From the NCBI RefSeq assembly GCF_000832305.1, contig NZ_CP010536.1, positions 1,426,001-1,490,000 on the forward strand: a stretch of DNA of 64,000 nt, read 5' to 3'. The translations under genes and the position numbers were made by a program. The notes below the pieces were generated by a model, which was given only the letters and a program-made list of their open reading frames with translations, did not search any database and was not told the DNA's origin. Shown one piece after another: positions 1 through 64,000 of this stretch. Origin of the DNA: Cupriavidus basilensis. GTDB taxonomy: Bacteria; Pseudomonadota; Gammaproteobacteria; Burkholderiales; Burkholderiaceae. Positions within the stretch are counted from its first letter, which is position 1. Each line of letters begins with the position of its first letter.

Positions 1-943
1 TAATGGCGCGCGCGCCGTAGCTGATGCGCTTGCCACCTTCGAAATAAGTGCGGATTTCCGGGTGCGTCTTGAAGCGCTGGAACTCCTCGAACGGGGAGAG
101 CCAGGGGTTGGTGTAGTCCAGGCCCACCACGAAGCCCACGGCAACCTTGTTGTCTTCCATGTGGTACAGGAAGGAGCCGCCGTAGGTGGCCGGGTCCAGC
201 GGCCAGCCGGCGGTGTGCACCACCAGGCCTGGCTGGTGCTTGGCGGGATCGATCTCCCACAGCTCTTTCAGGCCGATGCCGTAGCTTTGCGGATCCTTGC
301 CGTCGTCGAGCTTGTACCTGGCGATCAGCTGCTTGCCCAGGTGGCCGCGCGACCCTTCGGCGAAGATGGTGTACTTGGCGTGCAGCTCCATGCCGAGCTG
401 GAAATTCTCGGTCGGCTCGCCTTCCTTGTTGATGCCCATGTTGCCGGTGGCCACGCCCTTGACCGAGCCGTCGTCGTTGTAGAGCACCTCGGCGGCAGGG
501 AAGCCCGGGAAGATCTCAACGCCCAGGCCTTCGGCCTGTTGCCCCAGCCAGCGCGTGAAGTTGGACAGGCTGACGATGTAATTGCCGTGGTTGTGGAAGC
601 ACTCCGGCAGCAGCGCGGACGGTGTGGCCTTGGAACCGGTTTCGTTGAGGAACAGGAACTTGTCTTCGGCGACCGGTTGGTTCAGCGGGGCGCCGAGTTC
701 CTTCCAGTTGGGGATCAGCTCATTGAGCGCAACCGGGTCCATGATGGCGCCGGACAGGATGTGGGCGCCCGGCTCGGAGCCTTTTTCCAGCACGCAGACA
801 TTGACCTCGGTGCCTTTTTCCTGGGCGAGCTGCTTCAGGCGGATGGCGGTTGCCAGGCCGGCGGGGCCGCCGCCAACGATGACGACGTCGTATTCCATGG
901 CCTCGCGGGGGCCGTACTGCTCCAGGAGCTGTTGCTGATTCAT
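1..943 (-). CDS. Electron transfer flavoprotein-ubiquinone oxidoreductase (ETF-QO), 5' part only
   Basis: Translating the complement from ATG at 943 gives an uninterrupted frame that runs off the left edge after about 314 codons. Residues 18-35 hold the FAD-binding [17 protein letters not shown] motif. The following text ([18 protein letters not shown], then [13 protein letters not shown]) is typical of ETF-QO, a membrane-associated FAD/4Fe-4S protein that passes electrons from acyl-CoA dehydrogenases via ETF to ubiquinone. The C-terminal iron-sulfur region is outside the window. The gene is divergent from the dehydrogenase at 1288, with which it may share a promoter region. Family assignment is firm; completeness cannot be judged. 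Confidence 0.93.
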
Positions 944-1287
944 TGTCTCTAACCCTCTATTCTTGGCAACTTGCGCGCAATTGTGGGAAATGCCGTGTTC
1001 GGTGGTACCGGGGATGCGATGATCGGGGGGAACCTGGGGCAGGGGGGGGGCGCACTCGCCAGATCGTGGCGGCCATACGCGTTTTTCCTCTTTCCCTTTG
1101 TGGCCCGAGTTCTTAGAATCTCCGGCATTGTCCGGGACTCGCCATGGTCAGGCAAGATTTTTTTTGGAACGACCGTTCTTTTTTTTGATATGCTGCCTTC
1201 GGTTTTCCGCAGGCAGATTGCGCGAGGAGCGCCCGTTGGCCGTGGCCATGGCAGGCGGCGCCGGGGCTCCCGAACATAGAGGCCATT
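944..1287. other. Divergent intergenic region between ETF-QO and SDR genes
   Basis: No convincing gene. The stretch has homopolymer runs: a G run near 1041-1048 and T runs near 1159-1166 and 1180-1187. The A/T-rich segment around 1180-1192 is the best place for a promoter facing the gene at 1288, but no clear -35/-10 pair could be fixed. ORFs read here on either strand have no family features. Confidence 0.5.
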
Positions 1288-2073
1288 ATGGGTTTGTCGA
1301 TCAATCTGGAAGGCAAGGTCGCGCTGGTGACAGGCGCTTCAAGCGGTCTGGGCACGCGCTTTGCCCACGTCCTGGCGAGTGCCGGCGCCAAGGTCATCCT
1401 GGCGTCGCGGCGTACCGAGCGGCTCAAGGAGCTGCGTGCCGCGATCGAGGCCGAGGGCGGCAGCGCGCACGTGGTGCAGCTCGACGTGACCGACCACGAT
1501 AGCGTGCGCTCCGCGGTGGCGCATGCCGAGACCGAGGCCGGGGCGATCGACATCCTGGTCAATAACTCGGGCGTCTCCACCACCCAGCGCCTGACCGACG
1601 TCACCCCCGACGACTTCGATTTCGTCTTCGACACCAATACCCGGGGCGCTTTTTTCGTGGCGCAGGAAGTGGCCAAGCGCATGATTGCGCGCGCCAAGGG
1701 TGCCGAGAAGAACGGCAATCCGCTGCCGCAGTCGCGCATCGTCAACATCGCGTCGGTCGCCGGGCTCAAGGTGCTGTCGCAGATCGGCGTGTACTGCATG
1801 AGCAAGGCTGCGGTGGTGCACATGACCAAGTCGATGGCGCTGGAGTGGGCGCGCCATGGCATCAACGTCAACGCCATCTGCCCCGGTTACATCGACACCG
1901 ATATCAACCACCACCATTGGGACACCGACGCCGGCCAGAAGCTGGTCCAGATGCTGCCCCGCAAGCGCGTGGGCAAGCCAGAGGACCTGGACGGCCTGCT
2001 GTTGCTGCTGGCGTCCGACCAGTCGGCATTCATCAACGGCGCGATCATTACCGCCGACGACGGCATGGTGTAG
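1288..2073 (+). CDS. SDR-family NAD(P)-dependent oxidoreductase
   Basis: This 261-residue protein has all the marks of a classical short-chain dehydrogenase. They are the Rossmann motif TGASSGLG near residues 15-22, the NNSG motif near 91, a catalytic Ser in NIASVAG, and the YxxxK pair in YCMSK. The C-terminal TADDGMV end is common to SDRs. It probably reduces or oxidises a carbonyl/alcohol substrate with NAD(P); the substrate is not evident. ETF-QO sits divergently upstream and a TRAP transporter follows, so a role in fatty acid or organic acid metabolism is plausible but inferred. ATG at 1288 follows a purine-rich stretch (ATAGAGGCC). Confidence 0.9.
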   Translation: MGLSINLEGKVALVTGASSGLGTRFAHVLASAGAKVILASRRTERLKELRAAIEAEGGSAHVVQLDVTDHDSVRSAVAHAETEAGAIDILVNNSGVSTTQRLTDVTPDDFDFVFDTNTRGAFFVAQEVAKRMIARAKGAEKNGNPLPQSRIVNIASVAGLKVLSQIGVYCMSKAAVVHMTKSMALEWARHGINVNAICPGYIDTDINHHHWDTDAGQKLVQMLPRKRVGKPEDLDGLLLLLASDQSAFINGAIITADDGMV

Positions 2074-2440
2074 CCGTCAGAAGGGGCGGCGCACGCTTGC
2101 GTGCGCTTGCCGGCAGGTTGGCCCTGGCCCGCGCCAAAAGCCGCGGCGGGGCGTGCGATTCACGGTCCCTGGGCTTATCCGGTCCCCTTGGACACCCTGC
2201 GGAATCGATGGCCTGCCGGATTCCCACGGCCAGCAGACTGCCTGTTGGCGCGAGCCAGCGCGGGGTGCACGGGCGCGCCTGTCCAGCAGGGGCAACGCTC
2301 GGCATGGAGCAAAAGTTCCCGCGTGCGCTGCAAGTCTTGGCATAATCCGCCATGTCTTGAGATTAAGTCTTTACATAATTCAAAGAGAAAATCCGTGCGC
2401 AGCCAGCGGCGCCGCGCGGACCGGACCGGAGGCCGGGGAG
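2074..2440. other. Intergenic region upstream of the TRAP operon
   Basis: No gene recognised. The last part, about 2335-2400, is A/T-rich with CATAAT at 2341 and a second CATAAT-like stretch near 2374. This is the likely promoter zone of the transporter operon. A good ribosome site (GGAGG, 2428-2432) precedes ATG 2441. Confidence 0.4.
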
Positions 2441-3049
2441 ATGCAAGCAGATCGGGAGGGGCGGCGCGATGCCGGCCCAAAACACGTCACGGCCATGCCG
2501 GACGAGACTGGCGCCAGCCAGCAAGGGGACAGCGGCTTCAAGGTATCGCCGCGAATTGAAGACTGGGTTGGCGTGATCGTCATGGTGTTGCTGGTGTGCA
2601 TCACCTTCGCCAACGTGGTGGTCCGTTATTTCACCGATGAATCGTTTGCCTGGACCGAGGAATTCTCGGTTTTCCTGATGATCGTGCTGGCCCTGGTGGC
2701 AGGCAGCGCGGCCGTGGCGCGCGATCGCAATATCCGCATTGAATTTTTCTTCGATCGCGGCACCGCGGCGCGGCAGCGGCGCCTGGCGGTGCTGTCGGCG
2801 GTGGCCGTTGCGGTCATGTTCATCGCGCTGGCGGTGCTGGGCGCTCGCGTGGCGTGGGACGAATACACGTTTGGAGAGACCTCGCCGGGCATTGGCGTGC
2901 CGAGCTGGTGGTACTCCGTCTGGCTGCCTGTGCTGTCCGCTGCCATCGCGCTGCGGGCGCTCGGCGTAGCGGTGCGCAACCTGCGTGCGCTCAAGGCCCT
3001 GCATGCCGAGCGCGTCGATGGCGCAGCCGCTTCGGAGTCCGCGCCATGA
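2441..3049 (+). CDS. TRAP transporter small permease (DctQ type)
   Basis: The 202-residue frame has about four hydrophobic segments (for example GVIVMVLLVCITFANVVVRY and FLMIVLALVAGSAAVA). It shows the EEFSVFLMIVLALVAG and RDRNIRIEFF patterns of the DctQ family, the small membrane subunit of tripartite ATP-independent periplasmic transporters. ATG 2441 is chosen because GGAGG lies eight bases upstream; an internal ATG at 2495 would leave the whole domain intact and is a fair alternative. The stop overlaps the start of the large permease by four bases (ATGA), showing translational coupling. Confidence 0.9.
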   Translation: MQADREGRRDAGPKHVTAMPDETGASQQGDSGFKVSPRIEDWVGVIVMVLLVCITFANVVVRYFTDESFAWTEEFSVFLMIVLALVAGSAAVARDRNIRIEFFFDRGTAARQRRLAVLSAVAVAVMFIALAVLGARVAWDEYTFGETSPGIGVPSWWYSVWLPVLSAAIALRALGVAVRNLRALKALHAERVDGAAASESAP

Positions 3050-4350
3050 CCCTCATTGCCATTATCCTGTTCGTGGTGTTCCTGGGCTTGATGATGCTGG
3101 GCGTGCCGATCGGCGTGTCGCTGGGGCTTGGCGGCCTGGTGGCGATCGGCCTGTCCAACCTGGACACTCAGATGTTCGGCCTGCTGGCCGTGCCGCAGAA
3201 TTTCTACGCCGGCCTGGGCAAGTACCCGCTGCTGGCGATCCCGATGTTCGTGCTGGTCGGCTCGATTTTCGACCGTTCCGGCGTGGCGCAGCGGCTGGTG
3301 ACCTTCGCCATCGCCATCGTCGGGCGCGGACCGGGCATGCTGCCGCTGGTGGCCATCCTGGTCGCCATGTTCCTGGGCGGTATCTCCGGCTCCGGCCCGG
3401 CCAATGCGGCCGCGGTGGGCGGGGTGATGATCGCTGCGATGTCGCGGGCCGGCTATCCCGGCGCGTACAGCGCGGCCGTGGTCGGCGCCGCCGCCGCGAC
3501 CGACATCCTGATCCCGCCGTCCGTTGCCTTCATCATCTATAGCGTGCTGGTGCCCGGTGCCTCGGTGCCGGCGCTGTTCGCCGCAGGCATGATCCCCGGC
3601 ATCCTGGCCGGCGTGGCGCTGATCGTGCCGGCCGTCTGGCTGGCGCGCAAGCACAATATGGGTGCCATCGAGGCCGGCTTGCCGCGCCCCCCATTCTGGA
3701 AGAGCCTGCGGGAAGCGGCCTGGGGCCTGGTCGCGCCGTTCCTGATCCTGGGTGGCATGCGCGCGGGCTGGTTCACGCCGACCGAGGCCGCCGTGGTGGC
3801 GGTGGTGTACGGCCTGTTCGTCGGCATGGTGATCTACCGCAGCATCAGCATGCGCGACCTGTTCGTGATCTTCCAGGAGGCGGCGGAGACTTCCGCGGTG
3901 ATCCTGCTGGTGGTGGCGCTGGCCGGCATCTTCGCCTACGCGCTGTCCACGCTGGGCGTGATCGATCCGCTGGCCAATGCCATTGCGCATTCCGGGCTGG
4001 GCGAATACGGCGTGCTGGCGCTGATCGTGGCGTTGTTGATGACGGTGGGGATGTTCCTCGATGGCATCTCGATCTTCCTGATCTTCGTGCCGCTGCTGCT
4101 GCCGATCGCCAATGCCTTTCACTGGAACCCGGTTTGGTTCGGTGTGGTGCTGACGCTCAAGGTCGCGCTTGGCCAGTTCACGCCGCCGCTGGCGGTGAAC
4201 CTGATGGTCTCGTGCCGGATCGCGCGCGTGCGCATGGAAGAGACCGTGCCGTGGGTGGTGTGGATGCTGCTGGCGATGTTCGTCGCCATGCTGCTGGTGC
4301 TGGCCTTCCCGCCGCTGGCGACCTGGTTGCCTGACTACCTGGGTTATTGA
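3046..4350 (+). CDS. TRAP transporter large permease (DctM type)
   Basis: This 434-residue, very hydrophobic protein has the length and about 12 membrane segments of DctM, the large subunit that carries the transport path of TRAP systems. Family-typical stretches include GVPIGVSLGLGG near the N-terminus, GGISGSGPANAAAVG around residue 112 and the final QFTPPLAVNL. It uses a sodium or proton gradient to take up a solute, typically an organic acid, delivered by the periplasmic protein. It lies between DctQ (four-base overlap) and DctP (69-base gap) in one operon. The start ATG at 3046 is set by the overlap. Confidence 0.94.
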   Translation: MTLIAIILFVVFLGLMMLGVPIGVSLGLGGLVAIGLSNLDTQMFGLLAVPQNFYAGLGKYPLLAIPMFVLVGSIFDRSGVAQRLVTFAIAIVGRGPGMLPLVAILVAMFLGGISGSGPANAAAVGGVMIAAMSRAGYPGAYSAAVVGAAAATDILIPPSVAFIIYSVLVPGASVPALFAAGMIPGILAGVALIVPAVWLARKHNMGAIEAGLPRPPFWKSLREAAWGLVAPFLILGGMRAGWFTPTEAAVVAVVYGLFVGMVIYRSISMRDLFVIFQEAAETSAVILLVVALAGIFAYALSTLGVIDPLANAIAHSGLGEYGVLALIVALLMTVGMFLDGISIFLIFVPLLLPIANAFHWNPVWFGVVLTLKVALGQFTPPLAVNLMVSCRIARVRMEETVPWVVWMLLAMFVAMLLVLAFPPLATWLPDYLGY

Positions 4351-4419
4351 GGTCGTTGAGGTATTGAAATTCTGGTTGCCCATAAGAAACACACAACAGA
4401 TCCTGAGAGGAGAGAACGC

Positions 4420-5448
4420 ATGAAACGTCGTGCCCTGATGCTGTCGCTGGCAGCTACCATTGCCGCTGCCGCCCTCGCGCCCGCTGGCGCCATGGCGCAG
4501 AGCTACAAAGCCGAGTACAAGATGTCGCTGGTGCTCGGCCCGGCCTTCCCGTGGGGCAAGGGCGGCGAGATCTGGGCCGACCTGGTGCGCCAGCGCACCA
4601 GCGGCCGCATCAACATCAAGCTGTACCCGGGAACCTCGCTGGTGGCCGGTGACCAGACCCGCGAGTTCTCGGCGATCCGCCAGGGCGTGATCGACATGGC
4701 GGTTGGCTCGACCATCAACTGGTCGCCGCAGGTCAAGGAGCTGAACCTGTTCTCGCTGCCGTTCCTGATGCCTGACTACAAGGCACTGGATGCCCTCACG
4801 CAAGGCGAAGTCGGCAAGTCGATCTTCGCGACCCTGGACAAGTCCGGCGTGGTGCCGCTGGCCTGGGGCGAGAACGGCTTTCGTGAAGTCTCCAACTCCA
4901 AGCGCGAGATCCGCAAGCCGGAAGACCTGAAAGGCATGAAGCTGCGTGTGGTGGGCTCGCCGCTGTATATCGAGACCTTCAATGCGCTCGGCGCCAACCC
5001 GACCCAGATGAGCTGGGCCGACGCGCAGCCGGCCATGGCCTCGGGTGCTGTGGATGGCCAGGAAAATCCGCAATCGGTGTTTGCCGCCGCCAAGCTCTAC
5101 ACGGTCGGCCAGAAGTACGTGACCACCTGGGGCTACGTGGCTGACCCGCTGATCTTCGTGGTCAACAAGCAGATCTGGGAAAGCTGGACGCCGGCTGACC
5201 GCGAGATCGTCAAGCAGGCCGCCATCGACGCCGGCAAGCAGGAAACGGCGCTGGCCCGCAAGGGCCTGGTCGAGGCGGGCGCACCGGCCTGGAAGGATAT
5301 GGAGGCCCACGGCGTGAAGGTGGCGCAGCTGACGCCGGCCGAGCACGATGCTTTCCGCAAGGCTACGGCCAAGGTCTATGACAAGTGGAAGAAGCAGATT
5401 GGCGTGGACCTGGTGAGCAAGGCAGAAGCCTCGATCGCCAAGCGCTAA
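4420..5448 (+). CDS. TRAP transporter substrate-binding protein (DctP type)
   Basis: The 342-residue protein begins with a clear Sec signal peptide (MKRRALMLSLAATIAAAALA, cleavage probably after AMA). It continues as a DctP-type periplasmic receptor: WADLVRQRTSGRINIKLYPG, GVIDMAVGS, and GMKLRVVGSPLYIETFNALG around residue 170, where the conserved Arg that binds the solute carboxylate sits. GAVDGQENP near residue 205 is another family signature. It binds an organic acid in the periplasm and hands it to the two permeases encoded upstream. GAGAGGAGAG just before ATG 4420 gives a strong ribosome site. Confidence 0.94.
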   Translation: MKRRALMLSLAATIAAAALAPAGAMAQSYKAEYKMSLVLGPAFPWGKGGEIWADLVRQRTSGRINIKLYPGTSLVAGDQTREFSAIRQGVIDMAVGSTINWSPQVKELNLFSLPFLMPDYKALDALTQGEVGKSIFATLDKSGVVPLAWGENGFREVSNSKREIRKPEDLKGMKLRVVGSPLYIETFNALGANPTQMSWADAQPAMASGAVDGQENPQSVFAAAKLYTVGQKYVTTWGYVADPLIFVVNKQIWESWTPADREIVKQAAIDAGKQETALARKGLVEAGAPAWKDMEAHGVKVAQLTPAEHDAFRKATAKVYDKWKKQIGVDLVSKAEASIAKR

Positions 5449-5684
5449 GCGGCGGGCGGCTCCGCTGGCTTGGGGTGGCGCTAACGCTCCCCCGCGTCGG
5501 TGGGGCTGTTGCGGGAATGGCACCGCCAATCCCGTTCTGGTTACAAAACGCGGCCCTTGCCGGGAAGCTTGTTACAATCCGCGGTCGGAGAGGTGCACGC
5601 TGCGCATCATTGCCGCCGGGTAGTGCAGCATGATGCACTCTGATTTCTTGAACCGTATTTCGTCCCCGTCCCAGCCGGAACGCC

Positions 5685-6389
5685 ATGTTGAATAATTCCT
5701 GCCGCGCCCCCTTGCTAGCCAGCCTGATCGGCCTGGCGTTGTCGCTGTCCGCCTCTGGTGTCGTGGCGGCAGCCGAGCCCGTGCCGACGTCGGTGGCCCC
5801 GGCGCCGCTGACCGCTTCGGGCAGCATGCCGCAGGCCTCGCCGGCTTCCCTGGGGTTGGTGTCGGAGCTGCAGAAACGCTTGCGTGACAGGTCGGTGCGC
5901 GAGCTGCGCACCAGCTACAACGGCGACTACGGCACCACGCTGATGCTCGCGGACGATCAGGTGGTTTGCTATGTGGCGCTGTTCTACCAGAAGAATCTCT
6001 GGCGGGTTTTCCGCTTCGAATCGATCGGCGCGGCGGAACAGGCTTACCGCCAGGTAACGCAGCAGAGCGCGATCTGGGCCGATGACGATATCCGCCGCCA
6101 GGTGCTGGCATCGCAAAAACGCGCGTTTGACAAGGCACTGCAAGAAACCGAAGCGCGTGCCAATGCGCTCAATGAAGACGTGCGCGTGATGCAGGCGCAG
6201 CGCCAGCGTATCGCCGAAGAGCAGAAGGCGGCGCGCATCGAGGTGCAGAGCGCGGAAATCGAGAGCCGTGCCTCCCGTATCCGCCTGGAGCAGCTGCAGC
6301 AGCAGATCCGCCGCATGGAATCGTCCCTGACGGATTCCGGCCTCGCCATGCCCGGCGCGCCGGGCACCGACCGCCCTGTGCGCCGCTAA
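5685..6389 (+). CDS. DUF2968 domain protein, secreted or periplasmic
   Basis: The 234-residue protein starts with a signal peptide (LLASLIGLALSLSASGVVAA). It has a conserved middle (ELRTSYNGDYGTTLMLA, VVCYVALFYQKNLWRVF) and then a long coiled coil from about residue 120 to 215 rich in Glu, Gln, Arg and Ala. This is the layout of the DUF2968 family of Burkholderiales, whose function is not known. It stands alone between the TRAP operon and a thioesterase gene. Family recognition is from memory of these motifs. Confidence 0.8.
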   Translation: MLNNSCRAPLLASLIGLALSLSASGVVAAAEPVPTSVAPAPLTASGSMPQASPASLGLVSELQKRLRDRSVRELRTSYNGDYGTTLMLADDQVVCYVALFYQKNLWRVFRFESIGAAEQAYRQVTQQSAIWADDDIRRQVLASQKRAFDKALQETEARANALNEDVRVMQAQRQRIAEEQKAARIEVQSAEIESRASRIRLEQLQQQIRRMESSLTDSGLAMPGAPGTDRPVRR

Positions 6390-6599
6390 GCCATCGCCTT
6401 CCTGTCTTTGCCTGTCATGCCGGCGGCGTCCGTCGCCGGCTTGCACTCGCCCCAACTTCCGGGCGCGGATTCGGATTGGTCCGAGATGAACATGCTTGGC
6501 TGATCGAAGGCCAGGGCGGCCGTCCTCCTGATGCGCCGATGTGTGAACCGTCGCTTTCGCCGATGGAAGCGGCCGGCTCCCGGTGTTACGCTCACGCGC

Positions 6600-6998
6600 A
6601 TGAAACCCGTATTCACTCTGCACATGCCCATCCGTTGGGGCGACATGGACGCCATGGGCCATGTCAACAACACGGTCTACTTCCGTTACCTGGAGCAGGC
6701 GCGCATTGCCTGGTTCGAGTCGCTGGGACATGGGGGCAAGGACGCCAGCGGTTGCGGGCCAGTCATCATCAACGCCCACATGAGTTTCCTGAAGCAGTTG
6801 CGTTATCCCGGGGATATCGAGTGCCGGATGTTTGCCGGAGACCTGGGGCGCACGAGCTTCGAGACCCGCATGGAGATCCGCCGCATCGACCAGCCGGACG
6901 TGGTGTACGCGCAAGGCGGCGCCAAGGTGGTCTGGTGCGACTACGAGGCCGAAAAATCCGTGCCCGTGCCGCCGGCAATCCGGGCGCTGATGGAGTAG
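6600..6998 (+). CDS. Acyl-CoA thioesterase, hotdog fold (4HBT type)
   Basis: The 132-residue product has the 4-hydroxybenzoyl-CoA thioesterase-like hotdog signature. RWGDMDAMGHVNNTVYFRYL, with the catalytic Asp and the conserved GHVNN, lies at residues 12-31, followed by ARIAWFESLG. Such enzymes hydrolyse acyl-CoA thioesters in the cytoplasm; the chain-length preference cannot be read from sequence. ATG 6600 is chosen because the domain starts nine residues later, and upstream in-frame codons add only an Arg-rich tail. It is a single gene running toward the convergent regulator at 7124. Confidence 0.88.
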   Translation: MKPVFTLHMPIRWGDMDAMGHVNNTVYFRYLEQARIAWFESLGHGGKDASGCGPVIINAHMSFLKQLRYPGDIECRMFAGDLGRTSFETRMEIRRIDQPDVVYAQGGAKVVWCDYEAEKSVPVPPAIRALME

Positions 6999-7007
6999 GG
7001 CGCCGCC

Positions 7008-7128
7008 CTTAGTGGCTGTTTCAAAATGAAGCGAAGCGGTTCTGGCTAGGCGCGCGGCCGCAGACAGTACAACTAGTACGGCAAGGCCGCGCAACGACGC
7101 CAGAATCTTTTTGAAATGGCCTCTTAGT
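7008..7128. repeat. Long imperfect inverted repeat between convergent genes
   Basis: Nested arms pair across this stretch: 7014-7026 with 7108-7121 (GTTTCAAAA / TTTTTGAAA), 7040-7046 with 7099-7105 (TTCTGGC / GCCAGAA), and 7052-7059 with 7085-7092 (GCGCGGCC / GGCCGCGC), around a centre near ACTAGT. It sits between the convergent thioesterase and LuxR genes. It could be a bidirectional terminator or an extragenic repeat element of this lineage; a dispersed copy cannot be shown from one window. Confidence 0.6.
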
Positions 7129-7669
7129 GGTTGAGCAGGCGTTGTACCAGGTCGACCGAGGTATGGGCGCTGTACTTCTTCATCAGCCTGGCCCGGTAGA
7201 TGTCCACCGTGCGGGGGCTGATGGAGAGCAGCTTGCCGATCTGCTTGCTGGTCTTGCCATCCACCAGCTGCGCGGCGATATCGCGTTCGCGCGCCGTCAA
7301 CTCGGCGGTGACCGGGCGCTTCTGCGAGAGGTCTTCGAAGGTCCAGATGCCGGCGCCCAAGGGCTGCTGGCGGTCCAGCGAGCGCCCGGTGACGTGGCAC
7401 CAGAACAGGTCGCCCCCGGCGCGCTTCATGATGCGCTCGTCGGAGTAGGTGCCTTTGGCGTTCATGATCGGCACGATGCGCGCGCCGGTACGCTCGAACT
7501 CGTCAGCGGTGGGATAGAGTACCTGGAACGATTCGCCGATCATGGCGGCCCGGGTGGTGCCAAAGATGCGGCAGAGCTCGTCGTTGCAGTCCTCGATCAT
7601 GCGCTCGCGCGACAGCACGAGGCCGACTGGGGCGAGCTGGAAGGCGGTCTGGTAGTCGATGGCGGGCAT
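7124..7669 (-). CDS. PAS domain LuxR-type transcriptional regulator
   Basis: The 181-residue protein has an N-terminal PAS domain (AFQLAPVGLVLSRERMIEDC through GDLFWCHVTG, about residues 9-110). A C-terminal LuxR/FixJ-type helix-turn-helix follows (LTARERDIAAQLVDGKTSKQ then ISPRTVDIYRARLMKKY, about 122-175). It lacks a receiver domain, so the PAS domain probably senses a small molecule or redox signal directly. It is divergent from the CoA-transferase genes starting at 7843, which makes them its natural regulatory target; this is inference from position. Confidence 0.88.
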   Translation of the reverse strand: MPAIDYQTAFQLAPVGLVLSRERMIEDCNDELCRIFGTTRAAMIGESFQVLYPTADEFERTGARIVPIMNAKGTYSDERIMKRAGGDLFWCHVTGRSLDRQQPLGAGIWTFEDLSQKRPVTAELTARERDIAAQLVDGKTSKQIGKLLSISPRTVDIYRARLMKKYSAHTSVDLVQRLLNH

Positions 7670-7842
7670 TTGCTTATGTAATTGTACGTATTGGCGCGGG
7701 ATGCGACGCTTGCGTATGCTGTCGGACGGTTGGCAACTGGACGATCTCCGTCCGATTGTACCGTTACAATTTCCCTGCGTGACTCGCCGGCATCACCTGG
7801 AGGCGGGCGCAATGACAGGAAATCACCGAGGAAGGAGCAAAC

Positions 7843-8544
7843 ATGAACAAGGTCTACGCCAGCGCCGCGGAGGCGCTCGCGGGCGTCGTTCGCGACGGCC
7901 AGACGATCGCGGTTGGCGGTTTCGGTCTGTGCGGCATCCCGGAGGCGCTGATTGCCGCGCTGCGCGACAGCGGCGCCAAGCAGCTCACCTGCATCTCGAA
8001 CAACGCTGGCGTTGACGGTTTCGGCCTGGGCCTGCTGCTCGCCACGCGCCAGATCAAGAAGATGATTTCGTCGTACGTCGGTGAAAACAAGGAGTTCGAG
8101 CGCCAGTACCTGGCCGGCGAACTCGAGCTGGAATTTACCCCGCAGGGCACGCTGGCCGAGAAGCTGCGCGCCGGCGGCTCGGGCATCCCCGCCTTCTTCA
8201 CCAAGACCGGCGTGGGCACCATCGTGGCCGACGGCAAGGAAATCCGCGAGTTCGATGGCCAGCAGTACGTGATGGAACGCGCGCTGACCGCTGACGTGGC
8301 CCTGGTCAAGGCGTACAAGGCGGATCGCGCCGGCAACCTGGTGTTCCGCCGCACCGCGCGCAACTTCAACCCGATGTGCGCGATGGCCGGCAAGGTCACC
8401 ATCGTCGAGGTCGAGCACCTGGTCGATACCGGCACGCTGGATCCGGATGAGGTCCACACCCCGGGCATCTTCGTGCAGCGCATCGTGCTGAACGCCAACC
8501 CCGAGAAACGCATCGAGCAGCGCACCGTGCGTGCCGCGGGCTAA
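7843..8544 (+). CDS. scoA: 3-oxoacid CoA-transferase subunit A
   Basis: The 233-residue protein matches the alpha subunit of succinyl-CoA:3-ketoacid CoA-transferase. It has [14 protein letters not shown] near residue 25, [15 protein letters not shown] near 52 and a C-terminal [14 protein letters not shown]. With subunit B it moves CoA between succinyl-CoA and acetoacetate, which fits the 3-hydroxybutyrate dehydrogenase encoded nearby at 9799. A strong AAGGAG site precedes ATG 7843, and the B gene follows after 11 bases. The exact acyl substrate (acetoacetate versus oxoadipate) is not settled by sequence alone; the C-terminal pattern favours ketone-body use. Confidence 0.92.
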
Positions 8545-8555
8545 GGAGAATCATC

Positions 8556-9194
8556 ATGGCATGGACACGTGACGAAATGGCGGCGCGCGCCGCGAGCGAA
8601 CTGCAGGACGGCTTCTATGTGAACCTGGGCATCGGCCTGCCGACGCTGGTGGCCAACCACGTGCCGCAAGGCATGGAAGTCTGGTTGCAATCCGAGAACG
8701 GCCTGCTGGGCATCGGCCCGTTCCCGACCGAGGCCGAGGTCGACGCTGACATGATCAACGCCGGCAAGCAGACCGTGACGACGCTGCCGGGCTCGTCGAT
8801 CTTCTCCTCGGCGGATTCCTTCGCGATGATTCGCGGCGGCCATATCAACCTGGCTATCCTCGGCGCCATGCAGGTCAGCGAGAAGGGCGACCTGGCCAAC
8901 TGGATGATTCCGGGCAAGATGGTCAAGGGCATGGGCGGCGCGATGGACCTGGTGGCTGGTGTCGGCCGCGTGGTGGTCCTGATGGAGCACACCGCCAAGA
9001 AGAAGGACGGCGGCGAGGACATCAAGATCCTGGCGTCGTGCGCGCTGCCGCTGACCGGCGTGGGCGTGGTCAATCGCATCATCACGGACCTCGGCGTGAT
9101 CGACGTGACCGAAGCCGGCCTGAAGCTGGTGGAGACCGCGCCGGGCGTGAGCCGCGAAGAGATCCAGAGCAAGACGGGCGCTCCGCTGCTCTGA
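8556..9194 (+). CDS. scoB: 3-oxoacid CoA-transferase subunit B
   Basis: The 212-residue beta subunit has the family catalytic region: [15 protein letters not shown] near residue 22, then [12 protein letters not shown] near 49, where the Glu of SENG is the residue that forms the covalent CoA thioester. [15 protein letters not shown] lies near residue 90. It works as a heteromer with the upstream subunit A; the two are co-transcribed with an 11-base gap. A terminator hairpin follows at 9212, closing the two-gene operon. Confidence 0.94.
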
Positions 9195-9211
9195 TTCGCG
9201 CTGTCGCAATG

Positions 9212-9247
9212 AAAAACCCCGCGAGCTTGCGTTCGCGGGGTTTTTTG
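9212..9247 (+). terminator. Rho-independent terminator after scoAB
   Basis: A GC-rich stem (ACCCCGCGA pairing with TCGCGGGGT) with a short loop is followed by a run of T (TTTTTTG). It lies 18 bases past the scoB stop and before the convergent DUF411 gene. The A-rich left flank makes it potentially bidirectional. Confidence 0.9.
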
Positions 9248-9289
9248 TTCTCAGCGCCGGGGGCGCCTTTGTCAGATGCTCCGGGTGCT

Positions 9290-9784
9290 TCAGGTGCTGC
9301 GCTTGTTGTAGCTGGCGAAGACCGATGCGCCGCCATCCGCGCGGACCAGCAGGACATCGAACGGGTCCTTGCGCGTGCCCTGCTCCATGCCTGGCGAGCC
9401 GACCGGCATGGCGGGCACTGCCAGGCCCACGGCCTTGGGCTTGCTGGCTACCAGCCGCTTGATGTCGGCGGCCGGCACATGGCCTTCGATCGCATAGCCT
9501 GCGATGCGGCCGGTATGGCAGGAGCCGAAGCGCTCTGGCATGCCGAAGCGGGCGCGATAGACGCCGGTGTCTTCCACGTCGCGCACGGTCACGGCAACGC
9601 CGTTTGCGCGCAGGTGCTCGACCCAGCCCTCGCAGCAGCCGCATTGCGGGCTCTTGTACACTTCGATGGCGAGTGGGGCGGCAGCGGCGCCGGCACCGGC
9701 GCGCAGCCCCAGCGAGGCGGCGGCGCCCAGGGTCAGGGCGCGCAGAACGTGGCGTCGCTGCGTGCTCTGTGCCTTTGTTTTCAT
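9290..9784 (-). CDS. DUF411 metal-binding protein, probably exported
   Basis: The 164-residue product has a twin-Arg-containing leader (RRHVLRALTLGAAASLGL) and then the DUF411 core: YKSPQCGCCEGWVEHLRANG with the CxCC cysteines, and FGSCHTGRIAGYAIEGHVPA with a further Cys and His. These residues are thought to bind copper or similar metals. It overlaps no gene but starts only 15 bases after the bdhA stop on the same strand, so the two are probably co-transcribed. Three in-frame ATGs occur close together; the third (9784) is used because it opens the leader. Confidence 0.82.
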   Translation of the reverse strand: MKTKAQSTQRRHVLRALTLGAAASLGLRAGAGAAAAPLAIEVYKSPQCGCCEGWVEHLRANGVAVTVRDVEDTGVYRARFGMPERFGSCHTGRIAGYAIEGHVPAADIKRLVASKPKAVGLAVPAMPVGSPGMEQGTRKDPFDVLLVRADGGASVFASYNKRST

Positions 9785-9798
9785 TGCGCTCATTGCGC

Positions 9799-10575
9799 TC
9801 ATTGCGCCACCCAACCACCATCCATGTTCCAGGCCACGCCACGCACCTGGCGGGCCGCGTCGCTGGCCAGGAACACGGCCAGCGCGCCAAGCTCGTCGGG
9901 CGTGACGAACTGGCCGGACGGCTGCTTCTCGATCACCAGCTCGTGCTTGGCCTGTTCCACGGGAATACCGTCCTTCTGCGCGCGCGCTTCCACCTGCTTT
10001 TGCACCAGCGGCGTCAGCACCCAGCCCGGGCAGATCGCATTGGCGGTCACGCCGGTCTGCGCGGTTTCCAGCGCGGTGACCTTGGTCAGGCCGACGATGC
10101 CATGCTTGGCGGCTACGTAGGCGGATTTTTGCGCGGAGGCCACCAGCCCGTGGGCCGAGGCGATATTGATGATGCGGCCCCAGTCCTTGCGCTTCATGCC
10201 GGGCAGCGCGAGGCGGGTGGTGTGGAAGGCGGAGGTCAGGTTGATGGCGATGATCGCGTCCCAGCGCTCGGGCGGGAAGTCCTCGATGTTCGCCACGTGC
10301 TGGATGCCGGCATTGTTGACGAGAATGTCGGCGCCGCCGAATTCCGCGTCGGCGTAGCGCATCATGTCCTCGATCTCGGCGGACTTGCTCATGTCCGCGC
10401 CGTGGTAGCCCACGCGAATGCCCGCGCCGGCCTGCGCGATCTCGCGCTTGGCGGCTTCTGCATCGCCGAAGCCGTTGACGATGATGTTGGCGCCCTGGGC
10501 GGCCAGTGCCTGTGCGATGCCGAGTCCGATACCGCTGGTGGAACCCGTGACCAGTGCCGTCTTGCCTTTAAGCAT
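9799..10575 (-). CDS. 3-hydroxybutyrate dehydrogenase
   Basis: The 258-residue SDR enzyme has TGSTSGIGLGIAQALAAQGA at residues 9-28, NNAGIQHVANIEDFP near 89, catalytic S-Y-K in ASAHGLVASAQKSAYVAAKHG, and the C-terminal VRGVAWNMDGGWVAQ typical of D-3-hydroxybutyrate dehydrogenase. It interconverts 3-hydroxybutyrate and acetoacetate with NAD, a late step of polyhydroxybutyrate breakdown. The acetoacetate is then activated by the CoA-transferase encoded convergently at 7843-9194. ATG 10575 starts the Rossmann fold directly. Confidence 0.93.
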   Translation of the reverse strand: MLKGKTALVTGSTSGIGLGIAQALAAQGANIIVNGFGDAEAAKREIAQAGAGIRVGYHGADMSKSAEIEDMMRYADAEFGGADILVNNAGIQHVANIEDFPPERWDAIIAINLTSAFHTTRLALPGMKRKDWGRIINIASAHGLVASAQKSAYVAAKHGIVGLTKVTALETAQTGVTANAICPGWVLTPLVQKQVEARAQKDGIPVEQAKHELVIEKQPSGQFVTPDELGALAVFLASDAARQVRGVAWNMDGGWVAQ

Positions 10576-10777
10576 GTTTGCCCTTTCGTCGGAGTGCTTT
10601 GCACGTTGGAGTTGGACTGCGCGAGGGACTCGTCGTGCGCCAGCGGCAAAGGCATGACGGCGAGAACCCCGATGCTGTGGCATTGTAACTGCTGCAGCGT
10701 ACAATCCAGCTTTGCCCAACCCGGGCGCCACCATGCCGGCGGCGCCGTTCTTGCTACCGTATTGCCAGGGAGTTCAG

Positions 10778-11665
10778 ATGCCGTCAGTCAGTCCGCGCCT
10801 CGGCTTCGTCCAGTGCATCAGCCCGGCGGGTCTTCACCGCATGGCCTATCACGAATGGGGCGATCCCACCAATCCCCGGGTGCTGATGTGCGTGCATGGC
10901 CTGACGCGCACCGGCCGTGACTTTGACACGGTGGCTGCTGCCTTGTGCGCAGAGTACCGCGTGGTGTGCCCCGACGTAGTCGGGCGCGGCCGCTCGGACT
11001 GGCTCGCGGACCCGCGCCGCTACGTGGTGCCGCAGTACGTGTCAGACATGGTCACCCTGATCGCCCGGCTCAATGTCGAGCAGGTCGACTGGTTTGGCAC
11101 TTCGATGGGCGGCCTGATCGGCATGGGACTGGCGGGCCTGCCCAAGTCGCCGGTGCGCAAGCTGCTGCTCAACGACGTGGGCCCGCGCATCGCCGCCTCG
11201 GCGGTGGAGCGGATTGGTGCCTACCTGGGCCTGCCGGTGCGCTTCAAGACTTTCGAGGAAGGCCTCGCCTACCTGCAGACCATCAGCGCGTCCTTTGGCC
11301 GGCACACGCCCGAGCAATGGCGCGAGCTCAACGGCGCCATCCTCAAGCCCGTGCAGGGCGCGGAAGGCCTGGAATGGGGCTTGCATTACGATCTGGCGAT
11401 GGCGCTGCCGTTCCGCGAGACCACGCCCGAGCAGGTGAGCGCGGGCGAAGTGGCGCTGTGGCAGATGTTCGAGGCCATCCAGGCGCCCACGCTGGTGGTA
11501 CGCGGCGCGCAGTCCGACTTGCTCACGCGCGAGACGGTGGCGGAGATGGTGGCGCGCGGGCGCAGCGTGACTTCTGTGGAAGTGCCGGATGTGGGGCATG
11601 CCCCGACGTTCATCGATCCCGCGCAAGTGGCCATCGCTAAGCAGTTTTTCCTGGGCGCGGCCTGA
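10778..11665 (+). CDS. Alpha/beta hydrolase
   Basis: The 295-residue protein has an alpha/beta-hydrolase fold. An oxyanion-hole HG motif lies in VHGLTRTGRDFD (near residue 38), the nucleophile elbow GTSMGG near residue 109, an acid-region VVRGAQSDLLT, and the catalytic His in VGHAPTF near the C-terminus. It could be an esterase or a 3-oxoadipate enol-lactonase-like enzyme; the substrate is unknown. AGGGAG sits before ATG 10778. It is divergent from bdhA and precedes a RidA gene by 62 bases. Confidence 0.87.
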   Translation: MPSVSPRLGFVQCISPAGLHRMAYHEWGDPTNPRVLMCVHGLTRTGRDFDTVAAALCAEYRVVCPDVVGRGRSDWLADPRRYVVPQYVSDMVTLIARLNVEQVDWFGTSMGGLIGMGLAGLPKSPVRKLLLNDVGPRIAASAVERIGAYLGLPVRFKTFEEGLAYLQTISASFGRHTPEQWRELNGAILKPVQGAEGLEWGLHYDLAMALPFRETTPEQVSAGEVALWQMFEAIQAPTLVVRGAQSDLLTRETVAEMVARGRSVTSVEVPDVGHAPTFIDPAQVAIAKQFFLGAA

Positions 11666-11727
11666 AGCGGGAAGCGCTGCCCGGCCCCGATGATTTTGAT
11701 GTTTTACCCGACGACTAAAGTATTGCC

Positions 11728-12090
11728 ATGAGTGCCAATGAACTGAAGCGCGCCCACGTGGGCAAGCGCCTGTCCGAATACGCGATCTACAACGGCGTGG
11801 TCTACCTTGCCGGCCAGGTGCCGGAAGTCGATCCCGGCGCGGACCTGCGTGGCCAGACCGGCGAGGTGCTGGGCCATATCGAGCGCCTCTTGAACGAAGC
11901 AGGCAGCGACAAGAGCCGGATTCTCTCGTGCCAGATCTTCCTTACCGACGTCGACCAGATCGGCATCATGAACGAAGTCTGGGACGCGTGGGTGGTGCAG
12001 GGCCATACGCCCCCGCGCGCCACCGTGGAGGCTCGCCTGGCCAATCCGCAGTACCTGATCGAAGTGGTGGTCACCGCCGCGCTCAAGTGA
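11728..12090 (+). CDS. RidA (YjgF/YER057c) family protein
   Basis: The 120-residue protein fits the RidA family. It has YAIYNGVVYLAGQVPE, the central QTGEVLGHIERLLNEAG, and the C-terminal PPRATVEARLANPQYLIEV holding the conserved Arg that contacts enamine/imine intermediates. RidA proteins hydrolyse reactive 2-aminoacrylate-type intermediates. It is followed after 15 bases by relA, so the two may be co-transcribed. Confidence 0.9.
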   Translation: MSANELKRAHVGKRLSEYAIYNGVVYLAGQVPEVDPGADLRGQTGEVLGHIERLLNEAGSDKSRILSCQIFLTDVDQIGIMNEVWDAWVVQGHTPPRATVEARLANPQYLIEVVVTAALK

Positions 12091-12105
12091 GGCTGGGGCA
12101 GCGAG

Positions 12106-14328
12106 ATGGTGACGTCGACTGACCTGACCGGGCAGATTGCCGGCACGCCCGATGCCGGGCTGGTGGAGCGCGCCCTGGCGTTCGTGCGCGAGCGCGGTAG
12201 CGCGGCGTTGCTGCCCACCGGCGAAACCGTGCTCTCGCATGCCGAGGGCATGCTGCGCATTCTCGACGGCCTGCGCGTCGACGATGCCGCGCGCGCGGCG
12301 GCCTGCCTGTTTGCGCTGGCCGCGTTCGTGCCTGGCAGCGAGGCGGAAATCGAGCCGCTCTTCGGCGAAGAAGTGGCGGGGCTGGTCAAGGGTGTGCGGC
12401 AGTTGTTGCGTATCGGCGCGATCGCGGTGGGCCACAGCGGCGCGCCCGAAACCACCAAGGACGAAATTGCCGCGCGCCAGGAGCAGGTGGAGGCGCTGCG
12501 CAAGATGCTGCTGGCCTTCGCGCAGGACATCCGCGTGGTGCTGGTGCGCCTCGCCTCGCGGCTCCAGACGCTGCGTTGGCTGGCGCAGGTCAAGGCGCAG
12601 CCGCTGCCGGGGGTCGCGCGCGAAACGCTGGACATCTACGCGCCACTGGCCAACCGGCTGGGGATCTGGCAGATGAAGTGGGAGCTGGAGGATCTGGCGT
12701 TCCGCTTCGAGCAGCCCGATACCTACAAGCGCATCGCGCGATTGCTCGACGAAAAGCGCATCGAGCGCGAAGGCTATATCGCCAGCGCCATCGCGCGGCT
12801 GCAGTCCGAGCTGGCATCGGCCGGGATCCGCGCCGAGGTGAGCGGACGGCCCAAGCATATCTACAGCATCTGGAAGAAGATGCGTGGCAAGGAGCTCGAC
12901 TTTGCCGATCTCTACGACGTGCGCGCGTTTCGCGTGATCGTCGACGACATCAAGGATTGCTACACCGTGCTGGGTATCGTGCACCATATCTGGCAGCCGA
13001 TTCCGCGCGAGTTCGATGACTACATTTCCCGGCCCAAGTCCAACGGCTACAAGTCGCTGCACACGGTGGTGATCGGCGACGACGGGCGCGCCTTCGAGGT
13101 GCAGATCCGCACCCAGGAGATGCATCACTTCGCCGAGTACGGCGTGGCCGCGCACTGGCGCTACAAGGAAGCCGGCAGCAAGGGCTATAGCGGCCAGTTC
13201 TCCGCCAGCGAGCGCTACGACGAGAAGATCGCGTGGCTGCGCCAGTTGCTGGCGTGGAAGGACGACGCCGATCATTCGGTTGCGCACGACGAGTCGCCGT
13301 GGGAGCAGCTCAAGCACGCGGCCATCGACGACCACATCTATGTGCTGACGCCGCAGGCGCGCGTGGTGGCGTTGCCGCAGGGCGCTACGCCGGTGGATTT
13401 CGCGTACTACCTGCATACGGATCTGGGTCATCGCTGCCGCGGCGCGCGCGTGGATGGCACCATGGTGCCGCTGAACACGCCGCTGAAGAACGGGCAGACG
13501 GTGGACATCATCGCCGTCAAGCAGGGCGGCCCGTCACGCGACTGGCTCAACGCGGAGCTGGGCTACCTGGCCAGCCCGCGGGCGCGCGCCAAGGTGCGCG
13601 CCTGGTTCAATGCGCTGGATTCGCAAGAGACCATGTCGCAAGGCCGCGCGCTGATCGACAAGACCTTGCAGCGCGAGGGCAAGACAGCGGTCAACCTGGA
13701 TGACCTTGCCGCTCGGCTGGGCTTCAAGACGCCGGACGACCTGTTCGCCGCGGTCGCCAAGGATGAGTTCAGCCTGCGCCATGTGGAGCAGGCGCTGCGG
13801 CACCCCGAGGGTGAAGCCGTGGTGGTGCAGAGCGAGGAAGAGGCTGTCACCAAGAAGAGTCGCGCCACCAGCGTGGCGCGCGGCGCCAAGAGTGGTGTGC
13901 TGGTGGTGGGCGTGGATTCGCTGCTCACGCAGATGTCCAAATGCTGCAAGCCGGCGCCGCCGGACGAGATCGTGGGCTTCGTCACGCGCGGGCGCGGCGT
14001 CTCGATCCATCGCCGCACCTGCCACACCTTCGGGCAGCTCTCGGCGCGTGCGCCGGAGCGCGTGATCCATACCGAGTGGGGCAAGCGCAGCGATGCCGTC
14101 TATCCGGTGGACATCCACGTGGAGGCGATCGACCGGCAAGGACTGCTGCGCGACATCTCCGAAGTGCTGTCGCGCGAGAAGATCAACGTCACCGGCGTGA
14201 AGACGCTGTCGAGCAAAGGCGTCGCGCGGATGCAGTTCACCGCCGAGGTTTCCGAGGCCACGCAGTTGCAGCGCGCACTCGGTTTGATCGAAGATGTGGC
14301 GGGGGTCTTGCAAGCGAAAAGAAAGTGA
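12106..14328 (+). CDS. relA: GTP pyrophosphokinase RelA, (p)ppGpp synthetase
   Basis: The 740-residue protein has the RelA/SpoT layout: a degenerate N-terminal HD region, a synthetase domain (RPKHIYSIWKKMRGK, then GYKSLHTVV near residue 314), a TGS domain from about 406, a zinc-finger-like Cys pair (MSKCCKPAPPDEI near 610) and a C-terminal ACT domain from about 666. The HDxxED hydrolase signature is absent from the N-terminal part, so this is the synthetase-only RelA rather than SpoT. It makes the alarmone when uncharged tRNA sits in the ribosome. Two tRNA-Val genes follow within 22 bases. Confidence 0.94.
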   Translation: MVTSTDLTGQIAGTPDAGLVERALAFVRERGSAALLPTGETVLSHAEGMLRILDGLRVDDAARAAACLFALAAFVPGSEAEIEPLFGEEVAGLVKGVRQLLRIGAIAVGHSGAPETTKDEIAARQEQVEALRKMLLAFAQDIRVVLVRLASRLQTLRWLAQVKAQPLPGVARETLDIYAPLANRLGIWQMKWELEDLAFRFEQPDTYKRIARLLDEKRIEREGYIASAIARLQSELASAGIRAEVSGRPKHIYSIWKKMRGKELDFADLYDVRAFRVIVDDIKDCYTVLGIVHHIWQPIPREFDDYISRPKSNGYKSLHTVVIGDDGRAFEVQIRTQEMHHFAEYGVAAHWRYKEAGSKGYSGQFSASERYDEKIAWLRQLLAWKDDADHSVAHDESPWEQLKHAAIDDHIYVLTPQARVVALPQGATPVDFAYYLHTDLGHRCRGARVDGTMVPLNTPLKNGQTVDIIAVKQGGPSRDWLNAELGYLASPRARAKVRAWFNALDSQETMSQGRALIDKTLQREGKTAVNLDDLAARLGFKTPDDLFAAVAKDEFSLRHVEQALRHPEGEAVVVQSEEEAVTKKSRATSVARGAKSGVLVVGVDSLLTQMSKCCKPAPPDEIVGFVTRGRGVSIHRRTCHTFGQLSARAPERVIHTEWGKRSDAVYPVDIHVEAIDRQGLLRDISEVLSREKINVTGVKTLSSKGVARMQFTAEVSEATQLQRALGLIEDVAGVLQAKRK

Positions 14329-14349
14329 TGCTATACTTTCGTTCTCCGT

Positions 14350-14426
14350 AGGCTCGTAGCTCAGCTGGTTAGAGCACCACCTTGACATGGTGGGGGTCGT
14401 TGGTTCGAGTCCAATCGAGCCTACCA
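14350..14426 (+). tRNA. tRNA-Val (GAC), first copy
   Basis: A 77-base cloverleaf: acceptor arms AGGCTCG/CGAGCCT, anticodon stem CCACC/GGTGG with loop TTGACAT (anticodon GAC), T-loop TTCGAGT, and encoded CCA end. The first base of a T-rich promoter overlaps the relA 3' end. Confidence 0.97.
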
Positions 14427-14493
14427 ACGAACAAGCAGTAAAACGTAGGCGCAGCAGCAAGCGCATACAGCGGTTAGTTTCAAGCAGTACCAT

Positions 14494-14570
14494 AGGCTCG
14501 TAGCTCAGCTGGTTAGAGCACCACCTTGACATGGTGGGGGTCGTTGGTTCGAGTCCAATCGAGCCTACCA
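14494..14570 (+). tRNA. tRNA-Val (GAC), second copy
   Basis: Identical in sequence to the copy at 14350 and separated from it by 67 bases. Both are probably cut from one transcript. The spacer contains no gene. Confidence 0.97.
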
Positions 14571-14937
14571 ACGCATAGCAGTAAGAAGTACCGAAGCAGT
14601 CCGGTTGATCCCGATAACCTGGAACGGAAAAGGCGCCATGTTCAAGACACAGCGAACTACTACCGCTAATTAGCGACAGTAGTCGAGGTGCGCCTTCGGA
14701 CCCGGTGGATTGGGGTTAAATCGAAAAACAACGCAGCCTTGGCTGCGTTTTTTTTCGTCTGTCGCTTATTGGCTCCCTGCTATCCTGCTCGGTCGCCCGT
14801 GGGTGGATCCGGGCGAAGTCCCCGCTGCCAGGCCCATGCTGGTTTCACGAAATGCATGAGCCGGGCGCTACAAGATGCTTTTCATTCGCTTGCCGGCGGC
14901 TTGGGCCCCGGCGGGTGGATTTCTGATGAGGTGCAAG
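14571..14937 (+). other. tRNA-Val to thrS intergenic region with terminator
   Basis: No gene is evident in this gap. A terminator hairpin lies at 14731-14748 (ACGCAGCC pairs with GGCTGCGT) followed by a long T run to about 14755, which would end the tRNA transcript. Downstream sequence to 14937 is the presumed thrS promoter and leader; no leader peptide or T-box is recognised. Confidence 0.75.
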
Positions 14938-16845
14938 ATGATCGCAATCACGCTGCCGGATGGTTCCCGACGCGAATTCCCCGGCCCGGTGACGGTAGCC
15001 GAAGTGGCGCAGAGCATTGGCTCGGGCCTGGCCAAGGCTGCCCTGGCGGGCAAGGTCGATGGGCAGATGGTCGATACCAGCTTCCTCATCGAGCGCGATG
15101 CTGCTCTCGCCATCGTCACGGACAAGGATGCCGATGGTGTCGATGTGATCCGTCACTCGACGGCGCACTTGCTGGCCTACGCTGTCAAGGCGTTGTATCC
15201 CGAGGCGCAGGTGACGATCGGCCCGGTGATCGAGAACGGCTTCTACTATGACTTCGCCTATAAGCGCCCCTTCACGCCCGAGGACCTGGTCGCCATCGAG
15301 AAGAAGATGGCCGAGCTCGCCAAGAAGGATGAGAAGGTAACGCGTGAAGTCTGGAGCCGCGACGAAGCCGTGAAGCTGTTCGAGTCGATGGGCGAGAAGT
15401 ACAAGGCCGAGATCATCGCCTCGATCCCGCAGGACCAGGAGATCGGCCTGTATCGCGAAGGCGAGTTCGTCGATCTCTGCCGTGGCCCGCACGTGCCGTC
15501 CACGGGCAAGCTCAAGGTCTTCAAGCTGATGAAGGTGGCGGGTGCCTACTGGCGCGGCGACGCCAAGAACGAGATGCTCCAGCGCATCTACGGCACGGCA
15601 TGGGCCAAGAAGGAAGACCAGGAAGCCTACCTGCACATGCTGGAAGAGGCCGAGAAACGCGACCACCGCAAGCTGGGCAAGCTGCTCGACCTGTTCCACC
15701 TGCAGGAAGAGGCGCCGGGCATGGTGTTCTGGCACCCGAAGGGCTGGCAGGTGTGGCAAGCGGTGGAGCAGTATATGCGCGGCCGCCTGACGCAGGCCGG
15801 CTATGAAGAAGTGCGCACGCCGCAAGTGATGGATCGTTCGCTGTGGGAGAAGTCGGGTCACTGGCAGAACTACAAGGAAAACATGTTCGTCACGGAGTCG
15901 GAGAAGCGCGACTACGCGATCAAGCCGATGAACTGCCCTGGCCATGTGCAGATTTTCAATCACGGCCTGCGCTCCTACCGCGACCTGCCGCTGCGCCTTG
16001 CCGAGTTCGGTGCCTGCCATCGCAACGAGCCCTCCGGCGCGCTGCACGGGCTGATGCGCGTGCGTGGCTTTGTGCAGGATGATGCGCACATCTTCTGCAC
16101 GGAAGAGCAGATCGTAGCGGAGGCCAAGGCCTTCAACGAGCTGGCGTTCTCCGTGTACGACGATTTCGGCTTCAAGGACATTGCGGTCAAGTTGTCGCTG
16201 CGCCCGGATCAGCGTGCCGGTTCGGACGAAGTCTGGGATCACGCCGAGGAAGGCCTGCGCCTGGCGCTGCGCGCCTGCGGCGTGGAGTGGGAGGAGCTGC
16301 CGGGCGAGGGCGCCTTCTACGGCCCCAAGGTCGAATACCATATCAAGGATGCCATCGGCCGGTCTTGGCAATGCGGCACGCTGCAGCTGGACCTGGTGCT
16401 GCCGGAGCGCCTGGATGCCGAGTACGTCTCCGAAGACAACTCGCGCAAGCGCCCGGTCATGCTGCACCGGGCCATCCTGGGCTCTTTCGAGCGCTTCCTG
16501 GGCATCTTGCTGGAAAACCACGCCGGCGCGCTGCCCGCCTGGCTGGCGCCGGAGCAGGTTCTGGTGCTGAATATTGCGGACTCGCAGGCGGAATATGCCG
16601 AAAACGTCGTGCAACTGCTGCAAAAACAAGGATTTAGGGCTAAGGCGGATTTGCGTAACGAGAAAATTACGTATAAAATCCGCGAGCATTCCCTTCAGAA
16701 GATTCCCTACCTCCTGGTAGTGGGCGACAAAGAACGGGATGCCAGTCAAGTGGCCGTGCGTGCCCGTGGCAACGTGGATCTGGGCGTGATGTCCGTCTCC
16801 GCGTTTGTGGAGCGTCTGCAACAGGACGTTGCCAGCAAAGCCTGA
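14938..16845 (+). CDS. thrS: Threonyl-tRNA synthetase
   Basis: The 635-residue class II synthetase starts with a TGS domain ([20 protein letters not shown]). It continues with the editing domain motif [11 protein letters not shown] (near residue 75), the catalytic core with [18 protein letters not shown], the zinc-site Cys in [12 protein letters not shown], motif 2 ([20 protein letters not shown]) and motif 3 near [15 protein letters not shown]-terminal anticodon-binding domain follows. ATG 14938 is preferred over an upstream ATG at 14875 because the TGS domain begins there. It heads the thrS-infC-rpmI-rplT cluster. Confidence 0.97.
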
Positions 16846-16890
16846 TGGGATGAGCACGGCTTGTTTTTTGTCTTCTTGAGGTAACGCAAC

Positions 16891-17412
16891 ATCGCTACAG
16901 ACAAAGGTCATCGCATCAATCGCGAAATCAGCGCACCCGAATTGCGCTTGGTCGGGGTTGATAACGAGCAGCTCGGCATCGTCAAGTTCATGGACGCGCT
17001 CCGCCTGGCTGAGGATAAGGACTTGGACTTGGTGGAAATCGCTCCTACAGCGGTGCCGCCGGTTGCCCGTATCATGGATTACGGCAAGTTCAAGTACGAG
17101 GAAGCCAAGCGCGCGCACGACGCCAAGCTGAAGCAGAAGATCATCCAGGTCAAGGAAGTCAAGTTCCGGCCGGGTACGGATGATGGCGACTACAACGTCA
17201 AGCTGCGTAACCTGAAGCGCTTCCTCGAAGACGGCGACAAGACCAAGATCACGCTGCGTTTCCGCGGCCGTGAGATGGCGCACCAGGAAATCGGCGCGCG
17301 TGTGCTCGAACGCCTGAAGGCGGATCTGGAAGAAGTTGGCCAGGTCGAGCAGATGCCGAAGATGGAAGGCCGCCAGATGGTGATGGTGCTGTCTCCCAAG
17401 AAGAAGAAGTAA
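16891..17412 (+). CDS. infC: Translation initiation factor IF-3, ATC start
   Basis: Reading from ATC at 16891 gives 173 residues beginning (M)[20 protein letters not shown]. This is the conserved N-terminus of IF-3; the next ATG or GTG start in frame would cut into the N-terminal domain. GAGG lies about nine bases before the ATC. Rare start codons (ATT, ATC, ATA) are the known basis of IF-3 autoregulation, since the factor rejects non-canonical starts. The rest ([20 protein letters not shown] and [17 protein letters not shown]) is classic IF-3 C-domain. Confidence 0.93.
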
Positions 17413-17431
17413 GATTTTGCGCGTCGCCGCG

Positions 17432-17455
17432 GCCCGGAGGGGAATCCCTCCGGGC
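17432..17455 (+). promoter_or_regulatory. Strong hairpin between infC and rpmI
   Basis: A perfect 10-base-pair stem (GCCCGGAGGG with CCCTCCGGGC) closes a GAAT tetraloop. No T run follows, so it is not a usual terminator. Position suggests an mRNA stability element or part of the ribosomal-protein L20 feedback region known in other bacteria; that role is inferred. Confidence 0.55.
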
Positions 17456-17582
17456 GCGGTGTCGTGCGAAAGCAGCGCAGAGGCCGCACGCGGCTTTAGC
17501 GCAACAATAAGTGGATGCGGGTTTTGCAAGTGTCGGCGCTAGCTGGCCACCTGCATGCATGTCATAGAAGCTGGAGTATTTC

Positions 17583-17780
17583 ATGCCGAAGATGAAGACC
17601 AAGAAAAGCGCCTCCAAGCGCTTTACTGCGCGTCCGAATGGTTCGTTCAAGCGTGGCCAGGCCTTCAAGCGTCACATCTTGACCAAGAAGACCACCAAGA
17701 ATAAGCGCCAGTTGCGCGGCACCCAGGACGTCCATGAGACGAACCTGAAGTCCGTTCGCGCAATGATGCCTTACGCATAA
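17583..17780 (+). CDS. rpmI: 50S ribosomal protein L35
   Basis: The 65-residue, highly basic protein ([38 protein letters not shown]) is bacterial L35 of the large ribosomal subunit. It lies between infC and rplT as in nearly all proteobacteria. Confidence 0.97.
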
Positions 17781-17807
17781 CCCTAACGAAAACGAAAGGA
17801 GCATTAC

Positions 17808-18164
17808 ATGCCTCGAGTAAAACGTGGGGTCACTGCACGGGCCCGCCATAAGAAAGTCATCGTCGCCGCCAAGGGTTTCCGCGGCCGCCGCAATAACGTC
17901 TACCGTATCGCCAAGCAGGCGGTCATGCGTGCTGGCCAGTACGCATACCGCGATCGCCGCAACAAGAAGCGCGTGTTCCGCGCACTCTGGATTGCGCGTA
18001 TCAATGCTGCTTCGCGTGAGCATGGCATGACCTACAGCGTGTTCATGAACGGCCTGAAGCGGGCTTCGATTGAACTGGACCGCAAGGTGCTGTCGGACAT
18101 GGCTATTCATGACAAGCCTGCCTTTGCCGCCATCGTCAACCAGGTGAAAGCCACCGTTGCCTGA
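17808..18164 (+). CDS. rplT: 50S ribosomal protein L20
   Basis: The 118-residue protein begins [18 protein letters not shown] and contains [19 protein letters not shown] and [20 protein letters not shown], all diagnostic of L20. L20 binds 23S rRNA early in assembly and in many bacteria represses its own operon. GAAAGGAGC precedes ATG 17808. It is the last gene before a terminator at 18301. Confidence 0.97.
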
Positions 18165-18300
18165 TGCCGGCTCCGGGGTGCCACGCTAGTGTCTGGCGTG
18201 GTTTCCCGGGCAAGCACCGACCGCAAGGTCGACAGCATTTCCGCCGAATTTGCCTGAGCAGCGCCTGTCGCCGCGATGGCGATTCGGCCGGACCTGCAGA

Positions 18301-18337
18301 AACGGGGCTCCTCACCGAGCCCCGTTTTCATTTCGGA
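18301..18337 (+). terminator. Terminator or attenuator between rplT and pheS
   Basis: AACGGGGCTC and GAGCCCCGTT form a 10-base-pair stem with a six-base loop, followed by TTCATTT. In the 336-base gap between rplT and pheS it may be a full terminator, or an attenuator as in the E. coli pheST leader. No Phe-rich leader peptide is seen, so simple termination is the safer reading. The remainder of the gap holds no gene. Confidence 0.75.
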
Positions 18338-18500
18338 TACCGTTTCGCGCGCCGTTCCCGGCTCGATGCAAGACGACATCCGAAACGAAGCCCGCGCCGC
18401 CCCCGGTGCCGCGCGGGCTCTGCACCCACATCGCACTTAGTGCCAACCCACGCCCGGGCCCAGCGTGACCCGGACGCCAAATTTATCGCCGACCGCCGCC

Positions 18501-19532
18501 ATGTCTCTGGATCCGGATCAAATCGTCGCCGACGCCCAGGCCGCCTTCGCTGCAGCCAACGACAACGCCACGCTGGAAAACGAAAAAGCCCGCTTTCTCG
18601 GCAAGACCGGTGCGCTCACCGAGTTGCTCAAGAGCCTCGGCAAGCTCGACCCGGAAACGCGCAAGAGCGAAGGCGCGCGCATCAACCAGGCCAAGCAACA
18701 GGTCGAAGCCGCGCTGCAGGCACGCCGCCAGGCGCTGGCCGACGCGCTGATGAACGCGCGGCTGGCTGCCGAAGCCATCGACGTCACGCTGCCGGGCCGC
18801 GCGGTTGCCCGTGGCAGCCTGCACCCGGTGATGCGCACCTGGGAGCGCGTCGAGCAGATCTTCGGCTCGGTGGGCTTCGATGTGGCGGATGGCCCCGAAA
18901 TCGAAACGGACTGGATGAACTTCACCGCGTTGAACAACCCGGACAACCATCCGGCCCGTTCGATGCAGGACACCTTCTATGTGGACGGCCGCGACAGCGA
19001 CGGCAAGTTGCTGCTGCTGCGTACCCACACCAGCCCGATGCAGGTGCGCTACGCGCGCATGCATGTGGAGAAGTACAAGGGCCGCGAGATGCCGCCGATC
19101 AAGGTGATCTGTCCCGGCCGAACTTACCGCGTCGACAGCGACGCCACGCACTCGCCGATGTTCAACCAGGTCGAAGGCCTGTGGATTGGCGATGACGTGA
19201 GCTTTGCTGACCTCAAGGGCGTGTACACCGATTTCCTGCGCAAGTTCTTCGAGCGCGATGACATCCAGGTGCGTTTCCGCCCCTCGTACTTCCCGTTCAC
19301 CGAGCCGTCGGCGGAAATCGACATGGCTTTCGGCAACGGCAAGTGGCTGGAGATTTCCGGCTCGGGCCAGGTGCACCCCAATGTGCTGCGCAATATGGGC
19401 CTGGACCCCGAGCGCTATATCGGCTTTGCCTTCGGTTCCGGCCTTGAACGCCTGACCATGCTCCGCTACGGCATCAACGATCTGCGCCTGTTCTTCGAAG
19501 GCGACGCGCGTTTCCTGCGCCAGTTCGCCTGA
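18501..19532 (+). CDS. pheS: Phenylalanyl-tRNA synthetase alpha subunit
   Basis: The 343-residue protein has an N-terminal coiled-coil (residues 1-85) for tRNA binding. The class II catalytic core includes [20 protein letters not shown], the motif region [30 protein letters not shown] and [14 protein letters not shown]. With PheT it forms the alpha2-beta2 enzyme that charges tRNA-Phe. ATG 18501 is chosen over an upstream start because homologues begin MSLD. Confidence 0.97.
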
Positions 19533-19603
19533 GGCGCGTATCCGCGCCAGAGCACATCGTCACCGACACCCCAGAACAGAATACTTACCGGATCAGAAGC
19601 GCC

Positions 19604-22051
19604 ATGCAATTCTCGGAATCCTGGCTTCGCAGTTTCGTCAATCCCGACAAGATTTCCACCGATGCGCTCTCGCACAGCCTGACCATGGCCGGGCTGGAAG
19701 TGGAAGAGGTCGGCCCGGTCGCGCCGCCTTTCAACAAGGTGGTGGTGGCGCGCGTGCTTTCCACCGAGCGTCATCCCAATGCGGACCGTCTCAACGTTTG
19801 CCAGGTCGATGCCGGCACCGGTGAGACCCTGCAGATCGTTTGCGGCGCACCCAATGTCGCGCCCGGCGTCCTGGTGCCTTGCGCGCTGGTCGGCGCGGTG
19901 CTGCCGCCGTCCGAGGCGGGCGGCAAGCCGTTCGAGATCAAGGTAGGCAAGCTGCGCGGTGTGGACAGCTTCGGCATGCTCTGCTCGGCGCGCGAGCTCA
20001 AGCTGTCGGAGGACCACGGCGGCCTGATGCTCCTGCCCGAAGATGCCAGGATCGGCATGGACATTCGCGAGTACCTGGACCTGGATGACCAGGTCTTCGT
20101 CATCAAGCTCACCCCCAACAAGGCCGACTGCCTGTCGATCCACGGCGTGGCGCGCGAAGTCGCCGCGCTGACCGGTGCCGCGCTGCGCCTGCCGGAGATG
20201 AAGCCGGTTGCGGTGACACTGGCCGACAAGCTGCCGGTGAAGATTTCCGCCCCCGACCTGTGCGGCCGTTTCTCGGGCCGTGTGATCCGCGGCGTGAACG
20301 CGCACGCGGCCACGCCGGCATGGATGGTGCAACGCCTGGAGCGGGCAGGGCAGCGCAGCATCTCCGCGCTGGTCGACATCTCCAACTACGTGATGCTCGA
20401 ACTCGGCCGCCCCTCGCACGTCTTCGACCTGGACAAGATCCACGGCGGGCTGGATGTGCGCTGGGGCCGCAAGGGCGAGCAGCTCAAGCTGCTCAACGGC
20501 AATACCGTGGAGCTCGACGAGCAGGTCGGCGTGATCGCCGACGACAAGGAGATCGAGAGCCTGGCCGGCATCATGGGCGGCGACAGCACCGCCGTGACGC
20601 TCGACACCACCAACATCTACCTCGAAGCCGCCTTCTGGTGGCCGCAAGCGATCCAGGGCCGCTCGCGCCGCTTCAACTTCTCGACCGACGCCGGACATCG
20701 CTTCGAACGTGGCGTGGACTACGCCACCACGGTTGAGCATATCGAGCGCATCAGCGCGCTGATCCTCGAGATCTGCGGTGGCCAGGCCGGCCCGGTCGAC
20801 GACCAGATTGTCAACCTGCCGCAACGCAAGCCGGTGCGACTGCGCGTGGCGCGTGCCGAGCGCGTGCTTGGCATCGAGCTGTCGCCTGCGGTCATCGCCG
20901 ACGTGTTCCAGCGCCTGCAGTTGCCGTTCGCCCGCGAGCAAGGCGAGGACGGTGAGGTGTTCGTGGTCACGCCGCCGAGCTATCGCTTCGATATCGAGAT
21001 CGAGGAAGACCTGATCGAGGAAGTAGCCCGCATCTACGGCTTCGAGCGTATTCCGGCGCGCCCGCCGATCGCCGAAAGCGAGATGCGCCCGACCGACGAA
21101 GCCCGCCGCTCGACCCATGCGGTACGCCACGCGATTGCCGCGCGCGACTACCAGGAGGTGATCAACTTCGCCTTCGTCGAAGAGAAGTGGGAGCGCGACT
21201 TCGCCAGCAACGACAACCCGATCCGACTGCTGAACCCGATCGCCAGCCAACTGGCGGTGATGCGTTCCACGCTGATCGGTGGCCTGCTCGACAAGGTGCG
21301 CTACAACCTCAATCGCAAGGCATCGCGTGTGCGGATGTTTGAAGTGGGCCGCGTGTTCCATCGCGACGCCTCGGTTGCCGATGGCGGCCTGACGGTGGCC
21401 GGCTATCGCCAGCCGATGGTTGCCGGCGGCATTGCCTACGGCCCGGCCTTCGACGAGCAGTGGGGCATCGCCACCCGCCCGGTGGACTTCTTCGACGTCA
21501 AGGGCGATGTCGAGGCGTTGCTGTTCCCGCGCGTCGCGCGCTTCGAGCCGGTATCGCATCCCGCGCTGCATCCAGGCCGCGCCGCGCAAGTGGTGATCGA
21601 CGGCAAGGTCGCCGGGGTGATCGGCGAACTGCATCCGCGCTGGCTGCAGGAGTACGAACTGACGCAAGCACCGGTCGTGTTCGAACTGGACCTGCAGGCA
21701 CTGCGTGAAGTGGGCTTGCCCGGCTACACCGAAATCTCCAAATTCCCGGCCGCCGTACGCGACCTGGCACTGGTGGTAAAGCAGTCGGTGCGCGTGCAGG
21801 ACCTGCTCGACGCCATGCGCGAAGCCCTGGAAAAACAGGGTTCTGCCCGCTATTGCCAGAGCCTGGTGCTGTTCGACGAGTTCCGTCCGAAGGCGGCTTC
21901 GGCGGCCATTGGCGCGGACGAGAAAAGCCTTGCGTTCCGCTTGACCTTGCAAGATACTGGGGCGACCCTCCAGGACGAAACCGTCGACAGCGCGGTGCGT
22001 TGCATGGTCGAAGCCGCCGGCGCTGCATTCCAGGCGCGGATGCGCGGCTGA
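19604..22051 (+). CDS. pheT: Phenylalanyl-tRNA synthetase beta subunit
   Basis: The 815-residue protein has an N-terminal tRNA-binding OB fold (residues about 40-150, [16 protein letters not shown]), the B3/B4 editing region ([19 protein letters not shown]), a B5 domain, the core, and a C-terminal anticodon-binding FDX-ACB domain ([14 protein letters not shown] and [13 protein letters not shown]). It is the partner of pheS directly upstream (71-base gap) and is followed by ihfA, the usual order in proteobacteria. Confidence 0.97.
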
Positions 22052-22114
22052 TCCACCAGCTGACATGACAATGGAGCGCCCGGACTTCCGCATCCGGGCG
22101 GATCGCCACACCGA

Positions 22115-22537
22115 ATGACAATGAACGATCGACACGCGTATCTCATGGCCTCTGCAATGGGTGAAGCAGGCGACCGCCAGGCAGCCTCGCTCGACGACGA
22201 TACTTCCGACGCCCGCGTTGCCGAAGTGCCGACCCTTACCAAGGCCGAGCTCGCTGAAATGCTGTTCGACCAGGTCGGCCTCAACAAGCGTGAGTCCAAG
22301 GACATGGTCGAAGCATTCTTCGACGTGATTCGCGAAGCGCTGGAACAGGGCGACAGCGTCAAGCTCTCCGGCTTCGGCAATTTCCAGTTGCGCGACAAGC
22401 CGCAACGTCCCGGCCGCAATCCCAAGACGGGCGAGATCATTCCCATCACGGCGCGACGCGTGGTGACGTTCCATGCCAGCCAGAAGCTCAAGGGCCTGGT
22501 GGAAGAGCGTGCAGGCCTGGTGGCGGTGCCCGGCTGA
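22115..22537 (+). CDS. ihfA: Integration host factor subunit alpha
   Basis: The 140-residue product has an N-terminal extension of about 40 residues. The full HU/IHF fold follows: [40 protein letters not shown] with the DNA-intercalating RPGRNPKTG arm, and [19 protein letters not shown] bends DNA and is often used by phage integrases, which is notable because a prophage integrates 700 bases downstream. The true start may be one of the later ATGs; extensions like this are common in Burkholderiales. Confidence 0.94.
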
Positions 22538-22661
22538 TCGTTTGCCAGCAGCACGACGACTCGTTATCCTGCTGAATCCGTGTATCACGCTTGTTTGCGC
22601 GCTAGCCCGCGCGAGCACCACAACCTCTCCCGGCACGGCCTGAAGCCCGCCCATTCACCGT

Positions 22662-23093
22662 ATGTCGGAACGATCCAGCGAACGCATCTTGTTGCCGCCG
22701 ATTCCCGCCAAACGCTACTTCACCATTGGAGAAGTCAGCGAGCTTTGCGCCGTCAAGCCGCATGTGCTGCGCTACTGGGAGCAGGAGTTCACGCAACTCA
22801 AGCCCGTCAAGCGACGTGGTAACCGGCGTTACTACCAGCATCATGAGGTCCTGCTGATCCGGCGTATCCGCGACCTGCTGTACGAACAGGGCTTCACGAT
22901 CAATGGCGCCCGCAATCGCCTTGACGAAGGGCGGCAGCACAGCCAGGCCGCCGCCGAAGACGTGCAAGCGTTGGCTGCGCAAGCCGCCGGTGAAGCGCCG
23001 GTTTTCTCGCTCGACCTCAACAACCTGCGCAACGAACTGGTGGAAGTGCAGCACCTGCTCGCGCAGCTTCAACAGATCGCGAAGCACGAATAA
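22662..23093 (+). CDS. MerR-family transcriptional regulator
   Basis: The 143-residue protein has a MerR helix-turn-helix at residues 18-85 (YFTIGEVSELCAVKPHVLRY, RRGNRRYYQHHEVLLIRRI) and a C-terminal coiled coil for dimerisation. It lacks the metal-binding cysteines of metal-sensing MerR proteins. A MerR-type gene directly after ihfA is a conserved arrangement in proteobacteria, but its effector is unknown. Confidence 0.92.
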   Translation: MSERSSERILLPPIPAKRYFTIGEVSELCAVKPHVLRYWEQEFTQLKPVKRRGNRRYYQHHEVLLIRRIRDLLYEQGFTINGARNRLDEGRQHSQAAAEDVQALAAQAAGEAPVFSLDLNNLRNELVEVQHLLAQLQQIAKHE

Positions 23094-23149
23094 AAAGTGC
23101 GCTAATGACTAGCCATTTTTAAAAAGCTTCTGATATAATCTTTTTCTTT

Positions 23150-23226
<77 letters not shown>

Positions 23227-23234
23227 GTATTAAG

Positions 23235-23270
23235 AACCCGCTAGATCAACGTCTAGCGGGTTTTTTCTTT
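23235..23270 (+). terminator. Terminator after tRNA-Pro
   Basis: A perfect 11-base-pair stem (AACCCGCTAGA/TCTAGCGGGTT) is followed by TTTTCTTTTC. It ends the tRNA transcript and lies at the prophage junction; whether it is host or phage DNA depends on the exact attL crossover, which one end cannot show. Confidence 0.9.
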
Positions 23271-23307
23271 TCTGATCCGGCTAGTTCCAGCACCTCCAGA
23301 AGTAGCC

Positions 23308-23331
23308 AAATATTATGCGCGCATAATATTT
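23308..23331. repeat. 24-bp perfect palindrome next to the integrase stop
   Basis: The dyad has half-site AAATATTATGCG and its exact complement, centred at 23319/23320, two bases before the integrase stop codon. It has no T tail, so it does not look like a normal terminator. Its place between attL and int suggests a binding site for integrase arms, IHF or an excisionase, but that is inference. Confidence 0.6.
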
Positions 23332-23332
23332 C

Positions 23333-24430
23333 TCAATCCCAAGGTAGGCTAACGTCCATCTCAGAGCGTTCAGGGAACGCCTCCTTGATGTAGATCGCGG
23401 TCGTCTTTGCGGTCGTATGGGCTAGCCGTTTCTGGATATCGGCAGCGTCATTTCCATCCCTGGCAGCGTCGGTTGCGCCCAAGGCTCGCAAGTCCTTGAA
23501 GACTATTTGATCCGTTACCTTCGCCCGAGATTTGGCGCGTCGCCACATGGAATGCAGGCCCGTTTTAGAGTAGGGCGTTCCGGCCTGACTGGGAAAGAGA
23601 TAGTCCGTCTTCACTCCATATTTTTTCTTGATCGCCTTGGCTCGGTCGATAACCACCTGAATGTGGGTCGTGATAACGACATGGACCACCTTGCCGCTGC
23701 TGCCGGCGGTCTTGGATGGTTTGAAGCGGATGACGCCGTCTGAGATTTGGCTCTCGGTCAGATTTCTGACGTCTGTGCCCCGTTGCCAGACCAGGTAGGC
23801 CATGTCGATGATGCACTGGAACATCGGGCCGGACTCGGTCGGTAACTTGTCCTCGCCGACGAGGGCGGCCGCCCGAATCCGCTTGATGGCGTCATGAGTG
23901 GGTAGGACCTCTCGGCGCTTAGTCTGGTAGTCGGAAAGGTCCAGGTTATCGCAGGGGTTGTCTTCCCTGAGGCCAAGTTCACTAATCGCCATCTTGAACA
24001 TCTTTCGGAGGACGTTAGCGTACTTCTGGGCCGAGTTCGCCTTGTCGGAGAAGTTGTCTCTGAGGAAATCGGCGCATGCCTTGGTCGTCACATTGGCCAC
24101 GAAGAAATCCCGGAAGCTCTCACTGATGGTGTCTGCCATCCGCCCATAGTCAGATTGCACGCTGTCGGTGTACCGCTTGAGCTTCCGCGCCTTCCATTCC
24201 GTACAGAGGTAAGGCATCGACCCATCGACCAGGCGCTTGTCCGTGAACAACTCGCTCAGTCGGCTGAACATCTTGCCCTCGCCATCGTCCACCCGGCACA
24301 GCTGGATGAGGCGCTGTGTCTTGCCGGTCCAAGGATTGCGCATGGGGGCGGGCGCGGTGAAGTAGTAGGCTCCGTGGTTGACGATAACGCGCTTCGGCAA
24401 CCCCTTGTGGCCCTTTCGTGCTCGGCCCAC
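23333..24430 (-). CDS. int: Tyrosine-type site-specific recombinase (integrase)
   Basis: The 365-residue protein has an N-terminal arm/core-binding part and a C-terminal catalytic domain. RGTDVRNLTESQI carries the first Arg, FKDLRALGATDAA holds the box II Arg (with Lys where His is usual), LAHTTAKTTAIYI has the His and the nucleophile Tyr near residue 347. It should integrate and excise the prophage at the tRNA-Pro gene. Its start overlaps the stop of the DUF4224 gene by one base, so the two are co-translated. HK022/P2-like integrases are relatives by pattern. Confidence 0.95.
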   Translation of the reverse strand: MGRARKGHKGLPKRVIVNHGAYYFTAPAPMRNPWTGKTQRLIQLCRVDDGEGKMFSRLSELFTDKRLVDGSMPYLCTEWKARKLKRYTDSVQSDYGRMADTISESFRDFFVANVTTKACADFLRDNFSDKANSAQKYANVLRKMFKMAISELGLREDNPCDNLDLSDYQTKRREVLPTHDAIKRIRAAALVGEDKLPTESGPMFQCIIDMAYLVWQRGTDVRNLTESQISDGVIRFKPSKTAGSSGKVVHVVITTHIQVVIDRAKAIKKKYGVKTDYLFPSQAGTPYSKTGLHSMWRRAKSRAKVTDQIVFKDLRALGATDAARDGNDAADIQKRLAHTTAKTTAIYIKEAFPERSEMDVSLPWD

Positions 24431-24693
24431 TAGCGCTTCCTCTGAATCTTGTGCAGCCTGGGTGGTGCAGATCCCATGCCGGATGACGGTGCTGCTGCCA
24501 GTGCCGGCGGTGGGGCGCAGGGGTATTGGCAGTGCATGCGCAGTACCAGTAGGGTATTGTCGGGTCGCTTTCGCGAGGGGATGCCGAGGGCTTGCAGAAC
24601 ATCCATCTGCTTTCCGGCACGCTTGAAGCCAGTCATCTTCACCAGTTCCTGGGGGGTGAGTTCGAGGGGAGGGGATTCTAGTACGGCGACCAT
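24430..24693 (-). CDS. DUF4224 domain protein, possible excisionase or Int partner
   Basis: The 87-residue product carries the short DUF4224 signature (LELTPQELVKMTGFKRAGKQ, then LQALGIPSRKRPDNTLLVLR), a small helix-turn-helix-like domain often encoded directly upstream of phage integrases. The C-terminal 35 residues are Ala/Pro-rich. ATG 24693 is used because the domain starts eight residues later; the frame continues further upstream without family features. A role in directing excision is likely but inferred from position. Confidence 0.75.
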   Translation of the reverse strand: MVAVLESPPLELTPQELVKMTGFKRAGKQMDVLQALGIPSRKRPDNTLLVLRMHCQYPCAPPPALAAAPSSGMGSAPPRLHKIQRKR

Positions 24694-24695
24694 GG

Positions 24696-25268
24696 TTACC
24701 CCGCAGAACCGAAAAAGGCGGCCAGCAGTGGCTCGCGGCGGATGAGCTTCCCGCGCTTCAAGTAACGTCGATTGACGTACTTCCGCTGCCTCGCGTGCCA
24801 ATCCTCGGGGTCGAACTTGTCCCGATACCGTTGCTGCATTTCACGAGGGGTCAGCTTTTGCGGTTTAGGCTTGCTCTCACCTGGAATCGGTAGGAAGTAC
24901 GCCTGCAGATGTCCTCGCCGCGTGGCACGGACCCAGTCCACGATATGCGCCGAACCATCGTTAACATGCTCGCTGACTAGGCTTCGGATCTGCTCGGCAC
25001 AAATTCCTGTCAGCTTGCTGGCTTGGAGTGCTGTGAGAGGTTTGCCATCCTTCATCAGATGCTTGAGCACTTCCCACGTCGGCGAATACTTGCGCGACTT
25101 CTTCGGCAGTTCGAGCTCGCGGGCCTTTTCCTTGACCGCCCCACAGGTGCGACCGGGGAGCAGATGCATACAAGCCTTTACCGGGATCCCTGACCGCCAG
25201 ATGTCCCGGATGACGTCCAATTCGGGCTCGGTCCATTTCCTTCTGACGATCTTGATCACGGCTTCCAT
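24696..25268 (-). CDS. Putative DNA-binding protein with SANT/Myb-like N-terminus
   Basis: The 190-residue protein begins with a tryptophan-rich helical motif (KWTEPELDVIRDIWRSGIPV, then LLPGRTCGAVKEKARELEL) that resembles SANT/Myb or Gcr-type DNA-binding domains of phage proteins. A second winged-helix-like segment follows at about 60-115. The C-terminal third is very basic. It lies in the minus operon with the DUF4224 and integrase genes and ends two bases before the former. Exact function is not recognised. Confidence 0.65.
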   Translation of the reverse strand: MEAVIKIVRRKWTEPELDVIRDIWRSGIPVKACMHLLPGRTCGAVKEKARELELPKKSRKYSPTWEVLKHLMKDGKPLTALQASKLTGICAEQIRSLVSEHVNDGSAHIVDWVRATRRGHLQAYFLPIPGESKPKPQKLTPREMQQRYRDKFDPEDWHARQRKYVNRRYLKRGKLIRREPLLAAFFGSAG

Positions 25269-25453
25269 TTACATCCCTCGCAGCGCTGGTCCTTGGTGCT
25301 TTGGCTGTATTGACAGCCCGTCGACATGACGTCCAGAACGAAGACCATCCGTGCCATTCGCGTGGTGACGTCCGTTGATTCGGCGTAGATCCATCCGTCC
25401 TGGGCGAAATAGCCTGCCTGGCGGTTGTCGTTGTTGTGGCAGCCGTAGCTCAT
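25256..25453 (-). CDS. Small cysteine-containing phage protein
   Basis: A 65-residue product with a C-terminal cysteine cluster (STGCQYSQSTKDQRCEGC) that could bind zinc. ATG 25453 follows ATGAGGC, a weak ribosome site. It is the first gene after the operator-promoter at 25485-25513 and overlaps the next gene by 13 bases. No family recognised. Confidence 0.55.
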   Translation of the reverse strand: MSYGCHNNDNRQAGYFAQDGWIYAESTDVTTRMARMVFVLDVMSTGCQYSQSTKDQRCEGCKWKP

Positions 25454-25484
25454 GCCTCATATCGCATGTGATTGTATGAGGCTA

Positions 25485-25513
25485 ATAATAGCCATATAAG
25501 GCTAAACAAGCAA
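25485..25513 (-). promoter_or_regulatory. Operator-containing promoter of the int operon
   Basis: On the minus strand, TTGCTT (-35) and TATTAT (-10) are separated by exactly 17 bases, and the spacer contains the phage operator motif (TAGCC...GGCTA, 25489-25504). A second inverted repeat, GCCTCATA (25454-25461) with TATGAGGC (25475-25482), lies between this promoter and the first gene. It should control the integration/excision genes. Confidence 0.75.
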
Positions 25514-25527
25514 GTTTGATCCTCGTA

Positions 25528-25552
25528 AAAGTTCCCCGCTCGGCGGCGGGGA
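25528..25552 (-). terminator. Terminator of the DGR operon
   Basis: CCCCGC (25534-25539) pairs with GCGGGG (25546-25551); on the minus strand the hairpin is followed by AACTTTTACG. It lies about 40 bases past the last small gene of the retroelement operon and just upstream of the int operon promoter, separating the two. Confidence 0.65.
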
Positions 25553-25588
25553 TTCTGGCGCGCCGCGTCGTGGTCGCGGGAGGCGGAT

Positions 25589-25771
25589 CTAGCTGGCCTC
25601 CGCCGAGAGTTCTTCATGCACGCGCACAATGGTGATGCGCTCATCGTCAGAGAGCGGTCGAACCTGGCCGGCAATCATGTACTCGAGCAACGGTCGCACC
25701 ACCGCTTGATCCTCGGCGGCAAGTTCCTCAATCTTTGGCGCGATGGCCATCAGGATCTGGGAGTTCGTCAT
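25589..25771 (-). CDS. Small acidic protein downstream of the DGR reverse transcriptase
   Basis: A 60-residue product (MTNSQILMAIAPKIEELAAE, ending VRVHEELSAEAS) starts 48 bases after the reverse transcriptase stop on the same strand and ends before the operon terminator. It is mainly helical and acidic by composition. No family is recognised; it could be an accessory part of the retroelement or an unrelated phage gene. GGGGATGACC upstream of ATG 25771 gives a modest ribosome site. Confidence 0.55.
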   Translation of the reverse strand: MTNSQILMAIAPKIEELAAEDQAVVRPLLEYMIAGQVRPLSDDERITIVRVHEELSAEAS

Positions 25772-25818
25772 TCCTGGTCATCCCCTTTGTCGAAGCTATG
25801 TTGAAAGGTCGGTTTCAT

Positions 25819-26997
25819 TCAGGTTGTATGGGAGCGATATGCCTTGGTTAGTTGGCGGTTCACTGAATGCCCGCGCTTGCGGACAATGTTTGCGAAGCGA
25901 GCCCGATCCGTATGGCTGCCCGTCGCTTGGCGAAGGAGTCCGAAGTAGCTGTTGGCGGCCGCATGTAAGTCAGCGGCATCCATTTGCCGCAGTCGACGCG
26001 CCCCTTCATTGACTGTTCGGGGCCGAGTGGTGCGTACCCATGGGCTAATGACTTGACCGACAAAGTCGATGCCTCGCTCGACAGGCTGTAGGATGGTTTT
26101 GGAAGGATTCAGCCGAGCGCCCAGTTCGCGAGGCAAGAAGGCTTCGATGTCGTCATGCGCTGCGTTCAGCCACTGGGGCGACTCATGCAGGAGCACGAAG
26201 TCGTCCACGTAGCGGACGTAGTGGCGGGCGCGCACCTGGTGCTTCGCATGCTGGTCAAGCGAGTCAAGGTACACGTTCGCAAAGAACTGGCTGCTCAGGT
26301 TGCCGATCGGTAGGCCTCGATGCGCTGGCTGGTTCAATAGACTCTTATACGGCGGTACCAGCGCCAGCAGTTCGGCCGGCGCTTGCATTTGGACATCCGG
26401 GCGCGGATCATGCATCAACACCAATTCGGTCAGCCACATCCACCAGGGCTCGGTGATACGTGCGGCGAGTTGCGCGCGTAGCACGCGCTTGTCGATGCTG
26501 ACGAAGAAGTTCGCCAGGTCGCATTTCAGGTACCAGGCCGGCCGCGCCCAATTCTTCGTGACACTGCGCACCTTGGACTCGAGGCGGCGCGCGGCGTACA
26601 GAGTGCCACGGCCAGGAATGCATGCGCAGCTATCTGCGATGAACGAGGCATAGAAGCGCGGAGAAATGTGGTTGTAGAGTAGGTGGTGCACCACACGATC
26701 GCGGAAGTCGGCAGCCCATACCTCGCGCGGCTTCGGGCGTGTGACCACGAAGCAGATCGATCTGCCGGGTCGATAGCTTCCATCGGCGAGCTCGTCGGCA
26801 AGCCGGCATAGGTTCCGCTCTAGGTTCTGCTCGAAGGCGAGGGCATTGTGGGTGTTTCGCTTGTTCTTCCGACAATCGAAGTAGGCCACCACCAAGTCCT
26901 CGAAGGAAAAACCAGCAGGAACCGCATCGGCATGATCTGCGGACGGCCCGGGCGCGAAACTCGCTACTCTTGTGGTTGTTGTTCTGATTGCCATCAT
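25819..26997 (-). CDS. DGR reverse transcriptase
   Basis: Conserved text starts at FSFEDLVVAYFDCRKNKRN (residues 30-48 of the 392-residue frame from ATG 26997), which matches the N-terminus of diversity-generating retroelement reverse transcriptases. Motif A is YLKCDLANFFVSID (Asp 160); the DGR-specific LPIGNLSSQFFANVYLD (229-245) has SQ where group II intron enzymes have SP; the catalytic YVDD is at 263-266. It copies template-repeat RNA with errors at adenines. The start is uncertain: the open frame runs through the template repeat, ATG 26997 and 26994 lie inside that repeat, and TTG 26895 or the following GTG codons would cut the conserved start. No good ribosome site is visible. Confidence 0.95.
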   Translation of the reverse strand: MMAIRTTTTRVASFAPGPSADHADAVPAGFSFEDLVVAYFDCRKNKRNTHNALAFEQNLERNLCRLADELADGSYRPGRSICFVVTRPKPREVWAADFRDRVVHHLLYNHISPRFYASFIADSCACIPGRGTLYAARRLESKVRSVTKNWARPAWYLKCDLANFFVSIDKRVLRAQLAARITEPWWMWLTELVLMHDPRPDVQMQAPAELLALVPPYKSLLNQPAHRGLPIGNLSSQFFANVYLDSLDQHAKHQVRARHYVRYVDDFVLLHESPQWLNAAHDDIEAFLPRELGARLNPSKTILQPVERGIDFVGQVISPWVRTTRPRTVNEGARRLRQMDAADLHAAANSYFGLLRQATGSHTDRARFANIVRKRGHSVNRQLTKAYRSHTT

Positions 26998-27044
26998 TGA
27001 AGTTCTGATTCCACGCGTTGTTGGAGTTGCTAGCGGACTGCGTC
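26935..27044 (-). repeat. DGR template repeat (TR)
   Basis: This 110-bp segment, read on the minus strand, is near-identical to the 3' ends of both target genes (27597-27706 and 28272-28381). In the target frame it would read as a run of Asn codons (AAC, AAT) where the targets vary. The 3' end (GC-rich CGCGCCCGGGCCGTCCGC) corresponds to the expected initiation-of-mutagenic-homing region. It lies between avd and the reverse transcriptase, as in the Bordetella phage system. Its RNA should be the mutagenised template. Confidence 0.97.
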
Positions 27045-27196
27045 TATTCGTGCTATCTACGTCGCCTCGCCGAAGGCCTGGGCCGATCAGTGGGGAAACT
27101 GCGCCAGACCAGCCCTGGTGACTCCCAGCGGTATCTGTGATGCGCATGGCGGTGGCCTTGTGAGCCAGCGGCACGACCAGATTAAAAATCGCACGG

Positions 27197-27220
27197 GCAT
27201 GACCGCCTTGACGGTCATGC
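27197..27220 (-). promoter_or_regulatory. Hairpin between avd and the template repeat
   Basis: GCATGACCG and CGGTCATGC form a perfect 9-base-pair stem with a six-base loop, overlapping the avd stop codon. On the minus strand it is followed by CCGTGCGATTTTTAATC, so it may act as a partial terminator or as a structured element at the 5' side of the template RNA. The 150 bases between it and the template repeat hold no gene. Confidence 0.55.
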
Positions 27221-27568
27221 AACAGGCGACGATGCGGCTCTCCGCCATCCATTGGCTTGCTTCCCGATACTGTTGGTAAGCACTACGGTCTTGGCATACT
27301 GCTGCCTAGAGATGAGCCGCTTGTCTACCGATAAGCGCAGCAGAAGCTCAGTCACCTGAAGGCGTTCGATCAGGTCCAGTAGATGCGGAGATTTCTCTCG
27401 GGCCGTGTTCGCCCGAAATATCAGGACGGTGATCTTCACGCACTCGTCGCGGATGACTCCGCCAATCGACGCCTTGTAGTCACGAGGCATATTCTTGGCG
27501 AGGTCCGTGACGGCGTCGAGCAGGTCGTATGCCACCTTGTAGATCGGAAGGCTGGTATGGATGGCCAT
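27215..27568 (-). CDS. avd: DGR accessory variability determinant (Avd-like)
   Basis: The 117-residue, four-helix protein (MAIHTSLPIYKVAYDLLDAV, MPRDYKASIGGVIRDECVKI, ERLQVTELLLRLSVDKRLIS, YAKTVVLTNSIGKQANGW) matches the Avd/S23-like helical bundle family. In the Bordetella phage retroelement Avd forms a pentameric barrel that binds the reverse transcriptase and template RNA and is required for mutagenic cDNA synthesis. It sits between the targets and the template repeat, 17 bases after target gene 1. Basic patches fit RNA binding. Confidence 0.93.
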   Translation of the reverse strand: MAIHTSLPIYKVAYDLLDAVTDLAKNMPRDYKASIGGVIRDECVKITVLIFRANTAREKSPHLLDLIERLQVTELLLRLSVDKRLISRQQYAKTVVLTNSIGKQANGWRRAASSPVA

Positions 27569-27585
27569 GCTGAATGACTAAATAA

Positions 27586-28197
27586 TCAAGGGACTAATCT
27601 GCGGACGGCCCGGGCGCGATACTCGCTACTCTTGCGGGTGATGGTCTGACCGCCATCACCGAAGGTCTGATTCCACGCGAAGCCGGAGTTGCTAGCGGAC
27701 TGCGTCGAGGACCAGTGCCATGCCTTCTCGAAGAGTTCGGGAACATTGGCGTACATGAGACTCAACTCGCGACGTGCCGGCAGATAAAAGTCGGAGTGGC
27801 CATCGATTGACAGGCTCCGTGCCCACTGCGCTGCCGGGTGGGCATGGCGGGAGCAGGACAGTGCCTCGGTGTTTGCCCAACCGTCGAACTCGCTCTTTGC
27901 GCCGGTCTCGTCATGGTCAGCACTGCCCCATGCGATCTCTTCTACCGATGCGTCGGGGTGCGTCGGCACGATCAGGTGATAGTCTGTCTGCCCGTTCTCG
28001 CCGCGCATTACCCCGGCATACACGCCTCCCTGGCCGGCCCATATCTCGCCGATGCGGGGAGTACTGGTGCTTTGCTTGGCGGCAGGTTCCGCTCCTGTTA
28101 CAAGGCTGTCCAGCCATGCCCTCATGACCGACTTCGCGGGAAGGGTCACTTGTGCTTCGCCGACCTGGAAGGTCACGTTCTCTGCAACGTGCGTCAT
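27586..28197 (-). CDS. DGR variable protein 1 (DUF1566 / C-type-lectin-like)
   Basis: The 203-residue product ends in a DUF1566-type C-type-lectin-like domain: DFYLPARRELSLMYANVP, HWSSTQSASNS, then the variable segment and KSSEYRARAVRRLVP. The last 36 codons form variable repeat 1, so diversity falls on the exposed ligand face of the fold. No signal peptide or membrane segment is visible. ATG 28197 is favoured because GGAG lies nine bases upstream; a GTG start at 28212 is possible. It follows target 2 by 60 bases and is paralogous to it through most of its length (GGVYAG and YHLIVP correspond to GGFYAG and YALIVA). Confidence 0.93.
   Translation of the reverse strand: MTHVAENVTFQVGEAQVTLPAKSVMRAWLDSLVTGAEPAAKQSTSTPRIGEIWAGQGGVYAGVMRGENGQTDYHLIVPTHPDASVEEIAWGSADHDETGAKSEFDGWANTEALSCSRHAHPAAQWARSLSIDGHSDFYLPARRELSLMYANVPELFEKAWHWSSTQSASNSGFAWNQTFGDGGQTITRKSSEYRARAVRRLVP
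27597..27706 (-). repeat. DGR variable repeat 1 (VR1)
   Basis: Aligned to the template repeat without gaps, it differs at 14 of 110 positions. Thirteen fall on adenines of the template strand (T on the plus strand) and one, at plus-strand 27620, does not (A to T, turning Phe into Tyr). Changes cluster at Asn codons, giving GF, T, G, G, T-I-T, R at the varied sites. Confidence 0.97.
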
Positions 28198-28257
28198 TGG
28201 TGTTCGCTCCACTGAATAGGTAAAGGAAGGCCGCTGGCGCGGCCAAGAATGACTGAA

Positions 28258-28911
28258 TTACTGAATTTTTAATCTGCGGACGGCCCGGGCGCGAAACTCG
28301 CTACTCTTGAGGTTGAGGCTCTGAAAGCCAGCATTGAAGCCCTGAACCCACGCGTCGTAGGAGTTGCTAGCGGACTGCGTCGAGGACCAATAGGGCTCGG
28401 CTTCCAGTACCTCACTGCCATCTTCCTGGAAGAGCAGAACACGGGTCTGTGTGGGGAGCTCCTCCGTATAGGCATATCCAGCCGGAGCGCTGCTGGGGTT
28501 CTCACCGTCACGGAAGCCGGCATAGTTTCCGGCGGTGGGCTTGAGGTTGCGATAGATGAGCTCCAACTCGTCACGCGCCGGGAGGTACCAGTCGTGATTC
28601 CCGTTGACCTGCAAGCCAAGCGCCCATTTCGCGAGATCGCTTCCGGCCTCCGCCATGGCAGCGGTATTGGCCGCGCCGTCAAAGTAGCTGAGCGCGCCAT
28701 CGACGCGGCTACGATCACTGTTCCAGACGCTTTCGGCGTGCTCGCCAGTACCTTTGGGGGCGACGATGAGCGCATAGACTCCATCGGCTTGTCGGATCTG
28801 CCCGGCGTAGAATCCGCCGCCTGCTGCATCGCCGGCTCGGAGGGAGTCGGCTTCAACCTGGCTGATGGTGGTCTGTACGGCGCTTGCTTCAATTGTTGTG
28901 ATCGCGTTCAT
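28258..28911 (-). CDS. DGR variable protein 2 (DUF1566 / C-type-lectin-like)
   Basis: The 217-residue product has the same architecture as variable protein 1: a DUF1566-like fold with WYLPARDELELIYRNLKP, then YWSSTQSASNS, the variable segment and KSSEFRARAVRRLKIQ. It carries an extra loop (about residues 130-165) before the WSSTQ motif. The last part is variable repeat 2. AAAGGAAAG before ATG 28911 gives a good ribosome site. It starts the retroelement gene set, 63 bases after an unrelated small gene on the same strand. No export or tail-attachment signal is seen, so where the protein acts is unknown. Confidence 0.93.
   Translation of the reverse strand: MNAITTIEASAVQTTISQVEADSLRAGDAAGGGFYAGQIRQADGVYALIVAPKGTGEHAESVWNSDRSRVDGALSYFDGAANTAAMAEAGSDLAKWALGLQVNGNHDWYLPARDELELIYRNLKPTAGNYAGFRDGENPSSAPAGYAYTEELPTQTRVLLFQEDGSEVLEAEPYWSSTQSASNSYDAWVQGFNAGFQSLNLKSSEFRARAVRRLKIQ
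28272..28381 (-). repeat. DGR variable repeat 2 (VR2)
   Basis: Aligned to the template repeat without gaps, it differs at 13 of 110 positions, all at template-strand adenines. The varied residues read Y-D, V, G, A, F, S-L, L at sites that are Asn, Asp or His in the template. VR2 differs from VR1 at most of the same codons, so the two targets have been diversified independently. Confidence 0.97.
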
Positions 28912-28974
28912 TGCTTTCCTTTCGAGAGGTACTGCGCATCAATTGGGGGATGGGCTAAGGGTGAGTCGAATTCT

Positions 28975-29172
28975 TCACGTGTCGACGGCTTTGGATGGGG
29001 TAAAGACCTGTTTCGCGTGCATGGTCATCTCTGAGATGGCAGCGGTTAGCTTCCACGAGGGGTACTCACTTGGCAGTTGCTTCTGGAGTGCGACCCAGTC
29101 GGACAGTTTCATCTTGACGGTCAGCACCATCTCGACGTCGCCAGGGTTATCGATTTGGAAGGTCGCTCTCAT
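28975..29172 (-). CDS. Small phage protein, unknown
   Basis: A 65-residue product (ATFQIDNPGDVEMVLTVKMK, then LSDWVALQKQLPSEYPSWKL) whose start overlaps the stop of the upstream gene by four bases, so it is translationally coupled in the recombination operon. No family recognised. It is the last gene before the retroelement targets. Confidence 0.7.
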   Translation of the reverse strand: MRATFQIDNPGDVEMVLTVKMKLSDWVALQKQLPSEYPSWKLTAAISEMTMHAKQVFTPSKAVDT

Positions 29173-29624
29173 GCTGGCACTGCCGATATTTCAAGCAACT
29201 TGGGGAAACTCTTGCCCCACAGCTTGGCTGGCTTGTACCCCAAGTCTTTGCAAAGCGCAGCCAAAGCGTCGAGGGCCGTGTCCCCGAATCCTGATGCGGA
29301 TTCCTGGATATTGATGAAGTCCTTGCGCTTGGCACACCATTGGTTCCCATCGCGAGAGAGCACGGCTCCGACGCGGCCCGCGTAGATCTGCGCGTCCTCG
29401 TCCGTGCCGCCCCACTTGGTGGCCAACTCGGCCACGCGCTCGGCATTTGCGCCGGCGGCCTTGGCTTCAACCAGGATCTGCCATGCGCCGGCCCGGTCAG
29501 TCGGATCGCATGGCCAGAGTGCTACTGCGAAGGGACTCTCACGGATGTCCGCAGCAGCGTCGGGGGACGGCTTATAGATCAGGCTGCCATTGGTATGCAG
29601 GTAGTACCAACCGAGGATGCTCAT
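29169..29624 (-). CDS. Phage protein of unknown function
   Basis: The 151-residue product begins MSILGWYYLHTNGSLIYKP, an aromatic-rich opening seen in small phage proteins of the recombination region, followed by a Trp/Ala-rich helical part (AGAWQILVEAKAAGANAERV). ATGA overlaps join it to the genes on both sides. No catalytic motif is seen. Confidence 0.75.
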   Translation of the reverse strand: MSILGWYYLHTNGSLIYKPSPDAAADIRESPFAVALWPCDPTDRAGAWQILVEAKAAGANAERVAELATKWGGTDEDAQIYAGRVGAVLSRDGNQWCAKRKDFINIQESASGFGDTALDALAALCKDLGYKPAKLWGKSFPKLLEISAVPA

Positions 29625-30727
29625 GCTGCCTCCTTTGCCAATGCCGCTGGCATTACCTTGTTCGGCGCGCAGTCCCAGCCCTTCACCTCATCGGCCGTGA
29701 ACTTGCCGGCCTTGGACTTATCGGCGGTGTAGCCGCAGAACCCGGGCGAATGGAACAGTCGGTGTTCCTCGTGCCATACGACGAACAGTGCGGGGGCTCC
29801 CGGGAACAGGACATCGCGTAGCACGCCGGCGCGCTCGAAGTTCATCGCTTCGACGGCCTTCTGCAGCTCGCGCTCGAGGCGTTTGCGGCGGCGGTCGGCA
29901 TTGCGCTTGACTCGCAGGTTTTCGGGCTGGCGTGTGTATAGCTCGAAGCTGGCCTCGTTGTTCAGGTCGTACTTGCCGGTCACGACCCACCACATGTTGT
30001 TGATGTTGTAATAGGCGGTCCCGGTCAAGATGCGTCCGTGGTAGTCTGCAAACCAAACGCGCGCGCCGTGCGTCACGATGTCACCATCGGCGGACCGATT
30101 GTTGCCACAGTGGTCATCGCCTCCCGGCCGGCGGAGCGCCGGATCGTAGTGCCACGATTGCTTGTAGTGGTTGTCGATCCATTCAAGTGCAGTAACGCCG
30201 CCCGGTCCTCGCTTCGGTTCCTTCTCCGGCTGGAACTCATACCTGGTGAAGACATTGCACAGATAGTCGCGGATGCAGTTGCGAGTGCGATTCATCTCAA
30301 GGCGCTGCAGGTACGTCATGCGGCGTTCCTTGCCGAAGTCGTACTTGCCGCCGTTCGGGTTCTCGACGTTCTGCGCGTCCTGCCACATCTCGAACTTGAT
30401 GCTGCGCCCCGACACAGACAGCTCACCTTGTAGGTCGCCCTTGCGGCAGGTACGCCGCCGCTCCACAGCCCACCGGGCGACCGTGCCGCCGTAATGCTTC
30501 ACGTCACGCGGATCAATCGGCTGAACAGTGCAGCCCCAGCCAAGCCTGTTGAGTTGCTGAACAATGCGGGCGAACACGTCGCGCTTGAAATTCCGCTCCC
30601 ACGCTTTCTCGGCCTTGTAGCCGCCGGCATTGCGCGCCGCGCTGAGGCCTTCTTCCCAAACGGCCAGGCTGGCATCTCCAAAGGACAGCATGCCGCTGCG
30701 CTCAATGCGGCCCTTGGTCATGGTCAT
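29621..30727 (-). CDS. Large phage protein coupled to the SMC-like ATPase
   Basis: The 368-residue product starts at ATG 30727 with GGAGG four bases upstream and overlaps the ATPase stop by four bases. It contains long stretches rich in Arg and Trp and a C-terminal helical motif (EAMNFERAGVLRDVLF) that resembles the UvrB/UvrC interaction motif, plus aromatic segments (ADYHGRILTGTAYYNINNMW). I do not recognise a family. Tight coupling suggests it works with the ATPase, possibly as a nuclease or adaptor; no metal-binding nuclease motif is evident. Confidence 0.75.
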   Translation of the reverse strand: MTMTKGRIERSGMLSFGDASLAVWEEGLSAARNAGGYKAEKAWERNFKRDVFARIVQQLNRLGWGCTVQPIDPRDVKHYGGTVARWAVERRRTCRKGDLQGELSVSGRSIKFEMWQDAQNVENPNGGKYDFGKERRMTYLQRLEMNRTRNCIRDYLCNVFTRYEFQPEKEPKRGPGGVTALEWIDNHYKQSWHYDPALRRPGGDDHCGNNRSADGDIVTHGARVWFADYHGRILTGTAYYNINNMWWVVTGKYDLNNEASFELYTRQPENLRVKRNADRRRKRLERELQKAVEAMNFERAGVLRDVLFPGAPALFVVWHEEHRLFHSPGFCGYTADKSKAGKFTADEVKGWDCAPNKVMPAALAKEAA

Positions 30728-32478
30728 GCTGCCTCCGCGATCGGCTGACCTACAACGCCTTGTTCGATCCACTCCGCCTGGATGGTCGATGGCAGGCCGC
30801 TGGGCTTCGCCTTCAATGTTCCAGCGATGATGACAGTACCGATCTCGCCATCCTGCACCAGGGTATCGAGCCAGCAGATCAGGTCGTTCCGGCCAGTTGC
30901 ATTTAGCACGTCGAACCGATCAAGCACCATGAACCGCAAGCCGGACAGGAAGGCGATGGCTTCCGCCAGCATGGCATTGGCTCGCCATTTTTCGGACTCC
31001 GAGCGCCACAAGTGCTCGCGGCCTCCGACTGTGATTGCCATATCCGGTTCGATTTGCACCAGTGGCCAGGACGACAGATCGGCGGCTACCTGAAGTCGTT
31101 CGTTCAGCGGATCCAGCGCGCTTTGCATCAGTTGGGCCGGGATTCCGTCCGGGGAGAGTGCCTCGATGAGTTTTCCCCAGGCCTTCACGTCAGCGTGGTG
31201 CTGCGTAGCGTCCTTGGTCTTCTTGTCGGCAGCAGCAGCTTGGCGCTGGGCCTCTTCCTGCGTCTGGAGTTCAGCGCGCGCCTTCTTGCCCTCTTCGATG
31301 ATGCGGGTGACCTCGCGGTGCGCTGCGTCGACTTCGGCGGACGTCGGCTTAGTCACAGGCGAGGCTTCCAGCGCGCTGATAGCGCCAGCTGCAGCTTCGG
31401 CGTCCGCAAGATCACGCTTGTCGTTTGCGACAGCCGTTTCAAGCAATTTGAGGGACCGTTCATACTCCGGCAGCTTGGCGGCCGCGTCCGGGTCGGCCAG
31501 GGTCTCCGGCGGCTCATAGGGATGCAGCACCGCGCCTTTGATCTCCACAAGCGCGGCACAATGCGGACACGGCACCGGATTTCCGGCCCGGGCCCCGGAG
31601 GCCTTAGCCCGCGTTTCTTCAACCGTTGCCGTCCACTTGGCGAGCTCGGCTTCATCGATCTTGAGCTTCTCCGCAATGCGAGGCTTCCGGGCGGCACGCT
31701 CGCGTAGACCAGCGAGTTGGACGGCTTGTTCGGCGGCGGATTTCGACTGACCATCGAGCTCACCGGCGCGACGCGAGGCATTGCCATGTTCCGTCGTCAG
31801 CGACTCAACCTTGGATTGGGCCGCTTGTAGTGCTGCAGGATCGGCGGAAGGCTTGGCTGCCTCCCAGCCCTCCGCCTTGACGCCACCATAGGCCTCTCCC
31901 GCTACGGCGCGCCACGCGGCTTTACTTTCCCGTGACTTTGTCTCAGCTTCACCAAGTGCAGTTTCGAAGCTGGATGCAGTCAGCGGCGCAACGGTCTTGA
32001 TCTTGTCAGCATCGCATCCGCGATCGGCAAGCATCTGGGCCACGGCCTTGGGCGTCGTCTCGACCCGCATCATGGCGTACAGGAATTCACGTCGCTGGTC
32101 CGGGGTGCTACGCGCGAAAAGGTCGGGGTCGAGCGTGTAGGGCAGGGCAGCTTGCATCACAGAGGCCTGCGCCATGGAGAGGCCTGGGAACTCGAAAGAC
32201 TGCGTGCCCTTCGGCAAGATTACAGACGCGCGCCCACCATCCCACTCGAGGAATGCGCTCCCAGCCTTGAAGTCGTCGTGGAGCAGGCCGGCCAGCTGTC
32301 CCTTGTTTTTGATCATGGTGCGCGTGACCACACCCGTCATGGCTTGCTTGACGGCCTCAATGATGCTGCTCTTGCCGGCTCCGTTTTCCCCAGTCAGCAG
32401 GAGAATGGGGGCAGACAGGCTCAAGTGGGCAGATCTCACGCCCAGGATGCCTTCGATAGAGATGCGAGACAGTTCCAT
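30724..32478 (-). CDS. SMC/Rad50-like AAA ATPase with zinc hook
   Basis: The 584-residue protein opens with a Walker A (LLTGENGAGKSSIIEA, residues 28-43). It has two coiled-coil arms around a CPHC zinc hook (304-307), and a C-terminal part with a Walker B-like RFMVLDRFDVL followed by the FLSGLR/TVIIAGT segments. This is the Rad50/SbcC/gp46 layout of DNA-end processing enzymes, shortened. ATG 32478 follows AAGGAACTACC; the frame extends upstream into the operator, so the longer start is unlikely. It has its own promoter at 32542-32570 and is coupled to the 368-residue gene downstream. No SbcD/Mre11-type nuclease is seen nearby. Confidence 0.88.
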   Translation of the reverse strand: MELSRISIEGILGVRSAHLSLSAPILLLTGENGAGKSSIIEAVKQAMTGVVTRTMIKNKGQLAGLLHDDFKAGSAFLEWDGGRASVILPKGTQSFEFPGLSMAQASVMQAALPYTLDPDLFARSTPDQRREFLYAMMRVETTPKAVAQMLADRGCDADKIKTVAPLTASSFETALGEAETKSRESKAAWRAVAGEAYGGVKAEGWEAAKPSADPAALQAAQSKVESLTTEHGNASRRAGELDGQSKSAAEQAVQLAGLRERAARKPRIAEKLKIDEAELAKWTATVEETRAKASGARAGNPVPCPHCAALVEIKGAVLHPYEPPETLADPDAAAKLPEYERSLKLLETAVANDKRDLADAEAAAGAISALEASPVTKPTSAEVDAAHREVTRIIEEGKKARAELQTQEEAQRQAAAADKKTKDATQHHADVKAWGKLIEALSPDGIPAQLMQSALDPLNERLQVAADLSSWPLVQIEPDMAITVGGREHLWRSESEKWRANAMLAEAIAFLSGLRFMVLDRFDVLNATGRNDLICWLDTLVQDGEIGTVIIAGTLKAKPSGLPSTIQAEWIEQGVVGQPIAEAA

Positions 32479-32541
32479 GGTAGTTCCTTGGGTTGGCTCG
32501 CCGTGCAGCCAGCGAAGCCTATTGCAATTCGTGTGTGCATA

Positions 32542-32570
32542 ACAATAGCCGTATACGGCTATTGATGCAA
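32542..32570 (-). promoter_or_regulatory. Operator-containing promoter of the SMC-like ATPase operon
   Basis: On the minus strand TTGCAT and TATTGT are 17 bases apart, and between them lies a perfect palindrome built on TAGCCGTATACGGCTA (extends to 32543-32564). This is the most symmetrical copy of the phage operator. It drives the genes from 32478 leftward into the retroelement. Confidence 0.8.
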
Positions 32571-32599
32571 ACACTTTCGCTCTTGTAATAACCGGGGGG

Positions 32600-32821
32600 C
32601 TACACTAGCTTCCGGTACACGCGTATGGGAAAGGTCTTCTCGGAGTTGGCTCGCATGAATTCAGCGCCCTTCGTGCAGATGCGTCCCTGGGCGTCCACGC
32701 AAAGCACGTCCTCCGATCGAACTCGGTGGTCAGTGAACCGACGCTTGGCCCTACTGACCCAGGCCATGAAGGATTCGAACTGAAACAGTTCCTCTCCGAC
32801 GACTACACTCAGGGTGTTCAT
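32600..32821 (-). CDS. Small phage protein, unknown
   Basis: A 73-residue product (MNTLSVVVGEELFQFESFMA, then RVRSEDVLCVDAQGRICTKG). It overlaps the upstream gene by four bases. The look of a short beta-rich domain is typical of small phage early proteins; no family recognised. Confidence 0.7.
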   Translation of the reverse strand: MNTLSVVVGEELFQFESFMAWVSRAKRRFTDHRVRSEDVLCVDAQGRICTKGAEFMRANSEKTFPIRVYRKLV

Positions 32822-33051
32822 AGGAGATACCTACCCCGGTCCACTTGGATTCCGCGCGACTTGATCTCGGCCTCAACTTCCATCAACGAGGCCCGGGTTG
32901 AGGACCGGGCGTTGGCTTCCTTGTGGCGGCATTCGCCCTCAGCGGCGTTGAAGTAGGACATGTTGCTTGCCAGGTGATGGAACGCTGCGACAATCGCCTC
33001 ATTGCCTGACACCGTTGGCAGAATCTCCGCCAGAGTCTGAGTGGTAGTCAT
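32818..33051 (-). CDS. Small phage protein, unknown
   Basis: A 77-residue, mostly helical product (LAEILPTVSGNEAIVAAFHH, then ARSSTRASLMEVEAEIKSRG). Four-base overlaps join it to both neighbours in the recombination operon. No motif recognised. Confidence 0.7.
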   Translation of the reverse strand: MTTTQTLAEILPTVSGNEAIVAAFHHLASNMSYFNAAEGECRHKEANARSSTRASLMEVEAEIKSRGIQVDRGRYLL

Positions 33052-34220
33052 GATTGATCCCTTGGGTATTCATCGTGCGCGATACCATCGAGCAGGCGGC
33101 CGGCGGCCTTCTTGCCGATGCGCAGCATATGGTCGTCGCCCTGGCGGAAATGCCCGTCTGGCTCGCGGCCATCGCCGTAGACGTGGATAGCTCTGCCGGC
33201 GTGCATCAGATCGCCGAGGAAGCGCAAGTCTTCTCGTTTCGTGGGCGGTGCCCACTCACCCCATTGCTTAAACAGGAACGGCGTGTCAGCAGCCGCGCAC
33301 TGGTCGCGAAGGCTGCGGGCCCAGTCCGGATGCATCGGCCGTGCGCTGGTGCCGCTCTCGCCGCCGACGATTACCCAGTCGAGCAACTTCCGTTCGCTAT
33401 CGAACTTGAAGCCGTAATCGCGGCTCCAGCCTCGGACGCTTTCGCATTTGGGGCAGGTATCGCTCACGTCATCGGATGTTCCGTCATCCTTCCCGCACTG
33501 GGGGCAACGCGCGCTACCGATTGACCGGTCGTACTTGGCTTCGACGCCACAGTCTGCGCACGCGCATGGGCCGCTATCGTTCTCGCTGCCGTGGTGGCCG
33601 CAGTCCGAGCATGTCCATGGGTCAAGCCACTTAGAAATATCGACGGGGCCAAGTAGTGGTTCCATCGACAGGAATCGCACGCACGCAGGCACCGCCAGCA
33701 GCTTGGGGATGTCGCGGTCGGCTTCCTCCTGGTTGCAGATCGTCGCGCCGAGCCAGACGTTCACCGGCCACTCGCCTTGCCCCCAAATGGATTGCCAGCC
33801 TTCGCCGTAGTCGATCAGGTCGGTAGCCTCGGGGACCATTGCAGCGACGTTGCCGATCCGCTTGGTCAGCAGAAGCCAATCCAGATTGGGCGTGGCCTCG
33901 ATCAGTTTGAACAGGTCCGCGCGCCAGGCCGGATCCACAGCGTTGTCGAACACGTCCGCCAGGCTGGCGCAGAAGACCCGACGACGGCGGCCGTTCGCGG
34001 CGAAGAACTCGGCGTGCTGCGCGTTCCAGCGTCGTGGTAGCTTCCAGTTGTCCGGGGAAGTACGGTGGCGATTTTCCTTAGCGCCCCAGGCCACGCGCAG
34101 CGTCCGGGCCGGGGTAGATACCTCGGCATAGCAGTGGTCGCACGCGGGCGACACCTTGGTGCAGCCGATCCACGGGTTGAACGTGGCGTCGGTCCACTCA
34201 ATCTTTGTGCTTTCGCTCAT
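33048..34220 (-). CDS. Phage Gp37/Gp68 (DUF5131) family protein with zinc-ribbon insert
   Basis: The 390-residue protein starts MSESTKIEWTDATFNPWIGC and has the family Cys motif SPACDHCYAE, as well as FLSMEPLLGPVDISKWL and DWVIVGGESGTSARPMHPDW. DUF5131 proteins are widespread in phages and look like distant radical-SAM or photolyase-like enzymes; the true reaction is not known. Unusually, residues about 220-275 hold a dense set of CxxC pairs (CSDCG, CADCG, CPQCG, CPKCE), probably a double zinc ribbon inserted in the domain. ATG 34220 is set by AGGA five bases upstream. Confidence 0.88.
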   Translation of the reverse strand: MSESTKIEWTDATFNPWIGCTKVSPACDHCYAEVSTPARTLRVAWGAKENRHRTSPDNWKLPRRWNAQHAEFFAANGRRRRVFCASLADVFDNAVDPAWRADLFKLIEATPNLDWLLLTKRIGNVAAMVPEATDLIDYGEGWQSIWGQGEWPVNVWLGATICNQEEADRDIPKLLAVPACVRFLSMEPLLGPVDISKWLDPWTCSDCGHHGSENDSGPCACADCGVEAKYDRSIGSARCPQCGKDDGTSDDVSDTCPKCESVRGWSRDYGFKFDSERKLLDWVIVGGESGTSARPMHPDWARSLRDQCAAADTPFLFKQWGEWAPPTKREDLRFLGDLMHAGRAIHVYGDGREPDGHFRQGDDHMLRIGKKAAGRLLDGIAHDEYPRDQS

Positions 34221-34438
34221 CCTTGATCCTGTGCATCGTCGCCGGGGTCCCCGGGCATGTTCGCTGGAATATCGCTGGCAATCCATCGGTAGATGGCTTC
34301 GCGCATACGGGCCATGCCGCCTTCGTTGTGAACCGGAAGGCCGGCCTCGCCCGGGTACTCCTCCCGGGCGATCCGATCCAGTTCGGTCAATAGGCGGTCG
34401 CATAGCTCCGGCCAGCGCAAAAGGTCCTCGATTCGCAT
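34217..34438 (-). CDS. Small phage protein, unknown
   Basis: A 73-residue product (MRIEDLLRWPELCDRLLTEL, then YRWIASDIPANMPGD) with GGGGAG six bases before ATG 34438. It overlaps the DUF5131 start by four bases. No family recognised; composition is helical and acidic. Confidence 0.7.
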   Translation of the reverse strand: MRIEDLLRWPELCDRLLTELDRIAREEYPGEAGLPVHNEGGMARMREAIYRWIASDIPANMPGDPGDDAQDQG

Positions 34439-34479
34439 GACGCTCCCCTTGGCCCGCTTGGACGGCGGGCGACTCTTAG

Positions 34480-35649
34480 TCACTGCATGTCAAAGGAACG
34501 CTGCTGCCTTTGCCGGCGAGGCTGGGCAGAGTCTTGCTGTGCGCTCGCGTTCGGTTGGCGCTTCGCTGCGATTGCGTCCTCGATCTGGACCTTCTGTTCG
34601 AGTGGGAGGCTGCGAGCGATGTCGTTGGCGGTGTCGAAGTCGCCAGATTTGACAGCGTCCATGGCGATGGCCAACATGTCCGGCGCATCCTTTTTTGAGC
34701 CGGCCGGCTCCGAAGAGGCTGTAGCGGAGCCGACGGTGGTGGTTTCCAGCTCGCTCTCGGTAGCGGTCGCAGTGGTCCTAGCGACGGGATTGGGCTCAAC
34801 CGTCGTAGCACCCGCGTTCTTTTCGGACTGTGGGGCGGCGCTTGGCGCTGAGGTAGAGCGGGTGGCGTCGAATTCGGCCGCATACTTGCCGTCCGGCTGC
34901 TTCACCACATCAATGATGTCTTCATGCTCCTCCGTGGTCTTGCCCATGCCCATGACGATGTCAGGAGCATGGGTGTCGCCGAAAAAGGAGCCGGAACGAT
35001 AGATCAACATCAGGTCACGCAGACTGGTCTGCCATTTGCTGCCAGGCTTGGCGTACCAGCCTTCTTCGACGGCCATCTTCATACTGACGGGGACAGACTC
35101 GACCAGCTCGTCAGTCTTCTTGCCATCCTCGATGCGGTAAGCCCAGGCCACGCATTCGATATCGTCCACTGTGACCTCGCGCTCAGCCATGTCATAACGG
35201 CGAAGCTCGTCGTTCCAGCCAGTCTTCTCAAGGTACTTGGCCGAGATACGCCCCCGGTTCGTGATGCGAAAGCGAAGACGCGTGAACAGCCCGGACGCGT
35301 TGATAGCAGCAATCTTGAACTTGCCACTCCAACGAAGCTTGCCCTCGATGATGTCGGCGTTCTGCATTACCGCAGTGATCGACATGCCGACGGTCTGGGC
35401 CGTCTCGATTGCCACCAGGCAATTGCCGAATGCCGAAGGGTTCTCGATCTCAGTGACCTTCCCATTGACCTTCTTTTCGATGAACTGGCGAAACTGAGCC
35501 GGCACAGCGTTGGAGGTCTGGTATGCATTGGCGATCCGCTGCGCCAACGCGAAACCTCGGCCAGTGAACAGGTCCAACCGTACATCCTGGTTTGCGGGAA
35601 GAGCGAGGGAACTCTCGCGAAGTTGGTTGACGTCGGCTTGATTGCCCAT
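34480..35649 (-). CDS. RecT-like single-strand annealing protein
   Basis: The 389-residue protein has a RecT/Bet-like core over residues 30-240: ALAQRIANAYQTSNAVPAQF, NCLVAIETAQTVGMSITAVM, KLRWSGKFKIAAINASGLFT, KMAVEEGWYAKPGSKWQTSL and LRDLMLIYRSGSFFGD. A long low-complexity tail follows, rich in Ser, Thr, Ala and Gln. Such proteins anneal complementary strands during phage recombination with a partner exonuclease, here the PD-(D/E)XK protein encoded 29 bases upstream. Assignment to RecT rather than another annealing family is by pattern only. Confidence 0.82.
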   Translation of the reverse strand: MGNQADVNQLRESSLALPANQDVRLDLFTGRGFALAQRIANAYQTSNAVPAQFRQFIEKKVNGKVTEIENPSAFGNCLVAIETAQTVGMSITAVMQNADIIEGKLRWSGKFKIAAINASGLFTRLRFRITNRGRISAKYLEKTGWNDELRRYDMAEREVTVDDIECVAWAYRIEDGKKTDELVESVPVSMKMAVEEGWYAKPGSKWQTSLRDLMLIYRSGSFFGDTHAPDIVMGMGKTTEEHEDIIDVVKQPDGKYAAEFDATRSTSAPSAAPQSEKNAGATTVEPNPVARTTATATESELETTTVGSATASSEPAGSKKDAPDMLAIAMDAVKSGDFDTANDIARSLPLEQKVQIEDAIAAKRQPNASAQQDSAQPRRQRQQRSFDMQ

Positions 35650-35678
35650 GGTGGTTCCTCAGTTTTTTGGTATGGTGG

Positions 35679-36515
35679 TTATGCGTGGTAGGGGCAGCGC
35701 GGGTAACCAGCACACCACGTCTTGGTGCAGGTGAAAGCGCCGGGGTTTGGTCGGAAGAGCCCGTCCTTCAATGTCTTGGCCGCCATTTCAATCATTCCGA
35801 CATACCCTTCCTTTCCGAGGAGGGCGGTCTTGACGTCAGGGATGTCTGCTGCCGCAATGGGGGCTTCTTTGGTCGTGCTCAGGCCCACGATCTCGGCTGG
35901 GGCCTCCAACTGCTCGTTGAGAGCGACTTCTGCCATCAGCGTGTAGATGCCGACCTGCAGGTGGTGCGCGCCGATGGCCGCGCGCCTGGTGCCGTCGTCG
36001 TTCTTCTCGGTGGCCTGCTTACCGGACTTCAGGTCCGTGACGCCACGCCGCAGATCCGGTAGCTCGCGGACCCGGTCGATCGTCCCCGTGGTACGCACTA
36101 CCCCGTAGTCGGTCCGGATGTCCAACGCCGCGCAGCGAGTCTCGATCGCGACGTAGTGCCTGGTCGGTGCGAATTCGTTGCAGTACTTCGTCGTGAGCTT
36201 GATGACGATGGCCTCAGCGTCCTTGAAGTCCTTCACGTCATCCCAGGCAACCTCTTCCTCCGGGTTATGAAGGGACGCCATGGCGACGGCCACCGCCTCT
36301 TCGACGCTTGGTTCCTCGCCACGCAAACGGGCTGCATCAAAGACGGCCGTTCCAGCGTGGATCGCGGTACCGGTTGCCGCAACGCCTGTTGATGGGATCC
36401 GAAGTCCCATGACATTCGAGTAGTACCAGGACAACTCGCAGCCGAAGAAACTCTTCCAGCTGGATGCGCGGACAGTGCCGAGGATGTCGCGGACCGCATT
36501 CGTGATTTCGCTCAT
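35679..36515 (-). CDS. PD-(D/E)XK exonuclease, RecB/Cas4-like with Fe-S cysteines
   Basis: The 278-residue protein has the RecB-type nuclease motifs: GTAIHAGT with His 53, GTIDRVREL (Asp 147), and VTDLKSGK (Asp 161, Lys 163), then a Gln-containing QVGIYTLMAE helix. A Cys at 26 and three C-terminal Cys (CTKTWCAGYPRCPYH, residues 263-277) form the four-cysteine set of Cas4/AddB-like iron-sulfur nucleases. It should resect DNA ends for the RecT-like protein downstream. Confidence 0.9.
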   Translation of the reverse strand: MSEITNAVRDILGTVRASSWKSFFGCELSWYYSNVMGLRIPSTGVAATGTAIHAGTAVFDAARLRGEEPSVEEAVAVAMASLHNPEEEVAWDDVKDFKDAEAIVIKLTTKYCNEFAPTRHYVAIETRCAALDIRTDYGVVRTTGTIDRVRELPDLRRGVTDLKSGKQATEKNDDGTRRAAIGAHHLQVGIYTLMAEVALNEQLEAPAEIVGLSTTKEAPIAAADIPDVKTALLGKEGYVGMIEMAAKTLKDGLFRPNPGAFTCTKTWCAGYPRCPYHA

Positions 36516-36691
36516 TGTGTCGCTCCAGTAGCAGACAGCATGGCGAGATCCGTCTGCACGCGGCGTGCGCGCGCATGGAGGTCCTCCCGCTCATGGATAA
36601 GGGTCCGGTGCTCACGCTCGTTGCCTCGCAACTCCGATTCGAGCCACGAGGCGGCGAGCTTGAGCCACCAGCGTTTGACGATCCTGCGCAT
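36512..36691 (-). CDS. Small coiled-coil phage protein, first gene of left operon
   Basis: A 59-residue product (MRRIVKRWWLKLAASWLESE, then a heptad-like helix REHRTLIHEREDLHARARRV). AAAGGAG precedes a GTG/ATG pair at 36694/36691. It overlaps the nuclease start by four bases. It may be a coiled-coil partner or a leader gene; no family recognised. Confidence 0.65.
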   Translation of the reverse strand: MRRIVKRWWLKLAASWLESELRGNEREHRTLIHEREDLHARARRVQTDLAMLSATGATQ

Positions 36692-36725
36692 CACATTCGC
36701 TCCTTTGCCTAGACGATATGAGCTT

Positions 36726-36754
36726 AGAATAGCCACATAAGGCTATCTTGGCAA
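36726..36754 (-). promoter_or_regulatory. Early leftward promoter with operator
   Basis: On the minus strand TTGCCA and TATTCT are 17 bases apart, with TAGCCTTATGTGGCTA inside. A second half-matching site (36766-36779, TGCGTATGTGGCTA) lies upstream. This is the likely PL-type promoter of the recombination operon under repressor control. Confidence 0.8.
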
Positions 36755-36835
36755 GAACTTTATTATGCGTATGTGGCTAGCTAGGGTGGGGCGGGAAGTA
36801 CGCTTAGAGGGGTGTGAAAAATACGAAGTAACAAA

Positions 36836-36863
36836 GAAGCCGCGACCGGCGCGGCTTCTTTTT
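36836..36863. terminator. Bidirectional terminator after the repressor gene
   Basis: GAAGCCGCG (36836-36844) pairs with CGCGGCTTC (36850-36858). TTTTT follows on the plus strand and TTTGTT on the minus strand. It would end the repressor transcript before the leftward early promoter. Confidence 0.8.
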
Positions 36864-36934
36864 AGGCTTATCCTCCTAACGGAGGGTGCATCTTGGCTAA
36901 GGTAGGGAGGGGGATTCCCAAGACTCTTCGCCTG

Positions 36935-36956
36935 GTGCCATGAGTTCTCATGGCAC
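36935..36956. repeat. 22-bp inverted repeat upstream of the left operon
   Basis: GTGCCATGAG and CTCATGGCAC are perfect complements separated by TT. It does not match the phage operator and has no T run. A protein-binding site or an RNA hairpin is possible. Confidence 0.5.
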
Positions 36957-37053
36957 AGCCTCAATCACCCAGGAGCTGGGGTGAAAGCTATTGGTAAGCA
37001 ACTACCTAATTGGATCGCGAGTGGAACCCGCCGACACAATGAAGACTGAAACT

Positions 37054-37539
37054 TCACTTGCGAGTTCGTCTGACCCTCTTCGTAGCTGGCTGACCAGAGG
37101 GTTCTGTGGCATGACTTTGAGATGTCTTCCCTCGCGTGATTTGCTTAGTTACCGAGGGTTCTACCTTAGTAATCAACTCTGACGGCTCATGAGGAGTGGG
37201 GCTACTTCTAAACTCTTGCTCGTTGATTACATGCTTTATAAAGGCCTCGACTCGAGCCTTCTCATAGTCAGGTAGCCGCGCGTAGCGATCCATCTCATAG
37301 TTTATGCCGGCAGAGTCCTGTCGTATAAGTTCGCCTGGATCTCGACCAAAGGCGAGACCTAGAGCTTCGAGAATGTCGATGGTGGCTGAGACCTTTCCAT
37401 TCAAGACTCGGCCGATCGTCGTCTGCCCAAGGCCCGAAGCATCCGCGACCTTCATCTGAGTGTCTAGATCTGGCCGCTGTGCCATCCATCGGGCCAGCGT
37501 CGTCGCCAAAACCATACGGATTGGTTGATGTTTGTCCAT
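37054..37539 (-). CDS. CI-like repressor (XRE helix-turn-helix, no peptidase domain)
   Basis: The 161-residue protein has an XRE helix-turn-helix at about residues 25-75 (MKVADASGLGQTTIGRVLNG, then ATIDILEALGLAFGRDPGEL). A middle helix follows (YARLPDYEKARVEAFIKHVI), and a basic, Ser/Thr-rich tail. It lacks the LexA/CI S24 peptidase domain, so induction would not use RecA-driven self-cleavage. It sits divergently from the Cro-like gene with operators between them, the layout of a lysogeny switch. Function as the prophage repressor is inferred from position and fold. Confidence 0.83.
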   Translation of the reverse strand: MDKHQPIRMVLATTLARWMAQRPDLDTQMKVADASGLGQTTIGRVLNGKVSATIDILEALGLAFGRDPGELIRQDSAGINYEMDRYARLPDYEKARVEAFIKHVINEQEFRSSPTPHEPSELITKVEPSVTKQITRGKTSQSHATEPSGQPATKRVRRTRK

Positions 37540-37569
37540 GGTGATCTAAGAATTTTTAAATTTTAGGTA

Positions 37570-37591
37570 TAGCCACACAAGGCGCATTATA
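37570..37591 (-). promoter_or_regulatory. Repressor promoter -10 box and operator
   Basis: On the minus strand TATAAT (plus 37586-37591) is a consensus -10 for the repressor gene; a -35 at plus 37609-37614 would be weak (ATTTAG). The operator variant TAGCCACACAAGGCGC (37570-37585) lies directly downstream of the -10, a good site for autorepression. Confidence 0.65.
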
Positions 37592-37639
37592 GCCGCGTTC
37601 CGTGTGCTCTAAATTGCTCACGAAACTTTTCAACCAATC

Positions 37640-37699
37640 TTGCATGGATAGCCATATAGGACTAAACTTAGGCGTGGTGGCCTTAGTGGCGTGTGGCTA
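37640..37699 (+). promoter_or_regulatory. Early rightward promoter with two operators
   Basis: TTGCAT (37640-37645) and TAAACT (37663-37668) are 17 bases apart with TAGCCATATAGGACTA (37649-37664) between them. A second site, TAGTGGCGTGTGGCTA (37684-37699), lies just past the start point. Together with the site at 37570 there are three operators between the two divergent regulators, reminiscent of lambda OR. Confidence 0.8.
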
Positions 37700-37746
37700 T
37701 ATGTCATTCTATGGTGCGCGCAACGTATACAAAAGGGAATTCGAAG

Positions 37747-38052
37747 ATGCAGACTCCAGAACCCATGCTGGACTTTGTGATGCGCAAGCATGACGTCTAC
37801 TACCACCGGAAGCGCGAAGAACTTTCCGCGAAGAGTGGGGTCCCGCGTCACACGCTCAACAAAGTCCTGCAGGGCCGCACCAAGCAGCCTCTCGCCAGCA
37901 CGGTGCAGAGGATCTACGACGTCCTCGTAGCTGCAGAACGCTCGGCAAAGCGAAAGGTGCACAAGAGCGGATCAAATATGGCGGATTTTCTCGCGCAAGA
38001 GGCGGCAAAGCGTCTTGGCAACGCGGGACAGGCCGTTTGCGATGCCCCATGA
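37747..38052 (+). CDS. Cro-like helix-turn-helix protein
   Basis: The 101-residue product has a helix-turn-helix (YHRKREELSAKSGVPRHTLN, then KVLQGRTKQPLASTVQRIYD) and a basic tail. It is the first gene of the rightward operon opposite the repressor, the position of Cro. ATG 37747 is used; upstream codons run through the operator. The stop overlaps the next start by four bases. Confidence 0.78.
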   Translation: MQTPEPMLDFVMRKHDVYYHRKREELSAKSGVPRHTLNKVLQGRTKQPLASTVQRIYDVLVAAERSAKRKVHKSGSNMADFLAQEAAKRLGNAGQAVCDAP

Positions 38053-38204
38053 ACACCGACGTAGCAACTAACCTCTTTCGTCAGAGAACCGCTGAACAGA
38101 AGACGGTCTATGGTTGGCCCACCAGGTATTGCGCCTTGTGCAAGCGCAGCCGCTCTGTTGGCCAGTTCGACGCTGCCAAGGTGGTCTGTCGGAGGCACGC
38201 GTAA
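38049..38204 (+). CDS. Small zinc-finger-like protein
   Basis: A 51-residue product (MNTDVATNLFRQRTAEQKTV, then RYCALCKRSRSV and VVCRRHA) with CxxC and CxxxH pairs fit for one zinc ion. Its start overlaps the Cro-like stop (ATGA) and its stop overlaps the next start (TAATG), so it is a real coupled gene despite its size. Confidence 0.7.
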   Translation: MNTDVATNLFRQRTAEQKTVYGWPTRYCALCKRSRSVGQFDAAKVVCRRHA

Positions 38205-38452
38205 TGCGCGCCTACCTTTCCCGGTTCTGGCTCTACAGGTGGGTCGCCTATTGTTTAGCCTATCTGGCGGTGTACTGCTTCTTTCTTGTCGACTGCTTCC
38301 GATTTGCTTTTCACGGAGCTCGACATGGCGTCCTCGATGCGGTTGACGAACTGAGGAGCCAAGTACGGACTGTTACCTGGGTATCTGGCGAGATCGAAAG
38401 CGCCTACCGGCGCGACAACGGAGATGGAAATGAACGGAAAAAGGCAACGTGA
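38204..38452 (+). CDS. Small membrane protein
   Basis: An 82-residue product with one strong hydrophobic helix (WLYRWVAYCLAYLAVYCFFL, residues 9-28) and a charged C-terminal tail. ATG 38204 overlaps the preceding stop. No family recognised; a superinfection-exclusion role is possible for such early lysogeny-region membrane proteins but unproved. Confidence 0.6.
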   Translation: MRAYLSRFWLYRWVAYCLAYLAVYCFFLVDCFRFAFHGARHGVLDAVDELRSQVRTVTWVSGEIESAYRRDNGDGNERKKAT

Positions 38453-38672
38453 CGTGATCCTCAGCCATCTGCGCCGCGCGGGCAAGCGCGGTGTCACCCT
38501 CCAGCACTTGCGTGACGAGTACAAGATCGCCACGCCGAATGCTCGCATCAGCGAGCTCAAGCAGCAGGGCATCAATATCCAGAAGCGCTTTCAAGAAGTC
38601 GTCCACGACGGCTGGCGTACCCGTGAGATGGTCTACACCCTCGGCCGCCCGGTTCGCGCGAGCGCCGGCTAA
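38430..38672 (+). CDS. Winged helix-type small phage regulator
   Basis: The 80-residue product (MNGKRQRDVILSHLRRAGKR, then VTLQHLRDEYKIATPNARIS, ELKQQGINIQKRFQEVVHDG) fits the small phage helix-turn-helix family that begins with a QRDxILxHL helix. GGAGATGGAA precedes ATG 38430. It overlaps the membrane-protein gene in another frame by 23 bases. Confidence 0.75.
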   Translation: MNGKRQRDVILSHLRRAGKRGVTLQHLRDEYKIATPNARISELKQQGINIQKRFQEVVHDGWRTREMVYTLGRPVRASAG

Positions 38673-39029
38673 ATCGAATGGCTTTTCTGCGGTCTTGAGT
38701 AGCCACATACGACTAAAAAGCGCCGTATGTGAGCGCGACAACCGCTCTTCCAAAGCCCCGGTGCTCGCAAGGTACCGGGATCCGCTGATCCGTAGTGTGC
38801 CTATGGAGGGGCGGCGAAACCGGCAACGGACGCACCCTGAGTTACGGCGGGGCTTGCACGCCCCTCTCCCTAGGCGCGGAGACTCCCACGTGGATTACGA
38901 ATTGGCCGGCAACCGACCTGGTTGGCGGACCTTCCCCCATCAGCGAACTCTTTCTCCCATGCCATTGTCTTGCTGGCTATGCGCTGGCCTAGCCGTGTCT
39001 ATGGCGTTCCCACTTGCTCACGGTGCGGC
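38673..39029 (+). other. Gap upstream of the replication gene with operator
   Basis: An operator copy, TAGCCACATACGACTA, lies at 38700-38715 just after the preceding gene. No -35/-10 pair is obvious around it. The rest contains open frames without family features; a 24-codon frame (ATG 38958) ends with an ATGA overlap onto the next start but has no ribosome site. Confidence 0.5.
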
Positions 39030-40358
39030 ATGAATTACTACGAGCGCTACGTGGGTGACATCCAACGGGACACCGGGCACCTCTCCTGCGCAGCCATGGG
39101 CGTGTATGACCGCCTGCTGGACCACTACTATGCGACGGAGCGGGCCCTGCCTGCCGACATCGATGCGCTCTGTCGCATCGCACGTGCGATGGATGCGACA
39201 GAGCGCAAGGCTGTAGAGGATGTAGTGCGCGAGTTCTTCCAGCTCGAGGGCGATAGCCTCTATCACCAGCACCGTACCGACGCTGAAATTACCAAGGCGC
39301 AGTCCCGCATTGAGGCGGCCCAGGAGAATGGGAAGCAGGGCGGCAAGGCGACAGCGAAGAAGCATCAGAGCGTCGCATCGCCTGGGTCGCTATATGCGAT
39401 ACGACTGTCGCATGCGACGGTCAAGGTGGGCGTCAGCACCAATTTCCGAAGCAGGTTGCATCAGCATCGAAAGAAGATTGGTCACCATGTGACCATGGTC
39501 CACGTTGTCGCTGTGGATAACATGGGCGAGGCCTTTGCCGGCCTGAAGAAATCCCTTGGTATTCAGGATGATGCGGACACCTTCGCGCTAGAGGTAGCGC
39601 ACGAGTCCACCCTTAAATCCTTCATGGATCTCTATTTGTCGCATACCCAATCCTATGCGACTGGCAATGCGAGTCGCATTGCCAGTCGCACGGCCCACCA
39701 CACGCCATACACCATTACTACTAGTAGAGAAGATAGTGGTGATATGGAAGGCAGTAGCAAGAGCGATGCGACATGCGACTTCACATCACACTTGCTGAAT
39801 GCGACAACAGGTGAAGCCAACCCGAGGGACGTCCAACTGGCGATCCTGCTGCGGAAGGGGTATGGGATGGACGCCAGCAGCGGCTCGGTTGAGGTGATCG
39901 AGATGGTTCAGCTCGCAGTTTCCGATCGCGAGATCCTGGATGCAGTCGAGAATTTCCGGATCAAGAAGCCTGGCGATACGCCCAATGCCAGCTACATCCT
40001 GAAGATGATCAAGAGCGTCCGGGAGAAGGCTGCAAAGGCTGCGGCGGCGGCCAACGGCACTGCATCGAGCGGCGGTGCGCCCGCGCCGGCAAGCACGGAC
40101 TGGTGGCATTTGGAGGAGGGCGTTCGGACCAAGGCAGTCGAGTTCAACGTTGTGCAACGCGTCGACAAGAACGAGCACTACCGGTCCTTTCGCATTCGGG
40201 TTTTCAAAGCCGCAGGTGAGGGCCCCTGGCGAGAGGCGGCACTCAGCGAAGCGGCACGCGATAACTCCGAGGAGCACGCTCGCGTCTTTGGGTATTTCTA
40301 CGACCAGCCACCGGCTCAGATCGGTCAACTCGCGCAACGGGCGCAAGAGGCGGCATGA
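39030..40358 (+). CDS. DUF1376 replication-type protein with GIY-YIG-like insert
   Basis: The 442-residue protein starts with a DUF1376 domain (MNYYERYVGDIQRDTGHLSC, AAMGVYDRLLDHYYATERAL, residues 1-105), found in phage replication-initiation proteins of the YdaU type. Residues 119-178 (GSLYAIRLSHATVKVGVSTN, FRSRLHQHRKK) resemble a GIY-YIG/T5orf172 domain, an unusual partner. The C-terminal part (DREILDAVENFRIKKPGDTP, NASYILKMIKSV) looks like a replication-protein tail. The gene DNA itself carries many TGCGAC repeats and may contain the origin, as lambda O does. Confidence 0.82.
   Translation: MNYYERYVGDIQRDTGHLSCAAMGVYDRLLDHYYATERALPADIDALCRIARAMDATERKAVEDVVREFFQLEGDSLYHQHRTDAEITKAQSRIEAAQENGKQGGKATAKKHQSVASPGSLYAIRLSHATVKVGVSTNFRSRLHQHRKKIGHHVTMVHVVAVDNMGEAFAGLKKSLGIQDDADTFALEVAHESTLKSFMDLYLSHTQSYATGNASRIASRTAHHTPYTITTSREDSGDMEGSSKSDATCDFTSHLLNATTGEANPRDVQLAILLRKGYGMDASSGSVEVIEMVQLAVSDREILDAVENFRIKKPGDTPNASYILKMIKSVREKAAKAAAAANGTASSGGAPAPASTDWWHLEEGVRTKAVEFNVVQRVDKNEHYRSFRIRVFKAAGEGPWREAALSEAARDNSEEHARVFGYFYDQPPAQIGQLAQRAQEAA
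39131..39805. repeat. TGCGAC repeat cluster, candidate phage replication origin
   Basis: Twelve copies of TGCGAC (either strand) lie in 675 bases inside the DUF1376 gene: 39131, 39194, 39372, 39407, 39413, 39638, 39656, 39673, 39685, 39767, 39774 and 39800. Two form palindrome GTCGCATGCGAC (39407-39418). The block 39656-39690 is a perfect inverted repeat with 17-base arms around one central base. The cluster is followed by an A/T-richer segment (39710-39745). This is the look of iterons in lambdoid origins within the initiator gene. Confidence 0.65.
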
Positions 40359-41323
40359 AGGCGCACATGGGCATTCCGGCCGGCCAGCGTAACGCGGAGG
40401 TGGGAGGCGAGCTCGTCATGCGGGTCGGAATCCCGCACAAGGGCGGAAAGCTGGCATTCCACGCCTTCAACGAAGGGTTCCCGGCCATGGTCAGCGCAAA
40501 TGCCTTCTGGAATCCAGCGGCTGGGGGCTTCCAGTTCCCTCGGGCGACGGACGTCTCGGAACTGGACTTCGCGATGGATAGCGCTGGCTATACCGCGATG
40601 AAGATGTGGCAGTCGAAGGGGCAACAGCGGGGCATGGCGGGTATCTTCCCCTGGACGTACTCGCAATACATCGAGTTCGCGACGCAGTCCGGAGCATCCT
40701 GGTGGTCGCAGCCCGATCTGTGCTGCGAGCCCGAAATTGCCCACAACCAGGAGGAAATCGACTTCCGGATAAATGCCACGGCTACCCTGCTGGAGGGGGT
40801 GCTGCGCATTCTCTATGAGTGGCAGAACGAGCTCGCGAGGACCTGCTCCTCCGCTGTCGTCGCTCATATGCTGAAGCCGCCTGTTCCAGTTCTCCAGGGG
40901 TGGTCAGCAGGCGACTACAGGCGCAGCCTGGAGTTGCTCAACGCCGTTTGGGAAAGATGGCAGCCATGGCTGGCCACGCCGGCGCTCATCGGCGTTGGCT
41001 CGGTGTGCCGGCGGACCCTGAAGCACCCAACCCACGGACTCTTCTCAGTTCTGTCAGCGCTGGAGGGTAATTTGCCTACCGGGTCGCGGCTTCACCTCTT
41101 CGGCGTGAAGGGGGCTTGCCTGGCAGAACTCAAAATGCTCGACTGGGTCGCGTCCGCCGACTCGATGGCCTACGACTATGGGGCGAGAGTGAAGGCGCAC
41201 CAGACTGGGATCTCGAACTCGATCGCGCACCGGTCTACGGAGATGAGTCGATGGATGTCGACAGCCTCGGACCTCGTGAGGCCGGCCGCCGGCGATCAGT
41301 TCCGTCTGAACCTCTTTGGGTGA
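40355..41323 (+). CDS. TGT-like protein of the DpdA / DUF7221 type
   Basis: The 322-residue protein follows the order of tRNA-guanine transglycosylase motifs in diverged form: DSAGY (75-79) in place of DSGGF, WSQPDLCCEPEIA (117-129), PVPVLQGWSAGDYRRSLE (176-193), IGVGSVCRR (212-220), HLFGVKG (247-253) and ASADSMAYDYGAR (266-278) holding the candidate nucleophile Asp. Phage members of this group are proposed or shown to put 7-deazaguanines into DNA. No queuosine-precursor genes are in the window, so any base would come from the host or from genes outside. It overlaps the DUF1376 stop by four bases. Confidence 0.78.
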   Translation: MKAHMGIPAGQRNAEVGGELVMRVGIPHKGGKLAFHAFNEGFPAMVSANAFWNPAAGGFQFPRATDVSELDFAMDSAGYTAMKMWQSKGQQRGMAGIFPWTYSQYIEFATQSGASWWSQPDLCCEPEIAHNQEEIDFRINATATLLEGVLRILYEWQNELARTCSSAVVAHMLKPPVPVLQGWSAGDYRRSLELLNAVWERWQPWLATPALIGVGSVCRRTLKHPTHGLFSVLSALEGNLPTGSRLHLFGVKGACLAELKMLDWVASADSMAYDYGARVKAHQTGISNSIAHRSTEMSRWMSTASDLVRPAAGDQFRLNLFG

Positions 41324-41326
41324 AGT

Positions 41327-41581
41327 ATGAGCAGGTGCGTTGCATGCGAAAACTGGACCCTGAAGCCTCGCAAGGATGCGGCCGATCCCCGGCTGGCTGA
41401 GGAGGATCTTGCGCACGCGAGAATTGGCTGGGGACGGTGCTTACGAGATGAGTTAAGCCGACGTTGGCACCCCGGCGAGAGCGAGCGCTACTGCGATAGG
41501 CATATCCCGATAGTTGAGGAAAAGGTTGCTGAGCGCCGGGAGTGGATTCAAAAGCAAGGAAAAAAATCCGACCAAGAATAG
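41327..41581 (+). CDS. Small zinc-binding phage protein
   Basis: An 84-residue product with CVACENW at the start and a later GRCL and ERYCDRHIP, giving a four-ligand Cys/His set. A basic helical tail follows. ATG 41327 lies three bases after the TGT-like gene stop. Similar small proteins are common in phage replication clusters; no precise function. Confidence 0.7.
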   Translation: MSRCVACENWTLKPRKDAADPRLAEEDLAHARIGWGRCLRDELSRRWHPGESERYCDRHIPIVEEKVAERREWIQKQGKKSDQE

Positions 41582-41609
41582 CCACATAGGACTATCAATA
41601 GCCTATAAT
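41579..41609 (+). promoter_or_regulatory. Operator-promoter before the DUF1064 gene, leaderless layout
   Basis: TAGCCACATAGGACTA (41579-41594) is followed nine bases later by a perfect TATAAT (41604-41609). The start codon ATG is at 41616, only six bases beyond, so the transcript would have almost no leader. The same operator-9-TATAAT arrangement occurs at 48063-48093. Confidence 0.72.
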
Positions 41610-41615
41610 GCATTC

Positions 41616-42044
41616 ATGAGCAGATCGCCGCGAATGTCCCACGCAGAGTATATGGCGCACCAGCAGCGCGCGAGGGACAAGAAGGTGATTGATGCGGTAA
41701 AGCGCTTCCAGGCGCTGGGCCGTCTGCCCAAGGATCAGAAGAACAAGACCGAGCAAGCCTACGCAGATTTGCTTGATCTGCAGAAGCATCAGGGCTTGAT
41801 CATCGATTGGAAGTTCCACCCGATGAACGTTCGCTTGGCCAAGAACACCTTTTACGAGGTGGATTTTCTCGTCCTCACGTCGAGCCTTGTGGTTGAGATT
41901 CATGAGACCAAGGGCACGTTCGTGACCGAGAAAGGCCAGATGAAAATCAAGCTCTGCGCCGAGGCGCTTCCGTGGTTCGTGTTCAAGAAGATCACCAGGT
42001 TGCCGGAGAAGCAGGGCGGCGGCTGGGCGATTGAGGAGTTCTGA
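41616..42044 (+). CDS. DUF1064 family nuclease-like protein
   Basis: The 142-residue product has the DUF1064 pattern: an N-terminal basic region, KTEQAYADLLDLQKHQGLII (Glu of the nuclease fold), FYEVDFLVLTSSLVVEIHET (Asp and Glu) then KGTFVTEKGQMKIKLCAEAL with the Lys. This is a PD-(D/E)XK-like fold thought to act as a phage Holliday-junction resolvase or endonuclease. ATG 41616 sits next to TATAAT, so a leaderless message is likely; the ATG at 41634 is an alternative. Confidence 0.8.
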   Translation: MSRSPRMSHAEYMAHQQRARDKKVIDAVKRFQALGRLPKDQKNKTEQAYADLLDLQKHQGLIIDWKFHPMNVRLAKNTFYEVDFLVLTSSLVVEIHETKGTFVTEKGQMKIKLCAEALPWFVFKKITRLPEKQGGGWAIEEF

Positions 42045-42046
42045 AG

Positions 42047-42163
42047 GTGCCGAGCATTCGTGTGGTTTGGTGCGGCATCGGCCGTTGGGGGTTTGGGCTC
42101 TGGCGTGCGCCACGCGGCCGGCATGTCTTTGAGTTCGGTCCGATCGATATCTACATCCTGTGA
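42047..42163 (+). CDS. Very small phage protein, GTG start
   Basis: A 38-residue frame (VPSIRVVWCGIGRWGFGLWR ending FGPIDIYIL) between two coupled genes. The GRWGFGLWRAP and FEFGPIDIYI pattern recurs in tiny proteins of betaproteobacterial phages, as I recall. GAGGAG lies ten bases before GTG 42047. It is too short for routine gene calling. Confidence 0.6.
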   Translation: MPSIRVVWCGIGRWGFGLWRAPRGRHVFEFGPIDIYIL

Positions 42164-42178
42164 TAGCGGGAGACGCAA

Positions 42179-42445
42179 TTGAAGCAATGCCTTGAATGCC
42201 GCCACTACCGTCCCGATCCTCACTTGGGGGGCGAGGCGGCGCACCTATACGCGCTCTGTGACCGGCCGGGTCGCAAAGGCTCGGAGTATGCCGAGTTTCA
42301 GCGTGATCTGCCGTTCCTCTTGGATCTGATCGCTGGCCAATGTGGGCAGCGCAGCCGCTACTTCGCGCAACGCATTGTCGACCTGCCGCCCGATGCGGAG
42401 GGTATCCGCTACCAGTTCCTGACTGCTGAGACGGGGGAAGTATGA
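42179..42445 (+). CDS. Small cysteine-containing phage protein, TTG start
   Basis: An 88-residue product with CLECRHYRPDP and two later Cys (LCDRPG and GQCGQRSRYF), probably one zinc site. TTG 42179 is supported by GGGAG eight bases upstream. It overlaps the following HD-protein gene by four bases. Confidence 0.7.
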   Translation: MKQCLECRHYRPDPHLGGEAAHLYALCDRPGRKGSEYAEFQRDLPFLLDLIAGQCGQRSRYFAQRIVDLPPDAEGIRYQFLTAETGEV

Positions 42446-42987
42446 CTCCGACCTACGTTGTTGAGCGCGCGCGCCTCTTCGCCTCCGCTGCCCACGCAGC
42501 GGTCGGTCAGCGCCGCAAGTACACCCTTGAGTCCTATATCGTGCATCCGGCAGAGGTAGTTGGGCTGGTCCGGTCGGTGCAACACACCGACGAGATGCTC
42601 GCCGCCGCCTGGCTGCATGATGTCGTTGAAGACACCAAGGTCGAGATCGCTCAGATTCGGGCGGAGTTTGGCGAGACTGTCGCACGTCTTGTCTCAGCTG
42701 TGACCGATATTTCGCTGCCGGAGGACGGTAACCGGGCTGTGCGCAAGACAATTGACCGGGATCACCTCGCCTGTGCGCCTGCACAGGCGAAGACGATCAA
42801 ACTTGCAGATCTGATCAGCAATTCCCGGAGCATCCTAGCGCGTGACCGCGCGTTCGCGATGGTCTACATCCAGGAGAAGGCAGCGTTGCTGGACGTACTG
42901 AGGGACGGCAATCCATCGCTTCATGCCGTGGCGGCGCGAATCGTCGCCGACGCTCTTGAGCGTTTTGGCGAGGCCGAGCAGGCATGA
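42442..42987 (+). CDS. Stand-alone HD-domain alarmone hydrolase-like protein
   Basis: The 181-residue protein has the hydrolase half of RelA/SpoT: His 35 in SYIVHPAEVV, HDVVEDT at residues 59-65, a Glu-rich metal region and KLADLISN with Asp 123. No synthetase, TGS or ACT domain follows. This matches small alarmone hydrolases (MESH1/SAH type) that degrade (p)ppGpp. In a phage it could dampen the stringent response during infection. It overlaps the methyltransferase start by four bases. The assignment to ppGpp rather than another nucleotide is by motif only. Confidence 0.83.
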   Translation: MTPTYVVERARLFASAAHAAVGQRRKYTLESYIVHPAEVVGLVRSVQHTDEMLAAAWLHDVVEDTKVEIAQIRAEFGETVARLVSAVTDISLPEDGNRAVRKTIDRDHLACAPAQAKTIKLADLISNSRSILARDRAFAMVYIQEKAALLDVLRDGNPSLHAVAARIVADALERFGEAEQA

Positions 42988-44300
42988 TCGTTCCGTTCTC
43001 CCTTCATTTGGGCGATTGCTTGGACGTCCTGCGGACGTTGGCGGAGGCCTCAGTCGATGCAATCGTTACTGACCCGCCATACCACCTCACGGACAGCTCG
43101 CGCGGAAGCCACGCGCGATCAAGCAATCCCGCCATGCCCCATGGCCGCCACCGCATCGGTGACAAAGGGTTCATGGGCAAGGTATGGGATGGCGGCGATA
43201 TCGCACACCGCGTCGAGCTCTGGTTGGAATGCCTGCGGGTGCTCAAGCCTGGCGGCCACCTTCTGGCCTTCGCCGGCACGCGGACCTATCACCGGATGGC
43301 CTGCGCTATCGAGGATGCAGGCTTTGATCTGCGCGACCAGTTGGGCTGGCTGTATGGATCTGGCTTCCCCAAGTCCCGCAACCTGGATGGTCAATGGCAG
43401 GGCTGGGGCACGGCACTGAAGCCGGCTTGGGAGCCAATTTGCATGGCGCGGAAGCCGCTGGCCGGAACTGTTGCCGCGAACGTGCAGGCCCACGGCACCG
43501 GCGCGCTCAATATCGACGCGTGCCGCGTGGGTACCGACGATGCGCTCCGTGCCGGAGCCGGAGGGACGTGGGATGCCATGCACAAGCATGAGGGTCGTGG
43601 CCGCGCCGGTGAGGCCAGCGCTGAGCGCCGCTACACCAGCCAGGGCGGCACTGACTTCGCAATGAAGCCCGGCCCTCGCGGCGGGGACGCCGCCGGCCGC
43701 TGGCCCGCTAATGTCATCCACGATGGCTCGCCGGAGGTGCTGGCGGCCTTTGCTCAGTTTGGCGAGAACAAGGGGCAGACCGCCGCTCTCGCGACCCGGA
43801 ACAGCGACAAGACCCGGAACACATTCGGTACTTTTGCCGGTCAGACCGATGCCGAGTTCCAGCCCCACGATTCGCTGGGTTCTGCCGCCCGTTTCTTCTA
43901 CTGCGCTAAAGCGAGCCGCACGGATCGCAATGAGGGCTGCGAGCACCTCGAGCGTCAGCCGCTGCACTGGTCGAATGGGGTACAGAACCCGGGGTCCTTC
44001 CAGTCAGAAGGTACGGACAAGACGAGTCAGAACAATCACCCGACTGTGAAGCCTACGGAATTGATGGGCTACCTTTGCCGGCTGGTGACGCCTCCTGGCG
44101 GCGTAGTGCTCGATCCGTTCATGGGGTCTGGATCCACTGGTAAAGCCGCGATGCGCGAGGGCTTCCGCTTCATCGGCATCGATATGACGGCTGAATACCT
44201 GGGCATCGCCCGCGCGCGAATTGAGCACGAGCTAACCATCAGGCGGGTGGAGTCAGTGGAGGTATCCGTGCAGCCAGACCTGTTCGGTGCCGCAGCATGA
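42984..44300 (+). CDS. DNA methyltransferase (N6-adenine or N4-cytosine, DPPY type)
   Basis: The 438-residue protein has the catalytic DPPY at residues 30-33 after HLGDCLDVLRTLAEASVDAI, and the AdoMet-binding FMGSGSTGKAAMREGFRFIG near the C-terminus (about 386-405), so it is of the beta-type order. NHPTVKPTELMGYLCRLV is also typical. The long middle section (about 120-330) should hold the target-recognition part. It may protect phage DNA from host restriction. No cognate restriction enzyme is adjacent; the next genes are a VRR-NUC-like nuclease and a helicase. Confidence 0.93.
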   Translation: MIVPFSLHLGDCLDVLRTLAEASVDAIVTDPPYHLTDSSRGSHARSSNPAMPHGRHRIGDKGFMGKVWDGGDIAHRVELWLECLRVLKPGGHLLAFAGTRTYHRMACAIEDAGFDLRDQLGWLYGSGFPKSRNLDGQWQGWGTALKPAWEPICMARKPLAGTVAANVQAHGTGALNIDACRVGTDDALRAGAGGTWDAMHKHEGRGRAGEASAERRYTSQGGTDFAMKPGPRGGDAAGRWPANVIHDGSPEVLAAFAQFGENKGQTAALATRNSDKTRNTFGTFAGQTDAEFQPHDSLGSAARFFYCAKASRTDRNEGCEHLERQPLHWSNGVQNPGSFQSEGTDKTSQNNHPTVKPTELMGYLCRLVTPPGGVVLDPFMGSGSTGKAAMREGFRFIGIDMTAEYLGIARARIEHELTIRRVESVEVSVQPDLFGAAA

Positions 44301-44662
44301 AGAAGCTCGCGGAAACGGTCCACCAGGTCGTGCAGCTGGTGCAAACACGCCGGCTCTCCCTGACCAATGAGAAGCAGACCCAGTCCGATATCGCGGACGT
44401 ATTTACGGTAGCGGGCATCCCTTTCGAGCGGGAAGTGCGCCTGTGCGAGGCCGATATCGTTGATTTCATGGTGGCTGACACCATCGCCATTGAAGTGAAG
44501 ATCAAGGGGCAGCGCAAAGCCATCTTCCGCCAACTCGAGCGGTATGCCGGCCACGACCGCGTGACGCACATTCTCCTGTTCACCTCCGTGGCCATGATGT
44601 TGCCTGGGGAGATCGGCGGGAAGCCGGCGCACGTGGCTTCCCTGAGCAGGGGGTGGCTCTAA
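44297..44662 (+). CDS. PD-(D/E)XK nuclease-like protein (VRR-NUC type)
   Basis: The 121-residue protein shows FEREVRLCEADIVDFMVADT then IAIEVKIKGQRKAIFRQLER, that is E-x-D-x-E-V-K as in small PD-(D/E)XK nucleases. It overlaps the methyltransferase stop by four bases and the helicase start by one base. Pairing of such a nuclease with a SNF2-type helicase is common in phages and suggests a joint role in branched-DNA processing. Confidence 0.78.
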   Translation: MKKLAETVHQVVQLVQTRRLSLTNEKQTQSDIADVFTVAGIPFEREVRLCEADIVDFMVADTIAIEVKIKGQRKAIFRQLERYAGHDRVTHILLFTSVAMMLPGEIGGKPAHVASLSRGWL

Positions 44663-46362
44663 TGCCTTTCCGTAGCTACGGTAACCTCCGCCTAGTAAGC
44701 GATCGGTCGCAATGGGTCATGACCGGCCTTGAGCCGCACGTCGCCATCCGCCTGAAGCACATCTTCCCGCGCATCCCCAAGGCTCAGACGGACGACTTCG
44801 TCTTCCCGAATGATCAGGCCCACTGTGCGGACCTGGACTGGTTTTGCTCCCGGTATCCGCTGGCAATGTCCGATGGCGATGTCGTGAGTTTGCGAGGTGG
44901 CCGGCTGGAGTTTGAGGCGACGCAGGCCGAGCTGGAGCGGATCCTCACTCCTGACTATGTGCCTCCGGCCTATCTGGGTTTGAGGCCAGGGCAGGTGGTG
45001 CGTCCCTATCAGGGGCAGGCTGTCGAGGTGGCGCTGCGCCGGAAGGGCCTGCTGCTCGGGGATGATCTGGGCCTCGGGAAGACTTACACCGCTGGCGCAT
45101 TCATGCTCAAGCCCGGCACGCTGCCGGCTGCTGTGGTGGTGCAGACCCACCTGCAGGTGCAGTGGACAGAGAAGCTGACTGCCTTCACGACCTTGCGGGT
45201 CCACAAGATCAAGGGCACCAAGCCATATGATCTCCCGCCGGCGGATGTCTACATTTTCAAGTACAGCCAGCTATTGGGCTGGGTCGACTTCCTGAGGACT
45301 GGCTACTTCAAGACGGTGATTTATGACGAGGTTCAGGAACTGCGCACCGGTAGCGCGAGCGGGAAGGGTAGCGCCGCCCACGTGCTTTCTGACAACGCGG
45401 AGTTCCGGATTGGCCTTAGCGCCACGCCGATCTACAACTACGGCACCGAGATCTGGAACATCATGCGCGCTATCGACAGTGCGGTCTTGGGACCGACGGG
45501 GGACTTCACCAGGGAGTGGACCGACGGCACCGGTGCCATGAAGGATCCGGAAGCGCTTGGCACCTATCTCCGCGAGCAGCACGTGTTCATCCGCCGGACC
45601 AAGCGGGACGTGGGACAACAGGTGCCGCCGATTAACCGAATTGTGGAAATTGTGGACACGGACGAGAAGGCCATGCAGGACATGGCGAAACTCGCCCAGG
45701 CGCTTGCGCTGAAGGTCACCACCGGCTCATTCACGGAGCGTGGGCAGGCTGCCCGGGAACTCGATTTGCTGGCTCGGCACACAACAGGGGTGGCCAAGGC
45801 GCGATCGGTTGCCGCCTACGTCCGAATCCTCCTCGATGCGGATGTCCCAGTGTTGCTCATGGGATGGCACCGGGACGTCTACGACACCTGGCTCAAGGAC
45901 CTGGCTGAGTTCAAGCCGGTGATGTACACCGGCAGCGAGTCGCCCACGCAAAAGGAAGAGGCTAAACGGGCCTTCCTGGCCGGCGAGACGAATCTGTTCA
46001 TCATGTCGCTCCGGTCTGGTGCTGGTCTGGATGGGCTGCAGCATCGCTGCTCCACCGTAGTCTTCGGTGAGCTGGATTGGTCGCCCAAGGTCCACGAGCA
46101 AATCATCGGTCGGCTGGACAGGGAGGGTCAGGAGGAGCAGGTAACCGCCATCTACCTGAACAGCGAGGATGGCTCCGATCCGCCGATGGTGGATCTCCTT
46201 GGCCTGAAGGCCTCGCAATCCACCGCGATCGTGGATCCAGGCAGGCTGTTCGAGGCTGTCCATAGCGATGCGTCCCGCATCAAGCTGCTGGCGCAGCAGT
46301 TCCTGGGCAAGAAGCGAGCTCAGCCCACGCCGGTCACGGAACCCGAGTTTGTCCTTACCTGA
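44662..46362 (+). CDS. SNF2-type DEAD/DEAH helicase
   Basis: The 566-residue protein is a superfamily 2 helicase: RPYQGQAVEVALRRKGLLLG, then GDDLGLGKT (Walker A, 133-141), YDEVQELR as the DEAH-type box (near 222), GLSATPIYNYG as motif III, and a C-terminal helicase half with MSLRSGAGLDGLQ and HEQIIGRLDREGQ (motif VI). SNF2-like proteins translocate on double-stranded DNA. ATG 44662 overlaps the preceding stop; an upstream start would add only three residues. Confidence 0.92.
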   Translation: MPFRSYGNLRLVSDRSQWVMTGLEPHVAIRLKHIFPRIPKAQTDDFVFPNDQAHCADLDWFCSRYPLAMSDGDVVSLRGGRLEFEATQAELERILTPDYVPPAYLGLRPGQVVRPYQGQAVEVALRRKGLLLGDDLGLGKTYTAGAFMLKPGTLPAAVVVQTHLQVQWTEKLTAFTTLRVHKIKGTKPYDLPPADVYIFKYSQLLGWVDFLRTGYFKTVIYDEVQELRTGSASGKGSAAHVLSDNAEFRIGLSATPIYNYGTEIWNIMRAIDSAVLGPTGDFTREWTDGTGAMKDPEALGTYLREQHVFIRRTKRDVGQQVPPINRIVEIVDTDEKAMQDMAKLAQALALKVTTGSFTERGQAARELDLLARHTTGVAKARSVAAYVRILLDADVPVLLMGWHRDVYDTWLKDLAEFKPVMYTGSESPTQKEEAKRAFLAGETNLFIMSLRSGAGLDGLQHRCSTVVFGELDWSPKVHEQIIGRLDREGQEEQVTAIYLNSEDGSDPPMVDLLGLKASQSTAIVDPGRLFEAVHSDASRIKLLAQQFLGKKRAQPTPVTEPEFVLT

Positions 46363-46367
46363 GACAG

Positions 46368-46844
46368 ATGCCAGACCTCTCTTTTGTCGTTTTCAACCCG
46401 CCGGGCCATGGCCAGCCATACCTGGTGCCGTCCTCCGCGTTCGACATCAAGAGCGTGGAGCGCCTGCGGTGGAAGCACGGCGATGTCATCACCTCGGAGT
46501 TCAGGAAACCCAGGAGTGGGCCGCACCACCGGCAGGTGTTCGGGGGTTTGCTCCGCTTCGTCTTCGAGGCACAAGAGCGGTTTGACACCCCTGAGGCGCT
46601 GCGATGCTTCCTGACGCTCAATACGTCCTTCTGCATCGAGTGCGTGGATCAGGCCACTGGGCAGGTACTGCGTTTTCCTCGCTCCTGGTCATACAGGGAG
46701 ATGGATGAGACTGAGTTCAAGCAACTGAAGGAAGAGTTGCTGCCCGTGATCCTGAAGGAATTCTTCCCGCATGAGGGCATAGATTGGCTGAAAGCATCAG
46801 TAAATCAGCAGGCTTTCATGGATGGCTTGATGTCGTTCTTCTAG
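46368..46844 (+). CDS. DUF1367 family phage protein
   Basis: The 158-residue product has the DUF1367 pattern: GDVITSEFRKPRSGPHHRQV, FGGLLRFVFEAQERF, then a central sheet and FPRSWSYREMDETEFKQLKE. DUF1367 proteins are small, NinB-neighbour type phage proteins of unknown exact role in replication or recombination. It starts six bases after the helicase and is the last gene of this block before the kinase. Confidence 0.8.
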   Translation: MPDLSFVVFNPPGHGQPYLVPSSAFDIKSVERLRWKHGDVITSEFRKPRSGPHHRQVFGGLLRFVFEAQERFDTPEALRCFLTLNTSFCIECVDQATGQVLRFPRSWSYREMDETEFKQLKEELLPVILKEFFPHEGIDWLKASVNQQAFMDGLMSFF

Positions 46845-46877
46845 AGCATGGAAATAGTCTACGGCGACTAGATCAGA

Positions 46878-46907
46878 TTGGCGAAGTTGAAGCAGGCCGG
46901 GCATAAT
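46878..46907 (+). promoter_or_regulatory. Candidate promoter of the protein kinase gene
   Basis: TTGGCG (46878-46883) and CATAAT (46902-46907) are 18 bases apart, in the 122-base gap before the kinase. No operator motif is present, so the gene could be expressed in the lysogen. Confidence 0.5.
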
Positions 46908-46966
46908 TGCACTTGGGTTTCTGGTCCAACAGCGATACCGGGTCCTAACACTGGGAGGATACTCAG

Positions 46967-48007
46967 ATGACCAACAACGAGCCAGTTTTTCCGATCCTGC
47001 CGCCCGATTGGGATGGATCGCCGCCGGCGAACATCGTCAGCCCCTTCTTGCCGCAGCCTGCGCCGTTTAGCCAGGCGTTTATGCTTGAGCAGTCGCTGTT
47101 CCAGCATCCGGTACCAGGAAGCACATTCTCGCTGGAGCAGGCATTCCAAAGCCCGTCCCTGCCAACCAAGGTATTCAAGCCACCTGTGATTGGGCAAACG
47201 ATCACTGTGGATGGGAAGATCTTTACGATTGGGGCGCAGGTTGGCGGCGGTTGGTTCGGTAGTGTCTATACGTGTTCGGATGAATGGAACAACGCTCTGG
47301 TGGCCAAGGTTTTGGTGCCTAAGGATCAAACGTACGAGCAGGTACGTGAGAACTGGATGCGAGAGCTAAAGAACCTGCTGCATCTCCGGCACCCAAATAT
47401 TACCTACGTGCATGCTGCGTTCGAATGGGAAGATACTTTTTACCTGATTATCGAACGCTGCACGTGCACGCTTGACCAACTGATCAGCTATCAAGGCCTT
47501 CAGCCGGATGCATGGATTCCCCACGTTGGGAGGGATATCTTGCAGGGGCTTGACTATATTCACGATCAAGATTATGTCCACAAAGATATTCATCCAGGCA
47601 ACGTTTTCGTAGCGCAGACGTTTGATAGGATGGTCCCGGGCAAGGAGCCGGTTTGGTCATACAAGATAGGTGATCTGGGGATATCCCGTCTCGAACACGA
47701 GATCAACGTTTTCAACACGGTGCTCGCGGAATGGATGATGCCACCAGAGGCCCTGGATCCGATGCAGTTCGGAATCGTAGGGAAGCGAACGGACATCTAC
47801 CATGTCGGCTTGCTGCTGCTGGCGCTACTGTTTAACAGGATGCCAACTTTCTCGCATCAAGATATTCTTGCGGGTGTGCCGCGTCAGATGGCAGAGAACC
47901 ACCCATCGAGGTTCGGCCGGGTGATTGCTAAGGCGCTGCGCCGTCATGTTGCGGATCGCACAGGGTCCGCAATGGAATTTTGGCGAGAGATCCGCGCTGC
48001 GATTTGA
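46967..48007 (+). CDS. Eukaryotic-type Ser/Thr protein kinase
   Basis: The 346-residue protein has a 75-residue Pro/Phe-rich N-terminus and then a full kinase domain: Gly loop VGGGWFGSV (92-100), VAK with Lys 114, RELKNLL with Glu 133, catalytic VHKDIHPGNVF (204-214, Asp 207) and KIGDLGISR (233-241) in place of DFG. The APE region appears as MMPPEALDP. GGGAGG precedes ATG 46967. It has its own promoter and terminator and lower GC than neighbours, the marks of a 'moron' gene expressed in lysogens. Substrates are unknown; a defence or exclusion role is a reasonable guess. Confidence 0.9.
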   Translation: MTNNEPVFPILPPDWDGSPPANIVSPFLPQPAPFSQAFMLEQSLFQHPVPGSTFSLEQAFQSPSLPTKVFKPPVIGQTITVDGKIFTIGAQVGGGWFGSVYTCSDEWNNALVAKVLVPKDQTYEQVRENWMRELKNLLHLRHPNITYVHAAFEWEDTFYLIIERCTCTLDQLISYQGLQPDAWIPHVGRDILQGLDYIHDQDYVHKDIHPGNVFVAQTFDRMVPGKEPVWSYKIGDLGISRLEHEINVFNTVLAEWMMPPEALDPMQFGIVGKRTDIYHVGLLLLALLFNRMPTFSHQDILAGVPRQMAENHPSRFGRVIAKALRRHVADRTGSAMEFWREIRAAI

Positions 48008-48030
48008 GCGCGGCGTTGCCGGAAGTAATA

Positions 48031-48053
48031 GCCCCTCCCCGGGGCATTTTTTT
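48031..48053 (+). terminator. Terminator after the kinase gene
   Basis: GCCCC pairs with GGGGC around TCCCC, followed by ATTTTTTT. It closes the kinase transcription unit 24 bases past the stop and just before the next operator-promoter. Confidence 0.88.
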
Positions 48054-48062
48054 GATCCTAAA

Positions 48063-48093
48063 TAGCCACAAAGGACTAAACATAGCCTATAAT
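48063..48093 (+). promoter_or_regulatory. Operator-promoter before the terminase-proximal operon
   Basis: TAGCCACAAAGGACTA (48063-48078) lies nine bases before TATAAT (48088-48093), copying the layout at 41579-41609. It would drive the genes from 48129 through the terminase small subunit. Confidence 0.72.
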
Positions 48094-48128
48094 GGATTGG
48101 TTAGAAAACATCTTCGATCCTAGTCCAT

Positions 48129-48362
48129 ATGAGCGAATTCCAGCCGATTACAAAGCCAGAAGACCTCTCTGGTCTGGACGACAACGAGATGGTGAGCGGG
48201 TACTGCTCTGGCTATTGCGGTGATGCCGAGCCTGGTAGCGACAAGTCCCGCGCATTCTGGCATGGCTGGCGAAATGGCGCTGTCGACGGCGGCCACCGGC
48301 AGATGGATACGGCCCAGGCCGAGCTCGCGCGCTGCCTGGTTGCACAACAGAGGCTTCATTAG
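48129..48362 (+). CDS. Small phage protein
   Basis: A 77-residue product (MSEFQPITKPEDLSGLDDNE, then GYCSGYCGDAEPGSDKSRAF, WHGWRNGAVDGG). The W-H-G-W-R-NG pattern recurs in small phage proteins before the Ref-like gene. No ribosome site is visible before ATG 48129. Function unknown. Confidence 0.7.
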   Translation: MSEFQPITKPEDLSGLDDNEMVSGYCSGYCGDAEPGSDKSRAFWHGWRNGAVDGGHRQMDTAQAELARCLVAQQRLH

Positions 48363-48364
48363 GG

Positions 48365-48691
48365 ATGGCGAAGAAGGAAGCCACGGCGGACGAGTGCGCC
48401 TACATGGGGCGGGTCGCTGCCCTCGGCTGCGCTGTCTGCCGGCGGCTTGGCTTGGGGCCAACCGCTGCCCTGGTGCACCACCAACGCACAGGCCAGGGCA
48501 AGATGCGTGCAAGCCATTACAGAACCTGTCCGTTGTGTCCTCCTCACCATCAGTTCAGTGGATTCGGTGTCCATGACATGGGCCGGCCCCAGTTCGAGCG
48601 CATGTACGGCTTCAGTGAGGTCGATCTAGTCGAAGAAACGCGCTTTATCCTCGCCCGGTATTTGCCGGCCGAAGAGTTGGCGGCAGCCTGA
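48365..48691 (+). CDS. Ref-like RecA-dependent nuclease / HNH-type protein
   Basis: The 108-residue product has CAVCRRLGLGP, LVHHQRTGQGKMRASHYRTC, PLCPPHHQFSGFGVHDMGRP and FERMYGFSEVDLVEETRFIL. These are the zinc Cys pairs and His-rich core of the phage P1 Ref family, a RecA-dependent endonuclease domain. It starts three bases after the preceding gene. Whether it needs RecA here is not known. Confidence 0.82.
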   Translation: MAKKEATADECAYMGRVAALGCAVCRRLGLGPTAALVHHQRTGQGKMRASHYRTCPLCPPHHQFSGFGVHDMGRPQFERMYGFSEVDLVEETRFILARYLPAEELAAA

Positions 48692-48706
48692 CCCGGGGGA
48701 ACATTG

Positions 48707-49423
48707 ATGCAGAGTGAAACGGTAGGGCGGAGTAGTCGCACAAAGCGGCCTGACCTGGCGAACCTCACCTGGTTTGCCCGGACGCCGGAGCGCCCCCGCA
48801 GGACTCGGCCGGCGACAGAATCCACGGATGAGATTGTCCGGAAACGGATGGTGGCCGCCCGCAACTTGAACCGGCTTGACCAGAAGGATGCAGCCAAGCT
48901 GCTGGGGTACAAGAACAGCGCGCCGCTCTCGAAGATCGAGGGTGGCCAGGCGAAGATGCCGAAGGGCTTGCTGGTCAAGGCATCGATCGCATATGGGGTG
49001 TCAGCCGATTTCCTGCTCGGCTTGTCCGACGAGCCCGAGCGCGACCCGCGCACCGCCGAGCATATGGCCGTGATCCGTTCCGTGGAGGAGTCTGTCCGCC
49101 AGCATACCCATCACATGGCGACTGCCCTGTTGCGGAATGCCGCCGAGTCTGTCCCGCTGGAGTTGCATCTCAAGCAGATCATCGAGACAGCGCACCGTGC
49201 GGCCGAGGCTTTCGATACCGTCTGTCGCAAGAACCCTGAGTTCCAGGATGACGTTGTGGCCGGCTCCCGGCTGCAGGCTGCCATGGATTCCTTGGTAGAT
49301 GCGATCGGCAAGTCCAACCAGTACATGGAGCGTCGGTCCAGGCTCACCGAGGTCAAGCTTGATCTGGCCGTCGACGGGATGAGCATGCCCCTGTTCGCTG
49401 ACAGTGAGACAGAGGAGGGATGA
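48707..49423 (+). CDS. XRE-type DNA-binding protein, late-region regulator
   Basis: The 238-residue product has an XRE helix-turn-helix at about residues 45-105 (IVRKRMVAARNLNRLDQKDA, AKLLGYKNSAPLSKIEGGQA, then YGVSADFLLGLSDEPE) and a long helical C-terminal part. ATG 48707 has GGGGGAA upstream. It is encoded just before the terminase small subunit and may control the packaging genes. Confidence 0.82.
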   Translation: MQSETVGRSSRTKRPDLANLTWFARTPERPRRTRPATESTDEIVRKRMVAARNLNRLDQKDAAKLLGYKNSAPLSKIEGGQAKMPKGLLVKASIAYGVSADFLLGLSDEPERDPRTAEHMAVIRSVEESVRQHTHHMATALLRNAAESVPLELHLKQIIETAHRAAEAFDTVCRKNPEFQDDVVAGSRLQAAMDSLVDAIGKSNQYMERRSRLTEVKLDLAVDGMSMPLFADSETEEG

Positions 49424-49674
49424 TGCTGGATTTCCTGCTGAACGCACTCAAGTGGTACGGGATAGTAGTTGGCAGCGTCTTTGGGTTCATGATCGCCTTC
49501 GTGGTGGTCATGCTCCTGGTCTTGTCCATATCGATCCGGGCTGCCTCTCCCCGCCAGGTCATCTTGGTAGTCCGAGAGCAGGGGGAAGGGAAGCCCAGAG
49601 GCTTGAAGAAGGCGACGCGAGTGAAAACGCAATTAGCCGCCACTCAGGGAACCGAACAGAAGGTGGTTGATTGA
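49420..49674 (+). CDS. Small membrane protein
   Basis: An 84-residue product with one long hydrophobic helix (IVVGSVFGFMIAFVVVMLLV, about residues 15-37) and a basic tail. GAGGAGGG lies directly before ATG 49420 and it overlaps both neighbours by four bases. Function unknown. Confidence 0.68.
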   Translation: MMLDFLLNALKWYGIVVGSVFGFMIAFVVVMLLVLSISIRAASPRQVILVVREQGEGKPRGLKKATRVKTQLAATQGTEQKVVD

Positions 49675-50687
49675 CCGCTCCCGCTAAGAAGACCCCGAAG
49701 AGGTCCGCGACTTCCCGGAAACCCGTGGAAGGGAAGAGCGCTGTCTCGAAGGCTAGCGTACCGAGGAAGGTGCCTCCGGCAAAAGCAAAGTCCCCTGAGG
49801 ACGTGAAGCGCGTCCGCCAGGCCGCCGCTCAACACGCCCGGGAGGCGAGGACCGAAAAGAGAAAATCCCTCGCAGTTGCTATCGCGGCGGATGAGAGTAT
49901 TGACCCATACCAAGGCCTGCCTGAACGGCAGCGCCGCTTCGTTGACGAGTACCTCATCTCGCTCAACGGCACCGATGCCTATAAGAAGGCCGGTTTCTCC
50001 GTCAAGTCTGACAAGGTCGCTGGGGTCAATGCCTGCAAATTACTAGCAGACCCTAGGATCGCTCGCGCCATCGATATCCGAAAGAAGGCACGCCAAGAGC
50101 GTACTGAGATCAGCCAGGACGTTGTCCTCAAGCACCTGATGGGCGTCGCCTTCGGGGATGCCAACGAATTGGTGGAGTTCCGCCGTCGCTGCTGTCGATA
50201 CTGCTGGGGGATGGGCTACCGATACCAGTACACCCCTGCGGAGTTCGAGAGCGTGCTTGTGGCACATCAGCGTGCCTGTCGCGAGGCTGAGAAGGAAGAC
50301 AAGCCACTGCCTCCAGAGCCTGATGAGCGTGGCGGCGTGAACTTCGACGGACGGAAGGCTCCCAATCCCGACTGCCCGGAATGCTTCGGTGAAGGCCGGG
50401 GCTACGTCTTTGTGCATGACACCGGCAACCTCCCGCCCGAAGCCCTGGCGCTGTATGCCGGCGTGAAGGAAGGGAAGGAAGGTATCGAGGTCAAGACCAA
50501 GTCTTCCGACAAGGCCATCGAGATGTTGGCCAAGCACGTGAACTTCTACGAAGAGAAGGTGCAGGTCAACGTGACCACCGCCACGCCGCAGGAACTGGAC
50601 GCCATCTACAAGAAGCGCATGGAGGAGACTGCCAAGCAGGCTGCCTCAGTTGCGCACCGGTCCACCCGCCCGAAGACTGAAGACTGA
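49671..50687 (+). CDS. Terminase small subunit
   Basis: The 338-residue protein has a basic, low-complexity N-terminus (residues 1-75), then the terminase small-subunit helix-turn-helix: GLPERQRRFVDEYLISLNGT, DAYKKAGFSVKSDKVAGVNA, CKLLADPRIARAIDIRKKAR. A Cys-rich insert follows (RRRCCRYCWGMGYRYQY ... CPECFGEG). It binds phage DNA and presents it to the large subunit. The start is TTG 49671, overlapping the preceding stop. Unusually, the large subunit gene lies over 10 kb downstream. Confidence 0.88.
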   Translation: MTAPAKKTPKRSATSRKPVEGKSAVSKASVPRKVPPAKAKSPEDVKRVRQAAAQHAREARTEKRKSLAVAIAADESIDPYQGLPERQRRFVDEYLISLNGTDAYKKAGFSVKSDKVAGVNACKLLADPRIARAIDIRKKARQERTEISQDVVLKHLMGVAFGDANELVEFRRRCCRYCWGMGYRYQYTPAEFESVLVAHQRACREAEKEDKPLPPEPDERGGVNFDGRKAPNPDCPECFGEGRGYVFVHDTGNLPPEALALYAGVKEGKEGIEVKTKSSDKAIEMLAKHVNFYEEKVQVNVTTATPQELDAIYKKRMEETAKQAASVAHRSTRPKTED

Positions 50688-50736
50688 CCGCCAGTGATCG
50701 GTACTCGCTGGCCCTGTATTTCCATACGCATATTCC

Positions 50737-50752
50737 TAGCCACATACGCCTA
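50737..50752 (+). promoter_or_regulatory. Operator copy before the accessory block
   Basis: TAGCCACATACGCCTA with TATTTT 17 bases after GCATAT. The -35 is weak. It lies in the 107-base gap between the terminase small subunit and the accessory genes and may control the latter. Confidence 0.55.
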
Positions 50753-50794
50753 TTTTTAGTACACTGCTTCGGTGAGTACTAACTGGAGACGCAT

Positions 50795-50980
50795 GTGGGA
50801 AAGGCTTTCATTGCGCTGGTGGTTGGGTTGGTTGTCGGCGGCCTCGTAGGGGGATCGCTCTATGAGTCGGCATGGCGGAAGGACTGCCAGCAGCTTGGCT
50901 GGCATCGTAGCGACAAGCACGGTGCATTCGAGTGCCGCCCGACCGCCCAACCCGAGAAATCCTCGTGGAGGGTGGCATGA
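50795..50980 (+). CDS. Small membrane-anchored protein, GTG start
   Basis: A 61-residue product whose first 25 residues form a Gly/Val-rich membrane helix (ALVVGLVVGGLVGGSLY); a Cys pair lies in the short outer part. GGAG is seven bases before GTG 50795. It overlaps the next gene by four bases. Function unknown. Confidence 0.65.
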   Translation: MGKAFIALVVGLVVGGLVGGSLYESAWRKDCQQLGWHRSDKHGAFECRPTAQPEKSSWRVA

Positions 50981-51378
50981 GTGCGCAGCACACGCCCGGC
51001 CCTTGGGAGGGAAAAACCGCCGACGGTGCTTGGTTTGGCGACCACATGTGGGAAGCCACACACCACACAGTCGGCCTGACCCAATCCGTGGCGGTGCATC
51101 GTCAGGGCAGAGTGATTGCCCTTGTCGTTCGCGAGGATTGGGACGATGCCTCACTCGAGGCGGACGCAAATCTCATCATCGCTTCTCCGCTGCTTTTGAC
51201 TGCAGCTCGCGCAGCAGTGGAACTCCTCCGCCGGCAGGGCTGGTTGCCTACGTCGACCGACCCCGAGGCCGTTCTATTGCGGCAACTGTGGGCCGCCATT
51301 GCCGTTGCTGATGGACAGCAACCGAATGAGCCAGAAGCCCCGCAACACCTTCTTGTCTCCCATCACCATAAGGACTGA
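50977..51378 (+). CDS. Phage protein of unknown function
   Basis: The 133-residue product begins [20 protein letters not shown], an opening ('HTPGPW') shared by many small phage and prophage proteins, and has [25 protein letters not shown] in the middle. No function is assigned. It ends two bases before rdgC. Confidence 0.78.
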
Positions 51379-51380
51379 TC

Positions 51381-52319
51381 ATGTGGTTTCGCAACCTGAC
51401 AGTGCATCGCCTGTCCTCGTTCGCTTTCGGCCCCAGCCAGTTGGCTGAGGCCCTTGCAAAGCATGCATTCGCCACCGCCGGGGGCCTTGAGATGCAGGCT
51501 CAAGGGTGGATCTCGCCGCGCGACAACGGCGAGCTGGTGCATGCCGTGAACGGGCAGATGCTTATTGCGCTCTGCATCGAGAAGAAACTCCTTCCAGCCT
51601 CGGTCGTCAAGGAGGTTGTAAAGGCCCGTTCAGCGGAGCTCGAAAGCCAACAAGGCTTCAAGCCTGGTCGGAAGCAGATGCGGGAGTTGAAGGAATACGT
51701 CACGGAGGAACTGCTTCCCCAGGCGTTCCGCGTCCGCAGTGTCACCCGGGTTTGGATCGATGCAGCGAGCGGCTGGCTAGTGATCGATGCTGGGGCTGGT
51801 GCAAAGGCCGACGCCGTGCGCGGGATGTTATTCAAGTCCATTGACCCGCTGCCGCTGGTCAACCTGCACGTCAACCATTCGCCGGTTGCCGCGATGACGG
51901 ATTGGCTGGCCACGGACGAGGTCCCAAATTCCTTCACCATCGACCAGGATGTCGAACTGCAATCATCTAGCGAAAGCAAGGCCACGGTTCGCTATGCCCG
52001 CCACCCGGTCGACGCGGACGATATGAGCCGCCACATCGCCGCCGGCAAGCGCTGCACGCGCCTGGCGATGACCTGGAGCGACCGCGTGTCCTTCATCCTC
52101 ACGGATGACCTCACTATCAAGCGTGTAGCGCCGCTGGACGTGCTCAAGGAAGCCAAGGATGCGACCGGCGACGCTGACGACGCTTTTGACGGCGATTTCC
52201 TGCTGATGGCCAGCGAGTTGGCGCTGCTGCTGGGTGACCTGGTGGGGGCACTCGGTGGCGAGCGTGTCGAAGCCGCTACCGGCCAGGCCACCGAAGCAAC
52301 GAGCGAGGCGCTGTTATGA
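51381..52319 (+). CDS. rdgC: RdgC-like recombination-associated protein
   Basis: The 312-residue product matches Rdg[61 protein letters not shown], and the long C-domain with [20 protein letters not shown] and [20 protein letters not shown]. RdgC forms a ring around double-stranded DNA and inhibits RecA. A phage copy could modulate host recombination or SOS. Four-base overlap with the next gene. Confidence 0.92.
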
Positions 52320-52705
52320 GTTGGCGCTTTGTCTATCGGGTGCTGCCGGTGCTTGTCATCCGCACTGATCGGCTAATCCCCGCGCGCTTCCAGGGGTACA
52401 ACCTTGGCCCCGTCATCCTGCTGCGGCCGACTGCTCGGGCGGCGCTGCTCGAGCATGAGCTCACGCACAGCCGCCAGGTGTACCGCACGCTTTTCCTGAT
52501 GGGGGCGATCTACTACCTGTCCAAGCGGTGGCGGCTCCGGTGGGAGGCGGAGGCCTATGCCGTTCAGTGGAAGGCTGGTGACTCGCTTGCCAACCTTTCC
52601 ACCTTCCTGGCCAATAACTACCACCTTGGGATCAGCGTCAGCGAGGCGCAGCGCGCCATCCTCGGTGCCGCCCTCGGGCTTGCCGGCGGCTTCGGCGAAG
52701 CCTAG
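52316..52705 (+). CDS. HExxH-containing protein, zinc-metallopeptidase-like
   Basis: The 129-residue product has [20 protein letters not shown] with an HELTH zinc motif near residue 43, one hydrophobic helix and [14 protein letters not shown], where a third ligand could lie. Proteins like this are common in phage accessory regions. Catalytic activity is not shown. Confidence 0.72.
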
Positions 52706-52722
52706 ACGGGAGAGCAACAGTG

Positions 52723-53019
52723 ATGGAACTCCAAGGAAAGCACATCGACACGCTCGTCGCTCTCGTTGAGCGTGGCCCGTTAGATGACGGCGACGTACCA
52801 AGTAAGTCAGGCCGCGATGACTTGATCGACAGCGGGCTTGCCGTCCGGGTCGTGGTTAATGGGGCCGACGGCCATACGGCAGCAACCTATGCCGGGCGCG
52901 ATGCCTACGCCGAGCATTTCGGAAACGCAGACACGATCAAGGAGGCAAAGGCGTTCCGCCTGGCTGGCCGGGCAATCAACAGCGCGTCCTACACATCGAA
53001 AGGGGCTGGACATGAATGA
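52723..53019 (+). CDS. Small phage protein, unknown
   Basis: A 98-residue product (MELQGKHIDTLVALVERGPL, then RDDLIDSGLAVRVVVNGADG). The look is a short winged-helix or alpha/beta domain. GGGAGAG lies before the GTG/ATG pair; ATG 52723 is used. It overlaps the next start by eight bases. Confidence 0.68.
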   Translation: MELQGKHIDTLVALVERGPLDDGDVPSKSGRDDLIDSGLAVRVVVNGADGHTAATYAGRDAYAEHFGNADTIKEAKAFRLAGRAINSASYTSKGAGHE

Positions 53020-53467
53020 AGCCAAAGAGCTTGGCGCGCTATCGCCGGAGGAGATGGTCTCCGTCCACCTGCTGCGGGAGGTCAAGCAAGCCCTCGATGA
53101 CGTGCACGGGGTTTGCCAGGAATATGGCTGCCCGCAGGGTGCCACGGTCGCAGATTGGCTGCGGGACAAGCTCGCCGCTCCTCGGACGATCGCGGCCCGC
53201 TCTATCTCGCCAGTGGCCATCGAGTGGACTAGCCCGGACGGCACGGACGCGCTCTTTGCCAGCCAAGACATCACGGGAGCGGTCGAGGCAGTTTTGGTAC
53301 GCCTGGATCCCGGGCATGAAGGCTACGACGGTGGTCCCATCTATCGTCAGACCTGGTTCTCGATCGTCACCAATGGGTTCATCTGCAGCGCAACCGGGAC
53401 CCGGCTTCCCAACGTGACCGGATGGGCTCTTGCCGTGGATTCTAGCAAGGAGGTGAGCCATGGCTGA
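53012..53467 (+). CDS. Phage protein of unknown function
   Basis: The 151-residue product begins MNEAKELGALSPEEMVSVHL and has a helical first half and a beta-rich second half (VEAVLVRLDPGHEGYDGGPI). It overlaps both neighbours by eight bases. No motif recognised. Confidence 0.68.
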   Translation: MNEAKELGALSPEEMVSVHLLREVKQALDDVHGVCQEYGCPQGATVADWLRDKLAAPRTIAARSISPVAIEWTSPDGTDALFASQDITGAVEAVLVRLDPGHEGYDGGPIYRQTWFSIVTNGFICSATGTRLPNVTGWALAVDSSKEVSHG

Positions 53468-55205
53468 GCACGAGATCCCGAGTGAGTTGCACGGCGCTGT
53501 CATGAACCTGTCGTGCACGGTTCCCGCCGAGTACGAAGATGCAGCAGTCAAGATGGGATATCGCGTGGGGCATCGCGACGCGCGGCATGCCGCCGCTGAA
53601 CTTGTTGCTTCATCACGAGCGGAGCAGGCCGAGCGACCGGTTCCTGAGAAGGACATGCACGATGGGTTTGGCATCCCTATGTCAGACACCTTGCAGAATG
53701 CTGTCCACCGCGTCTATTTCCGTGCGGGCCTCCTGGTTGCGCGCGCGGACTTGGCGCGCTTTGTCGGGCTGCAAAACCCCGATGTGGCGGCGTCGATCCG
53801 CGCTTTCTGGTGGCGCGATTTGAGTGAAGATCCCGGAACGCCGCGCCTGCTTAAATGGGATGAAATTGCCGACGGCGGGGAAGAAGGCCCATGGACGGCA
53901 AAGGAGGTCAGTCCTAGCGTGGAGGCCCTGCCGATCGCGCTGCAGTTCCTCGAGGGCATGCCAGGCGAAGTGCCGCTCGAAGCATTGCCCCTCACGGAAC
54001 CCGTGACTGTCGCGAAGGCTCTGCTCGCCGGAGAGCGGGCTCGCGTCGTTCTGGACAACGGCGTAGGCCCGAAGGCAACTGTGCACCTGGTGAACATCGG
54101 GCTGACCGGGTGGGTTCATACGCAGCCCACCGCAGCGGCATATGCGGAAGGATACAACGCCGGGTCCAGCGCTATGCGCCGAGCCATTGCGGGACCCGAG
54201 CAGCGGCTCCGCGCCAAGGCCGCATCTGCTGGCATTGATGGGCAGGCGAATGTCGAGGCCGCTGCGAAGGCTGCGCGCCATGTCTACTGGCTGCCGGCCT
54301 TTCCCGACGACGACTGGGAGCAAGCGTCTCAGACTACAAAGCAGAAATGGATCGAAGTCGCCCGCGCCGCCCTCAACTCTGCTCCCTCGGCGTGTGGGAC
54401 GTGCGGCGATGGTATCCAGCCTGACACACAGACTGGAACGACATGTTCGTGCGCGTCGCAGTCCGCTCGCCCGGCACCTGTCAGCCGGGCGCATAAGTCG
54501 GTGCGTAAGGACACCTTATGGGATGTCGCAGTCAAGTTCTCGGAGTCACGCGGCTATAGCAGCCCGCAGTTGGCTATATCGGCGGCTCCTGATCTCCGTG
54601 CCCCGTCTGCTCCCATCAATGAGGGTGGCAGCGAGCCGGTAGCGTGGGCAATCTTCACCGCCGAGGGGAACATCAGGATCTGGTCGGCAAGTAAGACCAA
54701 TGTCGAAGCCGTGGCAGAGAAGAGTGACTTGGCTCTGACGCCGCTCTACGCCGCCCCGCAAGCGAGCGCCAAGGCGCTGACGGAAACCGTGCATTCGAAG
54801 CTGAAGGAGCTGATCGGAATGCAGTCCGAAGGCGAATGGGATGACTCCATGATTGAGTCCGACGCGCGCAAGTTCACGGATGCATTGATGCCCATCCTGG
54901 CCGCAGAGCAGAGCAGCGAGGACATGCTTGAACGCCTTCGCAATCCGATGCCTCCATTCGGCATGCTAGTTCGCACGCTGCGAATCGTCTCCGGTTCGTT
55001 GCTCATGGATATGGCGAAAGACCTGCAACTCGCGCCCTCCGAACTTAGTGCATACGAATGTGGCAGGAAGCCCATCCCAGAAGAACTTCCGCGCCACGCC
55101 GCAAATTATTTTGAACGGGAAGGTATCGGAGGAACTTTGTCTGCTCTGAGCAGGGCGCGCCGAGTCAGCATCCGCGGCGCAATCTCCAAAGGAGAGGGGA
55201 AGTGA
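53460..55205 (+). CDS. Mosaic phage protein with C-terminal XRE helix-turn-helix
   Basis: The 581-residue product looks assembled from small phage modules. It has a YEDAAVKMGYRVGHRDARHA box near residue 25, a VRADLARF-type middle, AYAEGYNAGSSAMRR near 225, the 'EPVAWAIFTAEGNIRIWS ... LTPLYAAP' module common in small phage proteins (about 395-440), and a C-terminal helix-turn-helix (PFGMLVRTLRIVSGSLLMDM, AKDLQLAPSELSAYECGRKP). The role is unknown. No frameshift is visible, so it reads as one fused gene. Confidence 0.72.
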   Translation: MAEHEIPSELHGAVMNLSCTVPAEYEDAAVKMGYRVGHRDARHAAAELVASSRAEQAERPVPEKDMHDGFGIPMSDTLQNAVHRVYFRAGLLVARADLARFVGLQNPDVAASIRAFWWRDLSEDPGTPRLLKWDEIADGGEEGPWTAKEVSPSVEALPIALQFLEGMPGEVPLEALPLTEPVTVAKALLAGERARVVLDNGVGPKATVHLVNIGLTGWVHTQPTAAAYAEGYNAGSSAMRRAIAGPEQRLRAKAASAGIDGQANVEAAAKAARHVYWLPAFPDDDWEQASQTTKQKWIEVARAALNSAPSACGTCGDGIQPDTQTGTTCSCASQSARPAPVSRAHKSVRKDTLWDVAVKFSESRGYSSPQLAISAAPDLRAPSAPINEGGSEPVAWAIFTAEGNIRIWSASKTNVEAVAEKSDLALTPLYAAPQASAKALTETVHSKLKELIGMQSEGEWDDSMIESDARKFTDALMPILAAEQSSEDMLERLRNPMPPFGMLVRTLRIVSGSLLMDMAKDLQLAPSELSAYECGRKPIPEELPRHAANYFEREGIGGTLSALSRARRVSIRGAISKGEGK

Positions 55206-55459
55206 GCGACATACGACAACTACCCGCGCCACTCGAAACCAGCCGACCAGCGCCGAAGCGTATCGTGCGCCCGTGCGAATGGCAGCTTGTCAGTGCCGTT
55301 CAAGCCCTGGAAACACAGATGGGCTCCGTTGAGGCTTACAACCGGCTGTGCGATGCGGCGCGGAACCTGAAGCAGAAGATAGACGCCGGCCAGGGCCATG
55401 CCCAGCACGCGATGTGGGCAACCGACCCGAAGTGGATTTATCCCGCAGGAGGGGAATGA
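55202..55459 (+). CDS. Small phage protein, GTG start
   Basis: An 85-residue product (DIRQLPAPLETSRPAPKRIV, then LVSAVQALETQMGSVEAYNR). GTG 55202 overlaps the preceding stop by four bases. No family recognised. Confidence 0.65.
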   Translation: MSDIRQLPAPLETSRPAPKRIVRPCEWQLVSAVQALETQMGSVEAYNRLCDAARNLKQKIDAGQGHAQHAMWATDPKWIYPAGGE

Positions 55460-55460
55460 G

Positions 55461-56576
55461 ATGAGCGCCATGACTGAGAGCGCAGAGCGGCTGGAGCGCG
55501 AGGCTTTTGAGGCTTGGTTTGAAAGTTGGCGTCGCAGCACTTGGCGGCCGCTTCCGTCTGATCCTCGCATTGAGTGCCCGGCGCATTGGAACACTGCCGC
55601 AAGGTGGCATATGGAGATTGCATGGAAAGCCGCACGCCGAGCCCCAGCGGAGGCCAGGTCATCGGAGATAGAGAGCATGCTGGAACAGCCCGTACGCTTC
55701 GATTTTGAAGGTTTCCAGCGATCGTTATCAGCTACGGTCGTGGCGCGGAATTTGACGTGGAAGCAGGTCGCCGAGGAAACGGGGGTAAGCCAGACGACGT
55801 TAAGTCGGATAGCTCACGGACGGAAGCCTGATGGTCCTAGCCTCGCGGTGTTGATGTACTGGGCCAATCTGCCGTTGTGCGATTTGGTCAGTCTACCCGC
55901 CCCGAATATGGCGGGGGCATACGACCGGGAGGCTCAAGGGAGCCGGATGACTCGTATGCCCCAATATCAATTCAACGAAGACTGGGCGAAGCGCATGGGT
56001 GCTCATACGCCTCTTACCGAATGTTCGGTTCTAAGCTACGTGAATACACTTCTCGCCCAAGGGTTGGTACCCGCCTCGCGGCCGGCGTGCGCAGCCTGCG
56101 GAGGCAATGATGGCGACATTCCTTGCGCATACCCGGATGGCACGCATCGCAGTTGTCTCCGCGCTGAGCAGCATATCGCGGTAGAGCGTGGCGGCGATAT
56201 TGCGGCTGGCCTGTTCCTGCGCACCAAAGGCAGCGGCTGGAAGGAAGTGCAAAAGACCTTCGCCGGGCAGCCGGACGTGGTGACTCTGTATCACGCGGCG
56301 GGTTGGCCGAGCGCTACTGAGGCGCAACCCAGCGCCACAATGCGCGGCTCGCAGATCCCAGCCGGCCTCCAACACGGCGCGGGAGCCTATGCGCGCTGCT
56401 CGTACTGTGGTCGGTACTCAGACAACCCCAAATCCCTGTCGCGTGAGAGTTTTCCTTGCGACTGTGGGGAAACGCACGGCTGGTGCGGCTCGTTTGTGAA
56501 GCCCAACGCCGAATCGAAGTGGAGCGAGGCGGGCATCATGGCGCGCCCCGCAATTGCCAAAGGAGAAGCAGAGTGA
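55461..56576 (+). CDS. Mosaic phage protein with central XRE helix-turn-helix
   Basis: The 371-residue product starts with a phage 'EREAFEAWFESWRRSTW' box, then a helix-turn-helix at about 95-135 (NLTWKQVAEETGVSQTTLSR, IAHGRKPDGPSLAVLMYWAN). A middle module follows (FNEDWAKRMGAHTPLTE) and then two cysteine-rich segments (PACAACGGNDGDIPC, RCSYCGRYSDNP, CDCGETHGWCG). It resembles the upstream mosaic protein in construction. Function unknown. Confidence 0.72.
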   Translation: MSAMTESAERLEREAFEAWFESWRRSTWRPLPSDPRIECPAHWNTAARWHMEIAWKAARRAPAEARSSEIESMLEQPVRFDFEGFQRSLSATVVARNLTWKQVAEETGVSQTTLSRIAHGRKPDGPSLAVLMYWANLPLCDLVSLPAPNMAGAYDREAQGSRMTRMPQYQFNEDWAKRMGAHTPLTECSVLSYVNTLLAQGLVPASRPACAACGGNDGDIPCAYPDGTHRSCLRAEQHIAVERGGDIAAGLFLRTKGSGWKEVQKTFAGQPDVVTLYHAAGWPSATEAQPSATMRGSQIPAGLQHGAGAYARCSYCGRYSDNPKSLSRESFPCDCGETHGWCGSFVKPNAESKWSEAGIMARPAIAKGEAE

Positions 56577-57079
56577 AGAAAACCGCTGTGGTTTCCGAGT
56601 GCGGCACTTACCGCTACCGGCTCGGCCGGCGCTGGGACGATGGCCCGGCTATGCTGTTCGTGATGCTCAACCCATCAACGGCAGATGCCGAGCAGGACGA
56701 TCCGACCATCCGAAAATGCATCGGGTTTGCCACGAGGAAAGGGTTTGGCGCTGTCGAGGTGGTCAACCTGTTCGGGTACCGCGCGACCAACCCCGCCGAC
56801 CTGAAGGCGGCCGGCTATGACAGCGGGCCCGAAAACCAGCGTGCCATCACCGATGCGGTGCGCGAATCGATAGACGAGGGTGGCGCTATCGTCCTTGCCT
56901 GGGGAGCAAACGCGCGCGGACTAGCGGCTCCGGTAGTGGTGCAAGGCATTGTCCGTGGGATGGGCGCCAAGGCGCACGCACTGCGGCTGCTGGATGACGG
57001 CACGCCTGCGCATCCTCTTATGCTGCCATATTCGTGCGAACTGGTTGAGGTGGCCGGCGCTGGTGCCATGGTGGAGTAG
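56573..57079 (+). CDS. DUF1643 family protein
   Basis: The 168-residue product has the DUF1643 signature: YRYRLGRRWDDGPAMLFVML, NPSTADAEQDDPTIRKCIGF, VVNLFGYRATNPADLKAAGY and then the AIVLAWGANA segment. The family is common in phages and has no firm function, though its fold may be glycosylase-like. It starts at GTG 56573 within the preceding stop and ends four bases before the MazG-like gene. Confidence 0.88.
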   Translation: MKKTAVVSECGTYRYRLGRRWDDGPAMLFVMLNPSTADAEQDDPTIRKCIGFATRKGFGAVEVVNLFGYRATNPADLKAAGYDSGPENQRAITDAVRESIDEGGAIVLAWGANARGLAAPVVVQGIVRGMGAKAHALRLLDDGTPAHPLMLPYSCELVEVAGAGAMVE

Positions 57080-57083
57080 CGCG

Positions 57084-57563
57084 ATGGCTGAGCAACTGAA
57101 TCTTGATGAGCTGGAGCGGCTGGCGAAGGTGGCTACCGAGGACTTTCAGGCCCGCGTGCAGCCGTGGATGATGGCTTGCTTCGGCGCGGAGATCTCAGCC
57201 GATGCGCAGGAGCGCAACCATCGGTTCCTTGAGGAAGCACTAGAACTGGTGCAGGCGTGCGGCGCGACGCAAAGCGAGGCCCACCAGCTGGTCGATTACG
57301 TCTACGGCAGGCCGGTAGGAGAGAAGGTACAGGAGGTCGGCGGAGTCATGGTGACGCTGGCAGCGCTGTGCCTGGCACAGGACCTGGACATGCACGCCGC
57401 CGGCGAGACTGAGCTCGCGCGCATCTGGACCAAGGTCGAGCAGATTCGGGCGAAGCAGGCAGCAAAGCCAAAGCACTCTCCGTTGCCGCAGCACGTTTCC
57501 GGGCTAGACATCTACAAGAGCGGCCGCTATTGGCTGAAGAAACCAATTCAAGAGATCGAATAA
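57084..57563 (+). CDS. MazG-like nucleotide pyrophosphohydrolase
   Basis: The 159-residue all-helical protein has RNHRFLEEALELVQACGATQ (the EEALE metal-binding helix) and LVDYVYGRPVGEKVQEVGGV with MVTLAALCLAQDLD, typical of phage MazG-like NTP pyrophosphatases. Such enzymes may lower nucleotide alarmones or clean the dNTP pool. It overlaps the next start by one base. Confidence 0.85.
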   Translation: MAEQLNLDELERLAKVATEDFQARVQPWMMACFGAEISADAQERNHRFLEEALELVQACGATQSEAHQLVDYVYGRPVGEKVQEVGGVMVTLAALCLAQDLDMHAAGETELARIWTKVEQIRAKQAAKPKHSPLPQHVSGLDIYKSGRYWLKKPIQEIE

Positions 57564-58123
57564 TGAAAAGCCCAACCTTTGCCCCAGCATACCTGTCGTA
57601 TTTCCCCATGCTGGCGGAAGTAGCGCAGAAGCACGGCTATGCCCTGGCCGCGCACGGCAGCCTTGTTAGCGATTTCGACCTGGTAGCGATCCCTTGGAAG
57701 GCGGAGGCCTCGTCAGCCGAAGAGCTGATGCGGGCAATTGCCAAGTACGCAGACGCATGCATGGATCTGAAGGATGGCCACGGCGTGCCATTGCACGTGC
57801 GAGAGCGGAAACCGCACGGGCGCGTGTCCTGGTCCATCCAATTAGGCAATGGCGCGTACATCGATCTGAGCGTCATGCCGCTGCTTGCCACCCACTCCCC
57901 GTCTCCCGTGCAGTCACAGGCTCGGGCGTGCGGCTGCCACAAGTGCATCAGGGACAAGGACGACGCTTCTGGCATACCACTCGCATTGACGCGCATGGTT
58001 CTCTGCCCGACCTGTGGAAACAAGCGGTGCCCACGCGCCTCCGACCACGACCGTGCATGTACTGGAAGCAATGAGCCTGGCCAAGAGGGGAGCATCTACC
58101 CCAGGCCGCATTTTCAAGACTGA
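57563..58123 (+). CDS. Nucleotidyltransferase-like protein with zinc-binding tail
   Basis: The 186-residue product has AAHGSLVSDFDLVAIPWKAE at about residues 29-48, a GS-x-DxD nucleotidyltransferase pattern, and VSWSIQLGNGAYIDLSVMP with a third possible acidic residue. The C-terminal 60 residues hold CGCHKC and CPTCGNKRC, two Cys pairs. The first domain is common in phage accessory clusters; the fused zinc tail is less so. Target molecule unknown. Confidence 0.8.
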   Translation: MKSPTFAPAYLSYFPMLAEVAQKHGYALAAHGSLVSDFDLVAIPWKAEASSAEELMRAIAKYADACMDLKDGHGVPLHVRERKPHGRVSWSIQLGNGAYIDLSVMPLLATHSPSPVQSQARACGCHKCIRDKDDASGIPLALTRMVLCPTCGNKRCPRASDHDRACTGSNEPGQEGSIYPRPHFQD

Positions 58124-58139
58124 CCTGGAGGTCCAAACC

Positions 58140-58232
58140 ATGGATGCAGCAAGGCCACTACGGGTTTGCATACGATGCACTGGTCAGCACTCGGTGCAGC
58201 ACTGCCCTTGGCCATCAGGAGATGACAAATAA
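58140..58232 (+). CDS. Very small zinc-knuckle-like protein
   Basis: A 30-residue frame (MDAARPLRVCIRCTGQHSVQ, then HCPWPSGDDK) with CxxCxxxH...C spacing and GGAGG nine bases before ATG 58140. The strong ribosome site and the zinc-knuckle pattern argue that it is real; the frame extends further upstream (ATG 58071) as an alternative. Confidence 0.55.
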   Translation: MDAARPLRVCIRCTGQHSVQHCPWPSGDDK

Positions 58233-58802
58233 AGGTTGGCGCAATCTAGTGCGGGGCTAAGTGAAAACACCTAGAAAATATATCTGCATGACGTTTTAAT
58301 CACAAACAGGTGGTGTGCGCACTGCGGAAATATCGCCGGAAACCTAAGCGCCGTGCGGGTTTCCGGCCTGATTACCCATCCCGATGCAAAACGCGCTGGC
58401 GCTTGGAAAAGGAGATTAGCAAATTTCTTCGCGCGCGCAACTATTTGATCGGAACGCCTTTTTGGGGCGTTTGCAGAGTGGTCGAAATGCCCTTAAAGTC
58501 ATCTCCACACCGAATCAAACAAGGGGAGTCACCGTGAAACAACAGGGCAAGAGCGAACGCTATTCGAACTCTGCCCCGTCTGACATGCGGGGTGCCGACT
58601 ACCCAAGGGACGGGAGAACGATGCTGCGTCGACCGCGCTGTCAGCGAGACTAGCCCCTGATCCTCCATTCGACCCGGTGCCGCAGCCTTGTAGCCTAGCC
58701 GGCAACTGGGCCCATCGCAGTTCGACGCATTGAAAAACTGCTGGAATCAATAGCCATATGTGGCGCATAATAGTTCGATGATGCTATCGAGGAGGGATTC
58801 GC
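58233..58802. other. 570-base gap with hairpins and an operator copy
   Basis: No convincing gene. It holds an inverted repeat CCGGAAACC/GGTTTCCGG (58336-58344 and 58358-58366), a hairpin AACGCC/GGCGTT (58453-58471) that may terminate, and an operator copy TAGCCATATGTGGCGC at 58751-58766 running into CATAAT (58766-58771). GGAGGG then precedes the next gene. Open frames such as 58310-58537 have no family features. Confidence 0.6.
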
Positions 58803-59171
58803 TTGAGAACCAAAATCGCTCATATCGCGGCGCTAGCGGCAATGGGGACGCTTGCTCACCAGCAGCGAGAACCCCAGAGCGCGCCACTGCCAGCACCAGT
58901 ACCGCCGCGCGTTGAAATCAACCCGGAGCGCGTTCGACAAGCCATTCATGTCGTATGCCTTAAGCGCATGGGAAAGACCGCCACGTTCACCCGGGAGAAC
59001 CTGCGTCGTCAGATCGAGTGGGTGCTGCCGCTGAGCGTGCCAGAACTCGCTCGCCTGCAGACTGACATCAACAAAATGGTTCATGAGGTCATCACCACGC
59101 AGCGGGAGGCCGGGCGGGTTCGCCGCGTCAAGAAAGGGCTGTACCGCTGGGTCGGAGGGCCGTTGGAATGA
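58803..59171 (+). CDS. Phage protein, TTG start
   Basis: The 122-residue product has a Pro/Ala-rich start and then a basic winged-helix-like domain (NPERVRQAIHVVCLKRMGKT, ATFTRENLRRQIEWVLPLSV, RVRRVKKGLYRWVGG). GGAGGG lies before TTG 58803. It is probably a DNA-binding protein; its C-terminus resembles that of the next gene (both end in a KGLYRW / TGLYRT pattern), so the pair may be paralogous. Confidence 0.7.
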   Translation: MRTKIAHIAALAAMGTLAHQQREPQSAPLPAPVPPRVEINPERVRQAIHVVCLKRMGKTATFTRENLRRQIEWVLPLSVPELARLQTDINKMVHEVITTQREAGRVRRVKKGLYRWVGGPLE

Positions 59172-59446
59172 AGGTGCGTGGGTTTGAGGTGCCTGTAGAG
59201 ATCAAAGCCGCTGCCTTGGCGCGCATGGAACGCGGGCCTTTCGTGGTGGCAGAGATTGTGCCCTTGGTTAGGAAGATGCTGCCTCCGGACCTTAGAGCTG
59301 ACTGCACGGTGTTCCGGTTGAGCCATAGCGAAATTGCTGATCGCATCGTTGATCGCATTTTGCAGGGTGAGAAGAAGGCCGGCCGAGTTGAGAAGACTGG
59401 CCTATACCGCACCGGTTCGCCCATCTGGCGGTGGGTGTCTGAATGA
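59168..59446 (+). CDS. Small winged-helix-like phage protein
   Basis: A 92-residue product (MKVRGFEVPVEIKAAALARM, ERGPFVVAEIVPLVRK, KKAGRVEKTGLYRTGSPIWR). Overlaps the preceding stop by four bases and shares its domain type. Likely a small DNA-binding protein; no specific function. Confidence 0.7.
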   Translation: MKVRGFEVPVEIKAAALARMERGPFVVAEIVPLVRKMLPPDLRADCTVFRLSHSEIADRIVDRILQGEKKAGRVEKTGLYRTGSPIWRWVSE

Positions 59447-59459
59447 TGAAGGCGAGAAA

Positions 59460-59849
59460 ATGACGTGTGACATAAGCGCCATGAGGGCAGCGGCAGAAGC
59501 CGCCATAGAGCATGGTGAAAAAATCGGCGAAACCGCCTGGTACGAGAAGGGCTCGCTGCAGGGCGTGACCTGCGACATCATCGGTGAAGACGATGACGCC
59601 CATATCGCGGGATGCTCGCCGGTAACGATCCTGGAATTGATCGCCAGGGTTGAGCGCGCGGAGGCAGCCGCCCGTGCATTGATTCACTGGTACAAGCCGG
59701 AAGTCGAAGGACTCAAGGCAGACTACCACCCCTATGACACGTTGATGATGCCCGTGGCCGACTTCGTCAAGGCTGAGATGGATTCGGGGCCTCAGGGACA
59801 ACTCGACCTTTCCCCCGATCGAGGCAATACCGCACGGGTGGCGTCATGA
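59460..59849 (+). CDS. Phage protein of unknown function
   Basis: The 129-residue product starts MTCDISAMRAAAEAAIEHGE and has an acidic middle (DIIGEDDDAHIAGCSPVTIL, ELIARVERAEAAARALIHWY). It overlaps the macro-domain gene by four bases. No function recognised. Confidence 0.7.
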   Translation: MTCDISAMRAAAEAAIEHGEKIGETAWYEKGSLQGVTCDIIGEDDDAHIAGCSPVTILELIARVERAEAAARALIHWYKPEVEGLKADYHPYDTLMMPVADFVKAEMDSGPQGQLDLSPDRGNTARVAS

Positions 59850-60364
59850 GGTTCAATTTCCGTTGCACCAATGTCGATGTTTGCCTGGCCATGGTCCAGC
59901 ATTTCGTGGGGATAGGCGACGTGAACATTGCCTGTGCCGACATCTTCAGCGCAGGCCGTGCAGATGCGATCGTGAGCCCAGCAAATAGCTACGGCTACAT
60001 GGATGGGGGAATCGACCTGGTCTACATCCGGCGCTTCGGGTGGGATCTGCAGACGCGTCTGCAAATGTTGCTTAGGGAACGCCACGGCGGTGTGCTGCCC
60101 ATCGGCCAGGCCGTCGCAGTGCCGACCGGGGACCCCGAGATCCCGACCATGATCAGTTCGCCAACTATGGTGCGCCCTAGTCCTGTTCCGCTGTCTCAAA
60201 ACGCCTACCTTGCGACCCGGGCCGCATTGCTTATAGCTCGGAAGTTGGGGGTTGAAATCCTGCTTGGCACCGGCATGTGCACGCTCACCGGCCGCATGGC
60301 TCCGGCAGAGAGTGCGGCTCAGATGCGGAAAGCGTGGGATGAGGTGATGGTGCGGCCGGTATGA
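59846..60364 (+). CDS. Macro-domain (ADP-ribose-binding) protein
   Basis: The 172-residue product has DAIVSPANSYGYMDGGIDLV (residues about 44-63), the N-terminal macro motif with Asn and the glycine loop, then LPIGQAVAVPTGDPEIPTMI and the C-terminal ILLGTGMCTLTGRMAPAESA. Macro domains bind or remove ADP-ribose and its derivatives. In a phage it might reverse ADP-ribosylation-based defences or handle NAD-derived signals; that is inference. It overlaps both neighbours by four bases. Confidence 0.82.
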   Translation: MRFNFRCTNVDVCLAMVQHFVGIGDVNIACADIFSAGRADAIVSPANSYGYMDGGIDLVYIRRFGWDLQTRLQMLLRERHGGVLPIGQAVAVPTGDPEIPTMISSPTMVRPSPVPLSQNAYLATRAALLIARKLGVEILLGTGMCTLTGRMAPAESAAQMRKAWDEVMVRPV

Positions 60365-60654
60365 CGGACCTGGAACTGATCGAGGCAGCAGCGCAGGCAG
60401 CTGGTTACGAGACGCAGCGGTACCGCGTGCGCGAGCTCGAAGTAGTGTACGTGCGCGAGGACGGCGGCGAGTGGGAGTACTTCGACCCGCTACAGGACGA
60501 TGCCCATGCTTTCCGCTTGATGGTCAGGATGGCACGGCGGGTAGCCAGCAATGGGGGCAATTTCTCGTGTGCTTTCGCTGAGGTTGATGGCGATCGTGCG
60601 AAGGTGCGTCGATCGCTCGCCACGGCTGTTGCTGGACGGAAGGGACTCCAATGA
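60361..60654 (+). CDS. Phage ABA-sandwich-type small protein
   Basis: The 97-residue product (MTDLELIEAAAQAAGYETQR, then EWEYFDPLQDDAHAFRLMVR) fits the short alpha-beta-alpha 'phage ABA sandwich' domain, with its W-x-P-L-x-D-DAxxL pattern. Function unknown. Four-base overlaps on both sides. Confidence 0.75.
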   Translation: MTDLELIEAAAQAAGYETQRYRVRELEVVYVREDGGEWEYFDPLQDDAHAFRLMVRMARRVASNGGNFSCAFAEVDGDRAKVRRSLATAVAGRKGLQ

Positions 60655-60926
60655 AGGTCGAGATGGGAAAGATCCCGATCACCATTTCCCTGGACGCGCC
60701 GAAGGTCGGCGATGTGTTGCGCGCGAAGGGCGGCCGGGGAGATACGCGTTTCTGGCTAGTAGCCGCTGTCGCCAATCAGACCGCGCACGTTCTGGGTTTG
60801 GACCGCGAAGGGAACATCGTCAGCACTGCTAGTTACGGTGTTCATGCGCTCGCCGGCCGTGAGATAGTTGGCGCGGTCGAGGACTTCGCGGAAATGCGCC
60901 TCAATATCAAATGGGAGACTGTCTAA
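60651..60926 (+). CDS. Small phage protein, unknown
   Basis: A 91-residue beta-rich product (MKVEMGKIPITISLDAPKVG, then DTRFWLVAAVANQTAHVLGL). It is the last of the coupled run before the terminase large subunit; the gap to that gene is 156 bases. Confidence 0.7.
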   Translation: MKVEMGKIPITISLDAPKVGDVLRAKGGRGDTRFWLVAAVANQTAHVLGLDREGNIVSTASYGVHALAGREIVGAVEDFAEMRLNIKWETV

Positions 60927-61082
60927 GATTCTGCGTCTCACGCAGAAACGGGTACGCCTTAACCCAAACCGGTGATGACGATTACGGAAAGTTGCGCCGT
61001 TTGAGGCGCCCCCGGTATAACAGAATGGTGGAGTTGATAACCACCGCTGGCGACTTCGACAGCGATATCGAATCCACGAGTA
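60927..61082 (+). promoter_or_regulatory. Terminase large subunit upstream region
   Basis: GCGCC and GGCGC (60989-61006 area) form a short hairpin, followed by a GGTATAACAG stretch (61013-61022) that could be a -10 region. No operator motif. A 65-codon frame here (60911-61108) overlaps the terminase start and has no family features. Confidence 0.4.
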
Positions 61083-62597
61083 GTGCCGGCAGCAAAGACG
61101 CTTCCTGAAGACCCCCGCTGGCTGGGCTTTGTCGATCGCTATGCGTTCGATCTGACGCGCTTCGCAATTGAGGTGTGCGGGATGACCTGCACACATCAAC
61201 AGATCGACCTCTTCGAATCCATCAACCCGGCCGGCTCAAGGACGTCTGTTTCATCCGGACACGGCACCGGGAAGACGAGAGCCATTGGTATCACGGCGTT
61301 GTGGCATCTGCTGTGCTACTTCCTCAGTAACACGATGCTGACCGCGCCGAAGATAGAGCAGGTCCGCAACACAGCTTGGAAGGAGATCACCGATATCAAG
61401 GACCTGGTCCGCGCCGGCCCGCATGGGTGGATAGCGGACTACTTTGAGGTCGAGGCTGAGCGCGTCTACGTAAAGGGCTACAAGCAGCAGTGGTTCATCA
61501 TTGCCAAGACTGCCCCGCGCGGCTCGCCAGAGAATCTGGCGGGTATGCACCGGGACTGGTACCTGGTGATAGCCGATGAGGCCTCGGGCATCCCGGACAA
61601 CAACTACACGGTGCTGACGGGCGCGTTGACAGATGCCCGCAACCGGATGTTGCTGACGAGCCAGCCGACGCGAAACGTGGGGTTCTTCTACGATACGCAT
61701 CACTCCCTGTCGAAAGCGGAGGGTGGGCCGTGGAATGCCCTCGTTTTCAACTCGGAGGAATCGCCTCGGGTATCGGACGAGTTCATTCGGGACAAGAAGC
61801 TCGAGTACACCGATGTGGAGTACCAGATCAAGGTGCTCGGCCGGTTCCCCGAGAACATGGACGGTTTTCTGCTGGGGCGCAGCCAGCTCGAGGCTTGCTT
61901 CGACAAGGAGGTAATCGGGGACGGCCTGCTTTATGGCTTTGTCGCTTCGGCTGACGTAGGGGCCGGCGAATACCGGGACAAATCGATTCTGGTGCTAGCG
62001 AAGGTGTCCGGCTATGGTGATTTCGGGCCGGACGCGAGACGGGTGCAGGTATTTGGTATCCCCATCATCACGAACACTCGAATCATTCAGGACTTCACTG
62101 GTGACGTGTTTCACCAGGTCGCTGAAATTGAGAGCGCGACCACCCTGGTTGATGCCGGCGGCATGGGGGTGGCGGTCTGCCAGGGTTTAGAGACAAAGGG
62201 CTTGCCCAATGTCATACGGGTGAAGTGGGGTAATTCCTGCTTCGGTACGAAAAACAAGGAGCGCTTCTTCAATCTGCGCGCGCAGGCCATGGTGCATGCA
62301 TCTCGGGCGGCCAAGGAAGGCCGGCTGGGCATTGTCTCAGGGCCCTGGCGCAAGGACATTCTGGATCAGGGGTCCCGCATCCCCTACCACTTTGATGAGA
62401 AGGCGCGCTATGTCATAGAGAAGAAGGAGGATATGCGGGCTGCCGGTATTCCATCTCCAGACATCTGGGACGCAATCTGTTTCCTATTCCTGGAAGACGC
62501 CAACTACATCATCGCTGAGTCAAGTTCGACTCCGGAGGTGGTGACGAAACGCGACGAGGCAAGGAAGGAGGCCGAGGATATGTTTGCGCATGCTTAA
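61083..62597 (+). CDS. Terminase large subunit
   Basis: The 504-residue protein has the packaging ATPase Walker A SSGHGTGKTRAIGI (residues 57-70), Walker B WYLVIADEASGI (about 160), the coupling ALTDARNRMLLTSQPTRN segment, and a C-terminal nuclease domain (GFVASADVGAGEYRDKSILV with the RNase-H-like Asp, ATTLVDAGGMGVAVC, and SPDIWDAICFLFLE). It cuts concatemeric DNA and powers packaging. GTG 61083 is used; the portal gene is expected downstream but lies beyond the small genes here. Confidence 0.93.
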   Translation: MPAAKTLPEDPRWLGFVDRYAFDLTRFAIEVCGMTCTHQQIDLFESINPAGSRTSVSSGHGTGKTRAIGITALWHLLCYFLSNTMLTAPKIEQVRNTAWKEITDIKDLVRAGPHGWIADYFEVEAERVYVKGYKQQWFIIAKTAPRGSPENLAGMHRDWYLVIADEASGIPDNNYTVLTGALTDARNRMLLTSQPTRNVGFFYDTHHSLSKAEGGPWNALVFNSEESPRVSDEFIRDKKLEYTDVEYQIKVLGRFPENMDGFLLGRSQLEACFDKEVIGDGLLYGFVASADVGAGEYRDKSILVLAKVSGYGDFGPDARRVQVFGIPIITNTRIIQDFTGDVFHQVAEIESATTLVDAGGMGVAVCQGLETKGLPNVIRVKWGNSCFGTKNKERFFNLRAQAMVHASRAAKEGRLGIVSGPWRKDILDQGSRIPYHFDEKARYVIEKKEDMRAAGIPSPDIWDAICFLFLEDANYIIAESSSTPEVVTKRDEARKEAEDMFAHA

Positions 62598-62708
62598 CCC
62601 CTCTTCATGGGGGGATGCGGTCAGACATAAGTGAGTCCAGAATACCCACCGATGGCTAAAAATAGTCGCCTAAAAACGGTGACACAGACAAAAGCATAGG
62701 AGTTTTTG

Positions 62709-62963
62709 ATGGATCAGAAGACGGACGACTCCCCCATCTATATCACCGGAGACGTGGCCAAGCCCATTCTCCTGGCTATCGAGAAGGTGGTTGCCAAGGC
62801 TGCAAAGGACGGGGTCAGCGCTAGTGTCGAGGAGGTCGGCGATACGCTTGCAGACGGGTTGAGCAACACCGACGAGGCAGGGCGTATTGAGATCCTCCGC
62901 GCAATATCGGAAATGCTGATTCACAACTTCGAAGGGTTCACGCTCAGGCCATCTGAGTGCTGA
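62709..62963 (+). CDS. Small acidic phage protein
   Basis: An 84-residue product (MDQKTDDSPIYITGDVAKPI, LLAIEKVVAKAAKDG). AGGAG is seven bases before ATG 62709. It lies alone between the terminase and a terminator. Function unknown. Confidence 0.65.
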   Translation: MDQKTDDSPIYITGDVAKPILLAIEKVVAKAAKDGVSASVEEVGDTLADGLSNTDEAGRIEILRAISEMLIHNFEGFTLRPSEC

Positions 62964-63028
62964 TCCGCTTCAAAGGATAGGGCGAGAGGGGTCTTACCTA
63001 TCTGGCAGCAGCGAAAGAGCCTCGAGAC

Positions 63029-63052
63029 ATGAGCTTGGGGCTCATTTTTTTT
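63029..63052 (+). terminator. Terminator downstream of the terminase unit
   Basis: ATGAGC (63029-63034) pairs with GCTCAT (63040-63045), followed by a long T run. It ends the transcription unit before the next operator-promoter. Confidence 0.78.
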
Positions 63053-63063
63053 GCCCCAAATAA

Positions 63064-63115
63064 TGCGTATATGGCTAAAAAAATGCTTGATAAAATAGCC
63101 ACATATGCATAATAT
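63064..63115 (+). promoter_or_regulatory. Operator pair and promoter before the small membrane protein
   Basis: TTGATA (63087-63092) and TAATAT (63110-63115) are 17 bases apart with TAGCCACATATGCA in the spacer (63096-63109). A second, inverted copy (TGCGTATATGGCTA) lies at 63064-63077. The pattern matches the promoters at 25485, 32542, 36726 and 37640. Confidence 0.75.
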
Positions 63116-63219
63116 CCAACCGTCACTTGTCAGGACTTCTAAGGGGAGACGGCTGATGGGCTTCAAGCATACCGCAACCGGGGATACCGTCCCTGGGCTT
63201 GGAAACAGGAGGTAAGGCG

Positions 63220-63402
63220 ATGTTCCTTGCTTGCTTCATCAGTTCGCTCGCCCTTGCCCTTGTTGTCACCGCCATCACCAGGCCACGCACTCTGAACAGC
63301 GCCGTCCTGGAGATCGGGGTCGTGACCGTGACAGCCCTGTTTTCGCTGTATTGCGCTGCAACGGCCTTTCACTGGGCCTTCCCGCATGCACCAGGTTTCT
63401 AG
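63220..63402 (+). CDS. Small membrane protein, holin-like
   Basis: A 60-residue product with two hydrophobic helices (LACFISSLALALVVTAI and AVLEIGVVTVTALFSLYCAA). A perfect AGGAGG lies eight bases before ATG 63220. Size and topology would fit a holin or other phage membrane protein; no lysis partner is in view. Confidence 0.6.
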   Translation: MFLACFISSLALALVVTAITRPRTLNSAVLEIGVVTVTALFSLYCAATAFHWAFPHAPGF

Positions 63403-63425
63403 TCAAGCTCAGCAGGTAGAACAGC

Positions 63426-63650
63426 ATGAAGAAAGTCACCGGAACTAACGCCCGCGCCCGTTGCAAGCTGCAACCGCAATCAATGCGCACCGAGCCGTAT
63501 TACGTGAGCCATAACCAGGTCACCAAGGACGAACCGCGCCCTGGCTGGTACTGGCGGCGCGCAGCGCGGCTGAACGGAAGGCTGCTGTCGGTGCCCCACG
63601 GGCCGTATCTGCAGCAGTGCGAAGCAGCCTCGGCATCGCAGCGCGATTGA
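63426..63650 (+). CDS. Small basic phage protein
   Basis: A 74-residue, Arg/Lys-rich product (KKVTGTNARARCKLQPQSMR, then RPGWYWRRAARLNGRLLSVP). No ribosome site is clear. It may be real because it is tightly spaced with its neighbours; function unknown. Confidence 0.5.
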   Translation: MKKVTGTNARARCKLQPQSMRTEPYYVSHNQVTKDEPRPGWYWRRAARLNGRLLSVPHGPYLQQCEAASASQRD

Positions 63651-63653
63651 CCC

Positions 63654-63980
63654 ATGACTGACGATGCGTTGTACGCGAAGGCCGTCGCCGTGGTGCACGA
63701 ACGCCAGATCGCATCTATCACCCTGGTCGAGCGCTGCCTGAAGATCCCCTACGCGGTAGCCATGTCCCTGATGGATCGGATGAGCCAGGAGACCACGTTT
63801 GTTCGCAGGCTCCCAACGGGGCTGTTCGAGTACACGGCAAATGCCCTGGCGGCAGAGAACGCAACGCTTCATAGGCGGGTACAGGATCTTGAAAGCCAAC
63901 TCGGGATTTGTCGCGAGGCGCTAGCGGATGCCGAGCGAGAGCTCGCTGCTGCAAATCGGGAACTGTCATGCCATCGCTGA
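63654..63980 (+). CDS. FtsK-gamma-like winged-helix phage protein
   Basis: The 108-residue product opens with DDALYAKAVAVVHERQIASI, then TLVERCLKIPYAVAMSLMDR, the pattern of the FtsK gamma winged helix that binds KOPS-like DNA signals. A coiled coil follows from about residue 68. Such stand-alone domains occur in phages; the binding site and role are not known. It lies three bases after the preceding gene. Confidence 0.72.
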   Translation: MTDDALYAKAVAVVHERQIASITLVERCLKIPYAVAMSLMDRMSQETTFVRRLPTGLFEYTANALAAENATLHRRVQDLESQLGICREALADAERELAAANRELSCHR

Positions 63981-64000
63981 CGACTGTGCCCACGAAAGGG

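Follow-up and report, generated by a model that had tools for sequence, protein, structure and literature searches.

A prophage diversity-generating retroelement of Cupriavidus basilensis in which the RT-15 RNA is predicted to pair with the 3' flank of the template

In the portions of the literature available to us, the mechanism by which diversity-generating retroelements (DGRs) copy their template rests on Bordetella phage BPP-1 (AY029185), where the template is followed on its 3' side by a structured RNA. The BPP-1 template repeat (TR) follows avd with a gap of 0 nt, and the 144-nt gap between TR and the reverse transcriptase (RT) gene holds the RNA family RF03022 (Phage_DGR). Pairing is possible between ATCACCT, within TR, and spacer positions 48-54, two nucleotides before A56, the adenine from which priming starts. 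That a spacer adenine primes the cDNA is described in PMC12875486. The locus analysed here shares with BPP-1 the order target-avd-TR-RT, adenine mutagenesis and an Avd protein, and its RT is 32% identical to Brt. It differs in having two targets rather than one and in where its RNA lies: the gap between avd and TR is 170 nt long and holds another family, RT-15, which is absent from BPP-1.

The locus lies in the window, by which we mean the whole analysed stretch of 64,000 nt of C. basilensis contig NZ_CP010536.1. Its minus strand carries a complete two-target DGR in the order target 2, target 1, avd, RT-15, TR, RT (Table 1), in agreement with an earlier note that had recognised such an element, with all these genes and repeats on the minus strand, in a prophage. 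Indeed, the neighbours are phage genes, namely an integrase, RecT, an exonuclease, a helicase and both terminase subunits, and the element of about 94.2 kb is bounded by a 57-nt exact direct repeat of the 3' end of tRNA-Pro. The RT translation contains IGNLSSQ and YVDD (SQ and YVDD being what we take to be DGR-type RT motifs) and matches 114 phage records by tblastn; the retron St85 RT model gives it 44 bits against a cut-off of 235, and TR/VR pairs and avd are present. The NCBIfam model DivGenRetAVD matches avd at E 6.3e-15, below the model cut-off. Each target is C-type-lectin-like and carries its variable repeat (VR) at the 3' end; the lectin-like domain Lcl_C scores above its Pfam cut-off in target 2 and just under it in target 1 (E 1.4e-7, 32.2 bits, cut-off 34.9); target 1 also matches PHROG 4245 (E 5e-34). 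The AlphaFold model of target 2 (pLDDT 80.8) has the Legionella Lcl C-terminal domain 8q4e as its best PDB match, a weak one (E 0.027, not below 0.001; probability 0.94), and with no better match the target fold was rejected as a finding. A 60-aa ORF at 25771-25589, which has no Pfam, PHROG or NCBIfam match, is the reason why the span given earlier began at 25589.

Table 1. Features of the DGR, with positions counted from the first letter of the window
Feature	Position	Strand	Description
Target gene 2	28911-28258	-	217 aa, Lcl_C/DUF1566, Pfam Lcl_C E 1.2e-11; 3' end diversified
VR2	28381-28272	-	in target 2
Two VR-flank elements, 8-nt-spaced (ATTCAGTAAT, ATTCAGTCAT)	28266-28249	-	after VR2
GC-rich hairpin	28244-28229	-	32 nt past CAGAT of VR2; 6-bp stem, 4-nt loop
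Target gene 1	28212-27586	-	208 aa, GTG start, Lcl_C-like
VR1	27706-27597	-	in target 1
VR-flank element (ATTTAGTCAT)	27583-27574	-	after VR1
avd	27568-27215	-	bAvd E 3.2e-13; PHROG 'Avd protein of DGR' E 6.8e-33
RT-15 RNA (RF03018)	27231-27041	-	cmscan 190.9 bits, E 1.1e-47, whole model; gathering score 82
RT-15 linker, predicted 5' strand of helix PL (AUCUG + upstream)	27187-27178	-	unpaired in Rfam model
RT-15 closing stem P2, 3' strand	27053-27048	-	pairs with 27176-27171; TR starts 4 nt on
TR	27044-26935	-	110 nt
TR 3' end + flank, predicted 3' strand of PL	26939-26930	-	covaries with linker in relatives
RT, conserved part	26910-25819	-	RVT_1 E 5.9e-16; PHROG 1423

Relatives were taken as the best 80 of 133 from one search and the best 80 of 342 from another, and TR and VR could be located in 150 of 161 loci. 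Filtering by the position of the avd stop and by length kept 147 of the 150, de-duplication left 117, and a VR alignment of more than 75 nt was available for 114. The Rfam model of RT-15 was applied to the window, to 9 of the 11 sources that entered one comparison, to 6 of the 13 in another and in the genome searches; for the remaining relatives, the presence of RT-15 rests on the alignment of the 117 loci. It had been remarked beforehand that two targets served by one template are less common than one. This is true of DGRs at large, of which about one seventh (PMC3521204) or 28.6% (PMC6642488) have multiple VRs, but not of this clade: among the 134 relatives whose sequence covers 2 kb or more upstream of RT, 128 have at least two targets. 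Two targets are thus normal in the clade, and we rejected them as a remarkable point.

Over 110 nt, VR1 differs from TR at 13 of 34 adenines and 1 of 76 other positions (Fisher p 4e-7), and VR2 at 13 of 34 and 0 of 76 (Fisher p 3e-8), so the claim that the repeats differ almost only at template adenines stands. The genome (8.42 Mb, 2 contigs) yielded no further full-length copy of TR; the other five of eight matches are 17-24 nt long, with E 0.4 or worse. Among near-identical relatives, five VR pairs differ at 59 of 163 adenines vs 0 of 375 other positions. Fifty VR comparisons between relatives were made, of which 42 gave no difference, most looking like the same DNA in two collections, and three of the eight with differences were left out, as they repeat L031 through L164. 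Because these changes fall at adenines only, the DGR clade looks active, as judged from the sequences of relatives other than the window copy. The window copy itself has no near-identical relative, the closest other genome of the genus being only 79% identical. It could in principle be a decayed, inactive remnant, considering the one non-adenine change in VR1 and the single assembly of the strain; we hold this to be very unlikely, since RT, avd, RT-15 and both targets have intact sequences, VR2 departs from TR at adenines alone, and relatives have changed only at adenines where their flanks are otherwise identical.

The RNA changes how the cassette is read. The earlier note had counted all parts known to be needed for mutagenic retrohoming as intact. 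This holds for RT, avd and the targets, but the RNA had been overlooked: the gap between avd and TR is RT-15, which overlaps the 3' end of avd by 17 nt and the 5' end of TR by 4 nt, whereas on the other side of TR only 24 nt separate its end from the conserved RT start, and a BPP-1-type structured spacer of about 140 nt is absent. RF03022 was not found at E 1 in window positions 22000-30000. RT-15 occurs in 11 of 200 genomes of the family and in 1 of 369 of the class, the window's own. When the search began from the RNA, a DGR RT was present together with avd, TR and VRs at eight of the nine non-window RT-15 loci in the 200 family genomes; at the ninth, L171, avd remains, RT is reduced to a fragment and a TR/VR pair is missing. 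In the alignment of 117 of the 150 loci, conservation of the block from the avd stop to TR lacks the codon rhythm of RT; the first RT codons, judged by eye, have that rhythm, unlike the all-position conservation upstream of TR.

RT-15 also coincides with the limits of the template. TR/VR homology starts 3-6 nt after the end of P2 in 99 of 114 loci and ends at most 2 nt from the T of CAGAT, the motif predicted to pair with the linker, in 101 of 114; its length tracks the loop length (rho 0.85). In 234 VRs, the last mutated adenine is 15 nt or more away from CAGAT, on its 5' side. These limits bear on the possibility that this is an ordinary BPP-1-like DGR, with the priming spacer located 3' of TR in the first part of the RT gene and RT-15 acting separately, as a regulatory element in the avd-RT transcript. 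Such a reading can appeal to priming from the 3' spacer in BPP-1 (PMC12875486), to the RT gene that directly follows TR in most loci, and to RT-15 being an Rfam family of its own. We nevertheless consider it unlikely: the limits of TR track RT-15 and the motif predicted to pair with it, the codon rhythm noted by eye already marks the first RT codons, and in L056, L058, L112 and L134 genes or an ORF lie between TR and RT while RT-15 and TR are still joined.

The pairing itself, a predicted helix that we call PL, would join the RT-15 linker to the 3' end and flank of TR. In the window PL is weak, with five contiguous pairs at CAGAU followed by two isolated pairs, one of them G-U. Across 117 relatives, at positions 5-8 past the C of CAGAT, the linker and TR flank form 2.82 of 4 pairs vs 2.10 when shuffled (z 11.5), and shuffling confined within clades gives z 3.2 (reached by 1 of 300 shuffles), 7.5 and 8.2 (0 of 300 each). 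Double changes from one Watson-Crick pair to another along branches number 24 at helix positions 0-9 and 0 at positions 10-13. These shuffle and branch-change tests on the 117 loci are the unpicked set. In a 40-row alignment, whose rows were hand-picked after the linkers had been seen, 89.3% of cells are paired vs 77.3% when shuffled (0 of 500), at most 41.9% when the rows are slid out of register, and 7 of 10 PL pairs have changed on both sides; RNAalifold, run unguided on the same alignment, did not predict PL. Only half of the loci have a pair at position 5 of PL, and a linker slid by -1 still forms 2.50 of 4 pairs vs 2.82 in register. Positions 12-15 of linker and TR flank pair less than shuffles do (z -4.1), and among the VR-flank positions a single one (6) gives z 4.4; thus, composition and relatedness leave marks on these scores. 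In L056, L058 and L112, where other genes separate TR from RT, RT-15, TR and the closing flank are still together, with perfect linker/flank complementarity of 10, 10 and 9 nt. This means that the constraint of coding for RT does not explain the pairing.

Could the pairing instead be a translational switch, which hides the RT start region and has no role in priming? Most loci have the flank at the RT gene or immediately ahead of it, and an in-frame ATG occurs within TR in 106 of 150; in the window, in-frame ATGs at 26997 and 26994, both inside TR, are candidate starts of RT. However, the pairing is kept or is stronger in loci where RT does not come next and its place is taken by a gene for a PAPS-reductase-domain protein or a DNA methylase or by another ORF, and the motif marks the limit of TR/VR homology, which makes a switch quite unlikely in our judgement. 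An RT start inside TR was rejected as evidence in itself: over the last 60 nt of TR, 145 of 150 loci have an open RT frame, but the other two frames are open in 119 and 147, and openness therefore says little. By common start codons, the RT start is forced into TR in 12 loci, 28 start after TR, and 28 do neither. An N-terminal RT extension encoded by RT-15 was likewise set aside, stops in the RT frame inside TR opposing it for 21 of the 150 loci.

The linker might also act on DNA, guiding the element to its target by pairing with VR DNA, and in the window its complement does match the VR2 flank over 12 nt (CAGATTAAAAAT). This match is not borne out over 244 VR flanks, which pair with the linker at the shuffled level (2.16 vs 2.10 pairs, z 1.4) and not in the way that TR flanks do, and in several Pseudomonas-type loci the linker fits the TR flank but not the VR flanks; we rejected the guide role as extremely improbable. 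The VR flanks have marks of their own. The VR-flank element occurs in 171 of 244 VR flanks, 1 of 117 TR flanks and 4 of 244 shuffled flanks, and GC-rich hairpins, which follow the VR in BPP-1-type targets, occur in 76 of 244 VR flanks vs 2 of 244 shuffled ones; in the window such a hairpin follows VR2, but the scan showed none after VR1.

We propose two readings in the following, of different reach. First, we think it likely that the RT-15 linker, through its predicted pairing with the TR 3' flank, closes the template into a loop and positions RT to copy adenines, with errors, into both targets. In this process, avd, RT-15 and TR would be transcribed together, and RT and Avd would bind RT-15. 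Synthesis of cDNA would start next to PL, with the invariant unpaired G after the linker (27177) as a possible origin, and end at the RT-15 closing stem, and the cDNA would then replace the VRs, which the ATTYAGTMAT repeats downstream of them, absent from TR, may mark as recipients. Second, and more tentatively, in that we lean slightly against it as a whole, RT-15 DGRs may represent a second, mirror-image design of template RNA. A 5' scaffold would grip the 3' end of the template by a covarying clamp, self-prime beside the clamp in a retron-like topology, copy the closed loop and stop at the scaffold stem; template length would thus be set by RNA architecture, and one scaffold would serve several targets.

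Should RT-15 serve another large clade as its template scaffold, a function would be assigned to an RNA that is catalogued with none stated. The limits of TR would also gain a physical cause, and a defined RNA of about 300 nt would allow priming in other DGRs to be tested in vitro. In practice, TRs could be found directly by searching 3-6 nt beyond where an RT-15 match ends.

RT-15 was reportedly described by Weinberg et al. in 2017 as a motif near RT genes. The name and type line of its Rfam entry (RF03018) state no function, and the model stops at the 5' edge of TR, so that TR and the covarying 3' closing strand lie outside it. The DGRs of Burkholderia phage Magia and Pseudomonas phage Cruim01, from other phages and hosts, have RTs 68-69% identical to that of the window, RT-15 and two VRs each, and are annotated without TR, VR or a link between RT-15 and the template; the Cruim01 record already annotates RT-15, and the co-occurrence is therefore visible in public data. 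The DGR of Bacillus phage BalMu-1 is also accompanied by an RT-series Rfam RNA, RT-14 (RF02921), which lies 3' of TR, in the position of the BPP-1 spacer; its RT is 34.6% identical, and one VR was found. Retrons differ from the present element, whose RT groups with DGR RTs and which has TR, VRs and avd; they offer an analogy in that a structured RNA lies 5' of the copied template. From the sequence comparisons assembled here, we infer that the template of this DGR may be closed by a 5' scaffold, in a manner mirror-like to that of BPP-1.

The two-target diversity-generating retroelement (DGR) claimed in the earlier note is real: both targets, avd, the template repeat (TR), the reverse transcriptase (RT) and the variable repeats VR1 and VR2 were all located on the minus strand, in the order target 2, target 1, avd, TR, RT. 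The repeats do differ almost only at template adenines, as had been stated: VR1 has 13 of 34 adenines changed and one T to A among the 76 other positions (Fisher p 4e-7), and VR2 has 13 of 34 adenines and none of the 76 other positions changed (Fisher p 3e-8). A whole-genome search found no further full-length TR copy; no further target of the same family was found in the genome, its four matches all lying inside the two targets and the TR. A 60-aa ORF at 25771-25589, inside the span delimited by the earlier note, has no family match.

Features of the DGR, its prophage and comparison loci
Feature	Coordinates	Strand	Remark
Target 2	28911-28258	minus	
Target 1	28212-27586	minus	
avd	27568-27215	minus	
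RT-15 RNA (RF03018)	27231-27041	minus	Rfam match, 190.9 bits
Template repeat	27044-26935	minus	110 nt
Reverse transcriptase	ends at 25819	minus	
ATTYAGTMAT-like elements after VR2	28266-28249	minus	
ATTYAGTMAT-like element after VR1	27583-27574	minus	
Tyrosine integrase	24430-23333	minus	adjoins tRNA-Pro
PAPS-reductase-domain gene	L056:6877-7959		between TR and RT
ORF without Pfam match	L058:7180-7944		between TR and RT
C5-cytosine DNA methylase gene	L112:7054-7983		between TR and RT

The view that two targets are less common than one holds for DGRs at large, where elements with multiple VRs make up the smaller part (about a seventh, in passages of PMC3521204; 28.6%, in passages of PMC6642488), but not for the element's own clade. 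Relatives of the RT, taken from contigs of genomes and viruses (the best 80 of 133 plus the best 80 of 342), were each scanned for a TR and VRs, with mismatches accepted at adenines only, and a TR/VR set was detected in 150 of 161 loci. At least two VRs were present in 128 of the 134 loci of this sample in which 2 kb or more precede the RT, and in 99 of 104 after de-duplication; as a two-target DGR, the element is ordinary for its clade. It also has in-frame RT ATGs inside the TR (26997 and 26994), as do 106 of 150 loci, while in 28 of 150 neither the TR nor the sequence after it offers a common start codon; passages of PMC3521204 (group 3) already describe a TR overlapping the RT ORF.

The earlier note overlooked the RNA block RT-15 between avd and the TR. 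Nearly all positions of the 170 nt from the avd stop to the TR are conserved in relatives without a codon rhythm, whereas the RT has one. A search of 200 genomes from the family detects RT-15 in 11, of which 10 score over the cut-off, and eight of the nine loci other than that of the window carry RT, avd, TR and VRs, so that an RNA-first search gives the same answer as the RT-first search: RT-15 goes with DGRs. The ninth, L171, is a decaying DGR, with a lone RT-15 (191.8 bits), avd kept, an RT fragment only and no TR/VR pair. Across the class sample, RT-15 was found in one of 369 genomes, the window's own. One public phage record annotates RT-15 beside the RT; in that of phage Haboob, the avd-RT gap holds an antisense hypothetical CDS (L200:4738-4950), possibly a spurious gene call over the RNA, at the place where RT-15 lies in the related record L207. 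The RT motifs were reportedly described by Weinberg et al. in 2017. Our literature search, which did not reach key RNA papers, found no paper on RT-15/RF03018 and, among the hits listed, none that ties RT-14, RT-15 or Phage-DGR to DGRs; a link may already be in print.

The first hairpin of RT-15 is joined to the closing stem P2 by a linker, AAUCUGG, unpaired in the Rfam model, whose AUCUG is complementary to CAGAU at the TR end; in many relatives this complementarity extends past the TR into the flank. We propose that the two sides pair as a helix, the clamp. Among 117 de-duplicated loci drawn from the best-relative sample, 2.82 of 4 pairs form at clamp positions 5-8, versus 2.10 with linkers shuffled among loci (z 11.5), and within-clade shuffles still give z 3.2, 7.5 and 8.2; against 244 VR flanks, the same test gives 2.16 versus 2.10 (z 1.4). 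On the RT tree, both sides changed with a Watson-Crick pair kept on 24 branches at helix positions 0-9 and on none at positions 10-13. In a hand-picked 40-row alignment (36 of the 117 loci plus L056, L058, L112 and L134), 89.3% of cells are paired, a total that takes in P2 as reference; none of 500 shuffles is as high, and sliding gives at most 41.9%. Seven of the ten clamp pairs changed on both sides in these rows, and pair 125-437 appears as UA, GC, CG, AU and UG. Several findings count against the clamp: RNAalifold run alone did not propose it, position 5 is paired in only half of the loci, positions 12-15 pair below the shuffled level (z -4.1), position 6 of the VR flank alone reaches z 4.4, and in the window's own copy contiguous pairing is limited to five pairs.

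INDEPENDENCE from the RT gene, RT-15, TR and flank stay joined in four loci, L056, L058, L112 and L134, the last with a 91-aa ORF separating TR from RT. Linker and flank are perfectly complementary over 10 nt in L056, 9 nt in L112 and 10 nt in L058, and L056 and L058 differ by one compensated clamp pair.

The TR/VR homology starts 3-6 nt past the 3' strand of P2 in 99 of 114 loci and ends within 2 nt of the T of CAGAT in 101 of 114; the loop measures 85-119 nt, and homology length tracks it (rho 0.85, 114 loci). The analysis shows the presence and position of RT-15, the linker/flank covariation and the coincidence with the TR limits. The mutated adenine nearest the clamp is never less than 15 nt away (median 26, 234 VRs). 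These limits and distances fit a cDNA that would start within the 3' end, or right at it, and stop at P2. Binding, priming and termination on the RT-15 template RNA are inferred.

In five VR pairs of near-identical relatives, 59 of 163 adenines differ but none of 375 other positions does; the pairs come from L031-L135 (three VRs, flanks 94-97% identical), L090-L091 and L130-L131 (flanks 100%). No such relative of the window's copy was found among 60 genomes of the genus, of which eight, its own included, had a match, the best other being 79% identical. TR adenines before G were changed in VRs in 11 of 843 cases, versus 2783 of 5209 other adenines (TRs of 117 loci), and at third codon positions in none of 34. 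Passages of PMC12875486 describe context effects that depend on the 3' neighbour; for NAG, they give a G misincorporation of 0.08%.

Downstream of the VRs, ATTYAGTMAT-like elements occur in 171 of 244 flanks; among TR flanks, 1 of 117 has them, and among shuffled flanks, 4 of 244. Their typical distances from the CAGAT start are 10 and 18 nt, and they often come as two copies with 8-nt spacing. Judging from their distribution, these AT-rich repeats may help mark recipients, as a candidate recipient-site signal. A GC hairpin lies 30-47 nt downstream in 76 of 244 VR flanks versus 2 of 244 shuffled, with no loop sequence in common; according to passages of PMC3240598, BPP-1 requires such a hairpin.

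The element carrying the DGR is a prophage, with RecT, exonuclease, helicase and both terminase subunits besides the integrase. An exact 57-nt repeat of the tRNA-Pro 3' end (23180-23236 and C1:1543380-1543436, that is, L215:3381-3437; the right copy falls short of a complete tRNA) bounds an element of about 94.2 kb, the left part of which lies within the window. Among the matches listed, the nearest named relatives of the RT and target are from Cupriavidus. Prophage genes at 40355-41323 and 42442-42987 resemble a queuine tRNA-ribosyltransferase (PHROG 1279) and a phosphohydrolase; a role in DNA modification is our guess.

Twelve other phage DGRs divide by RT identity. All six at 64-69% have RT-15 and two VRs, with the conserved RT start following 9-32 nt after the TR end; in all six at about 33-35%, RT-15 is absent, one VR was found and 135-320 nt lie in between. 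This distance is measured to the first conserved RT residue; in three of these six records (L204-L206), the annotated RT starts ahead of the TR end. BalMu-1, in the latter group, has RT-14 in its TR-RT gap, immediately 3' of the TR (L203:2798-2941), another RT-series Rfam RNA in the spacer position of a DGR. In BPP-1, the TR follows directly on avd and is separated from brt by 144 nt, a gap matching RF03022 (Phage_DGR), a family different from RT-15, whereas the window's DGR has its 170-nt RNA block between avd and TR. The interest of this DGR is its template RNA, RT-15 with a covarying clamp, on the side opposite to that of BPP-1.
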